DNA of 64,000 bases. Origin: Pseudopyrenochaeta lycopersici (lineage: Eukaryota > Ascomycota > Dothideomycetes > Pleosporales > Pseudopyrenochaetaceae). The translations under genes were made by a program, and so were the position numbers. Position 1 is the stretch's first letter; every line of letters starts with the position of its first letter. The notes beneath the pieces are model-generated. The model did no database searches. It saw only the letters and a list, made by a program, of their open reading frames with translations, and was not told the DNA's origin. This document shows positions 1-64,000 of the stretch, piece after piece. The stretch lies in contig NHZP01000057.1 in assembly GCA_003313425.1 (NCBI GenBank), forward strand, positions 186,001 to 250,000, read 5' to 3'.

Positions 1-1854
1 TTCTGATGGAATCCTCTACAAACCCGTGAAGAGTTGAAATGAAAACACATTGAGGCATTTTTTCTAGCCGGGCTGGATTACAGCTATGTGAGGTTTGCCA
101 AGAGCTGCAGGATTTTAGCTATCACGGCTTGACATATATTTGAGTCAAGACATGTGTTTCAGCTCCACCCAAAGTTTGTATTGATAACGGTGGGTGAACA
201 AAAGCAAAAGGAAAGGAAACGCGCCTTAGCCTTTAGCCCAAGGTAGAGATCTCTTTGGCCTTCAACATCATTCCGATGGCTATATTTCGAACCTAAATAG
301 TTGAATATGAATCATAGATTGGCGGCGTCTGATTTCGGAACCAGGGGAAGGACAGCGGCCGGCATTCAGAGTCGTTAACACCTGCTGTTCCTGACAGAGC
401 AGATATCGATAATGCGATCTGAGCCGCCATTGAAACCTCTACATCGAGTCAGAGGCGCTCGCGCTGCTGTGTCTGGGTCTGAGGTGGCGGTGGGATCGGC
501 GCTGACGGGGAAACGGGAAAGTACGAATGCATGCCGTTTCATGCTAGGGCAGATTATTGTTTTAATGTTCCAATGTGACAGTTTTTCGAGTTCTCCGAGG
601 GGGTGTCTGGTGACGAAATCGAAATTCCAGGATCGAAGGTGGGTTTTGCTTAATCTCCCATTATTTGAAGCCATGTGGCGTCAAGCCACATGAATTATGG
701 TTGCAATTGGCCCGTGCAGAAATCGGCCTCCCTCCGGTTGGCTAGCAGGCGCGGGAGATCCTTATATCCACTGGGGCTGAGATTGAACGATCAATGACAG
801 TGGCGACTCTACGTATGGTTGAGGCTAGCCTGAGGTGTCCTAGCTGGCCTTTCGGCCCCAGCTCCCCGACTTTAAAGTTACCATCCCCACAGAAATGCCA
901 CCAGTGCCATAGCAATTGACTACCTATGTGTCTGACTCTGAATATACACAGGGTCATTGCCAGAGGAGATGGAAATATCGAACGGGCAAACCATCAGCTG
1001 TGCCCTCGTTTCTTCTCTGGTGATTGGAGAAAATTTCGAATTTATGATCAGTATTCGATCCTAACTCAATCTAGTCACCCCTCCCTTGTCTCGGTGTTTG
1101 TCGAGAAGCTCAGGTCCAGCGAGGAACTCCCCAGTGCTTTTTCACTCTGGAAACGGATTGCGCATGTCCCATGTAGGACATGGGTACATAAAAACGGTTC
1201 GTGAGTATGCATGCTTCCCCGGATTAGTGGCTGACGCTTATGCCACAATTGTGTACCAGCGGCTCTCAACCTTGTTGAGCAGTGCGCACGTATTTTCCAT
1301 GCCGTTTGCATCCAAACAATAGAGCTGACTAGAAATCCAGCAGGCTGATGGTCCTATGAACACTCGGTATCGTGTAGCAGGAGACCCAATACACGAGCAC
1401 ACGCTGGAAGCAAGGAAATGCAACTATTCCACGAAGACAAGTGACATTAAGGCTCTCGTGCGCATCTCATGCTAAAACGTTGCCGTTGAAACCTTCGCTG
1501 CGCTTGAACAGTGTTAGCCCAACCGTCCCTCCCACCATCTCTTTGGCCCCACTTGGTTCTTGCGGCGATAAACTTTATTCGGGTAGATGATCGGACATGG
1601 GCCTTTCCTGGAGACCTATAATGACTGGCTCTCTTTGACGACATTACAGCATGCATGATGCTGGTGGGATGCATCACTATCGGTCATAATTGCACACCGC
1701 ACTCCCGCCCCCACCAAAAGTGAGCTCGTATGTTCTAGATGGACTGATTCGTACACTAGCTGTATACGCCACAGAGGAGCAGGTTGTCGAAATCCCCTTT
1801 TCCTGCAGACAATATCACTTCGCCAGACCCAAGCTCTGCTTTTAAGTAACGTTA
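1..1854. other. No recognisable gene
   Basis: Only short overlapping reading frames occur here, on both strands. None shows a recognisable domain or a sensible exon chain. I see no RNA gene and no clear repeat within it. The stretch may be decayed intergenic or transposon-derived DNA. Confidence 0.5.
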
Positions 1855-2015
1855 CAGTAAAATCAGCATTTCCGACCTTTACCAATTTCAACAAACCACT
1901 TTATAAAATTGCTCACGACTTAAGAATTTTGGAATCTATGCACTTGTTATTATTAATTACAAGCAATATGCGGTTGTTTAAGTTGCTGAGGGTCGAAAAT
2001 GCTGATTTTACATAC
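1855..2015. repeat. Imperfect inverted repeat, MITE-like hairpin
   Basis: Left arm at about 1855-1900 and right arm at about 1969-2015 are imperfect reverse complements. The best-matched part of each arm reads GTAAAATCAGCATTT followed by CGACC in the same orientation. The spacer is roughly 65 bases and AT-rich. Folded, the DNA would form a long imperfect hairpin. It could be a small MITE or the two ends of a deleted DNA transposon. No target duplication was found. Confidence 0.45.
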
Positions 2016-2222
2016 ATTTTGACGGTGGCCCGAGGACTGGGGTGGCCCGAGGAGGTGGAACACGCTAACCCGGAGAGAACGACTGAGGAAGATACCTTTG
2101 TTCGTTCGGGACATGCCTCAACTGTCCTCAGAGTCTGAAGTATTTGGCCTTAGCAGCGCCTGCTTCTTCGCACATTCGTTACTCTTTGAAACCGTCGAAC
2201 CCACTCCTGCACCAATCACTCA

Positions 2223-3660
2223 ATGTATTCTCCAATTCGTTCGCCGCGAGACGAAGTCGTTGGTGTGATATCCCCCCTCCAGGCATTACGCCAAACTTTA
2301 CAAATCCGCCATCCAAAGCACGTAGTTATATCACTGTTCATATTGTGTTTGCTATTATATCTACTATGTTCAGGGGATTACGATTTTACACTGCTTTCTT
2401 TATCATACGCTGCGTAAGGGTGGACGATCGTATGCCCTCCTACCATCCTTGCAATAGAACCCTGTTAACGTTTGTAGATCTGTTAATCTTCGCATGGGTT
2501 AGGCTCACTTGAATTATTTACGGGGATATTTTGCTAATCAAGTACCCTGAATTCAGCTTCTCGCTTTGGAATACTACGGAACTGGCTATTTCAGTAGGTT
2601 GGGTATACATCCACGTCGACACGGAGAATTGACTAAATATTTCCAAGCCACGGAGTATGGACTTGGGCGTCACCTATGGGATGTCCCATTTTCCGTTTTT
2701 AGTCCTAATCATATGAAAGTATGACAGTCCCTCGGCTGGTTTAATCCTTTTTGCACTCAAAGAACGGGCCAACTGACGTATTTTTAAGTTTGGGGCGATC
2801 AGCGGAACCTTTTATGGTATCTCAATTATGCTTACTAAGCTCTCAATTCTTATACTTTTCATTCGATTCGTACCCCAGAGAAATCTCCGAGTCGCTATAT
2901 ACATCATTATGGCGATTATCGTTATATACAGCCTGGTGACATCATTCGTGTGGGTGGTACGCCTGCCAGCCGCTGGAGAAATACTGGGATCTTACAATCA
3001 CCAGCGGCTCCTGCATAAACTGGTTAAAGATCACAGTCTTCAATGGTGTTATGAGCATTGCTACGGATGTTGCAATACTTATCCTGCCAGTTATAATCTT
3101 ACGAGGTGTCCAACTTCCTGTGAGGCAAAAGATTGGGGTAATAATAATATTGATGACAGGAGGATTGTATGTTTATAGCCAGGTGGATAGTCTCGAAACA
3201 GAAATAGCTAACAGGCGAGTTAGTGTTATGGTTGTCAGCGTTATTAGATTAAAGCTTTTAGTGGATTTAATCTACACAGCGGATATTACCTGGGAAGCCT
3301 TTTCCTCAGTGGTGTGGTGGTAAGTGCAATTGGTCTCGACTTCTGCCTCCAATAGTGGTAATCTTTTCTGACGCTAGGCTGTCAGGATAATTGAGGTGCA
3401 CGTAGCCATCGTTTGCGTCTGTCTCCCAGCTGGAAAATCCTTTCTCCACAAACCTATGCCCAACGTCATTGGAAATACCGCAAGGCGACCATAAGATCCA
3501 ATCTTGGATGCGAGGCATGGTCTAGAGAAGAGATCGTCAGTACCAAGGGTGGACTCTTAGGCGCCTATTTTATAGACATAGTGTCAGTGATGGATTTGCC
3601 AAGTGGTGGAATGCCCAGTGTTTGGTCACGATGTGGTGTGAATGCCAAATGGTACGAGTG
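2223..3660 (+). pseudogene. PTH11-like / fungal rhodopsin-fold membrane protein, decayed
   Basis: Pieces of a seven-helix fungal rhodopsin-domain protein appear in order but in shifting frames. They are an N-terminal PPS-ARSYITVHIVFAI type first helix with GLRFYT (2284-2440), a GLGRHLWDVP loop (about 2665-2695), TKLSILILFIRF (2831-2880), a helix reading TDVAILILPVI then PVRQKIG (3063-3150), and a last block ending AIVCVCLPAGKSF (about 3395-3445). Stops and frameshifts separate the blocks, so no full-length product is possible. Related intact proteins are plasma-membrane receptors or receptor-like proteins of the PTH11 group. An intact relative lies at 28884-30012. Confidence 0.7.
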
Positions 3661-3710
3661 CTAAGTGGGTTGAAAACTTGAAATGTCATCCTGCAGGGCA
3701 TTAAAGTCCA

Positions 3711-4240
3711 TTAGTATAGGTCTGCAGTGTCTACGGGTCGAACGCAAGACGTTCCCCGCTTTCGAAAACGCTTACACTGACGTTCATTGTCGCACTTAGT
3801 CTTGGAGGCGGCACAAGCACGGCAAGCCTGCATGGCCCGTGGCGTAACTCGACGACGAAATACACGAAGGCGTTTGGGGGTCCTCGAGTCGCTGCCGTGG
3901 TTTGATACATGCTGCTGTAGTTCATCTCTGCTAATGGTGAGTGACTTTTCCTTAGGATTGATTATACACACGTCTCCCTGAATTTATTGCCACAGAACGC
4001 GCACTGAAATGGGCGGAAGCCATGTTCTATGGTGCGGTCGTTTTGAGCACAGAGGGCTTGGATGTGATACGGTAGATCTGTCGGATCAACTAGGAAGAGG
4101 GATAGATCGAAGGCTGTGTTGTGGGAGGCCACCGTCGTCAATCTCCTTAAGAAGTCGAAGTCGCATTGGGGAGCACACATACATATTATCCAGGTACAAT
4201 TGCTAGTCTCGGGTCGGTATAGCGAACGCCACCATGCCAT
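3711..4240 (-). pseudogene. Zinc-finger transcription factor fragment (C2H2 then Zn2Cys6)
   Basis: Two overlapping minus-strand frames carry a C2H2-like finger start (RPFQCAFCGNKF, near 3975-4010) followed by a Zn2Cys6-like cluster (CRACAASKTKCDNERQC, near 3770-3825). The pairing of one C2H2 finger with an adjacent binuclear cluster is typical of a group of fungal transcription factors. The cluster has Phe where the family has the fifth Cys (CKRF instead of CKRC), and the frame changes between the two motifs. Both suggest a dead copy. No regulatory C-terminal domain is visible on either side. Confidence 0.55.
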
Positions 4241-4673
4241 TCATCTTACCAGAGTGTGCGAACAATGCTTTGATAAAAGACGTATTATTAACGAGAACCA
4301 GTCGCTGCCAGGTCTAGCAACTACTAATGGAGCATGATATGCTTTTTGCGCAAGTTTCCGTTGATGTCGGGTTAGGTTCTTATTCCCGGGCCTGCAGCCA
4401 ACCAAGAGCATGGGACAGGCATGCGCAATGTCGTTGCCCTCGCGTCCTCAAATTCTTGCGCCTTCCTGCGTGGCAGCTCGCATTAGACGCATCGCCGCCA
4501 ACGCCTGTCACACCTGCACGAACTTGCTTGTCATCTCTTGGCTGGATGTAGAAATCCGCGGAACAAAAGCCACTAGCAGTGATGGGGAGGGTTATGCCTC
4601 ACACAGTGCGCCAGAAGCTTTTCATCTCTTTGCGATCAAACAGCTACTGCATGGTAGCGAAGGCGTCTAGCGC

Positions 4674-5531
4674 TAGCGTACAAAGTCGGTTGGTTGGTTG
4701 GTTGGTTGGTATTCATTTTACGTCTAGTTGATGGGGATTAAGTCCACCATCTCGCCTCCCGAAGGGCATATACGACGTGCTAAGGTATGGGATTACAGTG
4801 CTGACACACTACCTTAGAAAGCATTTCTTGCCTGCGCGAGTATTGCTACCATTTCAGAACTACAGCTCCCCGTCCAGTTGGGGAGACTGAGCAGTGTGTG
4901 TACATTAGGGTGGTTCCCTTATGTGCGTTCAGAGGCAGTTGAGTGCCGTGAGAGAGAGTAGAAAAAAGTAGGTGGGTGTAGAGAGCCGGTGCTCTGTCGA
5001 ATCGAAGCCGTGGCTCTGCGCGAGGAGAGCCCTTGTACCAGGCTTGGCCATGCCTGTGTCGAAGGAGACAGGTGTAGTAGGAAGGCAAAGCCAGGCCTGT
5101 CCTTCTTCTTTATCCCCGAGAGTTGTTAAATGTAAGGCCATGCTGGCTGCCTTGTTTGCGAGTTAAGAGCCGGTGCTCTGCCGAATCGTGCCGTAGCTCT
5201 TCGCGTGGAGAGCCTTGCGTCAGGCCTGGCAATGCCCTTATATTGCAAGAACAAGGAGTGTCAAGGCTGTCTCCTTGTCTTGATGGTGGTTGTGGCCTTC
5301 GACCGAACGTGAAAATCTGAGTAGCGCACGGGCCATTTTGGAAAGATTTCAGCTCAGCGAAGAGCTGAAAGACAAAAGAGGCCAGCGCGCCTGCCACAAC
5401 GCCTGCAGCGGAGAGAGGACGTTGGGAAACAGATTTAAGAAGGCATTTGAGTCGTGTTTTAACGAAAAATCGATGGATATCGACCTTTCGCTGACCTGGA
5501 AAAGTTGATGTTCGGTGTAGCGTACAAAGTC
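4674..5531 (-). mobile_element. Non-LTR retroposon copy 1 with 14-bp target duplication
   Basis: The 14-base direct repeat TAGCGTACAAAGTC stands at 4674-4687 and again at 5518-5531. It encloses 830 bp (4688-5517) whose 3' end, read on the minus strand, is a simple repeat of CCAA units (plus-strand GGTT run from 4688). A long, variable-sequence target duplication plus a 3' simple-repeat tail is diagnostic of non-LTR retroposition. No reverse transcriptase is encoded, so the element is non-autonomous. About 265 bp next to the tail recur in copy 2 (61613-62042). On the minus strand the shared block contains a stretch near 4835-4870 resembling the 5' half of a tRNA (GTAGTTCTGAAATGGTAGC). A tRNA-derived SINE is possible but unproven. 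Confidence 0.8.
4981..5235. repeat. Internal direct duplication within retroposon copy 1
   Basis: A unit of about 70 bp beginning AGAGCCGGTGCTCTG occurs at about 4981-5053 and about 5166-5234. The units share the GTGCTCTG, CGAATCG, GCCGT and GGAGAGCC blocks in the same order, with about 110 bp between them. It lies in the 5' part of copy 1 and is absent from copy 2. Confidence 0.6.
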
Positions 5532-5968
5532 ATTATTAGCCCTTAAGCTTTACATCTTCAGCTCAGGAGAAGTTATTTAGGGTGTGCGCCTTTATTATGC
5601 TACTAGGGCAACTCTGCAACTAATATTAGTCTGTTTAAGGTAGCAGCGTTAGCTTATGCGGTTTTTAGCATAATTACTTTCCTCCTATATATTTCTATTA
5701 AGGATGATATTGCGCTAGTAAGTAGCGGAAAAAAGAAGACGCTAATACAGACAATATGATATTATGTTTAGGTTAATTTTCTCTTGCACTTCCTAGGAGG
5801 ATTCGCTTACAAGTTGGTCAATCCTCGCTATTCTTCCAAGTTCGTCCAGCTAGAGGCCTACTGAGCCTCACCAAGGACAGAGAGCGCTCGCTCAAGATGC
5901 TGACTAGAAACATTTTATACTGGCCACTGGCTACTGACATTCGACTTACGTTGTAAAGCATAATGCGT
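5532..5968. other. AT-rich spacer without recognisable gene
   Basis: Between the retroposon and the solo LTR the DNA is AT-rich with no long reading frame or domain. It may be a decayed repeat. Confidence 0.45.
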
Positions 5969-6152
5969 TGTCGCAGGCCAAGGCATCATCTCAGGGAACC
6001 TGAGGAAGAACTGCATTAGTAATCTTGCCATATAATCTCAGACGTGCGGGGTCAGGTTTATAAGACCAAGACACAATACACACACAATACAACTTTTCTG
6101 CTCATTATCAATTATTTTGACTTCTCATCATTTTAGCACGTCCAGTGCGACA
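5969..6152 (+). mobile_element. Solo LTR, family LTR1 (copia-1 type)
   Basis: A 184-bp copy of the LTR that flanks copia-1. It starts TGTCGCAGGCC and ends AGTGCGACA, so its ends form a short inverted repeat. The 5-bp duplication TGCGT stands on each side (5964-5968 and 6153-6157), as expected for integrase-mediated insertion. No internal element sequence remains, which indicates LTR-LTR recombination. Confidence 0.92.
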
Positions 6153-6399
6153 TGCGTTAATATCCCGAAACAGTTTAGTAACACCTTGACCTTTCCGGTA
6201 GTGTGGCGTCGGCACTCTCTCCCGCCAACCATTGTTTTTCTACGCTAATAACCCGCAGAATGGAAGGCACAGTCAAAATTGGCTTTTGGTGGAAATCATC
6301 CGAAACTGGAATGTTACCATTACTTTTTTAAATATGAACAGTCCATCTCAGGTCATTTGATTCTATAATTCTCCATTCCTCTGTCTCATTCGCTAAGCT

Positions 6400-6690
6400 T
6401 TGCATAATCCTCAGACCTTTTTGTTCGTCCGAAAAGTCCTGATGTTCACTCACATCAACCTTCCCCGAGAGCAAGTCGTTGCTGTCACTCCTGCGCCTCC
6501 AGGACAGTACCCAAACAATATTGATCCACCCTCAATTCAACATATCTTTCCAATACGAATATCGTCTTTTGTGGCATTTCAGCTGTCTCTGTCGCTTTGT
6601 AGTTTTACACTACAGCGTTTATAGCGCATAAAACGGGTGTGGACCACTGTGAGTGTTTCTCTTTGCAAAGATAATTATCACTTATGTGGC
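6400..6690 (+). pseudogene. PTH11-like N-terminal fragment
   Basis: The frame contains PREQVVAVTPAPPGQYPN and then IDPPSIQHIFPI, which resembles the extracellular N-terminus and first helix of fungal rhodopsin-domain proteins. A GVDHCEC piece follows near 6638. Nothing after this continues the family. It is a fragment only, and the assignment rests on a short match recalled from the family. Confidence 0.4.
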
Positions 6691-6888
6691 GGATACAATC
6701 GGCAGGTCAAAGATCAGGCTTCCTTTGGAGCAACTCGGACAACCATGACTTATTTTCGTTATATTTAGGTACTAGCCTTGGGATCTCTTTCACTGTGCAA
6801 GAACTCCGTAACATTGCCTTACCGCCTTACCGCCTTTCTCAGTCTTCACCGGTTGGTTCGACTTTACCAACCCTAGAACTCATAAAGC

Positions 6889-9800
6889 ATGGGGCACGGC
6901 GGCAATCAGAGTCCCTGGTGTATGAATCACCACAGTGACAGCATATCTAACTGCAATAATCCCACCATCAATCCTCCTCATTACAACAGACCGGTCTTTC
7001 ACCCACCACCACCACCGCCTCCGGGTCAGCAGTATGGCCAACCTGTTGACTCACAGCAAGTTAGAAGAAAGCAGGTCCGGGCCACCCAAGCGTGTAACCA
7101 CTGCCGTTCGCGCAAGCAGAAATGCGACGAAGCCCGGCCATGCCAGTTCTGCAGAGAGTACAATTTCGATTGCCAGTACAAGGACGTTGGACCTCCAAAG
7201 TGCGTAGCTATCTGCTGGTATCATGGTTAGTCGCTGATGCTTTGCAGGCAAAATAGAAGCATGATGCAGCTCCAGGACAAAGTGAACAGCATAGCTGATG
7301 TCCTGAGTACTTTTGTGAGCGAGTTCAACCCGTGGAAACAGAGCGTGGAGAGCAGACTGCCACCATATCGAGGCCTCGAGATGATCTCGAATCACGCTTC
7401 GCCTGAAGCGGCTTTCGCTGCCCCCATGAGGGACCCCAGTATGTCGAGATGGCCTACGCCTGTTCAGGGAAGAGGCCAGCTTCGTCGAGTGAGTAGCATA
7501 AAGATGGAACCGCCTATCGGTGCGCAAGCATCGACTCCGATCAAGCAAGAAGCCATTGTGGCTGCACCCCAGCGGCCAGCGGCACCGGCCAACGACGTGA
7601 GGACCAATCACAGTCGCACCACGGACAGTAGCCTAAGAGAAAAGCGTGGTCTTCAGAGTGACCACACTACCCCAGCTCATAAGCTGTTGGCAGAGTGGCA
7701 TTGCATGACTACGTTCTATAAAGACGTTAATTACTTAAGCCAATTAGTAGACAGTGGCCGTCAAGTGTCGGACTATCCCATGCAGCTTGAGCAGGATCGC
7801 GGGCTGATACGCGTTTGGGGCGTTGGCGAAGGGCAAGATTTGAACGATGGAGCTCAAGGCCCTGACTGTCCTCAGAGCAGTAATGATTTGGACGTAACTT
7901 TGCCGGCACTGGGAAAATATGGTCTGTGGGGCCACCCGCCTTTAGACCACTTCAACCCAAGTACGATGAGCAGCGACAGTCCTCGAGAGTATCCTGGCAA
8001 CGAAGGAGGACTTGGTCCAGATGGCCGACTAAATCTCCATTCTAAGACACTGCAAGACCTGCTCCAATCGTATCTCAAGAACATTCATAACCTACATCCC
8101 TTCCTAAACCCTAGCAAGCTTAAAAGGATGGTCCATGACTTCATTGAACAGTACAGCCCCGATGTAAGGTCCACGAAAACTAGGTCGCTCACCGTCACCT
8201 GTCTACAACATCAGCTCCATCAAGGTGTTAAAAGAAAGCGATCTAGCAACGCCTTTAGTGAGCCTTATTTACCTAAAGGTGCGATTGAACGCTCGTTGCG
8301 AAACGCCATTGTGCTGCTTGTCCTCGCACTTGGAAAAGTGTGTGCTTACGACCGTAAGCTGCCTGCACCTCAAAGTGACAAGACTCCATTCCAAAACGGC
8401 GTCTGGGGGTCCCCTCGAGAGTCTCCACATCCCAATGGTAGCTTCAACAGTGAAAGCTTCGATGACAACCGACCAAGGAACATCGACATTTTGCCAGGGG
8501 TGGCATACTTTTCATACGCTACGGACATTCTTGGAAACCAGCAAGGAGGAAATACTGTGGCACATGCACAAGCCATGATACTAGCTGCCCTGTACCTGAG
8601 CCAGTTTGCAAGAGTCTTGGAGAGCTGGAGTTGGATCAACAATGCTTGCCGGATCACCATGGTTCTCATCAAAGCGTAAGCATGACCTTCCACTACCATT
8701 TAAGAATCGAATTGACGGATATTTTAGTGACTATCCTAAGCTTATTCGTAATTACTACATCGACAAGAAGGGTTCGCTGACCGCTATGGAGCGTTATAGA
8801 CTAAATCTTGTGATGTGTGTCTACTGGACTTGTCTCCAACTAGAATCGTCCGTGCCGTGACCTTCTTTGCTTTGCTATTTGCTGACCGTTGCGCAGGGAC
8901 ATTTTGGCTGAGATGAGCACACTTCCGCCGAGCAATATCTCTGCGCATCAGAGCGACATCATGTACCCCGAAGGCGTGTATGAATATGAGAAGTTTGGTG
9001 AAGAGATTGAAAACCGACAAGGAGGACATCCAGGCGACATCTTAATGCTGATTTACTCGAGTCAGATATGGCTTCGTGTAATCCTCAACGAGGCACACAA
9101 TACTCTATACGGAGCGAGCGGGCGCTCAAGCTTCGATACAAGCAACCTCAAAGAGGTTGCAGAACACGCAAGCAGCCATATCGACCTCCTGGAGAGCTGG
9201 AGACGAGTCTTGCCACCACAATTGGCCTGGAAGGATGAAGATCCACCTTCAACCGACCTAAATATCGCCCGCGTGCGCGCAAAATACTACGGGGGGCTTT
9301 ACATGATGTTGCGTCCTTACCTACAGATTGCGACTCACACTATCGAGTTTCCGCCTAACGCAGCAAGCGCGAGTTATTCGTCACAGCACAATTCACCAGC
9401 CTATACTGGAGACTATGTCTCAGCGCCTACCAACAGGAATGTACAAATGGTCGAATTGTCTGAGGACCAACAAAAGATTATTAAGGTTGCCTGTCAATGC
9501 ATAGAAAACGCTATCCAGAGTACTATTGCATTCGACCGTGTTGGCACCCCTGCCGACAGTGACTACAACAATTACAAATGTACACGTACTCGTAGACTGA
9601 TACTACCGAATATCTTTGGCACACTTCATGCGTAAGTCATGTCTATGATCACACCATATTTTTGCTAATACTAACTAGACAATTCGGAAACATACTTGTC
9701 CTCGTATCGGTCTACAAATCCAAGTTGTACCCCCTCCTGCCAAGCGACACGCCGCTCACCAAGCAGAACCTTACCGCCCTTTTAGCACGTACCATCAATA

Positions 9801-9895
9801 TGCTAGAAGAAGTTGCGCCAAACTCTCCCATTCTCAAAACAGACCTCAAGATTCTGTACAATGTCCGTGAACAGAACGGCCTCATGCCAGCCTGA
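6889..9895 (+). CDS. Zn2Cys6 fungal-specific transcription factor, five exons
   Basis: The proposed exons are 6889-7199, 7248-8675, 8728-8847, 8897-9631 and 9679-9895, giving 936 residues. All four introns are 47-52 bp and GT-AG. The third donor was set at GTCCGT (8848) because it gives an open ESDILAEM junction and the inverted paralog has the same site. After a proline run (about residues 39-45), six cysteines at about residues 69, 72, 79, 85, 88 and 95 (CNHCRSRKQKC then CQFC) form a Gal4-type binuclear zinc DNA-binding domain. A basic linker and a short coiled stretch (about residues 105-130) follow, then a long fungal-specific regulatory region. It would act in the nucleus. Target genes cannot be told from the sequence. 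It resembles uncharacterised RegA/Gal4-like regulators. Confidence 0.85.
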
Positions 9896-10097
9896 ACTAC
9901 GACCAGAGAATGAATGACCGCATGTTCGGTTGGAACGCCTTACTCCGCGATCAGTGTCCGTTGCCTCGTGCGCCTATTTACCCGCTTTTCTTTTTTTCTT
10001 TCTTTTTTTTTCCTTTTTTTGGCATTTACGTCAGCGCAGATCATTCTCCTTGTTTCTTTCTCTGGGCGTTATCACGCACTTATGCACCATTGGGCAG
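9896..10097. other. 3' flank of the regulator with a T-rich tract
   Basis: The flank holds a long T-rich run (9983-10020). Part of the first 100 bases also follows the truncated paralog at 13238, so the duplication extended past the stop codon. Confidence 0.5.
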
Positions 10098-10310
10098 TGT
10101 CGCAGGCCAGGCATGGCCTCGGAATCCAACAAGGATGAACTGCATTAGTAATCTTGTCGTGGGGTTTCTGTAGATAAGCTAGGCCCGAGTGCTCGACACA
10201 ATACACACAACACTGCATTTTTATCATCCTGCTCGAACATATATTCCCCGCACACAAAAGGCCAGGCAGCTGGCACTGAAACCATTCTCTGCATTTTGTT
10301 AACCACAAGT
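10098..10310 (+). mobile_element. Diverged LTR1-like solo LTR
   Basis: It starts TGTCGCAGGCC, keeps ACTGCATTAGTAATCTTG and GACACAATACACACAA in the order seen in LTR1, and then diverges. The right end is uncertain. It is an older or sister family of the copia-1 LTR. Confidence 0.6.
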
Positions 10311-10454
10311 AAGCTAGGCGGACATTTGGATTTCTTCTTCTAGGGTTCTCGGCTCCTGTTCTTGCCATCTATGGACTTGTCGCGCTCCTGGCAAATGCAT
10401 AACATTTAAAAAACCCCGATTTGTCAATCTCTTAATCTTTCTAGTGGTACGAAA

Positions 10455-11011
10455 TGAAAGCGTAAAGAAAGTGCTGGAACTGCCATCACTAAGACCGGCA
10501 AAAATCACAGCAACTCAGACGACGAATACGAGAACCCTTCATTCAACGCCTCACTGCTTGGTGACGATGACTCAATGAACAAAGTGTATATCAACTTTGC
10601 ACAGAGCCTGACCCCGGACCAGCAGCGACATTTCAGCGAATCTCTTATCGACAACTACGAGTTCAAGGAAGGGGGTTTAATGAAGAAGACCATATCTATC
10701 AGGCTGACAGTGTCAGGTATCAAGGAACACACCATCACGTGATCTCCTACTACAGTCTTGAAGATGTTGTTAGGGGAAAGCTTAAGAGGCCGTTTCAAGA
10801 TCCGAAGTTGGCCGATATCCAACCCAGACCGGAGCTACTCAATGGCTGGAAAGTCAGTATTGAGGATGGAGAAAGCAAAGACATACCGCTTGTTGCAGGC
10901 TACCTCCACCATATTCAACCTAGCCACCTGCAACACCACGCCATTGGAGCTGTATCACAAGCAGTAGCAGGGCACGCAGTGATTCAGGCCCATACTCTTG
11001 TTAGAATTTAA
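10455..11011 (+). other. Coding-like fragment of unknown origin
   Basis: After an AG acceptor-like site near 10444, one frame is open to the TGA at 10740-10742. It has acidic, coding-like composition (for example NFAQSLTPDQQRHFSES). A second open frame (10739-11011) follows at once. I do not recognise either. They may be exons of a captured host gene or gag-like remnants of an LTR element, since LTR-like pieces lie on both sides. Confidence 0.3.
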
Positions 11012-11390
11012 TGAATCTTTTTGTTCAGAATTGATCTTGATCGTGGATGAGAATTGATTTTTTTTTGTTGTTCTGTCTGTTTCTTTCTTCTTGTCAGAAT
11101 TTAATGCATGTTTTGGTCAGGGTGGATGGATGAGAATTGATTGTCTTGATTCTTGTTCCCTATTTTTCTCTTTTTATGGAGTGTGTGTGCGCCAAGTGGT
11201 TACACCCGAGCTTTGTACTACAATACAGTATCGCGTACCCTCGCTGCTGTGCTGTAGATCTAACAGCATACTCTTTCGGGGCACGCACCTTGTTTCTGAC
11301 AATCTGACGAGACGACTCGCCTGCATGGTGTCGTTGATGGGTGAGTCACTTTACGATCGCGCTGGGTTCCTTCCGCTTACTTAGTTGCAG
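11000..11390 (-). repeat. Remnants related to the copia-2 LTR and LTR4
   Basis: Minus-strand matches include the end of the copia-2 LTR type (plus-strand AGAATTTAATGAATCTTTTT at 11003 and a second diverged copy near 11095). A block with AGTGGTTACACCCGAG near 11197 is shared with LTR4 at 40660 and 31050. Two or three nested, diverged LTR pieces are likely; the edges are unclear. Confidence 0.5.
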
Positions 11391-13120
11391 GAGTTGTAAT
11401 CCATTTCCTCGATGCTAAGCACAGGCAGCGGACCTTTCTTCTTAGCCTTCCACAGCAAACAGGACGTCACGGGGGCGTGAACCTTGCGGAGACATTTAGG
11501 AATGTCCTCGCTGAATATGGAATTAAAAGCGACCAGATTGGCTACTTTGTAGCCGACAACGCGGAAAATAACGACACTTGCCTTGGCGACCTTTCCATTG
11601 AGTACAATTTTAACAAGAGACATCGCCGCCTTCGTTGTATGGGCCACATCATCAATTTGGTGGCTCGAACGCTTCTATTTGGAAAAGACTCCGACGCCTT
11701 TGAAGAGGAATGCCAGGAAGCCCAAGAGCAAGCTGAGCAAGAGTTCAGAATATAGCGGAAACTCGGGCCAGTTGGCAAACTTCATAATGTTATCGGATGG
11801 ATAACGGCATCAGGGTAGCGTCTCGAGAGGTTTACGCGCTCCAAAGTCGTGACATTGTCTCTGTAGAGTTTGATAGCCTTGTAGATCACACAAGTCTCGG
11901 GGCTGATTCGAGTTTGAAAGAAGCTAAAGTTAAGGCTCTCGTCAAGTCTAATGAGACTCACTGGAACTCAACTGCGGATGAGATAGAGCGAGCAACCGAA
12001 TGCCGAAATCCAATCGATATTATGACGTATAAGGAAGTGGCGGATTGAAAAGCTTATGTCGACAAGGAGACGAACTATGGGCAGAAGCCGCTTAGGAAAA
12101 ACGCACGGAACGAGCCTCCGATCGTGAAGGGCCACCTTACTGCCGATGACTGGCAAGTCCTCACTCAATATCTCGAAATCTTGACGCCACTACGACAGGC
12201 TACAAATGTTTTGCAGGGTTGTCCGAGAGAGACAAATTCGGTGCTACATGGGACGTCCTTCCTACCATGGAGTAGCTACTGGAGAGCCTCGAGACCTTCA
12301 AGGAGCAGTATAAATTCCATCCAGATACAACGTTCAGCACAAGTATCAACAATGCCTGGTTAAATCTGGACAAATACCTTAATCTCACGGAAGAGACTGC
12401 TGTATATGTTGCTGCAACCGTCCTCCACCCCCCCATAAAATGGAATTATGTTATACCAAATGGGATGGTGACGAGCGGAAAAGTTGGCGAAGACAGCTGG
12501 AAGCATGGTGGCGGAACTATGGGAGGAATATTGACATCTACCTATTCCACGTACTAATAACAAATCAATGCTCTACTTTCCAGAAAAAGGCCATCACGTC
12601 ATCGCTGAAAGGATTTATCAGCTCGATCTGCTACCAAGACTCAACACCGACACAACCACAGCCGGATCATGATGAATTTGCGGAATATATTGCTCGGGCT
12701 GACTGCGAGGAAGAGAAGAAGGTCGAGGATCCAATACAATGGTGGCTTGGCAGACAGGATCAGTATCCACGGCTTTCTCGTATGGCGCTTGATATACTCA
12801 CGATATCGCCCACGTCAGACGAACCAGAACGTATATTCAGTAACGCGGGGTTGATGGTGTCGTCCAACAGGGCGAAGCTATTGCCGGATATAATTGGAGC
12901 CTCGTTGTGTTTGAGCAATTAGGACCGCATGGGTGTTATACAACTTGTTCCTGATGGAAGTTTTGAAGGTATTGTGTAATCAACTGTGCCAATCAGCTCA
13001 ATTCAACCGCCGTTTTCGGTAATCAATCAACTCAACTGAGCTTTTTGAGCAGAGCCTCATCAATCAACTCAATCCATACCCCAAGTGGAGTTGAGTTGAT
13101 TGATTAAATTAGCAAGCCTG
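11391..13120 (+). pseudogene. hAT transposase remnant (hAT3)
   Basis: The translated pieces read like the middle and end of a hAT-family transposase. They include RHGGVNLAETF and then FVADNAENNDTC with GHIINLVAR (11470-11690), a QYLEILTPLRQATNVLQG block (about 12160-12220), and a C-terminal dimerisation block with PIQWWLG, then LSRMALDILTISPTSDEPER (12735-12850). At least four frameshifts or stops lie between them, and the N-terminal zinc finger is missing. The right end is likely GCAAGCCTG at 13112-13120, since its reverse complement CAGGCTTGC matches the tips of hAT1 and hAT2. The left end is lost beside LTR debris. Direct and inverted copies of GTTGAGTTGATTGATT stud the right end (12990-13110). 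Confidence 0.75.
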
Positions 13121-13237
13121 GCGGGCGTTACGCGATCCACCTCGGTACTGTACGTAAGGTACGCGCGAGGCGCGGACGCAGATCCCGGAGTAATGCGCCT
13201 GAACGAAGAATGCGGTGAGGTGTTGCTCGGCTGTAGC

Positions 13238-14346
13238 TCAAACTGGTATGAGGCCCTTCTGTTTACCGACATCTTTCAGGATTTCGAGATCCACTTTGAG
13301 AATTGGAGAGTTCGGCGCAACTTCTTCTAGCACATCTATGGTGCGTTTTAAAAGGGCAGTGAGGTTTTTCTTGGTAAGGGGCGTGTCCGTTGGCAGGAGG
13401 GGGTAGAGCTTGGATTTGTAGACCGATGCGAGGACGAGCATGTTTCCGAATTGTCTAGAAAGCGTGAGAAAGACAGTGTTGTGATCAAGGGGTGTGACTT
13501 ACGCGTGAAGTGTACCAAAGATGTTCGTCAGTACGAGTCTACGTATACGGGTACTTTTGTAATCGTCATATGCACTATCCGGAGGGGCGCCGACACGGTC
13601 GAATGCAATAGTACTCCGGATTGCGTTGTTTATGCATTGGCATGCAGCATCGATGATCTTGCGCTGGGGCTCAGACAATTCGACGATCTGTTCATTCTTG
13701 GTGGTAGGTGTTGAGACATAGTCTTCAGTATATGTTGGTACATTGTGCTGTGACGAATAACTCGCGCTTGCTGCGTTAGGCGGAAACTCGATGCTTTGGC
13801 TCGCAATCCGTAGGTAGGGACGCAACATCATGTAAAGCCCCCCGTAGTATTTTGCGCGCAAGCGGGCGATATTCAGGTCGGTTGAAGGCGGATCTTCATC
13901 CTTCCAGGCCAATTGTGGTGGCAAGACTCGTCTCCAGCTCTCCAGGGTGTCTATGTGGCTGCTTGCGTGTTCCGCAAGCTCTTTGACATTGCTTGTATCG
14001 AGGCTCGAGCACCCATTCCCTCCGTACAGAGCATTGTGTGCCTCGTTGAGGATTACACGAAGCCATATCTGACTCGAGTAAATCAGCATTAAGATGTTGC
14101 CAGGATGTTCTCCTTGTCGGTCTTCAATCTCTTCACTAAACTTCTCATACTCATACACGCCTTCAGGGTACATGATGTCGCTCTGATGCGCAGAGATGTT
14201 GGTCGGCGGAAGTGTGCTCATCTCAGCCAAAATGTCCCTGCGCAACGTTTAGCAAATGGTAAAGAAGAGAGGGTAACGGCGACTGACGATTCTAATTGGA
14301 GACATGTCCAGTAGACGCACATCACTAGATTCAGTTTATATCGCTC
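13238..14346 (-). pseudogene. Truncated inverted paralog of the Zn2Cys6 regulator
   Basis: This is the 3' third of the gene at 6889-9895 in inverted orientation. Exon 3 is partial (14346-14288), exon 4 (14237-13503) has the same 735-bp length, and exon 5 (13454-13238) the same 217 bp. Splice sites fall at identical places, including the unusual GTCAGT donor. The protein is about 85 percent identical by eye (EMSTLPPTNISAHQSDIMYP against EMSTLPPSNISAHQSDIMYP). The reading frame is still open. Everything upstream, including the DNA-binding domain, is replaced at 14351 by the hAT1 end, so it cannot encode a regulator. Confidence 0.85.
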
Positions 14347-14350
14347 CTTG

Positions 14351-17126
14351 CAGACTTGTCGGCAATTCAATATTGATTGATAAGGGTGATATTGATATTG
14401 AATTGATATCCAGACCCAAGATTGATATTGAATTGATAATATTGCCAAGAATCACCCGATTGGGACTAGCATATAGAATCTATGGTGTATCAGACACTTT
14501 GGGCACCTATAGTCCGGAAAGCCCATTGTCATCGCTTTCTACTTCGGCTGTGATATTGCCAGGATCTTCTGCCGGTATGTAGAGTGTCTGGATAAGCCCG
14601 TTCTTATTCCAATTACCCAGAACCTCTGTCATCTCCACAATCCATGCTCCTAGCCTAGCTCTGTCCCATGAGATAGTTCTCCGTACGCCTGAGAAGACGC
14701 GCTCGGCTTCATCAGACATTGGAGGAATAGAAAGGATATCCATCGCCATTTGATGAAGCCGAGGGTATTCTAGTCGCTGCTCCTCTTTACACCACCACTC
14801 CAAAGGAGAGCAAGTGATCTTACAAGGCTTTGCGTTCACAAATTTCTCGAATTCATCCTCCTCTTCCTCCTCTTCCATAACGTCAAGCTCCGCCGCAAGC
14901 CTCTCAAATTTTGAGAGTTCTGGTTGTGAATTATCCGCCTCCTTCTGCGACTTTAGAAGAGGCAGATCCTTATAATTTGCCCAAATCTCTCTTGCGGTAG
15001 TAAGGGCCGGTTCTCTCCAGGAGGATACCCAATTGATATCAATATACTTGAGGCGGCGTCGGGGATGGAGGAGGAGGGCTGTGGTATAGGCAGGCGCTTC
15101 GTCAGAGGATTTGTAATACTTGTCAAGGACATACCACCCCATATTAATGGAGTTGACTATATGGGAGTTGTTTTTATATTGAATCTACTTAAGATTAGCA
15201 GTATAAATAAGTTTTTTATCAGCAACATACCTTTGCTTCCTCGTAGTGTTTAAAGAGGATATCCATTGTCCAGAGAGCTTGGTCAAGCGATGACCAGTTA
15301 GCTTCCTGTGTAAGTGTTGCTTGATTAAATGGCTGTAAGAATTCAAGAGTCATTGTAAGAGTCTCCCAATCTTCCGCAGAAAGAACAGCGCCACCAAGGG
15401 CTCTATGATGCTTTTGACAGAACTTATTCAAAGCATCCTGCTTCTCAACGGCCAATGCAATCAACTTGTACCAGGAGTTCCAGCGTGTTGCGTTATCGAT
15501 GCCCAGAAGCTTCCCAGCAAGTGCCTCCCACTCATCAGTCAATATAGTGGAGGAGCGAATATAGACAGCGATACCATGGAGGCTCCCAAGCGCTCCATTG
15601 GACTGCCACCTAGCCTCGTTAAGGAGTCGCATTCTTTTGCCTTTCTTGTCGCCTCTCTTCTCACGAAGCTGCTCTTGCAATGCTTCAACCACAGTGATAT
15701 CTGACTCCTCTTTTGCAGCCTCAATGGCAGCCTCAAGGGCTTCTACTGTAGTTGCAAAGAGGAAGGCATCAAGAGATAGATTGATTATATGACCGCTGCA
15801 TCGAATCCGCCTCTTTTTTGCATTGAATAACACCCCAATTTTTGTAAGAGCATTTGCAATAGCCCTACAACAAGTGTCGTTACTGGAAGCATTATCCCCA
15901 ATAATATAGCCTGTCTTCTCCGTAACCTCATAGGCTTGTATTGTCTCGAGAATATGCCTTGCCATCGTCTCGCCGCTGTGAGAGAAGCGACACTGTGGGA
16001 GGGAGAGGAGAGCTTTGCGGAGGGTGTAGTCGTGTCCAACGAATTGCGCGCAGATGCCAAGGAATGATTTCCGGTTTGCCGATGACCAGAGATCGATAGA
16101 GTAGTGGATTTGAGACTTTGCCCTGTGTAGGCGCTCCTTAATGGTAGCGTAGTGTGTTTTAAAGCTTCGCTCAATGTGGACAGGTATAGTAGTGTGTGAC
16201 TCGATAAGTAGGTTTTCGACCTCTGGATTAACTGCCATTAGGAGCGCTTGGTATTCTGGCCATTCAACACAGTTGAAAGGCAAGCGGCGGCGAGTAACAA
16301 GCTGGATTTGTGCCTCGTAGAAGGCGTCTTTGTTAAGCGCCTTCGTAAGAACCTCCTCCACATCCTCGGTATTCTTCTCTACCTGCTTCTTTACCGACAT
16401 TTGAAGGGCTGCTTGGAGAGAGACTTGCCGTACTTTCTTTCCCTTCGGCTCTTCAACATCAACGTAGACTTGATGTAGATTCGCCATATGAGTCCTAGCG
16501 TTAGTGGTAATAGCAGTAGCCCAGGGTTTCCCATAGCCGTCACAGTCCTTACAATACATCAGTGATTGCCCTGACTTATCGCGCATTGCCTCATCATTCT
16601 CTGGCTTCCGAAAGTGTGTCCATATATCAGCAGCACGCCTCTTTCTTGACTTTACGTCCTCACGGCTACGGTCAGGTCGATGTGGTTTGTCATTGAGGAA
16701 GCGCCATGGGCTAGGAGAGGCTCTGGAGGAAGGCGTAGTGGGTAGAGAGGGTGTGGATGAGGAGGAAGGAGGTCGGATAGGCCGACCTTGGGAGTTCTGG
16801 GAGGCCATAACGTTGTAGAATGGTTTATGGCGGTGGTTGTGGAGCATGCAGCAGAGAGATAAACCGGTAGATACCCTGGGATTTGCACGCAAAAGGTGCA
16901 AAAAAGGAAAACGCGAAAGGACGCGAAAGGGCGCGGAAGAACACCAAAAAAGGCGAAAAAAGGCGAAAAAAGCAAAAAGGTGGTGAGAAGTGGGTGTGCA
17001 CGTGCCCTTATCAATACTTATCAATATTGAATTGATAACGATATCCCATATTGATATTGCCTACTTGGATGAATATTGATATTGATTGATAAGAACATTG
17101 ATAAGCACATATTGCCGACAAGTCTG
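14351..17126 (-). mobile_element. hAT DNA transposon hAT1, 2,776 bp
   Basis: The ends are CAGACTTGTCGGCAAT (14351-14366) and its exact reverse complement (17111-17126), followed inward by repeated ATTGATATTG motifs typical of subterminal transposase sites. It encodes one nearly intact transposase on the minus strand. The 8-bp flanks GCTCCTTG and CCACCATT do not match, so the expected target duplication is absent. The left flank is the truncated regulator, and the right flank starts inside a helicase gene. Confidence 0.88.
14507..16808 (-). CDS. hAT transposase with BED-type zinc finger (hAT1)
   Basis: I take the start at MASQNSQGRP (16808). In-frame codons continue upstream to 17024 but look non-coding. 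A BED-like finger follows (YCKDC then HMANLH). Next comes the RNase H-fold core with SQIHYSIDLWSS and YIIGDNASSNDTCCRAI, the GHIINLSLD motif and the NNATRWNSWY-like motif (here DNATRWNSWYKL). A second exon (15142-14507) carries PLEWWCKEEQ and MSDEAERVFSGVRRTISWDR, the dimerisation domain. The exons are joined over an intron at about 15143-15220. The ATAG acceptor is clear, the donor is ambiguous (GTATGT or GTTGCT), and only the latter keeps frame. A one-base indel is the alternative. The protein would excise and reinsert the element. Apart from this junction, I see no inactivating change. Confidence 0.85.
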
Positions 17127-18439
17127 CCACCATTGAGACTCGCATCCCAAAGATTATCATCTTCCTAGCAGAGATTGCCCACTGCGTGGATCTTCGAGAC
17201 AGGATCATCCAATGGCTCCAACAGCGGCTGCAGCGAAGACTCGATAAGAGGATTATCAAGACGTACCACGGGGATTTGACGAAGGTTTCCCGACAGGATA
17301 TTGAGGAGAGGTTCTCCAGAGGTGAAATACGGATTCTCTGTGCCACCATCGCGTACGCTATAGGGGTTAATCCGGCCGGTGTCCAGTACGTCATCCAACG
17401 GGGCCTATGTGGCACAGATGAGGCCCTACAGAAACTTGGACGAGCAAACCGGCAGACGATTCAAGGACGCGCTATTTTCTTCTGGATTCCAGACGTTTGG
17501 GTACATGGTGAGCGTCAGGCTGGGTCGCGTCGACGTCTGAATTACCCGGTTTCATCAATCCGCACTGCAGCATCTATGGTAGATGAGGCACGACGTCAAG
17601 CATACTTGTCTGTATATGGCTCCGATGGCTCTGGCACTGATGCGTCAACTTGCTCGTCCGCTTCCACGCAGTCTGTTCAGCCAGGCCAGCCCACCTCGCA
17701 AAAGAAGCGAAAACGTTGTGGTCCGCAGCTCCCAGCAGCACGACGTCGATATGAACAACTCGCTGACGAAGAATATTTCGTATACAATCCTCCCGAAGGT
17801 TCATGTCATTGGAGAGAGACTATGAAAATCTACGAGAACGACGGCAATGTGCCAAACCCTTGCAATAACTGTTCAATATGTGCACCGTGTCCTATTACAC
17901 TAGAAGGGGTCCAGCCTTCAGAGCGATTAGAAAACACCAACATATCTGCAGCCATTCTACAGGGATTAAAGGATCTAGCTATTGAGTTTGGAAACGAAAT
18001 TACCTGCCCTATCCTACAAGCTGCCCGTCCAGAACCTGTGGAGCGAGTTTTACCCCTGGCCTGGCGGAAGAAATTTAGCAGTTCGTATCTCCAGGTCGCT
18101 AGCGGCGACCGTATGGGGTGGTGCTGGGATAGCCTATATGGTGAACGTATAACCGCATATATATGCCAGTTTGCTGCATTACCTACTCCTATGGATAGTA
18201 ATATGGTAGAACCCCTATCATCATCGATCCCGCTAGCATCGCAGGACGCGACCAGTTCTAGTACACCTCGGCCAGTAGTCCTCCAGGAGATTACCCGTAT
18301 GAATTCCGGTCGCAAGGATACCCGCAAGACTAGTCGTGGCACAACATCACTGTATAATGAGAAGGGCAAGTCTCGTTACTACAGGAAACATAGGAAGGGG
18401 AAGGAGAACAAGAGTGATGTAGAAATGGAAGATGGATAA
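17127..18439 (+). pseudogene. RecQ-like helicase, C-terminal half only
   Basis: The frame is open from the hAT1 end to the stop at 18437-18439. The first visible part is RIPKIIIFLAEI, then YHGDLTK, motif V (RILCATIAYAIGVNPAGV) and motif VI (EALQKLGRANRQ). A Cys-rich block with PCNNCSICAPC resembles the RecQ zinc-binding region. The tail is basic (KKRKR near the middle, KSRYYRKHRKGKENKS at the end). The ATP-binding motifs I-III should lie upstream and are cut off at 17126, so it cannot be an active ATPase as it stands. Motif VI has GRANR in place of the usual GRAGR. It converges with the DUF6589-type gene, with 229 bp between the stops. RecQ-like helicases occur both as repair enzymes and as passengers of fungal mobile DNA; the second fits here. 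Confidence 0.75.
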
Positions 18440-18668
18440 GTAATGATGCCCTTCTACCAATCGTCACAGAGACAACTAAATGTGGTCCCACCCAGGTCCC
18501 GATCCTAAGTAGGTGAAGACGAGTCCAATAAAGGGGGCGCATAGACGTTCAGCACAATGGTCACCACCCTCCATGGCTTCAACCTCATCTTAAATGCCAA
18601 CCTGCAGGCTCGGCGGGCTCACCCTCTAGCCTTGCCGTTTGTAAAAACTGACGGAGGCTTCGACGTCT

Positions 18669-21353
18669 CTACAGGCCCTCCTCAATATCATCGAGTAGCT
18701 CCTCAGAGGGCTGGGGCAGCTCGTTCAGGGCCTCTACTAGAGCACTATCCATAGTAGTTTCATCAGAGCTTAGACCAATTGAAGCCTCTACTCCATCCTC
18801 GCCCCATATAGGGATATCCTCATTAGATAGTACATCATCCGCGCCGTACATAAATCTTGTGTTAAATGCACTCATAGTTCTCTCAATTGTGATAGCGCCG
18901 TCTACGGTAGTATCCCTGGACCATTTAAGCTTCTGTGAGGCTGGATCGGATCGCCTGCTGTCTGGTACTATTGAGCGCTGCGATTGAACTGCGAGATAGT
19001 TGATAACCCTCCCCCGGTTCTTCCGTTCGTGCTTCCCAAGTGAATTTCTCCCCCAGATACACTGCAATTGCGCCCTGAGTGGTCGGAGAAAGATAGCATC
19101 AAGAGCGCCATATTCTGAAGCAGTCCGTATCGTAGTCGAGGACGTCCTTCTACTCGACCATATATCTTTGATAGAACGGTTGAGAAATTCGTTAGCCAAA
19201 TCAATTGCATAGAATCCGTCTGGTCGCCCAGTAGGATTCACGAGCAGAGTTCCAGCGATAGCCCGTCGATGCTCCTCTGATTTGACGTGGGTTGTGTCAA
19301 TTAGCTTCTTGATGTACAAGGCAATCCGCGTATATGTAGGCTTTTTTGAGCCCTCAAACATATATATCAAAAAGTCGATAACATGACGTATGATCCCGAC
19401 GTCTCCATGTTTGATGCCGTGTGTGAGTGCTTCGTAATACACAGCGTCACGTACGAATAGGAGATTTTCTCGCCTTTCAAGATCAAAAAGCCCTTCCATA
19501 TGGTAGCCTGTTATCGAATTGACCGCCTTATTTACCAATTTCTTGAGTTCACGGGCTGTTAGGCTGATAACGGCCTCCTCGAGTTCGGTGGCTGTCGCGT
19601 TGGCGCCCAGTGACTCACTGCGTGAAAAGGGGCTACCTTCAATAAGATGTCGATAAAACTCGGCAACCATCCTCCCTTGGAGAGCGTCTAACACGAACGT
19701 GCGCGTGTGGGCGAAGACCATACTCGTAGGACTAACAAATCGGCGGGCCATTTTGCCAGAGAGATACCGCAGTGCAGCGTGGTTGCAGCGCTCACCACCA
19801 GTAGGCTCGTCACCCCAATGATTCTTGACAATCGTAGCAATTAGATGCATCTGGACGTGAAAGAGTCCAGGTATAGGCACGATGTGCTCTAGGCGACCAT
19901 ATGCGTCGACGTTATCGGTAGCACCACGTATTGCACTCCACATTCGATTGACCGTTTTGGCGTCTCCACCCACCAGGAGAGCTGGATGTTGGTCGAAATA
20001 TTCAGGGGACAAGGCGAGCTGTTCACGAAATATGTTGCGTAGTACTTCAACATTACCAGACGTGGTGTCCTCACTAGTTTGGATGGGCATTAGCGGCACA
20101 GGAACGTGACGGGCTCCCTCTGGTATAGATATTCGGTCAACCACAGGATAGGCCGCATGAGCATGTATGGCCCGATGACTTGATTTGCACCTGCGGATGT
20201 GTTCGGGATATACCTCCTCTAGAGCACGGTATAGCGCGGCTGTGATGCACTGTGCAATACACTGACTGCGGGCATCTGAGGACCGTATCATATCCTCCAT
20301 TGACATGGAGTAGGGTCTAAAGTCACTCTGCGTCAACCCGTTGATCGGGAGAATGATACCAGGGAGGAGAAGGGCCGTCGTGATAGAATGGAGTTGATTC
20401 CTAGAGACGTTGTCCAGTTCGCTTACGCCAGTCGTTAGTTCACAATTGTCGTATACGACTGCCCAAGGCCCATCAGCAATAAACTTGCGGGCCAAATTCC
20501 GGGCACTATTCTGGAGGCCACCAACGCTGCGGTAGATTGACTGCCATGACTCTGTCCATCCCATAGAGTTTGTTACGCTAAAGATCTGCTTGTTCGTACC
20601 TGCAGAAAAGAGCATTAGACCCATAATCGCTGGTAAGAAATTGCAGAGCCGCTGATGCCGGGTGAAGCAAATGATGGATAAGACTGATATAATACGGGAT
20701 CGAATATGACCAATGGGGGTTTTGCTGCTGTTTGAACATAGACGCTGCAGTAGATCCACGAGCCGTGGTGCCTCGCCGGTAACTTCGTCAAAAATGATCT
20801 CCTCGGAAACCATCTCAAATTGTGCACCAATGCCAGCCATAGCCTTTGCCTGATATTCACCAAATATAGAATAGGCCCTGAGGGCTTCAATCTCGTGTTC
20901 TAACCCAGCCATATACCTCTCTTCTATATCAGATGGCAGAGCGACGGTTGAGAGGTGGTTGGTGAAAGCGGGGGTCGACTCGAATGTCTTGATAAATCGC
21001 GCCCTATACGGAGCTCTTTCTTTTGTTCGGCTAACAAGTTCCAGAAAATCAGATAAAGCACCACGATGAGCAACACCACTCCTCTTATAGTTTATACTCT
21101 CTATTGCTCTAATATATCGTCCTAGCCTATCCTCCTCCTCGTCAGTTAACGACGGGGCATCTCGTATATGTATAGAGGGACTCGAGGTGTGATTTTTCGA
21201 CCCAGCTGGGCGTCCAGGTCTACGACGAGGGGGTCTTGGGGACGTATCAGGACGGATTGATGATGGCTGAGATGATGACGCAGGCGTCGAAGTTGCAGGC
21301 AACGGCGGGGTAGGACACTCTCCTATGCCTATCAGATTGGCTGGAACATACAT
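18669..21353 (-). CDS. DUF6589-type large protein, candidate transposase
   Basis: This is a single open frame of 894 residues without stop or frameshift. I recognise it as DUF6589-like from HVPVPLMPIQTSEDTTSGN and LVGGDAKTVNRMW followed by HIVPIPGLFHVQMHL; that is recall, not a search result. Residues 43-54 (RRRPGRPAGSKN) form an AT-hook-like DNA-binding motif after a Ser/Pro/Thr-rich start. Spaced acidic residues stand at D302 (VVYDNCE), D464 (VGGDAKT), H499 (GLFHVQM) and E722 (ANEFLNRSIKD). This arrangement would suit an RNase H-fold DDE core with a long insert. The tail is acidic. The start is uncertain because the Met lies at the beginning of a frame that could be preceded by a short exon near 21370-21450. 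The neighbouring convergent gene is a RecQ-like helicase. Confidence 0.7.
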   Translation of the reverse strand: MYVPANLIGIGECPTPPLPATSTPASSSQPSSIRPDTSPRPPRRRPGRPAGSKNHTSSPSIHIRDAPSLTDEEEDRLGRYIRAIESINYKRSGVAHRGALSDFLELVSRTKERAPYRARFIKTFESTPAFTNHLSTVALPSDIEERYMAGLEHEIEALRAYSIFGEYQAKAMAGIGAQFEMVSEEIIFDEVTGEAPRLVDLLQRLCSNSSKTPIGHIRSRIISVLSIICFTRHQRLCNFLPAIMGLMLFSAGTNKQIFSVTNSMGWTESWQSIYRSVGGLQNSARNLARKFIADGPWAVVYDNCELTTGVSELDNVSRNQLHSITTALLLPGIILPINGLTQSDFRPYSMSMEDMIRSSDARSQCIAQCITAALYRALEEVYPEHIRRCKSSHRAIHAHAAYPVVDRISIPEGARHVPVPLMPIQTSEDTTSGNVEVLRNIFREQLALSPEYFDQHPALLVGGDAKTVNRMWSAIRGATDNVDAYGRLEHIVPIPGLFHVQMHLIATIVKNHWGDEPTGGERCNHAALRYLSGKMARRFVSPTSMVFAHTRTFVLDALQGRMVAEFYRHLIEGSPFSRSESLGANATATELEEAVISLTARELKKLVNKAVNSITGYHMEGLFDLERRENLLFVRDAVYYEALTHGIKHGDVGIIRHVIDFLIYMFEGSKKPTYTRIALYIKKLIDTTHVKSEEHRRAIAGTLLVNPTGRPDGFYAIDLANEFLNRSIKDIWSSRRTSSTTIRTASEYGALDAIFLRPLRAQLQCIWGRNSLGKHERKNRGRVINYLAVQSQRSIVPDSRRSDPASQKLKWSRDTTVDGAITIERTMSAFNTRFMYGADDVLSNEDIPIWGEDGVEASIGLSSDETTMDSALVEALNELPQPSEELLDDIEEGL

Positions 21354-21359
21354 AGGAGC

Positions 21360-21753
21360 CTATTACCCGCTAGACGAGCAGCAGCAACTGCACTGAGTGC
21401 GTGGAGCCGAGTTGGGAAGGCCGTGGGTGTATCATGCTGGGCATCCATCGGACCAGGTCGTCCCGAACCCAATTTCCAGCAACCCAAGTTCCTCGCCCGG
21501 CACACGCCAAAAAATCGTAATAATAAGAATGGATGTACTTTCGATACAGTATAGCTGATTGTAGCTATCAGATATAAAACTTTACTAACTAGTTGTAGAG
21601 TAATACGCATAAACAGTACTAATTTTAGGGTAAAACGGTCGTCCCGAGACTAAAATATATTAAACCGGGTACCAGACGTTCCCTGAGGGGTCCCGTCTTG
21701 GCGCGTGCGCAGGGCTATCCCCAAATAGGTAACGTCGCGTGAAAACCAGACTA
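21360..21753. other. Upstream region of the DUF6589-type gene
   Basis: This holds the likely promoter and perhaps a short first exon on the minus strand (MDAQHDTPTAFPTRL, near 21445). A short AT-rich tract (21510-21660) follows. I found no terminal inverted repeat here. The stretch ends abruptly at the truncated 5' LTR of copia-1. Confidence 0.4.
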
Positions 21754-21919
21754 CATCTCAGGGAACCTGAGGAAGAACTGCATTAGTAATCTTGCCATAT
21801 AATCTCAGACGTGCGGGGTCAGGTTTATAAGACCAAGACACAATACACACACAATACAACTTTTCTGCTCATTATCAATTATTTTGACTTCTCATCATTT
21901 TAGCACGTCCAGTGCGACA
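21754..21919 (+). repeat. 5' LTR of copia-1, 5'-truncated
   Basis: It begins at CATCTCAGGGAACCTGAGG, inside the family consensus, and runs to the terminal GCGACA. The absent tip carries the TGTCGCA end needed by integrase. Confidence 0.9.
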
Positions 21920-21940
21920 GTTATGAGCCCGGTAGCCCCT
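21920..21940 (+). promoter_or_regulatory. Primer-binding site, half-tRNA-Met type
   Basis: Directly after the LTR stands GTTATGAGCCCGGTAGCC. Its first eight bases are the complement of CTCATAAC, the anticodon loop of methionine tRNA, rather than of a tRNA 3' end. Drosophila copia is known to prime from an internally cleaved initiator tRNA half. The match supports the same mode here. Confidence 0.6.
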
Positions 21941-22167
21941 TCCTCTGCTACACAGCATCGTCAGCGACAAAATTCGTCGCAGTTACACATTTCTCACGAA
22001 AATGATTCTCCTCACAGAGCCGACACGACTTTCGGCCGATTGTGCGGAAAAGAGGGGTTGCGAAAAAGCAATACAACAACCCCGCAACGCATTCAAAAAT
22101 GAAGACTCAGAAATTGGCTGAGTTCACACCTTTTCAATAAAAGAAGACGTCACAACAATTTTTCAAG

Positions 22168-23385
22168 ATGTCGATCAAGGATCACAATCTTCCAATGCTT
22201 AACTTACGCAACGACTGGACTGACTGGATCAACTCGATCGAGGACCTTGCTGTACGAAACGATGTCTGGAACTACTGCGACCCTGAAGGCATCGAAAACT
22301 TGGTCTTCACTGTCACCAAACCACCAGACTCAGCAAGCAAAGACACGATCCAGAAGTACCACAGCCTTCAAGCTATCTATGATAGTGAGAGGAAGAAGTA
22401 TGATAAGGTCTCCGAGCGCATTGACATCACCGTCTGCCAGGAGTTCAAACAACACTACCTCGGCATCCACACTGTCCGAGGCAAACTCATTGCGCTAGCT
22501 GAGAGCATTCAGCCGACCGCAAAAGACCAGAAACAGAACGTCAGAGCCGAGTTTGAGAAGCTTAAGAAGGGTCATGGCAACACCAGTCTCGACAAGTGGC
22601 TCAGTCGATGGCCTGCTCTCGTTAACAACGCGAAGCGGTATAAGATCGAGAATCTGAGCGAGTCGCAGATATGCGATGCCTTCATTGAAGCCTCTCGCGA
22701 CATCAATCCTCCGTTCTATAACTACATGAAGTCTAAAGAAGCACAAGTCGAAAGTGACACATCACTTATCAAAGAGACCGCAGAGGCAATGGCAATAATC
22801 TCTAGGGCATTCATCACTGCTCTCAATGAGATCAATCCAAACCATTCCAGCACCGGATCTGTGGCAATTGACAACCTAAGTGATTCTAGCTCAGATGAGA
22901 CCGGCGACGATGCCGATATCACAATCGTACAGAAGGCACAGAACAAAATCAACAAGACCCTCCGGTCCTACCGTAGGCTAAATCCGACTCTTTCCGACAA
23001 GAGAATCACGATAAGCTTCTGTATTAAGCAGTTTAGGACCATGGCACCGCCAAGCGAAAAGACTGCGAGAGGGCGAGCTGCACACGCCACCCTTCAAGGC
23101 AGAAAGCACGGTCATGATTTAGACTCTTCGGACGATGGAGATTTACAGCCGAGGCGGAAAAGGCAAAGGGACGACTCTACTCCAACAGTAACCAATTCAC
23201 CTACAACTCTTCGCGACTGCGTTTGTGGGTTACCCCATAAGTACGCAGACTGTCGATATCTCAATCCATTATGTGCACCATCGGCCTGGACACCAATTGT
23301 TCAAGTCCAGTCTAAAGTCATCACGGCAATTAAAAGGAAGCAAGCGTCTCCGAACGAAGATCGAGAGGAACTTCCTCAGAAATAG
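22168..23385 (+). CDS. copia-1 Gag polyprotein
   Basis: An intact 405-residue frame begins MSIKDHNLPMLNLRND and carries a central capsid-like helical region (residues 1-220, UBN2-type). An acidic linker follows (SDSSSDETGDDADI). Near the end a short zinc knuckle reads CVCGLPHKYADC, the C-x-C-x3-H-x4-C pattern common in fungal copia elements. It would form the particle shell that packages element RNA. The frame ends with TAG at 23383-23385, and pol lies in another frame, so Pol expression would need frameshifting or a separate start. Confidence 0.85.
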   Translation: MSIKDHNLPMLNLRNDWTDWINSIEDLAVRNDVWNYCDPEGIENLVFTVTKPPDSASKDTIQKYHSLQAIYDSERKKYDKVSERIDITVCQEFKQHYLGIHTVRGKLIALAESIQPTAKDQKQNVRAEFEKLKKGHGNTSLDKWLSRWPALVNNAKRYKIENLSESQICDAFIEASRDINPPFYNYMKSKEAQVESDTSLIKETAEAMAIISRAFITALNEINPNHSSTGSVAIDNLSDSSSDETGDDADITIVQKAQNKINKTLRSYRRLNPTLSDKRITISFCIKQFRTMAPPSEKTARGRAAHATLQGRKHGHDLDSSDDGDLQPRRKRQRDDSTPTVTNSPTTLRDCVCGLPHKYADCRYLNPLCAPSAWTPIVQVQSKVITAIKRKQASPNEDREELPQK

Positions 23386-23387
23386 GA

Positions 23388-26300
23388 TTGCCTTACCAAA
23401 GTTCTGGCCAGCTGATACCTCTAAAAATCAACCTGAAAAAGGAAACAGGGGAGAACGTCGCCTTAACCTCAACCTCTGCAATGACCGGGTCAAGGGCATC
23501 GTTTGCCACATCAAGGTTTGCGTACAGCACAGCCGCAAAAGACGAGTATGACGACTATTTCGGACTCGATAATTGTGCGGATACACATGTCTGTAATGAC
23601 CTATCTCGTTTCGCCGCGTATAAACCATTGCACGACGAAACCATACGGTTCGGTGACACAGACACGCATATTGAAGGGATAGGAAATGTCACAGTCCACG
23701 TCGACACTCCGTCAGGCCCTAGTCTCATTCAACTCGAGAATGTGGCCTATGTACCCGGTTTCCATTGGAATCTCATCAACATGGATTCTCTTGAGAAGCA
23801 AGGGCTTTTCTTTAACACGAGAACATGCTGGATGGAGTACTCAGACGGGTCGAATGCATTCAAAGCAACGAAACACGGCGCATTTCGAGTGGTTGAACCA
23901 CATATCGAACATGCCGTCTTCAAAGCAAAGACTCATGCAGAAGCAGCAAAAGCTTTCGCCACAGCAAGGAGGTCACGGACGCCTCAGATTGCTGTAGCAT
24001 CCATGGATGTCTGGCATGCGAGATTGGGACATATCAGGAAGGAGGCTCTCAAGCACGTGCCGCAAGCAGTCGAAGGAGTTGCACTTGGCACTCGCGACTT
24101 TCAACGGACCTCAGATCTCTGTCCTGAATGCCAACTCGGACAAGCTCATCAACAGATTTCACGAATTCCGATATGGAGAGGAACTTATCCATTCGAGAAA
24201 GTTCATCTGGACCTCATTCACATGGAGGAAGCATTCAATCTTGATGCATGGGTTGTCCACTTCTACTGTGACCACTCGGCATACCATATTTCCTTTAACA
24301 TCCCAAACAAAACTCAAGAAGAACTAGTTTCTGTGACGCAGGAGTTCCTTGCGCTCACAAATGACAGCTGGGGCTTCACCACACGATACATCCAATCAGA
24401 TGGTGAGAGAGGCCTAGGCCAAACGTGGAAGGACCTCATAATTATGAAGGGCATCACGTTCAACCCATCTCCACCAGACACTCCAGATCAGAACGGTCCT
24501 GCTGAACGTTCTGGGGGGGGGGGGGTGATCATGGCCATCGCGCGCAAACTTCGTATACAGAGCAGACTACCTCACAAACTCTGGCCGTACCTCGTTGCGC
24601 ACGCTACTCGACTTCTCAATCGCATTCCAGTACAGAGGAAACGATGGCAAACGCCTTTTGAGATGGTCCATGGCCGTAAACCAAATCTTGCGTATCTCAA
24701 AATCATCGGATCTCTAGCGTACGTCCTTATCAAGAATAAAAGGGACCGTCCTGCGAGAGCCAAGCTACAAGAGAAAGCCATCAAAGGCTGGCTTGTCGGG
24801 CTAGACGCAACCAATGTCTACAAAGTCTGGATCCCACACTTAGATCGTGTTATTAGATCTCGGGATGTGCAAATAGATGAGAAAGTTATGTACGATCCAC
24901 AGCTCATCACAAGCCTCCCCGAGTCCGTACACACGTTCTCAATCATCATAAACGAGATTGATTTGGATGAGACTGATGCAGAACCACTTCCAGTCATGCA
25001 AGACGCAACAGTTTCCAATCCTGATTTAGTCCAATATGAAGTACCGTCATGGTTCCTTCCTATAACACAATCTCAATCCACACAAACAATTTCCAACGGG
25101 ACACAAAGTCACGCGGATAGGCTACAACCACAGCTATACCCAACTCCAATGTCCCTTGAATCGCGTCAACCAAGCACAACAACACAAGCCTTTCCAAGAA
25201 CAGGGGCAGGCTATCATACAGTAAACTCAGTTCAGTCACACCTCACTGCACGTCAGGTGCAGAAGCAGGCACGTCGACAAGCCCATGCATTACGACTTGA
25301 ACGTGCCAAGCTGGGACAACAAATAGCCCACACCTTCGCATCGGCACGGTCAATCCGTACTCACCGAAGGGACTTGATGCCACCGCCAGACTTTTGGCAT
25401 CAGCTAAAGCGGCATCCAGAGAAAGAAGGATTCAGACGTGCTGCAGACGCTGAGATCAAGTCACTCGAAGAGAAGAAAACTTTTGAACTAGTCGATTACC
25501 CAGAGCACAAACAAGTGCTGCCACTCAAATGGGTTTTCACTTACAAACTCAATGACGCCGGGTACCTTATTCGTCATAAAGCACGAATATGTGTGAGAGG
25601 CGATCTCCAACACAACATCACCGATGACATCTATGCAGCTACCGGCGCATATCGTAGTTTCCGCATCCTTATGGCACTCGTCTGTGCGTTTGGGCTTCTC
25701 TGTCATCAAATTGACTTCAAGAACGCCTTCGTCAACGCAGATATGGACGACAAGATCTATACTACTTGTCCACCAGGGTATGGAACGCCAGGAAAGGTTT
25801 GGAAACTGCTCAAAGCGCTGTACGGGCTGCGTAAATCACCAAAGCTATGGTTCGATGAACTTGTATCATTCCTCAAGGGTCTGGGATTCAATCATTGCCC
25901 AGATGAGCCATGCATACTTATCAACAACGAAACAGGACTCATCTTGTTTCTCTATGTGGATGATCTTCTTGTTATTGCACGACAAGAATGTATTCACCAT
26001 ATTAACCAATTCAAGACAGCAGTAAACAAAAAGTACGGGATCAAGGATTTGAGCGAAGCAATCTCGTTCCTCAATATCAGGATTCTGAGAGATACCAGAG
26101 CTAAAAAGCTTTGGATTTGTCAAGATGGATACATCGACAAAATCTGTACTAAATTTGGAACAGATCAGTCATTGAGAATAGCTACTACGCCTCTCATCTC
26201 GTCATATCGTCCTCAACCTTTCGAAGGTCAGGCTACGATCCAACAGATCACAGAGATGCAGGAAAAGGTAGGCTCAATACTGTATGCAGCAGTAGTATCA

Positions 26301-27029
26301 AGACCGGATATCTCCTTTGCAGCCAGCCAGTTGAGTCAGTTCGCTACAAACCCTTCACGAGAGCATTTGCGGTGCGCAAATCGAGTACTCTCATATCTCC
26401 AGGCTACAAAGTACTATGCCATCGAGTTCTCGGGCTCTGTGAACCACTCCACAGAAGTAGAGACAGGCGATGATGAAGTGCTACAGTTGTCAAGCGACGC
26501 ATCGTTCGCGGATGATCCAGAGACTCGAAAATCCACCCAAGGCTATCTTATGAAGTTGTTTAGTGGACCTATTATGTGGCAGTCGTCCAAACAAAAGACT
26601 GTAACCACCTCAACAACTGAAGCAGAGCTCTTATCGCTATCACACACGGCGAGGGAGACAATAGGTCTATACAGACTGTTTGAGCAGATAGAGTTCAACC
26701 CTGAAAACCAACCTCGCATTCTCTGTGACAATCAACAAACGGTAGGCCTGATCCAGAAAGAGAGACCACAGCTGACATCAAAACTTAAACACGTCGATAT
26801 CCACAACTTCTGGCTCAGATAGATTCACAGAGACGGCAAAGTTGCAGTCCAGTGGGTTCCAACCACGGATATGCCTTCGGATGGCTTCACAAAACCCCTC
26901 TCAACAGAGAAACATATTCACTTTGTACGCCAATTAGGCCTGGTTGATATCTCATCGCGGATTGACCCAGGATATGCATCAGAAGAGGATAGTCCCCAAG
27001 CTATTCAGATCTCGTCTGAAACAGAGTGA
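23388..27029 (+). pseudogene. copia-1 Pol polyprotein with one nonsense codon
   Basis: The frame opens at 23388 with a TTG codon, so the true start is unknown. The order of domains is as follows. Protease-like motif at residues 61-71 (DNCADTHVCND, where most relatives have DSGA). Integrase zinc motif (HARLGHIRKEALKH and CPECQLGQ) and catalytic core (HLDLIHM, QSDGERG, NGPAERSG). Reverse transcriptase with LYVDDLLVIA. RNase H with SSDASFADD and STTEAELL. A TAG at 26820-26822 interrupts the end of RNase H, but the same frame then continues with HRDGKVAVQWVP and SDGFTKPLS to a TGA at 27027-27029. The stop replaces what was most likely a Gln codon. A run of ten G bases (24511-24520) adds glycines without shifting the frame. 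Confidence 0.85.
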
Positions 27030-27043
27030 AATCTGGGGGGGTG

Positions 27044-27226
27044 TGTCGCAGGCCAAGGCATCATCTCAGGGAACCTGAGGAAGAACTGCATTAGTAATCT
27101 TGCCATATAATCTCAGACGTGCGGGGTCAGGTTTATAAGACCAAGACACAATACATACACAATACAACTTTTCTGCTCATTATCAATTATTTGACTTCTC
27201 ATCATTTTAGCACGTCCAGTGCGACA
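27044..27226 (+). repeat. 3' LTR of copia-1
   Basis: A complete 183-bp LTR from TGTCGCAGG to GCGACA, preceded by a G-rich polypurine tract. It contains the short hairpin CTCAGGGAACCTGAG near its 5' end. Confidence 0.93.
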
Positions 27227-27348
27227 GGAGACCTTCGGCCCGTATACCGTATTGACCGATGCGGAAGTTCTGGTTCGGTCCTTAATCCCTTTCGGTTGGG
27301 CTACATGACTTCGGCATTGCCCGTAGCAATCTCCATCGATCCAGGGAG

Positions 27349-27990
27349 CTAAGTGGCCAGCCATGCCTGCAGATACCTCCATGTCAAAGCTCCATCAGAT
27401 GCCAATGCCTCAGAGGGCGAGCCATCCGCGTTGCGCTGGAAAGCATAGCGCAGAATGGCACCAATCCTAGCCGCCCGCTCAGCCATGTCGCGAACTTTGT
27501 CCCGCCGCCCATCATCTCCAATTCCAGAAGCAGACCAGAACTCATCCCAGAAAACTTTATGCAGTCGCGAGCGACAGGCGTAGTCGTGCCAGCCACCGCG
27601 GTCCATGTACCCCGCCGTCAAAAACAGGCAGTCCAGTTCCATACCAAAAGGCAGTATCGCCGCAAGAGACCAGTCGATAATTCCTGTGATTTCGTAGGTG
27701 TCCTCAGCAACTAATATATTGGTCCTAGAGAGGTCCCCATGCGTAAGAACTTGTGGATAATCTCATGCGAAGAGTGTGGGGAGGCTGTGCTGCAACTCTA
27801 ACACTGCTGAGGTGCCAAGAACAGATGATAACCTCATTAGTAAAGCGAGTCTGCGTTGAATTCTCTCAAGACTCTCTGCTCGTGCTTCTGCTGTCACATA
27901 CAGCGGCTTTGACCAGCATCGAGCAAAGTACCTAGCAGGTATAAGCAATATGACAGGTGTGTCGGCCCACACTTGAGCAGCAGGCAGCAT
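27349..27990 (-). pseudogene. APH-like phosphotransferase, C-terminal fragment
   Basis: The frame contains the kinase catalytic loop LTHGDLSRTN, then EITGIIDWSLAAI, which match the aminoglycoside-phosphotransferase-like (APH) family common in fungi. The C-terminal block MELDCLFLTAGYMDRGGW follows. A TGA at about 27768 lies ten codons before the catalytic loop, in the same frame. The N-terminal lobe is missing: a LINE fragment begins at about 27990. The product would have been a small-molecule kinase of unknown substrate. One stop and the truncation make it dead. Confidence 0.75.
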
Positions 27991-28367
27991 GTCCTACCTA
28001 CCTAGCAAGGTGCCAAACAAAGCAAGTAAACCGCAAAGCAAGAACGATCCGCAAAGCGATAACAAAGGTGCATGGAGAACGAGTAAAAGACGCGGCACAG
28101 TCGCCAGGCAAGCTCTGGAAGCTTGCTAGCTGGGCGAAGACCCGGGGCAACGTAGCGCCTCGGGTTACGCCTAGCAACGAAACCCGACAACACAGCGCGA
28201 GGTTACAGAGCCAGCGGACAAGGCAGACTTGTTCCGCGATGTCTTCTTTCCTCCACCACCGGAAGCAGACCTTGAAGGCATCCGAGACGCTGAGTACAAC
28301 GGCCAGATCGAGCTGCCACCCATCACAGAGAACGAAGTGAGGGACGCCATCCGTGCAGCGTCTATGA
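27990..28367 (+). mobile_element. LINE fragment (endonuclease-RT linker)
   Basis: Plus-strand pieces read GKLWKLASWAKTRGN, then after a frameshift near 28190 KADLFRDVFFPPPPEADLEG and PPITENEVRDAIRAA. This is the region between the endonuclease and reverse transcriptase of Tad/I-like fungal LINEs. Both sides end abruptly, so only about 380 bp of the element is here. Confidence 0.7.
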
Positions 28368-28755
28368 GGCCGAGGCACTCTTCAATGATGTCGCATAATG
28401 CCGCTTTAGCCGCAAGCAAATCTAAAGCCTGCCCGAATTGGAGCATTTTGCTCTTTTCCTTGCCATCTTCCGGAACCTTCCTTGTCGTCAGCTCTCTCTT
28501 CAGCTTCTTCCAACAGCCGATAGGCTCCAACACGCTCGCTGGGTCAATCGAATCGCTCGTTTTCCACTTCTCATAAAGACGGTAAAATTCCGTGCGGAAG
28601 TCCGCAGCCAAATTTTCGAGATGGTTGCTATGGCTTCCCAGCTTCGCTACAAGAGCTTTGATCTCGAAAAAGTACATTTTTTGTAGTACGGCCCATGCGT
28701 CTTGAAGCTCTCCGAATTTCTGATTCTGAAAGTCAACACCGCCCCATGGTTGCAT
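28171..28755 (-). CDS. Hypothetical protein, C-terminus antisense to a LINE fragment
   Basis: The frame encodes 194 residues. The first 126 or so (MQPWGGVDFQNQKFGELQDA to CDIIEECLGL) look like a real helical, lysine-rich protein. The rest is the reverse reading of the LINE fragment at 27990-28367. I do not recognise the helical part. In-frame codons just upstream of the Met give a basic run (RRKRKRG), so the true start could lie further up. It is most likely the middle of a larger gene truncated by the LINE. Confidence 0.35.
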   Translation of the reverse strand: MQPWGGVDFQNQKFGELQDAWAVLQKMYFFEIKALVAKLGSHSNHLENLAADFRTEFYRLYEKWKTSDSIDPASVLEPIGCWKKLKRELTTRKVPEDGKEKSKMLQFGQALDLLAAKAALCDIIEECLGLIDAARMASLTSFSVMGGSSIWPLYSASRMPSRSASGGGGKKTSRNKSALSAGSVTSRCVVGFRC

Positions 28756-28883
28756 GTCGTTGCAACCCCTCTTGCGCTTTCGTCGTTCTGATCGGAGATT
28801 TCTTTATACAGTCCTCCAGATTGCAGTGATGAATATCTAGTAGTTCTCATACACTTCCGTCGCGATTAGACAACGCATATAGG

Positions 28884-30012
28884 TCAAACCTCCCAATCCT
28901 CCGTGGTAATTGCACTCCTCTTGCTTCCAGTACGCTCGACACTCTCAGCTCCGCCCCATATCTCCACAGCCGAGCCAGTAGGCTCCACAGCCGAGCCAGT
29001 AGGCTCCGCAGCCCTGCTCTTATACACAAAAGTCGTCATATACCACACAGATCCCCTCTGAAACTTTACGCCTAGAAAACCTAGCCAGCTCGCCACCATG
29101 TTCTTCAGATACGGCGAGCAAGCCGCAATGATGCCAATAGCCTCCTCAATGCTTACTAATAGCGAAACAATGATCACTGACCGTAGACTGTCACCTTGCA
29201 AATCGTACATGCGCATGTATACAATCTTGACTATCGCAGCTGCGCTGGCGAATATGCCTAGGCACATCAGAGATCCGAGGAGTACCTTCTCGGAGTGCTT
29301 TCGGTGGAGTGTCCAGATGAGGGAGATTAGCATTATGGTGAAGAGTATGTCGCATGCGGCGCCCAGGCCTACAGAAGAAAGATAAGCAAAAGTCGGAAAG
29401 GTTTTGTGGTAGTGACTTACTTGCTTGCACGTATCCATATATTGCCATCTGACGGGCTGTCCAACACTGGGCGTTGGGAACCATATCCCACATTGCACGA
29501 ATGGGGTGGCACTGCAGTAGCTGGCAGACATTGACGCCCACAGTTGTGCCAATTTGGATAGCGATGGTTGTTCTTAGTAACAGTTTCCAGGTCCGCGTAT
29601 CTTTGAGTCTCAGCAGCATCAAGGCAACCGATACTCGAACGAGAGTCGCTGACCAAATTCCTACGATTACGACACCGAACATGTAGCGAAACACGATAGT
29701 TCTATTCTCGGCAGAGACGTAGTAGTTGTGACAGCCATATCCGTATCGAGATGCTTGCCAAACGATGGCGCGTTCCGTTAGAGAGATTGCCTGAGAAGGT
29801 GTTAGATTTACTCCAAATTTGCAGGATTGTTGCTATTTTATTCTTACTAGAGCAACCGAAATGATGTAATCCTCAAGTGATAAGTTCCTGAACCGAACGT
29901 AGATACGAAGGCTATATATGACCACCGCTACGAAAAGAACGACAGTACAAGTTATATTGACTAAAGGCGCGATGGTCGTGTTCCCATCTGGACGGGGTGT
30001 TAGGTCGACCAT
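28884..30012 (-). CDS. PTH11-like fungal rhodopsin-domain membrane protein
   Basis: The exons are 30012-29848, 29790-29421 and 29368-28884, giving 339 residues. Both introns are GT-AG (57 and 52 bp). The first starts GTAAGA and the second GTAAGT. The protein has seven hydrophobic stretches, including IAPLVNITCTVVLFVAVVIY, VVIVGIWSATLVRVSVALML, IQIGTTVGVNVCQLLQC and CDILFTIMLISLIWTL. The order of a luminal NxT-bearing start, LEDYI, a C-x(n)-C pair and a final SPYLKNM block fits the fungal rhodopsin domain (PTH11-like). Such proteins sit in the plasma membrane and include receptors for surface cues, though most are uncharacterised. The tail holds a duplicated AEPTGSAV unit from a 21-bp tandem repeat. 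A solo LTR lies 54 bp upstream of the start and may have displaced its promoter. Confidence 0.8.
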
Positions 30013-30065
30013 GGTACATGTTGAAGGCTTGTCAACTGCCGAAGCATCGGATTTGCTAGATAGGA

Positions 30066-30249
30066 TGTCGCACTGGACGTGCTAAAATGATGAGAAGTCA
30101 AAATAATTGATAATGAGCAGAAAAGTTGTATTGTGTGTGTATTGTGTCTTGGTCTTATAAACCTGACCCCGCACGTCTGAGATTATATGGCAAGATTACT
30201 AATGCAGTTCTTCCTCAGGTTCCCTGAGATGATGCCTTGGCCTGCGACA
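30066..30249 (-). mobile_element. Solo LTR, family LTR1, inverted
   Basis: A complete 184-bp LTR1 in reverse orientation with the 5-bp duplication TAGGA at 30061-30065 and 30250-30254. It sits directly upstream of the PTH11-like gene. Confidence 0.92.
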
Positions 30250-30479
30250 TAGGATAATATATAAAACGAGGACGGAAAAGAAACTATGGCAATCGAAATA
30301 TGTTGAATTTACAACACCGATCAGTCCATTACTGTGTCACATCTGATGGCCCCCATTGTGGCGCCGTGACTGGCCAATTTATTCCCTGTAGAAAACAAGA
30401 TATTTTATCGCGTATCACATGCAAAAGATCACTATGGATGTGTCATGTAACGCACTGCAGGGCAGGGTTTCCGTTTTAC

Positions 30480-30868
30480 TAAGTAATAGTAATTACTAAT
30501 TCTAAAAATAGAATAAAGCTTAACCGCTTATATAATCTATAGTATAGAAGTTTCTAGTTTTAGTACTCAGTTCTTAAAAGTAAGGTTAATTCTTTATAGT
30601 AAATACTATTACTAGGCTATAAAATAATTACTAGAAATTACTATATAAATTTATAGTAGTACTTAAATCTAATAAGAAAAAAGCTAAATTTTATTCTAGT
30701 TTTTAATACTAACTCTACTTTCTTATTATTATTAAGCTTTTTATATAGCTATATATGTAGTAAATAGTCTAAACAACTATAATTATAAAGTATTAATTAG
30801 TAATTACTATTACTATTACTAGTAATATAATAACCTTAAGTTATTAAATTTTTTAAAGGTTTCTAAGG
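30480..30868. repeat. AT-rich tract left of the minisatellite
   Basis: This is almost pure A/T sequence rich in TAATTACTA and TTACTAGTAAT words, with no gene. Its left edge (CAGGGTTTCCGTTTTACTAA, 30463) resembles the left edge of the larger AT-rich tract at 36629. Confidence 0.6.
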
Positions 30869-30971
30869 TTCTTGACTACCTTAACAACCTTAACAACCTT
30901 AACAACCTTAACAACCTTAACAACCTTAACAACCTTAACAACCTTAACAACCTTAATAACCTTAATAACCT
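30869..30971. repeat. Minisatellite of 9-bp AACCTTAAC units, left part
   Basis: Around eleven tandem copies of a 9-base unit (AACCTTAAC) stand here. The array continues at 36436 on the far side of the inserted LTR4 and copia-2. Confidence 0.85.
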
Positions 30972-31113
30972 TGTCAGACGTAAAGCCCGATAGGGTGTTA
31001 GATGTCATGTGTCGATCTCTAAGTTGCGAGATCCTAGATGGTAGCACAAACTCTCGGGTGTAACCACTTGGCAGAGGGACACAAAAAAAGGCAGAAAATA
31101 GAGAACACACAAT
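30972..31113 (-). mobile_element. Solo LTR4, left part, split by copia-2
   Basis: Minus-strand LTR4 ends here with TGTCAGACG. The remainder lies at 36377-36435, ending TCTGACA. Together they give a 201-bp LTR with ends TGTCAGA and TCTGACA. The 5-bp duplication AACCT stands at 30967-30971 and 36436-36440, so LTR4 landed in the minisatellite. Related copies are at 37573 and 40555. Confidence 0.85.
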
Positions 31114-31288
31114 TGTCAGATAAGAGGCATAAAAACTGAAGTATACGAATACTGCATCGTAGACGGTATCACCTATGTATCATCGATGTATCAGGTCTGT
31201 GTTTAAAAGGGAGAGAAAACAGAACCAACGAAAATACAATCAATTCTGATCCACGATGATGACCAAAAAGATTCATTAAATTCTGACA
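31114..31288 (+). repeat. 5' LTR of copia-2
   Basis: 175 bp from TGTCAGATAAG to AAATTCTGACA. The only difference from the 3' LTR that I see is AAAAGGG here against AAAAAGG there. Confidence 0.95.
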
Positions 31289-31307
31289 ATTAAGAGTCTC
31301 ACTGACC
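31289..31307 (+). promoter_or_regulatory. Primer-binding site, half-tRNA-Lys(CUU) type
   Basis: ATTAAGAGTCTCACTGACC follows the LTR. The complement of its start, GACTCTTAAT, is the anticodon arm of lysine tRNA(CUU). As in copia-1, the priming site pairs with an internal tRNA region, not with a tRNA 3' end. The assignment is by inspection. Confidence 0.5.
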
Positions 31308-31325
31308 CTATAACGAGCGAGGACC

Positions 31326-32650
31326 ATGTCTCACGCAAATATTACCGGCGTACGCGACGCTACGATCATCCTCACCGACTATACGAACTACACGCCATGG
31401 TTACTACAACTCAAAGCAAAAGCAGAGTTCCACGACGTATGGGCAATCGCAGACCCTGATGGAACTAGAGAACCTTTGCTGGAACCGATCCCCCCAGTCC
31501 TACCACGATTAGCTGACTACGTACCGGCTGTAGTCCAACGACCGGCACCCAGCGCGTCGTCAAACTCTCGGGGTAACCGGGTTGGATCATCAAGCCAGCC
31601 AACAAGATCAAACCCGTCCCGAACCGATGCAACTCCAGCTACACCGACGAAACTATCGGACTTATCACCTGAAAGCCAGGAAACATACAAGGCCGATCGA
31701 GACGACTACAAGGTACAGCTCGAAGCCTACAAGATCGACGAGAAGAAATACGACAGAGAACGGGCTAACTATCGGTTACTTGCAACGCACATTCAGAGCA
31801 CAGTATCAGCGCACATTCAGCGCAACTGCTGCCTCCCTGGTACCACGATTCGCCGATGGATTATTGATATCCGAAGGACAGTAGGAATCAACCACTCGAA
31901 GAACGCCAACGAGCACGAACAAGATATCACAATGCATTGAAGCCAATGAGGACCCCAGTAAACTGGGATATCTGGCTTGCCGAATACGATCGAGCAGCAA
32001 CTGACGCTGAGACCGAAGGAGTCGCGGAGGTACAACATAATGACGACATTATAGAAGATTTCTTGTCGGCAGTGGAAAAGGTAGCACCTATGTGGGTGAC
32101 TGCCTTCTCTAGCCAGGTGGCCAGAGGTGACCCAGACCATGACAGAAAAGAAATGATGAAACTCTTCCGGGAGCATATGAGCCGCTCTTACCCACAAAAG
32201 GGCAAGCAGAAGAGCGCTTTCGCTGCTGGAGACGCTGCATACCCCGCTGGCGGTGAATCCGACCAGGGCGCACAGAGGGACGCCTCCGGTGTAGCTGAAG
32301 AAGCATCATCAGCCTTACGGGGCAAGAACCGTGGTAGAACCCGGGGAAAACGCAAATTTGGGCAAAGCAGCACCAGATCCAAGCATTCCTCTCTGGAGGA
32401 TACGGCGGCAGTCGAAGGCACAACATGCCATGCTTGTGAACAGCGCCACAATCTTTTTGATTGTTTCTATCTAAACGAAGATAAGGCACCTACGTGGTTT
32501 ACACCAGATTCAAGAATAGCCAAACTCGTTGAGTACAAAAGAAAGTATGACCCAGAGCTAATCAAATTATTAGACTCAAAGCGCCAACGATCAAAGACGC
32601 CGCTGATTAAGAATTCGCAAACACCAACACCCGAAGTCTTAAAAGATTGA
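31326..32650 (+). pseudogene. copia-2 Gag with a frameshift
   Basis: The first frame (31326-31940) opens MSHANITGVRDATIILTDYT and holds the capsid-like N-terminus. The second (31937-32650, in a different frame) holds the rest with a basic linker (RGRTRGKRKFGQ) and a zinc knuckle CHACEQRHNLFDC. Reading the two together needs one base shift near 31880-31940. The second frame ends with TGA at 32648-32650 and is in register with pol, so pol could be reached by stop readthrough. That arrangement differs from copia-1. Confidence 0.8.
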
Positions 32651-32698
32651 CTAGAAGGAAGAGTTATATCAACAATCGAAGCCGCGTATACCGCGTCA

Positions 32699-35600
32699 GT
32701 GTTCTCAATGAAGAACCAACCGTATCCGCTAAAGAATGCATTCATCCTCGATTCGGGCGCGACAATACACATCTGCAACATGGCGCAACGCCTAACTCAC
32801 CTCCGTCCACCTATCCCCGGTGACTGCGTGTGGACAGGCGACGCACGAATATGGATTAAAGGATATGGCACCGTACATATCAAAGTCAAGTCACCATATG
32901 GCACAGAGATACTCCGATTAGAGAACGTTGCCTTCTGCCCGGAGATTCTATGCAACCTCGTCTCATTTAGACTACTCAGACGGCAAGGAATTTGGTGGGA
33001 TAATAAGAATGAACCTACGTCGTTAAAGAGATGGGACAACTCCATCATCGCATACCTGACGGAAGCACACAACCAATGGGTACTCGAGCAATCAGATGCA
33101 AACGACAGTGCCTTTCACACCCGATTCAACTCTCGAACCAAGCGGTCGCCACAAAGAGCAAGTGCGATACTATGGCACAAGCGCCTAGGGCATCCAGGGC
33201 CCGCAGTGATCGAACACCTCGTCCAACAATCTGAGGGGGTGCGCATCAAAGGCGTCACTACAGTCGAGTGCGACGCATGTGGGAGAGCCAAATCAAAGCG
33301 CAGGATCCGCAGAGAACCTCGACTGAGCGAAGAAGGGCCGGGAGAACGAATCGCGATCGACTTTCACGACTACGAAGTCGGGAGCTACTCAAAGGAAAAG
33401 AGCCAAATGCTTATCACTGACCGATTCTCGGCATATAACTGGGATTTCTACTTTACCGACAACAGACCAGCACGATCTATTATTCGATTACTGGATAATT
33501 TCACTTGCTTCCTATATACGCAGTTCAATATTACTGTAAAAGTTATCGAGACGGACAACGAGATAGTGACCGTCAAGCCAGAAGTTAAGAGATGGTGCAC
33601 GTCCAAAGGCATAAAGGTCGAGCCTTCTGCTCCTGATACCCAATCACAGAATGGCGGGGGAGAACGCTCAGGGGGTGTGATAAAAGAAAAGGCACGCACG
33701 ATACGACTGGATGCTAATCTTCCCTGGGAACTATGGCCAGAAATCACAAGAGCGGCAGTATACCTGTACAATAGAACGCCGAACTACTCAAACCGCTGGA
33801 AAAGCCCATACGAGGTATTCTTCACAAGGGTCGCTGCTATGAATGGTATCGTCACTGGACCACGGAAACCAAACCAAGCTCATCTTAAAGCATATGGCTG
33901 CAAGGCATTTGCAATGACCGACGATACCCACCGAGGAAAGTCGCGACTGCAACGCTTGGATCCAAAGGCCTGGATTGGCTATCTTATTGGCTATCAATCT
34001 ACAAACATCTACCGAGTTTGGATCCCGTCACTAGCTAAAGTCATCAGCACAAGAGACGTAGTCTTCGACGAAAGCGTAGTGTTCAGCGGCAAAACGGAAG
34101 ACCTCATGGACAACCTTATGCACAATACCCTGCAGGAGATTGCAATGTGGGTGAAAACGATTGAACTGCCTACACCACCGCGACAAGGACAGCCTGAGAC
34201 TGGGTCGTTCTACGAAGACGATACAATGATGGGAGAGAGCTCAAGCCCACAAGGTCAAAAGTCAAGAGGTTGCCGAAATAGAAAAGTTATGGACTCATAC
34301 CCAACGCCGCCAGACACTCCGCCACCCGTAGCTCTCCTTAGCCAGGCGTGGACCGACGAACTTGAAGCTAATAGCACGACGACACATGGCTCGTCAAAGA
34401 CAGAACCATGGGCAGCAGCATTTATGGCCGGCACTCAAGCAGGGCACGTAGGGGAACATGAAGGCAAGCCCATTGACAAGGCACAGCTGAAGAGAATGCT
34501 GGCAAAGGGGGTGAAGCCTCACCGAAACCAATTGCCACCTCTGCCGGCGACTTACTCAAAGCTTGAAGATCATCCTCTGTACGAAATGTTCAAGGAAGCA
34601 GAACGAGAACACCTAAGGAGCCATGAACAAATGAAGTCCTGGGCTGAAGTGCCAATCACTCCCATCAAACGGAAAGGTCACCAAATATTAGACTGCATGT
34701 GGGTGTATACCTACAAATTGGACAAACACCATCGCCTTATTAAATGCAAAGCACGACTGGTCGTTCGTGGCGATCAGCAACGAAACATCACGTCACAAGA
34801 CACATACGCAGCCACTTTAGCCAGCAGGTCTTTTCGAATGCTCATGGCAATCGCTGCCAAGTTCAACCTTGAACTTAAACAGTACGACGTTACTAACGCA
34901 TTCGTGCATGCAACCATAGATAGAGAAATCTACATGAGAATGCCACGAGGATACCAGAAGCCCGGAACGATCCTTAAGCTTGAAAAGGCACTTTACGGTC
35001 TTCGAATTTCACCGCTCCTATGGCAGAAAGAATTCGTCTCAACCCTCACCAAACTAGGCTTCAAACAAGTGCCACATGAGGCCTGCTGCATGATCAAGGA
35101 TGGCATTATCATCTTCTTTTACGTCGATGACATTATCTTAGCCTATCACCAGAAGAAGGAGGTAGAAGCTCAACAAACTATCAAGGCTCTTCAAGAAAGA
35201 TACACCTTCACAGGTGGAGAAGACCTGCAATGGTTCCTCGGCGTTGAAGTTATCAGAGACCGAGAACAACGATTAATTCAACTCTCCCAGTTAGCCTATG
35301 CCGACAAAATTAGCAGACTTGCAGATAGGAAAGATGTCCGACATGATACCCCAATGGCAAGCGTTGAACTCCAGCCACGCGAGGGATTAGCATCACCATC
35401 AGAAGTCAACAAATACCAGCGTAAGATTGGTTCCTTACTATTTGCCGCCGTTACAACACGACCAGATATAGCCTTCGCAACATCGCGCCTTGCACGCTTC
35501 CTCGTCAACCCTGGCACGGAGCATCAGGAGGCTGCTGACAGAGTCCTGCTCTACCTTGCAGCGACAAAATCAAGAGCACTCCAATTGGGAGGAGGCGACA

Positions 35601-36148
35601 AGCTTGAAGTAGCCAGCGACGCATCATTTGGCGATAATACAGTCGATAGAAAGAGTTCGCAAGGTTATGTGATTAAGCTATTCGGTGGTCTTGTTACCTG
35701 GAGAGCAAGTAAACAGGACACGGTCACTACCTCAACGACTGAAGCAGAACTGCTCGCACTCTCCCAAGTAGCAAAGGAAGCTATCTTTACTTCGCGACTT
35801 CTCAAGGAGCTCCAGGTATCATTGCCGGAGTCGACTATTACAATTCAATGCGACAATACACAGACAATTCGACTTGTTACGGAAGAGATTGCAAAACTTC
35901 AAACCAAACTTCGACATGTAGACATCCACAACCACTGGCTACGACAAGAAGTATTGCTGGGACGAATTCAAGTCAAATACGTAGAGTCCTCGCAAATGAT
36001 AGCAGATGGACTTACCAAAGCGCTGCCCTCAAACAAATGGGAGAACTTTCTTAATCAATTAGGACTGGTAAACAAGAAACCGGCCTTAGCAAAAGAGTTA
36101 AAACTCGAAGACATACAGACTCAAATAGAGGATCTGACAATCGCATAA
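32699..36148 (+). CDS. copia-2 Pol polyprotein, intact
   Basis: An uninterrupted frame of 1,149 residues. Protease: ILDSGATIHICN near residue 20, with the normal DSG. Integrase: HKRLGHPG and CDACGRAK zinc motif, then IAIDFHDYEV, ETDNEIV and NGGGERSGG, giving the D, D and E of the core. Reverse transcriptase: VTNAFVHATI and FFYVDDIILAY. RNase H: ASDASFGDN, STTEAELLAL, CDNTQTIRLV and MIADGLTKAL. The protein would copy and integrate the element. It is in frame with the second gag segment, separated by TGA (32648). Confidence 0.93.
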   Translation: MFSMKNQPYPLKNAFILDSGATIHICNMAQRLTHLRPPIPGDCVWTGDARIWIKGYGTVHIKVKSPYGTEILRLENVAFCPEILCNLVSFRLLRRQGIWWDNKNEPTSLKRWDNSIIAYLTEAHNQWVLEQSDANDSAFHTRFNSRTKRSPQRASAILWHKRLGHPGPAVIEHLVQQSEGVRIKGVTTVECDACGRAKSKRRIRREPRLSEEGPGERIAIDFHDYEVGSYSKEKSQMLITDRFSAYNWDFYFTDNRPARSIIRLLDNFTCFLYTQFNITVKVIETDNEIVTVKPEVKRWCTSKGIKVEPSAPDTQSQNGGGERSGGVIKEKARTIRLDANLPWELWPEITRAAVYLYNRTPNYSNRWKSPYEVFFTRVAAMNGIVTGPRKPNQAHLKAYGCKAFAMTDDTHRGKSRLQRLDPKAWIGYLIGYQSTNIYRVWIPSLAKVISTRDVVFDESVVFSGKTEDLMDNLMHNTLQEIAMWVKTIELPTPPRQGQPETGSFYEDDTMMGESSSPQGQKSRGCRNRKVMDSYPTPPDTPPPVALLSQAWTDELEANSTTTHGSSKTEPWAAAFMAGTQAGHVGEHEGKPIDKAQLKRMLAKGVKPHRNQLPPLPATYSKLEDHPLYEMFKEAEREHLRSHEQMKSWAEVPITPIKRKGHQILDCMWVYTYKLDKHHRLIKCKARLVVRGDQQRNITSQDTYAATLASRSFRMLMAIAAKFNLELKQYDVTNAFVHATIDREIYMRMPRGYQKPGTILKLEKALYGLRISPLLWQKEFVSTLTKLGFKQVPHEACCMIKDGIIIFFYVDDIILAYHQKKEVEAQQTIKALQERYTFTGGEDLQWFLGVEVIRDREQRLIQLSQLAYADKISRLADRKDVRHDTPMASVELQPREGLASPSEVNKYQRKIGSLLFAAVTTRPDIAFATSRLARFLVNPGTEHQEAADRVLLYLAATKSRALQLGGGDKLEVASDASFGDNTVDRKSSQGYVIKLFGGLVTWRASKQDTVTTSTTEAELLALSQVAKEAIFTSRLLKELQVSLPESTITIQCDNTQTIRLVTEEIAKLQTKLRHVDIHNHWLRQEVLLGRIQVKYVESSQMIADGLTKALPSNKWENFLNQLGLVNKKPALAKELKLEDIQTQIEDLTIA

Positions 36149-36196
36149 GATATAGGTTTGTGGCAGCTTAGAAGATCACTCTAAGCTGAGGGGGTG

Positions 36197-36371
36197 TGTC
36201 AGATAAGAGGCATAAAAACTGAAGTATACGAATACTGCATCGTAGACGGTATCACCTATGTATCATCGATGTATCAGGTCTGTGTTTAAAAAGGAGAGAA
36301 AACAGAACCAACGAAAATACAATCAATTCTGATCCACGATGATGACCAAAAAGATTCATTAAATTCTGACA
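36197..36371 (+). repeat. 3' LTR of copia-2
   Basis: 175 bp, one base different from the 5' LTR. Confidence 0.95.
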
Positions 36372-36376
36372 ACAAT

Positions 36377-36435
36377 CAACCACGTTCATCATCAAAATTC
36401 ATCAAAGATCAGCCAAATAGTCCTTGAATCTGACA
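36377..36435 (-). mobile_element. Solo LTR4, right part
   Basis: This completes the LTR4 copy begun at 30972. It includes CAAAGATCAGCCAAATAGTC and ends TCTGACA, followed by the AACCT duplication. Confidence 0.85.
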
Positions 36436-36606
36436 AACCTTCATAACCTTCATAACCTTAATAGCCTTAATAGCCTTAATAGCCTTAACAACCTTAACAG
36501 CCTTAACAACCTTAACAGCCTTAACAACCTTAACAGCCTTAACAACCTTAACAGCCTTAACAACCTTAACAGCCTTAACAACCTTAACAGCCTTAACAAC
36601 CTTAAC
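36436..36606. repeat. Minisatellite, right part
   Basis: The array continues with AACCTTCAT, CCTTAATAG, and an alternating pair CCTTAACAA / CCTTAACAG. The right part has more variant units than the left. Confidence 0.85.
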
Positions 36607-37568
36607 TATTAAATATATTATATTATACAGAATCAGGGTTGCCGTTTTTTAGTAAAAGTAATTACTTAGTAATTACTAAGTAATAGTGATTACTAATTAC
36701 TAAAGGTAACTAGTAATAGTAATTACTAAAAGTCTAATAGTAATTACTTAGTAATTACTAAGTAATTACTATTACTAAAAATAGAAATTTATAATTAATA
36801 GTATTTATAATATTTTATTAGCTAGTTTATTATATAGTAATTAAATTAAAGATAATACTATACAAATAAACGTATATAATTATATACTTCTAATAGTTTT
36901 AAAGAAGTAGATATATATTTTATTAACTAAATAACTAACTAATAATATTTTTTTAATTTTATTTTATTTTACTAGTTTTGTTTTCATTTTTTAGTAAAGT
37001 TATATATACTCTATAATTATTCTATTTTAACTATAAACTCTAAATATTAAAGTTTAGTTAAATTAGAACTAATAAAGTCTATATATAGATTAGAATTTTT
37101 TTAACAGCTTTTAACTCTTCTATAGTATAAAATATCTTATTATAGATAGTTAAACTATCTAAAAAATATAAAGTATCTCTAAAAAAGTCTTTTTTATAGC
37201 TAAAAAGTTATCTTTATTTAGATAACTAAATATTTATAAGTAGTATAATATAAAATACTTTCTTAAAGAACTTAATTAGTATAAAAAGAGTTATTAAAAA
37301 TATCAAGTTTCCCTAAAAAGAATATATTACTTCTTATAAAATACTTTTTATAAAAAGTAGTATAAATACTACTATTAATATATGCTTTTCGTAGATTTAT
37401 TTCTTTATAATTATAATAAGTACTCTTAGTAAAATATTTTACAAAATATATAATATATATATATATATATTAGTATAAGTATATAATATAAAATATAAAC
37501 TAGAAAATAAAAAGTAGACCTAAAAGAGTATACTTACTATAGACTTTAAATAAATGTCAGATAATAGG
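36607..37568. repeat. AT-rich tract right of the minisatellite
   Basis: Nearly 960 bp of A/T-rich DNA, with TTACTAAGTAA palindromes near 36660-36770 and TA repeats near 37450. There is no open frame of note. It is consistent with a heavily RIP-mutated relic or a MITE with decayed interior. Confidence 0.6.
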
Positions 37569-37572
37569 TACC

Positions 37573-37789
37573 TGTCAGATTCAAGGACTATTTGGCTTGA
37601 TCTTTGATGAATTTTGATGATGAACGTTATTGATTGATTCTGTGTTCTCTCCCCTCCTTTGACTGCTTTGCTTCCGGAGGTTCCGAAGGCCGTGGTATCG
37701 GTCCTTCTATTAATCGCCCTTTCCTGTGTAGTACTTCTGAGTTTATCTTTTATATCTAACAGGCCTTACAGCACTTGTGTAATCTGACA
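37573..37789 (+). mobile_element. Solo LTR of the LTR4 group
   Basis: It starts TGTCAGATTCAAGGACTATT and ends GTAATCTGACA, with 217 bp between. The first part matches LTR4; the middle differs. No matching 5-bp duplication was seen, and the right end abuts the broken pogo transposase. Confidence 0.65.
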
Positions 37790-38954
37790 ATACGATTACT
37801 CTCCGCGTACTTTGCAAACTCATACGTGAGATGAGATCCATGGCCGTCAATGAGGAGGAGTCTCCACGCGCCCTAGGCGCTCTCCGCAGTCATCTTATCA
37901 AAGTGCTTCATCCAGTCCATAGCTGTAAAGTCGTTAGCGTAGCCACTATCAGTGATATTTATAAGGTAATCGTCAGGTAAATCGACCGCCCATTGCTCTA
38001 GTATTGACTTTGCCTTAATAATAAGCATAGGTGCGATAACTCAGCCATCTGCGGAGCAGCACTCCATTATAGAAATAAGCTCTCGATTCGTCGCGGTAGG
38101 TATAAGGACTTAGCGCCCGTGTTTTGTATATACGTAACAGTCCTTTAAAATACCTATACGGATCCCAGTCTCATCCATATTGTACTTATTTGCGTCGGAG
38201 ATAGCAAGGCGTTGCTCGTATGCCTGCAACTTCTCGAACCACGCCTGAAGGCCGTCTAGAGACTGCGCTAACTTTCAAGCTAGGTCAATTAGCTTTGCCT
38301 TTATCTTATAGTATTTTGTATGAGAATTAAGCCAGCGAGATGCCCAGTTAACGCCTACGCGCGGCGGGTCGTCATCACCTTCATAAACTTCGGCCAACAG
38401 CGCGTCGGCATGCTGCCGGACGAGCTCCTTTGTGATACCAAATCCGACGTCGTCAATGTTAACAGGTCTAGAAAGTACGGTAATATCTGATCAGAGAAAC
38501 CAAAATAATAGACTTTCGGTGAGACCGAGAATATCGGATTGACCGTCGGCCAGTCCGAAGAGCTGAAGTTGAGACCGCAGATATAAAGACTAGGTTGTGC
38601 TCTGTAGAAGAAAAAAAAAGAACTCAAAAAAAAAGATAGTTTCAAGTCTATTGAGAATTGCATCACATGTGCCACATTATTAGGGTACCCATACTAATAG
38701 TCAATTGCGTCACAGAATCGTTCAAGGGCAATATCTTGTTCATCTGATAGTTTTTTATTGGCGGCAGGGCGAGTTGACTTGTTGTTGAGGCCGCGAAGAG
38801 AGCGCGTGACGCGCTGGCGGAGATGGCTAATGTTGCGATCTCGACAGTATGCAGTGACGTTGGGCCGCGCAACTGTACGCAGCTCCACAAGGGCTTTTTC
38901 AACGATCTCAGTGTCGCGAATGTATTGTGAGACTTCCCTCGTGACTTTAGGCAT
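37790..38954 (-). pseudogene. pogo/Fot1-type DDE transposase, split by a solo LTR
   Basis: It starts MPKVTREVSQYIRDTEIVEK (38954) with the helix-turn-helix region. After removing the LTR2 insertion (38457-38699) and one GTCAA copy, it continues ITKELVRQHADALLAEVYEG (about 38430), YNMDETGIRIGILKD (first catalytic Asp, about 38180) and DGHGSHLTYEFAKYAES (second Asp, about 37830). At least four stops lie in this part. The third Asp region would lie beyond 37790 and is missing, replaced by an LTR. Confidence 0.75.
38457..38699 (+). mobile_element. Solo LTR, family LTR2
   Basis: 243 bp from TGTTAACAGGTCTAG to CATACTAATA with the 5-bp duplication GTCAA on both sides (38452-38456, 38700-38704). Other copies are at 49712 and 54210. 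Confidence 0.92.
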
Positions 38955-39107
38955 TTTATTTCATGTAAGTTGGGCATGTTTTGATGGCAGCGGGTTGGTA
39001 GGCAGTATTTTGGATCATTGAGCGTGTGCGATCATTGAGCTAGTAGGGCCGTGCGGAGCACGGCCTTTCTCGAAGAGAAACTGAGAATCAGCCATTGGGG
39101 CCGAGTA

Positions 39108-40404
39108 CTAGTAACAAAGTTTCTTCCGCGTTAGCGCGACGCGTACCACAACGCCGAATTCTTCAAGAAATAGACCAAAATACGCGCAGAGGGCCTAATT
39201 TAACAGTCCAGCAGCGGAATCAGATTATTGGGAGGTTGGATGCTGGTGCTACGGTCGCTGAAGTTGCTGACGCGTTTGGCCGCACTCAACGCTGCATACG
39301 CGACCTCAGGAAAAAATATCACCAAACTGGTACAGTAGCAGACAAACCTCGCAGCGGCAGACCACCTATACTATCGCTTCATCAGAAAAAGCTCATCTAT
39401 CGCAAAGTACGCGCGCAGCCAAAAATTGAGTACAAAGAGCTTGCTGAAGCAGCAGTGGTTGTGAATCCAGATGGCACCTCAACGAAGCCACCTTGCTCGC
39501 GCACATTATACAAGTATCTTAAAGGACAAGGCCTCACTAATCTCGCTGTAAAATACGTCCTAAGCTCAACCGCGCGCATGCGTTAAGGCGCCTCAAGTTC
39601 TGTAGGGAGTACTCGCACTTCCCGTGGCATCGGTGCACGCTTAAGTTCTCAGATGAGTGCTCAGTTCAGAAGGGCTCAGGCCAAAATCAAGAGTGGATTT
39701 TCCGCTACCCATGGGAGAAATGGAAGCTAAGGATGCTAGAAACCCGCAGTACTAGCAGGAAACCAGCACAGATGGTGTGGGCGTCAATATGGTTGAATGA
39801 ACGTGGGCAAGCACGGAGAAGTAAGCTTGTCATAATGGAGCGCGATTTCAATGCTCCAAAAGGTGGCTACTCCGCCCAAAGTTACATTCAAGCCTTGACA
39901 AAGGGCCTTCTACCTCATTGGCGTCGTACACAGCTATTTATGCACGATAACGCGCGCATCCATACAGCTGCAGTGACGGATGAGTTCCTCCGTGAGCACC
40001 ACATCACCACCATCAACTGGCCAGCGTACTCACCTGACCTCAACCCAATTGAGCACCTCTGGTGGCATCTCAAGAAGCGCATGCATAAATTCTATCCTCA
40101 GTATAACAATTATAGCGCCGCTAAGGAAGAGTGGGATGGCTTTTGCAGTGCATTGAAAGAGTGCTGGCGTCGCATACCAGCGAGGCTCATCCGCCGCCTC
40201 ATCCTGAGTATGCCACGACGAATTGCTGCATGTAGACAAGCGCGAGGTTGGCAAACTAAATATTGACTGCGTGCGCAACTCCTGCTTCAAAAATAATTCA
40301 ATTATATTATATTTTGGCTGAGATACGTGGTGTTGAAGTTTTGCGTACAAATGCATGTGAGGCTGGCTCGTGCGCTGGCGGAAGAAACTTTATTCATGTG
40401 ACTG
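39108..40404 (+). mobile_element. Tc1/mariner element Tc1-1
   Basis: The left end contains AAAGTTTCTTCCGC at 39117-39130. The right end near 40378-40404 contains the reverse complement GCGGAAGAAACTTT and then CATGTGACTG before TA. A stretch of about 46 bp between the left repeat and the reading frame is missing relative to Tc1-2, including the start codon. Confidence 0.75.
39137..40266 (+). pseudogene. Tc1-type transposase (Tc1-1), start lost and one frameshift
   Basis: It begins with RRILQEIDQNTRR, a helix-turn-helix domain with VAEVADAFGRTQRCIRDL. The frame shifts near 39540, then runs open to the TGA-free end KARGWQ-type tail (here RQARGWQTKY) at 40266. The catalytic residues are visible: FSDEC, HDNARIHT and SPDLNPIEHLWW, giving D, D and E with the Tc1 spacing. 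The protein would cut and paste the element into TA sites. The missing Met and the frameshift make it inactive. Confidence 0.8.
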
Positions 40405-40554
40405 TAATACTAGTACAAATAACTACTATACCTACTATTAGCATTACTACTAAGAACTATTATAATATACCTCCTAAAAATAGAAAACTAAAGAGAAACA
40501 AACACATAGAATTGTCAGATTGTCAAGTACAAGGTGCGTGCCTGGAAAGAGTAT

Positions 40555-40735
40555 TGTCAGATTCAAGGACTATTTGGCTTGATCTTTGATGAATTTTTGA
40601 TGATGAACGTGATTCATTGTGTGTTCTCTATTTTCTGCCTTTTTGTGTCCCTCTGCTAAGTGGTTACACCCGAGAGTTTGTGCTACCATCTAGGATCTCG
40701 CAACTTGGAGATTGACATGTGACTAGGGTGGCAAA
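40555..40735 (+). mobile_element. LTR4 copy, 3' end truncated
   Basis: It starts TGTCAGATTCAAGGAC and follows LTR4 through TGTGTCCCTCTG and AGTGGTTACACCCGAG to GAGATTGACATGTGAC, then stops short of the TCTGACA end. Confidence 0.75.
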
Positions 40736-40915
40736 TGGGTTACAGGTACCCGCTATGGGTATAGGTTGGGTATAGGGTTATAGATGAGTGGGTTGGGGTT
40801 AGGGTTGGGTCGCACGGACTCTAGGTTGGGTTAAGGCTAAGGTTATGCACGTATGGGTTTAGGTTTGGTTATGGGTACCCACTAGGGTTGCTTAGTAATG
40901 ATAATCATTTACTAT
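40735..40915. repeat. GGGT-rich block with telomere-like words
   Basis: The block starts TAGGGTGGCAAATGGGTTA and contains repeated GGGTATAGGTTGGGT, GGGGTTAGGGTTGGGT and GGGTACCC words. It could be a decayed hAT or MITE end (GGGTGGCAAA is a common hAT-end word) or degenerate interstitial telomeric repeat. Only TTAGGG-like single units are present. Confidence 0.4.
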
Positions 40916-40929
40916 AATTAGTAACATAA

Positions 40930-41113
40930 TGTCGCAGGCCAAGGCATCATCTCAGGGAACCTGAGGAAGAACTGCATTAGTAATCTTGCCATATAATCTC
41001 AGACGTGCGGGGTCAGGTTTATAAGACCAAGACACAATACACACACAATACAACTTTTCTGCTCATTATCAATTATTTTGACTTCTCATCATTTTAGCAC
41101 GTCCAGTGCGACA
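40930..41113 (+). mobile_element. Solo LTR, family LTR1
   Basis: A complete 184-bp LTR1, TGTCGCAGG to GCGACA. The flanks CATAA and CTGGG do not match, so it may have recombined with another copy. Confidence 0.85.
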
Positions 41114-41165
41114 CTGGGCTTTGGAGTGGTCTTAGCTCTTCGTAAAGCAGAGGAAGAAGCTTACT

Positions 41166-41360
41166 AAGCCACGAACAAGACCATGCATATTATTAGGCTA
41201 TGAGGGGAACACTAACTACCGCATCCTACTAGAAGACGGGAGGATCGTTGGACCCCAAATGCCGAATTCCAAGAAGCCCTTATGACTTCCTCCACACAGA
41301 TGAGATGCAGAATAGGACAACAGCAGCAGCAGAAATTTCTCTCAGTAGAGGTAAAACGTA
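41166..41360 (+). pseudogene. copia Pol fragment
   Basis: The frame reads KPRTRPCILLGYEGNTNYRI, then LLEDGRIVG and, after a one-base shift, PNAEFQEAL. This is the end of integrase and start of the linker in copia polyproteins. It is not from copia-1 or copia-2, whose equivalents differ. It lies 52 bp after a solo LTR1. Confidence 0.6.
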
Positions 41361-41429
41361 TATCTTGGGTTTATATTGAACAAAAACCTGTCTAGATTTC
41401 CCTCGAACTCTGTACGCTGCAGACTAGAA

Positions 41430-41894
41430 CTAGGCAGCTGTGTTTGCCATCTTCAAGATAACGTCCTTGTCGCAGAACTCAACCACTTTCTTGACTTTGG
41501 AGCCGTCCTTGTTGAAGTACAATACCCAAGCTTGCTCGGCGGAGTACCACTCTCCGCTTTTAGGGTGCACTTCTGCGATCGACGTGAAAGCGGCCCGGTG
41601 GGCCTCAGTATCGATGACCAAGTTCGCCATAATGTTGTTTTTGAACTTCAACACCTTGATATCCTTCGCAAACGTCTCCTGAAATTGCGTTGTGTCGAAG
41701 GAAAAGTCTGCCGGTAGACCAAAGGCCTGGGGCACGGACGCGGGAAGCATGTTCCGGATGCAGTCCGCTGTAACGTCGCGGTTGATGAGGGAGGCATTTT
41801 CCTGGGCTCCGCCCTCTTCGAATGCTGACAAGAAGGCTCGCGCTGTAGTCTCGATACGTTCTCTGAGATTTGTTGGGGAAGAAGTGGAGGCCAT
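41430..41894 (-). CDS. NTF2-like / SnoaL-like small protein
   Basis: An intact single-exon frame of 154 residues starting MASTSSPTNLRERIETTARA. The layout of an N-terminal helix pair (ETTARAFLSAFE), a CIRNMLP turn, an FQETFAKDIKVLKF helix and strands ending WVLYFNKDGSKVKKVVEF fits the NTF2-like (SnoaL or scytalone dehydratase-like) fold, a cone-shaped pocket of about 130-160 residues. Members include cyclases, dehydratases and proteins without known activity. No biosynthetic cluster lies next to it, so the role is unknown. The composition and lack of decay mark it as a real host gene. Confidence 0.7.
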   Translation of the reverse strand: MASTSSPTNLRERIETTARAFLSAFEEGGAQENASLINRDVTADCIRNMLPASVPQAFGLPADFSFDTTQFQETFAKDIKVLKFKNNIMANLVIDTEAHRAAFTSIAEVHPKSGEWYSAEQAWVLYFNKDGSKVKKVVEFCDKDVILKMANTAA

Positions 41895-41899
41895 GATGA

Positions 41900-43231
41900 A
41901 GCAAGTCGTTATATTTGTTTGTAAAGTTGAGTAGAAGTTGAAGACAGTGGGATACTGGAAAGAGCTGGCAATGATTGCTTATAACGTTGGATACACCACC
42001 TATTTACATTCCATGCGGAACGATGTCATTATCATCCCACGTCAATCTTAGTCCAGGTCTTACTTTGGGCCATACTATTTCCCGGCGATTGGGGTAAATC
42101 CGTGAGTTAACGCCAATCAATCAATATGATCTTGTGTACTACCATTCACCGTTCCCATCACAGATTCACAACTAGCTGTGATGACACATCTCCGGTTTGA
42201 GGCTTATTTTAACTCCGCTCGATAACAATTTTCTCTTTCAGCCTAGCGAAATGGTGCGTGCCCCTGTCTAGCTCATGTTGATCGACGTTGTTTAGCGCAT
42301 GACACATTTCGATTCCAAAGACCAAGCCCGGTCGGTTTAATTTCTTCACTAATTACATACCACATAGAACTGGATGTACACTCACTTAGGATAATGGAAT
42401 ACTCTGTTACCCCCCTTTCTTCAGCCTTGGGCGGGGGCGAGGCGAACAGGGTCGGCCAAGGCCAGCAAGCAGTGCAGGAAGGTTCAAGACCGGAAGAACC
42501 AAAGAGCACACCGTGAGTCTTCCCCTCAATGCCTCATTGCCTGCTGAGCTCATAAGCTGTGAAGGACAGCAGATTAGGGAGTAAGATCTAGGGTCAGTTG
42601 AAACGCCGCGCTCGTTCCAAGTCAGGCGCTGGCGCCCCGACGGACCCGATGATTGTCCATCCCGAGACGACTCGTCAGAATCGAAACGCGCAACCGCCAC
42701 GTACATCTCCCTTCGACCACCCCATACTCAAGTCAGTACATCAATGTTGACGCCCGAACGCGCCAGAGTCCTTCGAGAGCCACCACCCACCCCCCAGTCC
42801 ATGCTCAGATCATGAGATAGCTAGCTACCCATGAGAGATGAGAGGAAATTGATCTGCAAATGTATGATCGACGGCAGCCTCTCGCATGCGCTGCTATCCA
42901 AGACAGGTGTATTTTTTTAACAGGGGTATACTCTAGAATGCCCAGCCAAAAATACTGGGCTTTGTTTTGTCCCACAATTCCGTTTCCAATCATCGGTGCG
43001 GGGCTGAAAAACGGGCCCAAGCGCCCGATGATCCCTCAACCATCAATCAACACTGTATCCGCCTGCTAGTCATAACGTTATGCTTAACCCAAAGGGGAAA
43101 GGTGCGTTTAACAAGCACGGAGTTGAAGTTTAAATTCTAGCCGTTTCATCATTTCACATAATGATTTTGATGCGCTTACTTGAATTTCAGCTTCGCAGAT
43201 TAACATAACGATTAACATAACGAGAAGCACA
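41900..43231. other. Intergenic region, no recognisable gene
   Basis: This stretch contains the divergent upstream regions of the NTF2-like gene and the bZIP gene. Only short overlapping frames occur, and I see no transposon signature. Confidence 0.5.
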
Positions 43232-44331
43232 ATGTCATCCCAAGAAATTTCGGTTCCGCATGGTCCAGACCGCCAGCGAGTTCTCAATGTGCTCGCCCAG
43301 CGTAGATACCGTAAAGAATCTATGCACATCACTTGCGTCTCGTACTCACTCTGTTTAGGTCAGCGAAAGCGGGAGCGGTTGCAATCTTTGGAAACGAGAC
43401 TTAACGCCAGACTGGGTGGTACGAACGCAATGTATGCTTCCGGTGGGGAGATGCAGCACCTCATGCAACCTCCGCTTCTGAGGTCAGGCAACCCTGGCAC
43501 GCCCAATGATACTCTCTATGATCCGTACCCAGATTTTATGATTGGAGTTTCGAACGCGTCCTGTATGTCCCTTGCGCCGTATGGGTCGGCGTGTAATACG
43601 TCAGAAAGTTCGTCATCACATGTGAGGGATCAATTCGGAACCAATACCTTTCTGCCTAATGGTATGCTCTAGCAACTCTAAAAACGTATCTCCTGCTGTA
43701 GTTGTGCTTACCGGATTTATCTGTAGGCAGTACTTCTCAAAGCCTTACGTCAACGTCTGGTTCCCAATTATCAGAAGAACTTCAAGATCTTGAAACTTCC
43801 CAGTTCACATTCCCATCGGAGCATGCAATTGATATTCCAACTCTCAAAACTATGGAGGTCTCACTTCGGATTGCACACATGCTTGGACTTGCGGACGAGC
43901 TGTTAGACCTCACTGTAAGCCGGGTTCTAGACGTGTCGAAATTTTCAGTCCCGTTGGGAGACTTACCCGAAAACTTACGTCCAACGGAAGCACAGCTCTT
44001 ATTGCCACACTATCCAGTAATAGACGTTCTTCCTTGGCCATCGGTAAGGACAAGACTAATTTGTCTTTTCACTCAGCCCGACCAGCTTAGACCGCCAATC
44101 GCGAGAGGCTCCATGGCTATTGTTCGGCTAATGCAAGGTTTTGATGGCGAGTCGGAGGGACTCCGCGTTACATTCGATACAAATGGACATGGATATGATG
44201 GAAAGAGCTGGGAAATCGGACAGGCCATCATGAAAGACTGGTGGTGGGCCCTGGATCCTGAGATTGTCTCTAATTCAAACCGGCTAAGGTCTATAAGAGG
44301 GGCCCCCAAATTGCAGCTTTCAATACAATAA
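43232..44331 (+). CDS. bZIP transcription factor with DUF3425-type C-terminus
   Basis: The exons are 43232-43310, 43359-43661 and 43727-44331, giving 328 residues. The introns are 48 and 65 bp, GTAAAG-TAG and GTATGC-TAG. The first intron interrupts the basic region and its removal gives VLAQRRYRQRKRERLQSLE, a clear fungal bZIP basic region followed by a short leucine-spaced segment. The C-terminal half carries PHYPVIDVLPWPSVR and a tail with WEIGQAIMKDWWWALDPEIV, which match the DUF3425 domain found in many fungal bZIP-like regulators. It would bind DNA as a dimer in the nucleus. Its targets are unknown. The neighbouring NTF2-like gene is divergent, with about 1.3 kb between them. Confidence 0.85.
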
Positions 44332-44408
44332 CAAGGACACCGCTAGTAAAACCGTTATAACTGGTGCTATTTTTTTATGGCGTTATTGGTGGAGATGTGG
44401 GTTTATTG

Positions 44409-44659
44409 GAACCGGGGTTGGAAGGTTACATCTTGAGGAAAAGGAGTGCAGAATTGCTGAAAAACTTAAGTTACATGAGCTGCCAGAATTTAGATAGAGA
44501 TTCAAACGAGGCCGAGCAGGGACGTTCGCCCACGAGCACGCACAGCTATTGGTTAACGCTAGACGAGCTGCGCTTACTAAAATACAAGGAGACATAGGAA
44601 TTGAAGAATTTGGACATGAATCCCTTAACGTGTTCCACAAGCGAGCCGATCAGCTCTAG
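44409..44659 (+). other. Coding-like fragment with one stop
   Basis: The frame reads GRLHLEEKECRIAEKLKLHE, then a TAG and AHEHAQLLVNARRAALTKIQ to a TAG at 44657. The composition is helical and charged, like a coding remnant. I do not recognise it. It may be the end of an adjacent transposon. Confidence 0.3.
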
Positions 44660-44701
44660 CGCGTACAACGCGTCTCCAGCTTTCAACAAGCATAACAAGC
44701 T

Positions 44702-45701
44702 ATGCCTAAGTCCTCTTCTTCTGCAATTGAAGGTAGACTTTGTTTAGCAATTCAAGCATATAATTCAGGTCGAATCAAATCTTTACGCGCAGCATCTCGA
44801 TCGTACGATATTCCTTACACAACCCTCTACGACCGCCTTCATGGTACCCCTTCACGACGCGATTCTCGACCAGTAACGTGTAAACTTACTTCTACCGAAG
44901 AAGAAGTCCTCCTTCAACGTATTCTCGACCTTGACGCTCAAGGGTTTCCTCCCCGAATCTCCGTCGTGCGAGAAATTGCAGATATTATCCTCGCAACGCG
45001 CGGCGAGACACGACCCCAAACTGTCGGCCAGAACTGGGTTAGAAACTTTGTTAACCGGGACGATATGCTCCGTTCGAAGTACAATCGCAAGTACAACGAC
45101 GACGGAAAGCAATGCGAAGACCCTACTATTATACAAGGCTGGTTTAACCTCGTACGAAACATGGTTACCAAATATGGGATACTCAACGAGGATATGTACA
45201 ACTTTGATGAGACTGGCTTCCAGATGGGTGTTATTTCAACCTCAAGAGTAGTCACACGAGCGGTCCGAAAGGGTCGTCCGAGGACTACACAGCCAGGAAA
45301 TCGGGAATGGGTTACTGTTGTACATGGGGTTAATTCGCAAGGGTGGGAGATCCCCCCGCTTGTTATCCTGACGGCAAAGCTCTATCAGGCGACTTGGTGT
45401 ACTAATAACCCTGTGCCAGCTAATTGGGCAATCTCAGTTAGCGATAAGGGATGGACAGACGATGAGATTGGGTATGCATGGATTCAGCACTTCAATAAGC
45501 ACACCGAGTCTCGTACGAAGGGGAAATATCGCCTTCTTGTTCTTAATGGGCATGGGAGCCACCTTACTGGGCGATTTGAAGACTACTGTAAGCAGAACTG
45601 TACTATTGCGCTCTGTATGCCTGCACATTCCTCCCATCTACTCCAGCCACTTGATGTAGGCTGTTTTAGCCCACTTAAGGTCTTGTATGGTAAAGAGGTA
45701 G
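44702..45701 (+). pseudogene. pogo/Fot1-type transposase, 3' part lost
   Basis: The frame is open from MPKSSSSAIEGRLCLAIQ to VLYGKEV at 45700. Helix-turn-helix region: SLRAASRSYDIPYTTLYDRL. CENP-B-like second region: GQNWVRNFVNRDDMLRSKYN. Catalytic core: YNFDETGFQMG (first Asp), LLVLNGHGSHLTG, and SHLLQPLDVGCFSPL (third Asp). The second motif has Asn in place of the expected Asp of DGHGSH, which would abolish catalysis. The gene ends at 45701, where the hAT2 tip begins, and no C-terminal continuation is found on the other side of hAT2. Confidence 0.82.
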
Positions 45702-48599
45702 CAGGCTTGTCGTCAACAGTTGGATTATTGCCAATACCAATATATATTGCCAATACCAATACCAATACCAATCCAATAGGGTTCTAGCCTTATTGGCAGC
45801 TTATTGGCAAATACTATATAGTTTCTTCTGCATTTTCTGGCCTTATAAGTGCTGCAAATCACGTATTGGCAGTAATTTAATTGTATATATAAGTAATGCT
45901 TGATATATTACTGCTCTTCAAGTGTAGTTGTAGATGCTCGGCAAAGCCTCGGCTAGCTGACAGAACCCCTCAAATTTAAACACTCAGCACCCCCCAAGTT
46001 ATTCTAGCCATTAACAACCAAACTTTATCGAATTCCATTCACATACGGTCTGTTTTATTAAATATGGACCCTACAGAACAGGCAAATAATACAGCTTCTG
46101 TAGCTCATTACTTATCTCCAACGCCAGCAGCCAGCCGCAAACGAACTACTAGTCAGTCTACTTCTAGCGAGCATGCTGCAACAAGATCTTCTAAAAAGCG
46201 AGCTCTTAGAATATGGTCCCACGCCCGGAGGCCAGGCCCTAGCGAACTAACGCATAATAAGAACCGCAATCCAATCTAGTACTGTGCAGATCCAGAATAC
46301 AACACTCCTCATCTTATGTATAGTGTCCAGTCAACAAACGCTGCTCGAAACCATATAAAATTAAAGCATAGTATAATTATTAAAGAGGAGGAAGAGTCTC
46401 TAGTTAGGAAAGTAACAAATATGTTACTAGAGAAGTCATTTAAGAATACAGAAGAGCAGGTTAACGAAAAGAGAGAGAAAGTGCAGAGGGAGGTGTTTTT
46501 ATCTGTTATTAAGAGAGAGGAAGTTCAAGAGGCTCTAGCTCGACTTATCGTAGCCCAGAACTTACCGTACAACGCTGTTAAATAGCCAGAATTACGCAGT
46601 ATTCTCATTTAACTTAATCTGGCAGTAAAACCCTTCCTTATCGATTCTTACACAACTATCCCTCGTGTTATCGAAACCTGCTTTAATTCACGCCGAGAGG
46701 AAGTTAAAGCTAAGATGCTTAATACAGAATATAAAATACACCTTGCTGCAGACGCCTGGAGTGGCCCTAATCGTAAACAGTTCCTTACTATAACAGCCTA
46801 CTTTGTTAACCGCGATAGTATCCTTTAGAAGTATACTCTTAGATTTATTAAGCTACTAGACTCTAAGAAGGGAATTCACTAGTTCGAAGCTCTTCTTCCC
46901 TACCTAGAGAAGTATGAGATATAGGCAAAGCTAGGCTACTTTATTAGCGATAATAACAGCACTAATAACGTCCTCTGCCGTCAACTTAAGGCCTAGCTTA
47001 GACTTAAAGGTATCCAGAATTAGAAGGCAGCCCACTAAAGAATCCGCTGCTAAGGGCACGTTCTCAATATTATCGCTTCAGCGTTCTTATTTGCTAAGGA
47101 CAAAGAAGCTGTTAAAGCTGTAATAAAGCAGCTTACAGAGGATAAGACACTTAGTTTTAAGAAGGTACTAACAGAGAACTTTAAAGAAGCTACAGCTATT
47201 AAATGGCGTCAAATAGGCCCACTTGGAAAGCTTCATAACTTCGTTAAGTAGCTCCAATCCAATTACAATAAGTACCACAAGTTTAAGCAGATAGCTGGCC
47301 GGACAATACTAATAGACAACGACACCCGGTAGAATAGCTGGCTTCAAATGCTAGAGGTGGCTTGCGATAACGAAGATACCGTTAACAAGTTCCTACACTC
47401 AAACTACAGCCAACTTGAAAGGGACTATCTTACTCCTAGTAATTGGGAGCTCCTCTACCATACTCGCGACTTCCTTAAACCTCTCGAACAAGCTACTAAG
47501 TTCTGTAAGAGCCCTTTTGCTTGCCTAGATCGAACACCATACACAATAGACTTTATACTTGCTCATTTAAAGGAATCTGAGGTAGGTAATATTAATTTTT
47601 CCTAAAGTCTACTAAGATATAAACCTAGATTCTAAAGCTAATATTTTACAGGAGCAACACAAGAACAACCCTACCCTTCTTAGCAGCATTCAAACAGCGT
47701 GGTATTCCTTTAATAAATACTTTATCAAAGCTAACGAGGTCCCTGCCTACTGCGCAGCCACACTCCTTCACCCTTCCCGTCGAAAGAACTATCTAGAACG
47801 CAATTAGGAGCCTAAATAGGTAAAGGATATATATCCAAAGGTGCAGAAGTACTAGGAGAACAACTTCAAGGGCAAACACCCTGCTATAGTGGATGATATC
47901 TTAATACATCCTATAGCAACAGATAAGTTCGCCCAGTAGCACCAGAAGCAGAGGCTTGCTGTACACGCTGCAGATGAGTTTATCTCCTTTACTAAGAATG
48001 ATCCCTATAAGCTCCCTCTTAACATAGAGCCTTATAAGTGGTGGCTACAGCCTCAGCAACAGAAGAGCTATCCAAACTTATCAAAAATAGCTGTTAATAT
48101 TCTTTCTTGTCCCTCTATGTCTGCTGAGCCGGAACGTGTCTTTTCTGGGGCTCGTCGCACTATATCATAGTCAAGAATTAAGCTTAGATTAAAGAATATT
48201 AAGATAGGAGAGTGTTTGAAGTCATAGCAACGTATATATGTTCAGAGGGACGGTGAATATGTAGCAGAGCTGAGAGCACTTAACGAGCGTTGGATTCAAG
48301 ACAACAACCCAGAAGTCCTTGGACGCGATAATGATAGTCATATGCCTTTAGACGATACGCAGAGTGAGTCACTGGAGTCTAGCATCTTATCTGGCCCTCG
48401 TACTATTAATTCCGAAAGTCTGTTTGTAGAGTAGAACTATTATACCATGCCAAGACTGGCGATAGGCGTATTGGCAACCTTATTGGCACGTTATTGACAC
48501 ATTATTGGCACATTATTGGTATTGGCAAAACGGTTAACCAATATCTTGGTATTGGCAAAAAGTGCCAATAGCCTTATTGAATTGTTGACGACAAGCCTG
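45702..48599 (+). mobile_element. hAT DNA transposon hAT2, 2,898 bp, decayed
   Basis: The ends are CAGGCTTGTCGTCAACA (45702) and TTGTTGACGACAAGCCTG (48582-48599), nearly perfect inverted repeats. Inside both ends, ATTGCCAATACCAAT and its reverse complement words recur. The 8-bp flanks AGAGGTAG and AGAAGAGA do not match. The left flank is a pogo transposase and the right flank a MULE transposase. Confidence 0.88.
46064..48437 (+). pseudogene. hAT2 transposase, RIP-like stops
   Basis: The reading frame can be followed from MDPTEQANNTASVAHYLSPT through EYKIHLAADAWSGPNRKQFL, GYFISDNNSTNN, GHVLNIIASAFLFAKD, YTIDFILAHLKE and EPYKWWLQPQQQ to PSMSAEPERVFSGARRTI. This gives the RNase H fold and the C-terminal dimerisation domain. 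At least ten in-frame stops are nearly all TAG. They sit where relatives have Trp (TGG) or Gln (CAG): for example before YCADPEY, after FVK and after DTR. That is what CpA-to-TpA change on either strand would produce. Confidence 0.82.
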
Positions 48600-49242
48600 A
48601 GAAGAGATTCTGAACGCGATTGTTGTTATCCTTCTTGACAGCGAATACCCAGTCTGCTGTAGATAAGTCATCCAGCAACGTCTCCACTGGGCTCCTTCCG
48701 TTCAGGTGCTTCTCTCTAACTGCCTTCCTCTCGCCGCGAATGTCTGTAGCAGTGACTAGGGTGTCCTGATCCTCCCTTTGAATGGCGGCCAGTATCTGCA
48801 TTAGCCGTACTCCAGCATGCGTCATCGACTCGATCACCTCTTTCTGTGCAACTGTACGCCTGCGGTAAACATTGTGCGCGCTAGGGTTAATTGATCGACA
48901 GTAGTTGTGGTTCTTGTTCTGCACCTCCAGCCTCCACTGATCGCTCTGCTTCACCTTAAAGATGATAAGCTTGAAGGGGCATCCAGTAGAGCGCGTACTT
49001 GTGCTTAGGATCTTTGCGGTTGAATTGTGATTTTTCCTGAAACGATCACAATGGTAGTAGTAACGTGTTTTGACCTCACAGTTATGAGGCAAACTCCGCT
49101 TAAGAACAAAGCCGTAGCCATGCTGCATGCCGTGCATTTTGAGCGCATCATACGCTTCTTCAAAGGAGCTGTAGACCTGGTCCAGTGGGGCCGCAATGTC
49201 TTCCATGGTAAGGTACACAAGACGAGCGTGCGAACTCAACAT
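48600..49242 (-). pseudogene. MULE transposase N-terminal fragment (FAR1-type domain)
   Basis: The frame starts at or near MEDIAAPLDQVYSSFEEAYD (49206). It contains a FAR1-like DNA-binding region (HGYGFVLKRS, YYYHCDRFRKNHNS, STGCPFKLII, NHNYCRSINPSAHNVYRR), typical of fungal Hop-like Mutator elements. It reaches the VQNLF position just before the DDE core and is then cut off by the hAT2 end at 48599. No catalytic part remains in the window. Confidence 0.75.
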
Positions 49243-49363
49243 CAGCGATTCTATGGTTGTGTCTATCTGCTACATAGACGCGGCAGTGTCGCGATGGTGT
49301 CGCGTCCGTAGATTACGCACTAAGCCAAGTGGAGCGATTAATTTCCGCTAAATTAGCACTGGG

Positions 49364-49412
49364 GACAAATCTCAAATTGGGGACAAATCTCAAAAACGTG
49401 GGGACAAATCTC
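49364..49412. repeat. Triple GGGGACAAATCTCA repeat at the MULE end
   Basis: Three direct copies of GGGGACAAATCTCA occur in about 50 bp, roughly 120 bp outside the MULE start codon. They probably mark the terminal region of the MULE, where transposase would bind. The matching other end is missing. Confidence 0.65.
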
Positions 49413-49475
49413 AGCAGCCCTTTTTTGGCGCCCGCGTGCCTGGCAATATGAAGCTTACTAACAGAAGGAGTCAAC

Positions 49476-49675
49476 ACATGAGACACCGTACGAAGAAGCC
49501 TTCACGAACTGCCGCACGAAAAAGCACACATGAAACGCCGTACGAAGAAGCTTGCACGAACTGCTGAACGAAGAAACACACATGAGGCACTGTGTGAAGA
49601 AGAGGGCCGCACGAAGTACCACACGAAGAAGCACACACCGAGTGCTGCAAGAAGAAACTTGCGCAAGAGCCTGTC
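49476..49675. repeat. Imperfect tandem repeat, about 50-bp unit
   Basis: Units contain CACATGA, CGCCGTACGAAGAAG, GCACGAACTGC and CGCACGAAGAAGCACACA in the same order, four times with drift. It is not translated as any known protein. Confidence 0.6.
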
Positions 49676-49711
49676 GCAACCTATTTAAAGCTCAAAGTTA
49701 CTACGTAAAGA

Positions 49712-49956
49712 TGTTGACAGGTCTAGAAAGTACGGTGATATCTGATCGGAGAGACCGAAATTCCATACTTTCGGTGAGACCGAGAATATCGGATTGACCG
49801 TCGGCCAGACCGAAGAGCTGAAGTTAAGGCCATAGATATAAAGGAGCAGGTTGCGCTCTGTAGAAGAGTGGGAGAAAAAACTCAAAATAGAGATAATTCA
49901 AAGTCTATTGAGAATTGCATCACATGTGCCACATTATTAGGGTACTCATACCAATA
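49712..49956 (+). mobile_element. Solo LTR, family LTR2
   Basis: 245 bp, TGTTGACAGGTCTAG to CATACCAATA. The flanks AAAGA and GGTGT do not match, so recombination rather than simple insertion is likely. Confidence 0.82.
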
Positions 49957-50483
49957 GGTGTTTTGTAGGAAAGGACGAGAGACGACGTTCCAACAGACGA
50001 CGGCGGAATGGCTCAAGCCGCACATCCTGGGCGCGAGACTGGTCTGACTTAAGTGGCGCGCCGTCAGGGCAGACTGGATGGAGGTGGCGATAGACATTGC
50101 CAGCGGGAAAGTGAGCTGGCCGGCGAGGGAGGGCTTTGGGAGTAGAGGTATGCACGATGCAGTGGCTCGGGCGACCAAGACCTGAATTTGTGGTGACCAA
50201 CGTACACGAAGATTGTACTCTCTTGAGACGGAGCCTTGATCTTGCGATAGAAGATTCTCTGCCTATGAGCATTCCTTGCCAGCTCATCCGGCTGTGGATC
50301 TCGACTTTCTTCCCATAGGTCGGTACAGACCATTGGCCTAGCCTTGCGCTTTTTGGTCAAGGGTTCCGCGTAAGGAAGCTCAGAATCGTCTTGTAGGGCT
50401 TCCATATTAGTAGTTCTAAGCTCTGTAAGAGTGGCATTGTCGTCTAAGTTAATATCGGTTATGTTAGGCTTGTTAGAGGACAT
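49957..50483 (-). pseudogene. Transposase-like N-terminal remnant, possibly hAT
   Basis: The frame begins MSSNKPNITDINLDDNATLT (50483) and reads KKRKARPMVCTDLWEESRDP and NAHRQRIFYRK. A nuclear-localisation-like basic run followed by an aromatic motif and R-IFY resembles the start of hAT proteins ahead of the BED finger. Frameshifts follow, and the element stops at the LTR2 copy (49956). Confidence 0.35.
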
Positions 50484-50771
50484 GGCGGTAGTGGTAAGGG
50501 TAGTACCTAACTTGTGTGTTTACTTGAGATGGACGCGTTCGGTATTCTGCCGCGTTTTCCAACCAATCGGAATCCTTAGCGGCTTACCGCCTATAGAGGC
50601 ACCCCTGTTAACACCAACAAGACGCCCAATAGTAGCACCTATATCACCCCTTCATTAATCGTATTAATCACTTTTAATCGTAGAGAGGTATGATTCACTG
50701 AATCATAATCAAACTCAGATTCAGATTCACATTTAATCTATTTAATCCGCCAGATTATATACAACCCTGGG
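50484..50771. other. Spacer upstream of the helicase pseudogene
   Basis: This region has AATC-rich words (GATTCACTGAATCATAATC and TTAATCGTATTAATCAC) near 50655-50750. No gene is visible. Confidence 0.4.
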
Positions 50772-52780
50772 TTGGAGGCGATGGTGTGGGAAAAGGAGGC
50801 GATTTCGTCGCACATGTGGCCGGCCGACCCAAGCGGACGCAAGTGGACAGGCGACAGGTTGCGGGAAGCATTGAAGCGCGAGAGTAGGGTGGGATTGGGG
50901 CAGGAGTTGACGATTGCGGCATACCGCGAAATTGCGATTGGTATCAGTCGGAGATTTTTGCGCGGATCCACGGCGTTTAGGACAGACGAAGGGGATGAGA
51001 ATGAAGAGTGGAACGAGGAGAACATCGGGGCCGCCATTGCAGACGAGCAAGCCGGGCATACAGCGCATATTGCGGGGTTGATATGCGCACGTGGGATTAT
51101 GGAGCAGGCAGGGGTGACAGCCGACCGAAGGCAGTTGTTCCGCAATTCGAGCACCGATTGGCATCGATTTTTAGGGTTTCAAGCGGGGGTCAAGGAGGAG
51201 GATGGGTGCAAGAAGCGGAAGAGGGCACCGTTCGAAAACGAGGCCAACGAGGCGAAGATCGATCGATGGGGCCGGTTAAGGAAGATGAACACGACAGCGC
51301 AATTGCAGCGGATGATGGGCAACACGGCCAAGTTCCGGGGCGTACAGAAAGTAGCCATTGAGGCGATTGTGGCCGGCGAGAGTCCCGTGGTAGCCGTGAT
51401 GCTAACGGGGGCAGGCAAGAGCATGTTGTTTATGTTGCCGGCGTGGGCAGAGCAGGGCGGCACGACGGTCGTCGTGGTCCCGTTGATTGCGTTGCGAGGA
51501 GACATAAAGCGGCGGTGCAAGACGTTGGGGATATTATGTGCCAAGTGGGAGCGTCGCCGTCCGCCCGATGCAGCCGCGGTGGTATTGGTGACGCCCGAGT
51601 CGGCGACTAGAGAGGAATTCGCGACGTTTTTGAACCGGTTGCGAGCAACACGACAATTGGACCGGATTGTGATCGACGAGTGTCACATTGTGTTGAATCG
51701 GCGATACACGTTCCGTAAGCAGATGCAGCAGTTAGGCAGGTTGGTAGTAGCCAAGATAAAGATGGTGTTGTTAATAGCGATATTGCCGCCGAGCGAGGAG
51801 GATGAGTTGTTTTGACAGATGCATTTTGTGCGGGATCAGGTCAAGGTGTTCTGAGCAGATACAGCAAGGGCGAACGTAGCGTATCGAGTGATTAAGGTAG
51901 GCAAGGCGGTAAAGAAGAAGGAGGTAGAGGCAATAGTGTTAGATATAGTGCGGCAGAAGTTAAAGAAGTACAAGACGGGCAAGATTGTGATATACAGTAA
52001 TTCGGTGCTGAAGGTTAAAGAGTTAGCAAAGAAGTTAGGATGTTACGCGTATTTCCACGACGCGATAGGCAAGGCAAGCATGTTAGACGATTTTATGGCA
52101 GGGACGCAGGGAGTGATTGTGGCAACGAGCGCGTTAGGCATGGGGGTCGACATACCCGACATTCGGTGTATCATTCATATTGATTGGCCGTTTTCGGTGT
52201 TGGATTACGCACAAGAGAGCGGCAGGGCAGGGCGAGATGGATGGCGAAGCGAGGCAGTCATCATCGCACAGGAAGGCGATCAACCAGCGGCGGACAGCAA
52301 GCAGAGCGAGGTAGAGCAGGCGTTGGTCCGATTGTATGCAGACGGAGAGGGCGGGAAAGCACGATGTAGGCGGGTGGTGTTAGACGGATATTTGGATAGG
52401 CGAAAGACAGAGCGGATAGGGTGCGAAGAGGGAGAGGAGAAATGTGACGTTTGCAGGGGAGTGGAGGAGAAGACAGACGAGGAGGAAAGCGAGGAAGAGA
52501 CGGACATGGTTGGATGCGAAGGAGAAGAAATACTGCGGGTATTTCCGCAGCAAGAGCGTGAGCGACAAGGCCCGCGGCAGAGGTTGATGCAGAATCGACA
52601 GTAAGAGTTTGCAGAGGTGGAGTGGTTGCGGCAGCAATTGGCGTGGTGGGCGAAGTGGTGCGGGATATGCGAGGGGGCCGGGGACAGCAAGAACAGCGGG
52701 CACGACGTACGGCAGTGTTGGCGGGCAGAAAGCCGGGAGGTTAAGGAGAAGATCAAGGGGTTAGACGCACAGATTAAGTA

Positions 52781-54130
52781 CAGTGCCCTTCCAAAAGTTC
52801 TCGCCGCGCACGCATGAGCCACCCTCACCAGCACATGTGTACAAAACTTCAACACCATGTATCTCAGCCAATATATAATATAATTTAATTTTTTTTGAAG
52901 CTATAGTTGCGCACAGGTTCAATATTTCGTTTGCCACCCTCGCGCTTTCTTGCATGCAGCAATTCGTCGTGGCATGCTCATGATGAGGCGCCGAATCAGG
53001 CTGGCTGGTATGCGACGCCAGCAACTTTTCAATGCAGCGCAAAAGCCATCCCACTCCTCTATAGCTTGACTATAATTGTTATACTGGGGATAGAATCTGT
53101 ACATGAGCTTTTTGAGATACCACCAGAGGTGCTCAATTGGGTTGAGATCAGGTGAGTAGGGTGGCCAGTCAACAGTACTGATGTGGTGCTCAACCAGAAA
53201 TCTCCTTGTCGCTGTAGCTGTATGTACGCGCGCGTTGTCCTGCATGAAAAGCTGTGAACGACGCCATGATCGCAAGAGGCCTTTCTTCAAAGCCTTAATG
53301 TAACTTTTGGCGGAGTATCCACAGTTTGGAGCATCAGGATCGCGCTCCATTATGACTAGAGGGCTCCTCTGTGCACGCCCACGTTCATCTAGCCATATTA
53401 AACCCCACACCATCTGTGCTACCTTCTTACCACAGCCATAGGTTTAGAGCATTATTGTCTTCTATTTCTCTTGTGAATTGCGAAATACCCACTCTTAGGT
53501 TTGCCCTAAGCCCTTCTGAAAGGAGCACTCATCTGAGAAGCGCAGGGTGCGTCGATGCCATGGGAAATAAGAGTACTCTCTACAGAACTTGAGCCGCCGC
53601 AACGCACGCGATTTGTTGAGCTTTAGACGCTTCTTACAAGGAGATTTAGTGAGGCCTTGTCTTTGCAGATACCGCCGCAATGTGGGATAGCTAGGTGGCT
53701 TCAAAGTGGTGCCATCTGGATTCACAACTACTGCCTCTTCAGCTAGCTCTTTATACGTAATTTTTAGCTGTGCGCGTGCTTTGAGATAGATGATCTTCTT
53801 CTGATAAAGCGATAGTATAGGTGGTTTACCGCTGCGAGGTTTATCTGTTGTTTTGCCAGTTTGTTGATATCTTTTCCTGATGTCGCGTATACCACGTTCA
53901 CTGCGGCCAAACGCGTCAGCAACTTCAGCGACTGTAGCACCACCATGCAGCATGCCAATAATTTGACCCCGCTGCTGGACTGTTAAATTAGGACGTCTGC
54001 GCGTATTTTGGTCAATTTCTTGAAGAATTTGGCGTTGTGGTGGCATAATTATGATGCTGCAAAGTTGAGGTGGTGTTGTTGTGATGGAACGCGTCGCACT
54101 AGCGCGGTGAGAACTTTTGGAAGGGCACTG
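52781..54130 (-). mobile_element. Tc1/mariner element Tc1-2, 1,350 bp
   Basis: The terminal repeats are CAGTGCCCTTCCAAAAGTTCTC (first 20 bases used) at 52781 and the reverse complement ending AAGGGCACTG at 54130. TA stands on each side (52779-52780 and 54131-54132). Removing the element and one TA restores the helicase frame. It is a near relative of Tc1-1. Confidence 0.92.
52919..54046 (-). pseudogene. Tc1-type transposase (Tc1-2), three in-frame stops
   Basis: The frame starts MPPQRQILQEIDQNTRR and keeps register to RGWQTKY at 52919, 375 codons. The helix-turn-helix (VAEVADAFGRSERGIRDI) and the residues FSDECS, QDNARVHT and SPDLNPIEHLWW are all present. Three stops lie between 53416 and 53495, at codons that are Gln or Trp in Tc1-1 (TAA after GLGQT, TAG after EK). 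The rest is clean. The pattern fits C-to-T decay. Confidence 0.85.
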
Positions 54131-54209
54131 TACGACATGTACGCAGGGTGTTGGAAGTGTGGGGCACCGCAGGAGATATGCAACGCGTGGGAGGCAGATG
54201 GACGTGGCA

Positions 54210-54453
54210 TATTAGTATGAGTACCCTAATAATGTGGCACATGTGATGCAATTCTCAATAGACTTTGAATTATCTCTATTTTTTGAGTTGTCTCTTCCTC
54301 TTCTACAGAGCACAACCTAGTCTTTATATCTGCGGTCTCAACTTCAGCTCTTCGGACTGGCCGACGGTCAATCCGATATTCTCGGTCTCACCGAAAGTCT
54401 ATTATTTCGGTTTCTCCGATCAGATATCACCGTACTTTCTAGACCTGTCAACA
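54210..54453 (-). mobile_element. Solo LTR, family LTR2, inverted
   Basis: 244 bp from TATTAGTATGAGTACC to CCTGTCAACA, with the duplication TGGCA at 54205-54209 and 54454-54458. It lies in the C-terminal coding part of the helicase pseudogene. Confidence 0.93.
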
Positions 54454-54661
54454 TGGCAGACATCGGGCATCGCAAGAAGGGGTTTGTCAATACGGAGGGG
54501 TATTAACGGGTGGGTTCAACGATTAGAGAGATTTGGGATTGACGGTGCAGGGCCAGGGCGGACAATTATTGAGTATTTAGGAAAGAAGCGAGCATTAGAG
54601 ACAGTTGAGAGTAACAATTTGGTAGGAGAATTTTGTTGGATTACAAGGTTATTAGCAGAGT

Positions 54662-55196
54662 AGGGTAAATATAGAGGATAACAGGGTTAGCGTAAGCAGG
54701 ATTCAATTTAGGGTTGGGTTACAAGCAGTAGAAGAGAGAAAGGTAGGGGTAATACCCCGTGTAAGAGTGCAGAGGGTGTTTAGGTTAATAAAGCCGTTTG
54801 AGAGTAAAGGGGATGTTAGCATTAAATTTACCACACAGCAGCCCCAGTTGCGCGTAAAGGAGCCCCCAAAGATTGGTGGGTAGAACCGTGACAAGGTATC
54901 CTTTGAAAATGCTCACGGAACAACAGTGTGCCCCTGCTTTCACATGACATAGATTCAGCATAACGTGCAGTAAGCCACGCGAAAGGGTGAGCACGGCTCG
55001 TCGCGAAGGGCTCTATCTGAGGAATGAGTGTCTCTAGCTTGCTTCTATTTGCTAACGACCGTGTGCAACGCGATCAACTACTGGTTGTATTCTCAAGCCA
55101 GATTCTATCATACATGCCACATACGTTAGTGAAACAGCCTCGTATCGAGCTTTGTTCGTGCCATTTTGTCGCATCCTTCAGTAGTAGACTGGACTA
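54662..55196. other. Spacer with one telomere-like motif
   Basis: Near 54707-54720 the sequence reads TTTAGGGTTGGGTTA, a degenerate telomere-like word directly after a telomere-linked-type helicase. Otherwise no gene or repeat is recognised. Confidence 0.4.
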
Positions 55197-58134
55197 CTAC
55201 ATCACTGAACACATATCGGTGCTCACTTCATCAGGGTCTGCTTGAGCCTTCATGCCTGACTCAGTCTCACGCAGATCTTCCCAGAAGATGAAACCAAGAA
55301 CACCCATACTCGGGTCTTGGAAGACCTCCGCGCATATTTTCAATACGTCAGGATCCTCCTCTCCCATCGCTGCCAAGATCAAAGCAGCTCTCTTTGTGCG
55401 CCGCATACCAGGAGGGGCCTGCTCGTACGCTCGAACGTAGAGTGGATGTCGTGACTCTCGCAGCCGATCCTCAATCCTGCCAAAAAGTATCATGAAGTTC
55501 GCCGTTATCCATGGGTAATTCAAGCTTGATAGGGGTTGGCGACCGCATATGTCCGCGAACAGGTCGACCCGGAGCATGTCCAGCAAGTTTTTACCTGTCG
55601 CCCACTTGGTCTTCTTCTGCGCGTATGGATTGAATTTGGAATCAGGAGCCTCGTTGTAATCCTTGTCGTTCTCCTGTGAAGTGATGCGAGCCATCGCTGC
55701 AATAGTCGCAGCGTCAGGTGTGTTATTTTCGTCATCTGGAATGATAGACACCATTTCCATGAGGTGCGCATCCTCGATGCCTCGTGCTTTGATGCGCTGA
55801 ACAAGTTCTGTGGCATCTAGACGTTTCTTGCTAGTGGTGGAATCAACCACTTTCTTGGTCTCGCTTAGACGTATCATACTGAGTGTCGAGGGAAAGCTGA
55901 TTTCGCTGTCGGGGATACGTTCCGGTACCCAGTCTGCGTCATAGTACATCATCAGCGCAGATTTGGTCCTGAAGAAATGGTTTACACTAATGTCCAGTAT
56001 TTGGTGGGTGTCGTTCTTCTGTGCAACGTTGGATGACATTGCTTGACGTTGGCGTAACGATACTCGGTCATTGCGGACTTGCACTCGTTTTACTAGAGCG
56101 TCGTAGAAGCCAGACTCTGGAACGCCGTCCGGAAAGAAGGATTCCTCAAGTAAGCCTTGAAGTGTCGCATACAGACCGATGGGTTCTTTGATGTACCCCT
56201 TTCGAACAAGCATGTTATGCAAATGGATCACCAGCGTAGGCTCCGTCATTCGATCCCACATGAACATGGAAATGCGTTGCGAGAGAACGAGGCCTTCGAC
56301 CAATCCAGCTGCGCATAGAAGAGGCGAATATTCCCACAAACCGTTCGCGTTGTGTTTCGAGAATCGCGACGGCGGTATAGTGTTAAGACCGTACATGTAC
56401 TTGGATTCTCCAAGCCAGTTAACAAAGTCAAGACTGAGTTCTCCAAGTATGTCAGAATAGCCTTCATGACGGTTAGCATGCTGGTGAGACTCTGCATCTT
56501 TATCCAGCAACTGTTTGAGGATATTGACTGCTTGAAGAAACCCTCTGCCCGTTCTCTGGCATTTGCGGTCCAGAAAAAGATCAACATCGCGCCGAGGTCG
56601 AACCTTGTGGGCGGGCGGCCTAAGAACATGACCGTGAAGCATGTTCACCGTCCAACCGCGGAAAGCAGCGAAAGAATCAACGATACATTGGAGCTGAAAA
56701 ACGTGATGCGGTAATATCTTCTGGCGGACGGCTGTGTTCTGCTTCTGCATTGCCAAGCCAGTAATAGCCCCAGCAAACTCATTCAGCCCGAAGAGCCTTC
56801 GATGCTCATGCCACGGGCCAAAAGGAGACCAGTCGACAGCCTCGTAAACATGGTGTTCACCTTTCATGGTATTGCGCTGCACGACAATGGAGGAAAATAC
56901 GTTGACTAAGTCGTAAAGCCAGTTGATCGTGTAAGCACGGCGCCATTTGAGTCTCTCATCGTCGGTTGCACGTTGGAGGTCGAAGTTTGGATCCCAATTT
57001 CCGATTTGTGCTTGCATAGCCTTTGTCGGTTTGCCACTTCGGTTTTTCTGAAAGTCGTTCAGAAAGTCCATCAGGTCATGATATGTATTGACCCAAATTT
57101 GCTCTTTGATGTCGACGCGCGTATCCTTGACCTTCTCCGTATGATGGCCGTCCGCAGAGATCCGGTATAATCCGACGCCAAAGTTGCCTTGCGCTTTGTC
57201 TGGATCCCCGCGAGTGAGGGTCTTCATGATCGTTTCGTATGAGTCGTGACCAGGAAAGTCTATGAACACAGCGTTGCTGGTCTGTTTGACCATTCCAACT
57301 GCTATGTTTGTCAAAGAAGCAGCGACCGCGCCATTGAGGCCGTCGTATGCCACTTCGCGCCAAAGGTTTTGTATGCATGAACGTAGCTCGGACCACTCCC
57401 TGGTGACAGCATACACAGCCAAGAGGTACTCAGAAACGAGACCATCTGAGTCTTCGATAATCCGGTAGCTTTCGATAGGGACATCTGCCAAAGATGCCTC
57501 CGGGGTAGCCTTCGGTAGTAGTTTCTTCTTCGGCTTCTTTGCTCGCTTGCCTTTCTTTCCCTTCCCTTTTGCGTTCTTTCTCTGTGCTTTTGCTCTCGGG
57601 GTGGGCTCAGTGTCAGATGGGACGTCGGTCTCGTCACTATTCATCGCTGCCACCACTAATACCCAACGCCGAGAACTGGTTCTCGCAGATCGACTTATTG
57701 AGTTCACCATCGTGTTCCCCTTCTGCACCTGTCGAGCCTGCCTGGGGTGACAAGGAGCTGCCACCAAGGGCATTGAAAGCCTCGGTTAGTGCTTCGATGA
57801 AGTACTTATGAGTAGCATTGCTTCTCTCAATCTCCGGGTCTGGCTTTTCGTTTACAATTTGTTGGAAGGCATCGTAGGTGACTGATCGCGCCTTGATGAC
57901 GGACTGAAACAGGCCCAAAATCCCAGAAGGAATTGGTTGGAGGTGTTTCGCGATGAGTTTCGACATCTGTACAATTTCCGACACCGTGGAATGACCAGTG
58001 GTATTAATTGTGACTGGCGCATGATCTTCCACGCTCGCTACTGACCGGACAATGCCATTGGACGTATTGATGACCCAATACAGTAGCCGGCTGGTGTCGT
58101 GCTTGTACGTGAGGTAAAGGTTCCGACTCGCCAT
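55197..58134 (-). pseudogene. DUF6604-type protein with one frameshift
   Basis: The N-terminal frame (58134-57637) starts [20 protein letters not shown] and has the DUF6604-like opening [13 protein letters not shown], a helical domain of about 120 residues. The second frame covers 57773-55197. Its real part starts near DETDVPSDTEPTPRAKAQ with a lysine-rich run (KGKGKKGKRAKKPKKK), then 800 residues of helical sequence. The two are joined at about 57650-57665 with a one-base shift, where the N-terminal frame ends in GISGGSDE and the other has MNSDET. No GT-AG intron of sensible size fits. The rest is clean over 800 codons. Either the frame has recently broken or the base call is wrong. Function is unknown. 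A second DUF6604-type gene starts at 63328. Confidence 0.7.
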
Positions 58135-58425
58135 GGTTGAGGCTGCGGACCTGACGCTGCAGTGTGTTTGCGGTGGAGCATCCTCAAATATGAACGGCGA
58201 GGGTTTGCTCCTAGGCTAACCGAAAACGGCGTGGAGCCCCACAAATTTGGGCGCCAAATCACGTGCGCTCACCGCTTCCGAGCTCCCAAGGTCTTCTGCA
58301 CCTTGGACTCTATGTGTATGCTTCATTACTGCCTACCCAAAGGAAAAGTCCGAAACAGGCTCATATTTTACCTACGTTTTGATTTTGAGATCAGACTGTA
58401 TCTTGCATCTTTCATGCGACAAATA
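58135..58425. other. 5' flank of the DUF6604-type gene
   Basis: This is the likely promoter region, cut at 58425 by the pogo-B insertion. Confidence 0.45.
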
Positions 58426-60544
58426 CCGTGTCCGTGCATTCAAGCGCCTGTTCAGTCAACGCGCGCCTTGGTACCCCAACAAGCACCTGCAAAAACGAGC
58501 CTGTAGAGCCACACACAAAAGCAACTATCACGAGATGTCTTGGTGGGTTGTTCTATAGACCTATGCGACCAACTTTGCTCATACATATCTTTCTGGAAGT
58601 GTGGAAGTGCGGCTGAGGCGGGTGGTTTTAGTGGGAGCTGCCCGGGGCGGCTCTACAGGACGAACACCACTACGGGCAGCCGCACCACCACATTGCCTTT
58701 TCTTGGGCCTTGCCAGAGGCTTTGCAGCTTTACGCTTACTACTTTGGGGCAATTGTGCAGCTTTTCGCGGTCTTTCTCCTCCTTCTTGCGTTGTCGTTCA
58801 GCTTTGCGCGCCTCAATCTCCTCGCACTCCTGAGCCCGCCTCTGGTCACGCTCTTCCTTCTCCCTCTCTCGCCGCTCACGATTATCCTCCTTCTCCTTCT
58901 CTTTAAGGAGCTTTTGTGTATGCTGTAGCTCACATTTAGTAGCCTTTGCAGCTTCTAACTCCTCTTCATATCGTTGCTGTGCATTCCATCGTGAATCTGC
59001 CTCCCGCTTCGATGAGAGCGACCACTACTTCGCGCCACCATGCCACTCAAGATCGTGAGCCATTAAAGACAAGACGCACTATCTATCCTTCATCTTCTCC
59101 TTCTCACATAGAGCCTCTTGCGCGCCATCTAGCTCGTACTGAAGTAGCACATTCTTCACTGAAAGGTGGTGAATGTATTGCTCGAGCTCCTCTGCTGCTG
59201 CACTGTCGTTATCCTGCACTGCTGATCGAAGCAGTGACTTGGCTTTCAGCCAGTGGGGTTCTTTAGTGCTGTAATCAGGTATAAGTTGCTGTTCTGGCGT
59301 TGTTGGCTTCTCGCGGGTGAACCAATCAAGTATAACATCAGCGTTGGGTGGTATTATCCCTGTGGCGGAGATGGCCTTCAACACCAATTCTTCTGTAAAA
59401 GTATTTACCCAGACCTTCCAGAATAGGGAGAAAAAGTCGCTCTTCTTCACAGGGACCCAGCCCTGGGCTCTGTGAGTGCGAAGATCAAGCTCCTTAGTGT
59501 AGTTACCTGCAAAAGGCTTGAAGCAGACTACATTAAGCGGCTGCAGTGTGTGGGTGGCATGTGGGGGAAAGATCATCAGGAGGATCTTGTTGTTGTCGCA
59601 GTAGGTAATAAACTCTCTTGTTATATGGCTGCCGTGGCCGTCAAATAAGTAGTCACCACTTTCTCCGAGCTTTGGGCTTGGTGTAGCGATTAAACACCTG
59701 CTCAAGCCGCGTCAATCCAAGATCGTTGTTTGTCCAGCCATTGGGTGATGTAGTGAAGTGAACTGAATGCTTCTTTGGGTCTATTTCACCCACCCAGCTT
59801 GCCTGTACAGCTCTTCCGGTTGCCGCGTAGATGATGCCTGGCGGGAGAGCTGTACCATCTCCACATATGCAAGCCAGAAGTGTAACCCACTCACAACTAT
59901 TGTCGTGGAGTGACTGCTTGAACTGCTTATTGCCGTACAGCTTCTTATCAAAGATCCTTTTGCTCCTTCCTCTGACCCCAATAGCGAAGCCCTTCTCATC
60001 CATATCGTATGTATGCTCAGGCTCCAGCTCGTATTGGGCCATTTTGCGGTGCAGAAGCTCGAAGTATAGGCGATACTTTTCACCAGAATCGGCCTTGTGG
60101 CGGTTGCCCTCCATGGGGGTGGTCCAGGCCGTGCTGAGTGTGTCTTTGTTGCGATTGAGGAAGCGCGTAACCCAGCTATCGCCAGGCTCATATCCAAGTA
60201 TTGAGGCTGCAAAATTCTTGATCATTTGCCTTGTAGGCATGAGATGTCGCTCTGTGAGTCCTCTGATGTACTGTACAAGCTCTGCCTCATCGCGTGGGTG
60301 CATGGCGCGCCGATCGAGTCCCTCGTCTGTACGCGACGCGTGAATGCCTTGGTGTCTCCGCGACAGCGTAGATCGCCACACACCGTGTTTATCAGCCAAC
60401 TTTGTAAATGAAATATCTTTATCTGAATCTGCTGCGTCCAATTCTGCGAGGCTTCTTCAACCGTCATTGTGGCGTTGAGTTATGGGGGGGTGCAAAGTTG
60501 GGACGGAATTGTGGTGGGGTGCGCGTTTGAATGCACGGACACGG
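58426..60544 (-). mobile_element. pogo-type DNA transposon pogo-B, 2,119 bp
   Basis: The ends are CCGTGTCCGTGCATTCAA (58426) and TTGAATGCACGGACACGG (ending 60544), exact inverted repeats of 18 bp, with TA on each side (58424-58425 and 60545-60546). It landed just inside another pogo remnant, whose N-terminal coding sequence lies at 60549-60649. Confidence 0.88.
58600..60470 (-). pseudogene. pogo-B transposase, frameshifted
   Basis: It starts near MTVEEA (60467) and, after one shift, continues DAADSDKDISFTKLADKHGV with a helix-turn-helix, then VTRFLNRNKDTLSTAW and YDMDEKGFAIGVRGR (first Asp). A frameshift at about 59655-59700 leads to DGHGSHITREFITYC (second Asp) and THTLQPLNVVCFKPF. Here Asn replaces the third catalytic Asp of LQPLDV. 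A coiled-coil tail follows (EEIEARKAERQRKKEEKDRE, near 58770-58830). The mutated third motif and two shifts make it inactive. An alternative is that the domain is repurposed, but I see no sign of that. Confidence 0.8.
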
Positions 60545-60548
60545 TATT

Positions 60549-60770
60549 ATAGCTGAAACACTATACTTTTTGGCGATTTGCCTGTAAGAGATCTCATCTC
60601 CAGGCTTCAAGGAATTGATTGCTGCAAGCGCATCTTCAATTTTGTCCATATTGGTTGAGCTACGTGGTATTGAAAAGTTGGTGTTGCATGCCCGGGTGCG
60701 TCGTTACGCGGGGTTCAGCGTTACGGGGGGTGAACGACGTCCCTACCTGGCGCACGGAAAACCAAGGTGC
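60549..60770 (-). pseudogene. pogo-A remnant, N-terminus only
   Basis: MDKIEDALAAINSLKPGDEI (60649) and SYRQIAKKYSV match the N-termini of the pogo-B and pogo-C proteins. Sequence upstream (60650-60770) resembles the upstream part of pogo-C (63169-63230), including a CCTACCTGGCGCAC word. It is interrupted at codon 33 by pogo-B, and its remainder is not found on the other side. Confidence 0.6.
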
Positions 60771-61612
60771 GGCCATCCTCGATTTGAAGCTTTTGAGCCA
60801 CGCACAATAGCTAATATCATGAGATTTTTTGGTGGAGCAATTAGGATAGCTATTAAAATAGTTTGATCAATTCGAATTACGTCAGCAGCCTCTGCGGCGG
60901 CCTGATTGGTCGCCCGCGTGGAGAGGTAGCATGAACTGCTTCCTCTCCTACTATTTGATCCTGCTCAACAACAGCAGCCTTGATAGCTTTACTAGGCTTA
61001 GCGCTTTGCCTCTTATCTTTTTTAGATAATTTAAGATCGCTTTGGAGTTGTTGTTTTACCTGCTGCTGTACTTTTGCCTCCTCGCGCGCAGCGACCTTTG
61101 CAGCAGCCTCGCGTTCACGCCTCTCCTTTGCTATAACTCTATCACGACGACGCTCCTCGAGGAGAGCTGCCTTGGCTGCCTTCTGCTGCTCTCTAAGCTT
61201 GATAGCCTTGCTTTTTTGGTATTGAAGCTCCTCTTCCTCAAGCTCCTTTTGCTCCTGTTGCTGCCTTGTTTGAGCTACCTTTGTTGGTGACCAGAAGAGC
61301 GCTCCACTACTGTACTCTTGAGGTGCCTCAAGCAATAGAGGCTTGCCTCGCTTCCTGCGCTTCTGCTCATTTGCCAGCGCCTCCTTCCAGCTGCTTGTTC
61401 TCGTGTTGTAGGACCTCGTTTTTGACGCTGATTTTGTGGATCGTTTGGCTAAGCTTCTTAGCTTTCGAGTCGTAGATATCGTCCACTGCTTGCTTTAGCA
61501 ATCGTTCTATCTTTCTCCAGTCGCTTGCGCTCAAAACTGAGCTCGAGCTACTGCTTGAGCCTGGACCGTGAGCTATCCTTTGTAGGTGCTGAGAAGCGTG
61601 AGAGGATGACGT

Positions 61613-61904
61613 CAGGATTGAAAGGATTGGTTGGTTGGTTGGTTGGTTGGTATTCAATTTTCGTCTGTTAATGGGGATTAAGTCCACCATCTCGCCTCCC
61701 GAAGGGCATATACGACGTGCTAAGCTATGGAATTACAGTGCTAATACCTTACCTTAGAAAGCATTTCTTGCCTGCGCGGGTATTACTACCATTTCAGAAC
61801 TACAGCTCCCCTTCCAGTTGGGGAGGCTGAGCAGTGTATGTACATTAGGGGAGTTTCCTTGCATTCTGAGGCATCTATGTGCCGCGAGAGAGAGAGAGAG
61901 AGAG

Positions 61905-61942
<38 letters not shown>

Positions 61943-62042
61943 GGGGGGGAGTGTCGCAGCCATTGTGCTGGACCTAGTTCTACTAGGTGCTGCATTGCTT
62001 GCTGCTGTTACAGGACTGCAAGAGCTAGCAGGATTGAAAGGA
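61613..62042 (-). mobile_element. Non-LTR retroposon copy 2 with 14-bp target duplication
   Basis: CAGGATTGAAAGGA stands at 61613-61626 and 62029-62042, enclosing 402 bp. The minus-strand 3' end is the CCAA-type tail (plus-strand TTGGTTGG run at 61627). About 265 bp next to it match copy 1 at roughly 90 percent. Its outer 5' part (61940-62028, minus strand beginning TGCTAGCTCTTGCAGTCC) is unrelated to copy 1. Because the target is a transposase frame, the duplication can be checked against the protein: removing one copy joins SPFNP to DVILSRF. Confidence 0.9.
61884..61939. repeat. GA and GT microsatellite inside retroposon copy 2
   Basis: A run of GA dinucleotides is followed by a run of GT dinucleotides, then a G run. 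It sits at the junction of the shared 3' part and the copy-specific 5' part. Confidence 0.9.
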
Positions 62043-63168
62043 GAGAGGCCTGTGGTCTCAAAGGCCTTAAGGATCGTTTCCTCTTTGAAGGAGGAGGCCC
62101 AGGCCTTGCTAAAGAGCCTATAGAAATCGCGTTTAGTGATAGATGCGAGGCCCTGCGAGCTATTGATAAAGGCATGGAGCTCAGCTTTGTATGAGGCAGC
62201 GTGTGAGTACTATGAGGAGGATATACCATCAATAGGATCTTATTATCGTCGCAGTACTTGATAAAATCCATAGTAACATGAGAGCCATGGCCGTCAAGGA
62301 TGAGGAGCCTCCAGGATGAGCGCGCCTTCGCTTGAGTCTCGCGATCAAACACCTGCTTGAGCCATGCAAGGCTTATATCGTTGCTCGTCCATCTACTAGG
62401 TGAGGCTGCAAAAAAGGCGCGGTGCTCTTGAGCATTGAAGTCCTGTAGCCAGGTGTCCTGGATATTGCCACTCTGGGCCTGGTAGATGAGTGCAGGTGTG
62501 AGAGCAGATCTATCAGCGCAGATGCAAGCTATAGTAGTAATCCACTCTCTATTGCCATCCTGGATTATGCTCCTCATCTTTCTATGCTCAAAAAGCTCTC
62601 TTGAGAAGATGCGCTTCACCTTTGATAGCATGCCAACTAAGAAGCCTTTCTCATCCATATTATATATATGACGACTCTCTATCTTGTATTCCTTAATCTT
62701 GCGATCTAAAAGCTTAAAGTATAGCTTATACTTGAAGGCGGAGTCTGCTTTGAAGCGGCTACGATCGAGGGTGGATGCCCAGAGAGAGATAAGATGGACG
62801 CTGTGGCGAGCAACAAAGCGATTGGCCCAGTTTTTGCCTGCTGGCTTGTGGGCTATTTGAGATGCAAAGTTTCGTATCATAGGCTTCGAGGGAGGCAGGC
62901 CGCGTGCGCAAAGGTCATGGATATACTGTACAAGCTGCTTTTCCTGCGTGGTGTTGAGTAGGCTGTCATTTTCATACTTCTCTGCCCTGGTACCCTGTAC
63001 CCCGCGGTGGCGCTTCGACAGCGTCGACCTGCTGCAGCCATATAATCTCGCATATTCTGAACATTGAAAAGATTCTCCAGGCTTCAGCAAATCCAAAGCT
63101 GCAAGCGCTTCGTCAATAGGTGCCATGGTGGTTGAGATATTGAGCGTTGAAGTTGGGATGAAAAACAA

Positions 63169-63327
63169 GCTCTGCGTGCGTCAGGTAGGGACGTGCGCCA
63201 GGTGGTGCAACACGTTACGCCGACGCGCGCACGATACGCTGACAAGACTTTTGACGCGTTACTGTATCATAGTCCTGCCTCCCCACTGCCTTGACCTAGT
63301 CGTTCATCAACGCCGCTGCTTAGCCAA
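63169..63327. other. Pogo-C upstream and promoter of the terminal gene
   Basis: The stretch holds the 5' non-coding part of pogo-C and the space before the DUF6604-type start codon. No terminal repeat for pogo-C was identified. Confidence 0.4.
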
Positions 63328-64000
63328 ATGAGACCGGACGTGTATTTCGACCGCTACAAGCGATACAAGAACGGCACTAATGAGATTGCGCTGTGGCTGG
63401 CGAGCACAGCGAAAGCACAGCACATCAAATTCGCAAGGGCAGGGAAGAAGACCTACATTCTACCACTAGATGAGTTCTCAAGACTTGCCACGGCACTTGC
63501 TGGCGGATCGAACACCACGGTGCCGAGTACTTTAATCAGCAGCCTCAAGGACGTCCTTTTCCTGCGGAAGGAAGCATCTCAGTACTTCCAAAAACAGAGC
63601 AGGAACGACGAGATATTTCGACAGGAGAACGAAAATCATCTGCACGTCATCTCGGTACTGGAGAATGTGTTGGACGCTTTATCTCCGCTTTGCGGACAGA
63701 CGAGTGAGACTCACCGTGAAGACGGTGCGACAAGCGACGATCAATTTACTAATCTCTTTGAGGCTCTGGAGTTGGAAGAGACGGAAGAGACCTTATCCTC
63801 GCTGGACCTCGTACAGCAGGCATACAGTCAATGCCCTGCTGCGCCTACGGCAAAGGCGACCTACGTGGCACCAACGACTGAGTCCGACTTGCCGTTCGCA
63901 ATTTTCTGCTTCTATAAAGACCTCAACGACATCCGAGGTTTCCTGCGGGAGACATGGGAGCAATATAAGCGCTATGAGATTGGCCTTATGAGCGCCTCGG
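63328..64000 (+). CDS. DUF6604-type protein, 5' part, runs off the window
   Basis: From ATG at 63328 the frame stays open for 224 codons to the window edge. It starts MRPDVYFDRYKRYKNGTNEI and continues ALWLASTAKA. The opening pattern of a Y-x-x-YK repeat followed by a helix ending WLA is the DUF6604-like N-terminus also seen, more divergently, in the protein at 55197-58134. In the middle, an acidic linker (ALELEETEETLSSLDLV) replaces the lysine-rich segment of the other copy. Function is unknown. Such proteins are usually long, so most of it should lie beyond 64000. There is no decay. Confidence 0.75.
   Translation, partial: MRPDVYFDRYKRYKNGTNEIALWLASTAKAQHIKFARAGKKTYILPLDEFSRLATALAGGSNTTVPSTLISSLKDVLFLRKEASQYFQKQSRNDEIFRQENENHLHVISVLENVLDALSPLCGQTSETHREDGATSDDQFTNLFEALELEETEETLSSLDLVQQAYSQCPAAPTAKATYVAPTTESDLPFAIFCFYKDLNDIRGFLRETWEQYKRYEIGLMSAS

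What the first reader, a model, noticed from the sequence alone, without database searches (positions are those of the whole stretch)
17127..21353. RecQ-like helicase paired with a DUF6589-type protein: a possible undescribed transposon class
Seen: a RecQ-like helicase C-terminal half and an intact 894-residue DUF6589-type frame converge with 229 bp between their stops, inside a block otherwise made of mobile DNA. The large protein has an AT-hook-like motif (residues 43-54) and spaced D302, D464, H499 and E722. Inference: this could be an RNase H-fold DDE transposase with a helicase partner, possibly a class of helicase-assisted transposon. The helicase N-terminus is cut off by hAT1, so this copy is not complete.
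Basis: partly seen in the sequence, partly recalled or inferred. Interest (0 to 1): 0.82.

Follow-up and report, generated by a model that had tools for sequence, protein, structure and literature searches.

The report
Broken copy of a helicase-carrying transposon
A fungal jumping gene that carries its own DNA helicase, very probably of the already named AcademH kind, sits here as a broken copy inside the end of another mobile element, and its close relatives repeatedly landed at nearly the same spot in such ends.

Summary
A RecQ-like helicase C-terminal part (17127-18439, +) and an intact 894-aa DUF6589 frame (18669-21353, -) converge with 229 bp between stops. The host genome (62.7 Mb; a fungus by inference) holds the pair many times: 16 of 22 helicase matches face a DUF6589 match, in subfamilies down to about 59% and 27% DUF6589 identity. 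Two-ended uninterrupted copies are 5.7-6.3 kb with imperfect terminal inverted repeats; 5 of 7 two-ended copies of the nearer subfamilies have 9-bp target duplications (3 perfect, 2 at 8/9), the distant one 8 bp. So it is a DNA transposon. The window copy ends at 21753; its left end and helicase residues 1-338 are lost at a rearranged junction with a hAT element. RecQ in Academ was in print by 2013 and AcademH (helicase, 9-10 bp duplications) since 2020, so 'undescribed class' is not supported; membership rests on gene content and duplication length, since transposase sequences could not be compared. The RNase H fold stayed untested (poor models), though D302, D464, H499 and E722 are invariant. 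Unexpected: 26 of 32 ends of the window's subfamily lie in Copia-type LTRs, 24-28 bp from the start where measurable, in both orientations.

The parts
17127..18439 (+). RecQ-like helicase, C-terminal remnant (residues 339-775 of the 775-aa frame on contig C80); the N-terminal part with GFGKT (motif I) and DELH (motif II) is lost
18440..18668 (.). 229-bp spacer between the two convergent stop codons; match-to-match spacing is 217-287 bp in 9 of the 11 near pairs (window included), the other two (C28, C56b) hold an insertion
18669..21353 (-). intact 894-aa DUF6589 protein, probable DDE transposase (AT-hook core GRP at residues 47-49; invariant D302, D464, H499, E722)
21689..21753 (.). right terminal inverted repeat; the element ends at 21753 (read inwards it begins TAGTCTGGTTTTCACGCGACG)
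   Evidence: repeat compared left to right in C25c and C72
21754..21762 (.). CATCTCAGG, right copy of the 9-bp target sequence, positions 19-27 of the Copia-type LTR; left copy lost
   Evidence: the same target, on the other strand, is a perfect 9-bp duplication in C72
21754..21919 (+). rest of the 5' LTR of the Copia-type element into which the transposon inserted; one mismatch and one 1-base gap to the 3' LTR
22141..26819 (+). Copia-type element internal frames (RVT_2 and other Pol domains in the second frame), host of the insertion
27044..27226 (+). 3' LTR of that Copia-type element, uninterrupted at the insertion point: an empty site
14351..17126 (-). hAT element abutting the helicase remnant; no matching 8-bp duplication seen across the junction, so the left part of the transposon was probably lost by rearrangement

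Best explanation
The pair is a left-truncated copy of an AcademH-type DNA transposon. Two-ended uninterrupted copies are about 5.7-6.3 kb: TIR - helicase gene -> <- DUF6589 gene - TIR. Most likely the DUF6589 protein is the DDE transposase that binds the TIRs (AT-hook and other N-terminal parts), cuts the element out and joins it to a target with a 9-bp stagger, while the RecQ-like helicase helps by unwinding ends, hairpins or the strand-transfer and repair intermediates. Shown: gene pairing, TIRs, 9-bp duplications, uninterrupted target LTRs, conserved acidic residues, loss of the left end. Inferred: catalysis by D302/D464/E722, the role of the helicase, and membership in Academ. This copy landed in the 5' LTR of a Copia-type element and is now immobile by itself: it lacks the left TIR and the helicase motor, but could still supply transposase to other copies if the gene is expressed.
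For: Pairing in 16 of 22 helicase matches, in three divergent subfamilies. Ends located by comparing copies; TIR alignment score 60 in both C25c and C72 against random maxima of 12 and 9 in 500 draws each. Target duplications: C25c TGCGGCACC 9/9, C72 CCTGAGATG 9/9, C112 CGCCAGAGC 9/9, C79 and C64 8/9, C5 8/8; swapped left/right pairs gave at most 5/9 in 50 of 56, the other 6 all among C72, C79 and C64, which share one LTR target. Uninterrupted target LTRs: 40 nearly full matches (40 of 127 candidates were scored), of which C25 twice and apparently C115 are nested in element copies, leaving 37. Invariant D302, D464, H499 (13/13) and E722 (11/11). Papers: 'RecQ Helicase in Academ' (PMC3627910, passage); AcademH makes 9 or 10 bp duplications and encodes a helicase (PMC10045372, passage); AcademH reported in Basidiomycota, Ascomycota and Mucoromycota (PMC10799480, passage).
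Against: No sequence comparison with a published Academ transposase was possible; the AcademH paper itself (Kojima 2020) is not held and no paper of the library contains 'DUF6589'. Structure models failed in the core and Foldseek with the second model found nothing at E<=0.001. C56b shows no duplication and C28 only an imperfect one (6 of 8). The 8 bp of the distant C5 copy is outside the published 9-10. The distant copies C43 and C55 begin inside the helicase and show no duplication. Other charged residues besides the proposed triad are invariant too. 9-bp duplications also occur in Mutator-type elements.
Confidence: 0.82

Rival explanations
1. It is a KolobokH element: a Kolobok-type DDE transposon with a RecQ helicase, known from fungi.
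For: KolobokH encodes a RecQ helicase and has been found only in fungi; a red-algal Kolobok has the helicase on the complementary strand (PMC9587614, passages).
Against: Kolobok duplicates TTAA and has 5'-RR...YY-3' termini (PMC9587614, passage); here duplications are 9 bp, not TTAA, and the termini of the nearer subfamilies are 5'-TA...TA-3'.
Confidence: 0.04
2. A previously unnamed superfamily: DUF6589 is a DDE transposase unrelated to Academ that independently acquired a RecQ helicase and a 9-bp stagger.
For: No PDB sequence match even at E<=10; no Pfam family other than DUF6589 for the window's protein at E<=1; no paper in the library mentions DUF6589.
Against: Helicase, duplication length and presence in fungi all coincide with published AcademH.
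Confidence: 0.1
3. A Mutator-like element with cargo genes (9-bp duplications are usual for Mutator; recalled).
For: 9-bp duplications flank fungal elements assigned to MuDR (PMC3627910, passage); the genome has 107 MULE-domain matches.
Against: The DUF6589 protein has no MULE match at E<=1; in the uninterrupted copy C25c the helicase and DUF6589 are the only frames of 130 aa or more.
Confidence: 0.04

Closest known systems
AcademH lineage of Academ DNA transposons (Kojima 2020, not read; known here from PMC10045372, PMC10799480 and its title)
   Same: DNA transposon with a helicase, 9-bp duplications (published 9 or 10), reported from fungi
   Different: Transposase sequence relation not tested; the distant subfamily shows 8 bp; the window's subfamily is concentrated at one position of Copia-type LTRs, which I did not see reported in the passages read
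KolobokH (PMC9587614, passages)
   Same: RecQ helicase beside a DDE transposase in fungi
   Different: TTAA 4-bp duplications and RR/YY termini, neither found here
Mutator (MULE)
   Same: 9-bp duplications, imperfect TIRs (partly recalled)
   Different: No MULE domain; a RecQ-like helicase and DUF6589 instead

Membership tests
AcademH | encodes a helicase (RecQ reported in Academ) | tested here: met
   literature statements
AcademH | 9 or 10 bp target site duplications | tested here: met
   9 bp in 5 of 7 two-ended A/B copies (3 at 9/9, 2 at 8/9); 1 imperfect, 1 absent; the one distant copy has 8 bp
AcademH | terminal inverted repeats | tested here: met
AcademH | Academ-type DDE transposase sequence | not testable with these tools
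   I had no Academ reference sequence or profile; AcademH paper not held
AcademH | RNase H fold with DDE triad | tested here: inconclusive
   residues invariant but models poor
KolobokH | TTAA 4-bp duplication | tested here: not met
KolobokH | termini 5'-RR...YY-3' | tested here: not met
Mutator | MULE transposase domain (PF10551) | tested here: not met
   no match at E<=1
hAT | hAT dimerisation domain and 8-bp duplication | tested here: not met
   the hAT in the window is a separate neighbour

The most novel reading that the evidence does not exclude
The window's subfamily is a site-directed transposon that parasitises another transposon: it inserts, in either orientation, with its 9-bp target lying about 16-28 bp inside the LTRs of Copia-type elements, recognising something at that position (a bound factor, a DNA structure or the LTR end itself) and not a fixed sequence, because three LTR variants with different letters at the site are hit; the helicase may help open that site.
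Probability: 0.5. Interest if true: 0.55.

Novelty: new member of a known kind. Interest (0 to 1): 0.38.

Why it matters
It ties Pfam's 'family of unknown function' DUF6589 to a complete transposon anatomy, so DUF6589 can probably be annotated as a transposase, and it gives clean occupied and empty sites for testing what a transposon-borne RecQ helicase does. The LTR-position preference, if it is targeting, would be a DNA transposon that uses retrotransposon ends as landing sites.

Tried and rejected
Undescribed class: dropped as best reading because helicase-bearing Academ elements are in print. KolobokH: duplications and termini disagree. Mutator: no MULE domain. A simple nested hAT insertion as cause of the truncation: no matching 8-bp duplication seen and no N-terminal part in the window. 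LTR position caused by one event copied along: rejected as sole cause, because both orientations, three LTR variants and offsets of 24-28 bp occur; but C70a, C70b and C80 share long flanks, C70/C105/C160 and C36a/C36b share outer flanks, and four elements are counted by both ends, so the rows are not all independent.

Led nowhere: AlphaFold2 on 894 residues and on residues 285-777 (7 sequences each; mean pLDDT 36.8 and 48.7); Foldseek on the second model only (no match at E<=0.001); relatives in viral and prokaryote contigs (0 confirmed of 19 and of 20 pattern matches); PDB sequence search with the DUF6589 profile (0 matches at E<=10); KDZ family search in the genome (0, with the controls silent too); a literature search on insertion into LTRs (3 listings, none on this by title and abstract start). 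The protein database gave six DUF6589 relatives in three searches, without genomic context, so the pairing in other genomes was not tested. Passages of PMC8290104, PMC12210899 and PMC9970103 only cite or use AcademH/Academ and added nothing.

Full report
What is in the window. A helicase fragment (17127-18439, +) and an intact DUF6589 frame of 894 aa (18669-21353, -) converge with 229 bp between their stops. Pfam gives DUF6589 (E 4.3e-56) and Helicase_C (E 5e-9). A full helicase frame elsewhere in the genome (contig C80) is 775 aa from its first Met, has GFGKT, DELH and QKLGRANR, and its best solved relatives are WRN and other RecQ-family helicases. The window holds residues 339-775 only.

The pair is a repeated unit. 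It has 46 matches to the DUF6589 protein, in 30 clusters by a rule of my own, and 22 matches to the helicase fragment. 16 of these 22 converge with a DUF6589 match within 4.6 kb. Of the other six, three are fragments (C20 twice, C86) and three are 27-32% identical helicases (C5:1020305, C8, C2) that I take, untested, to be other genes. Paired copies fall into the window's subfamily A (82% or more in the near-full DUF6589 matches), subfamily B (59% in the full copy C25c; 50-66% in pieces of C28 and C56b) and a distant subfamily (27%). Not all are independent: C70a and C70b are one inverted duplication (99.9% over 11.9 kb) and C80 shares about 9.9 kb with C70a. This same-genome test was the only one possible; no other fungal genome is held.

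Ends and target duplications. Comparing copies gave ends that begin TAGTCT on both sides in subfamilies A and B, and TTACCTCAG in the distant C5 copy. The first 65 bp of the two ends align with score 60 in C25c and in C72, against random maxima of 12 and 9 in 500 draws each. Eight two-ended elements were scored: C25c, C72 and C112 have perfect 9-bp duplications, C79 and C64 match at 8 of 9, C28 only imperfectly (6 of 8), C56b not at all, and the distant C5 copy has 8 of 8 bp. Swapping left and right flanks between elements gave 5 or fewer of 9 in 50 of 56 pairs; the six higher ones are all among C72, C79 and C64, which share one LTR target. Lengths are 5,747 (C25c), 5,858 (C72), 5,833 (C79) and 6,250 bp (C5); C28, C56b and C64 are longer (9,095, 8,726 and 11,095 bp), in C28 and C56b because of insertions, in C64 presumably so; C112 is 1,967 bp, holds DUF6589 pieces and no helicase match, and has a perfect duplication. 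The distant copies C43 and C55 share 5.4 kb but begin inside the helicase and show no duplication.

The window copy. Its right end is 21753, followed by CATCTCAGGGAACC. That is position 19 onward of a TG...CA LTR; 21754-21919 matches the 3' LTR at 27044-27226 with one mismatch and one 1-base gap, and the frames between are Copia-type (RVT_2). So the element landed in the 5' LTR of this Copia-type element. The LTR start runs through the insertion point without interruption at 5969, 27044, 30249 (minus strand) and 40930 in the window. In the genome, 40 nearly full matches were found (40 of 127 candidates were scored); C25 twice and, by the same pattern of matches, C115 are LTRs nested inside element copies, so 37 remain as empty sites. 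The left TIR and helicase residues 1-338 are missing. The neighbour is a hAT element (14351-17126), but I see no common 8 bp at its two flanks, so a rearrangement rather than a plain insertion probably removed the left part.

LTR preference. I examined all 24 left-end and 17 right-end pattern matches plus the two interrupted right ends of C25a and C25b: 43 ends, of which 26 lie in LTRs of this kind. All 26 belong to the window's subfamily and its near variants: 26 of 32 such ends against 0 of 11 subfamily-B ends (the split is mine, from the end sequences). Six A-like ends are outside LTRs (C20, C72x, C31, and C57x/C105x/C113, which share one flank). In 18 of 18 rows where the LTR start is visible, the element begins 24-28 bp inside it. 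Both orientations occur; by eye the outer flanks show about 14 different places; three LTR variants with different letters at the site are hit. Only the first variant is shown here to be an LTR of a Copia-type element; the other two I call LTRs because they share the start (TGTCGCAGGCC or nearly so). The C43 copy of the distant subfamily has as right flank the reverse complement of the left flank of C5, so there too one repeat was hit in both orientations. I read this as target preference; purging of insertions elsewhere by selection would not explain the exact position.

Transposase evidence. D302, D464 and H499 are invariant in 13 of 13 DUF6589 proteins (window, five same-genome copies, one distant partial frame, six database proteins), E722 in 11 of 11 that reach it; other charged residues (for example D624, E626, D651, D718) are invariant as well, so the triad is plausible, not proven. 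Structure prediction failed in the core: seven sequences gave mean pLDDT 36.8 for the whole and 48.7 for residues 285-777, where the confident parts are helices; Foldseek with the second model found nothing at E<=0.001.

Comparison with the known. PMC3627910 (2013; passages seen) lists 'RecQ Helicase in Academ'. PMC10045372 (passages seen) says AcademH makes 9 or 10 bp duplications and AcademX 3 or 4, and links this to helicase and nuclease. PMC10799480 (passages seen) reports AcademH in Basidiomycota, Ascomycota and Mucoromycota. The AcademH paper (Kojima 2020) is not held; what it describes is taken from its title and from citing papers. KolobokH also has RecQ in fungi, but Kolobok duplicates TTAA and has RR/YY termini (PMC9587614, passages seen), which is not met. 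Mutator shares the 9-bp duplication but not the domain. A search for 'DUF6589' in the library gave 0 papers, so I saw no printed link between DUF6589 and Academ; the original Academ papers could not be read.

Verdict. A real, helicase-carrying DNA transposon, most likely AcademH, in a broken copy. The likely new points are the DUF6589 assignment and the position preference in LTRs.

Noticed in passing
window 21754-21762; ends in L013-L059: 26 of 32 ends of the window's subfamily sit in Copia-type LTRs, 24-28 bp from the LTR start in the 18 rows where this can be measured, in both orientations.
   Followed up: partly
G000 C70:172000-224533 and C25:822000-860257: Two large inverted duplications carry the element: C70a/C70b 99.9% over 11.9 kb and C25a/C25b 99.9% over 14.1 kb.
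   Followed up: no
G000 C25:831419-831603 (L021) and C25:851794-851978 (L023): Reciprocal nesting: a solo LTR sits inside the element's right TIR with a CCAGA 5-bp duplication, while the element's own outer flank is again the same LTR.
   Followed up: partly
window 50709-51812 (+): A separate DEAD-box helicase N-terminal half (Pfam DEAD E 1.7e-15); the tblastn gave no match between it and this element's helicase.
   Followed up: no
window 44696-45784 (+), 59656-60456 (-), 62011-63180 (-): Pogo/Tc1-like transposase frames (DDE_1 with HTH_Tnp_Tc5).
   Followed up: no
window 32651-36145 (+): A second Copia-type polyprotein (RVT_2); the stretch 31629-36371 also occurs at C25 with 98.4% identity.
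   Followed up: no
window 55200-57785 (-): An 862-aa frame with DUF6604 (E 2.6e-15).
   Followed up: no
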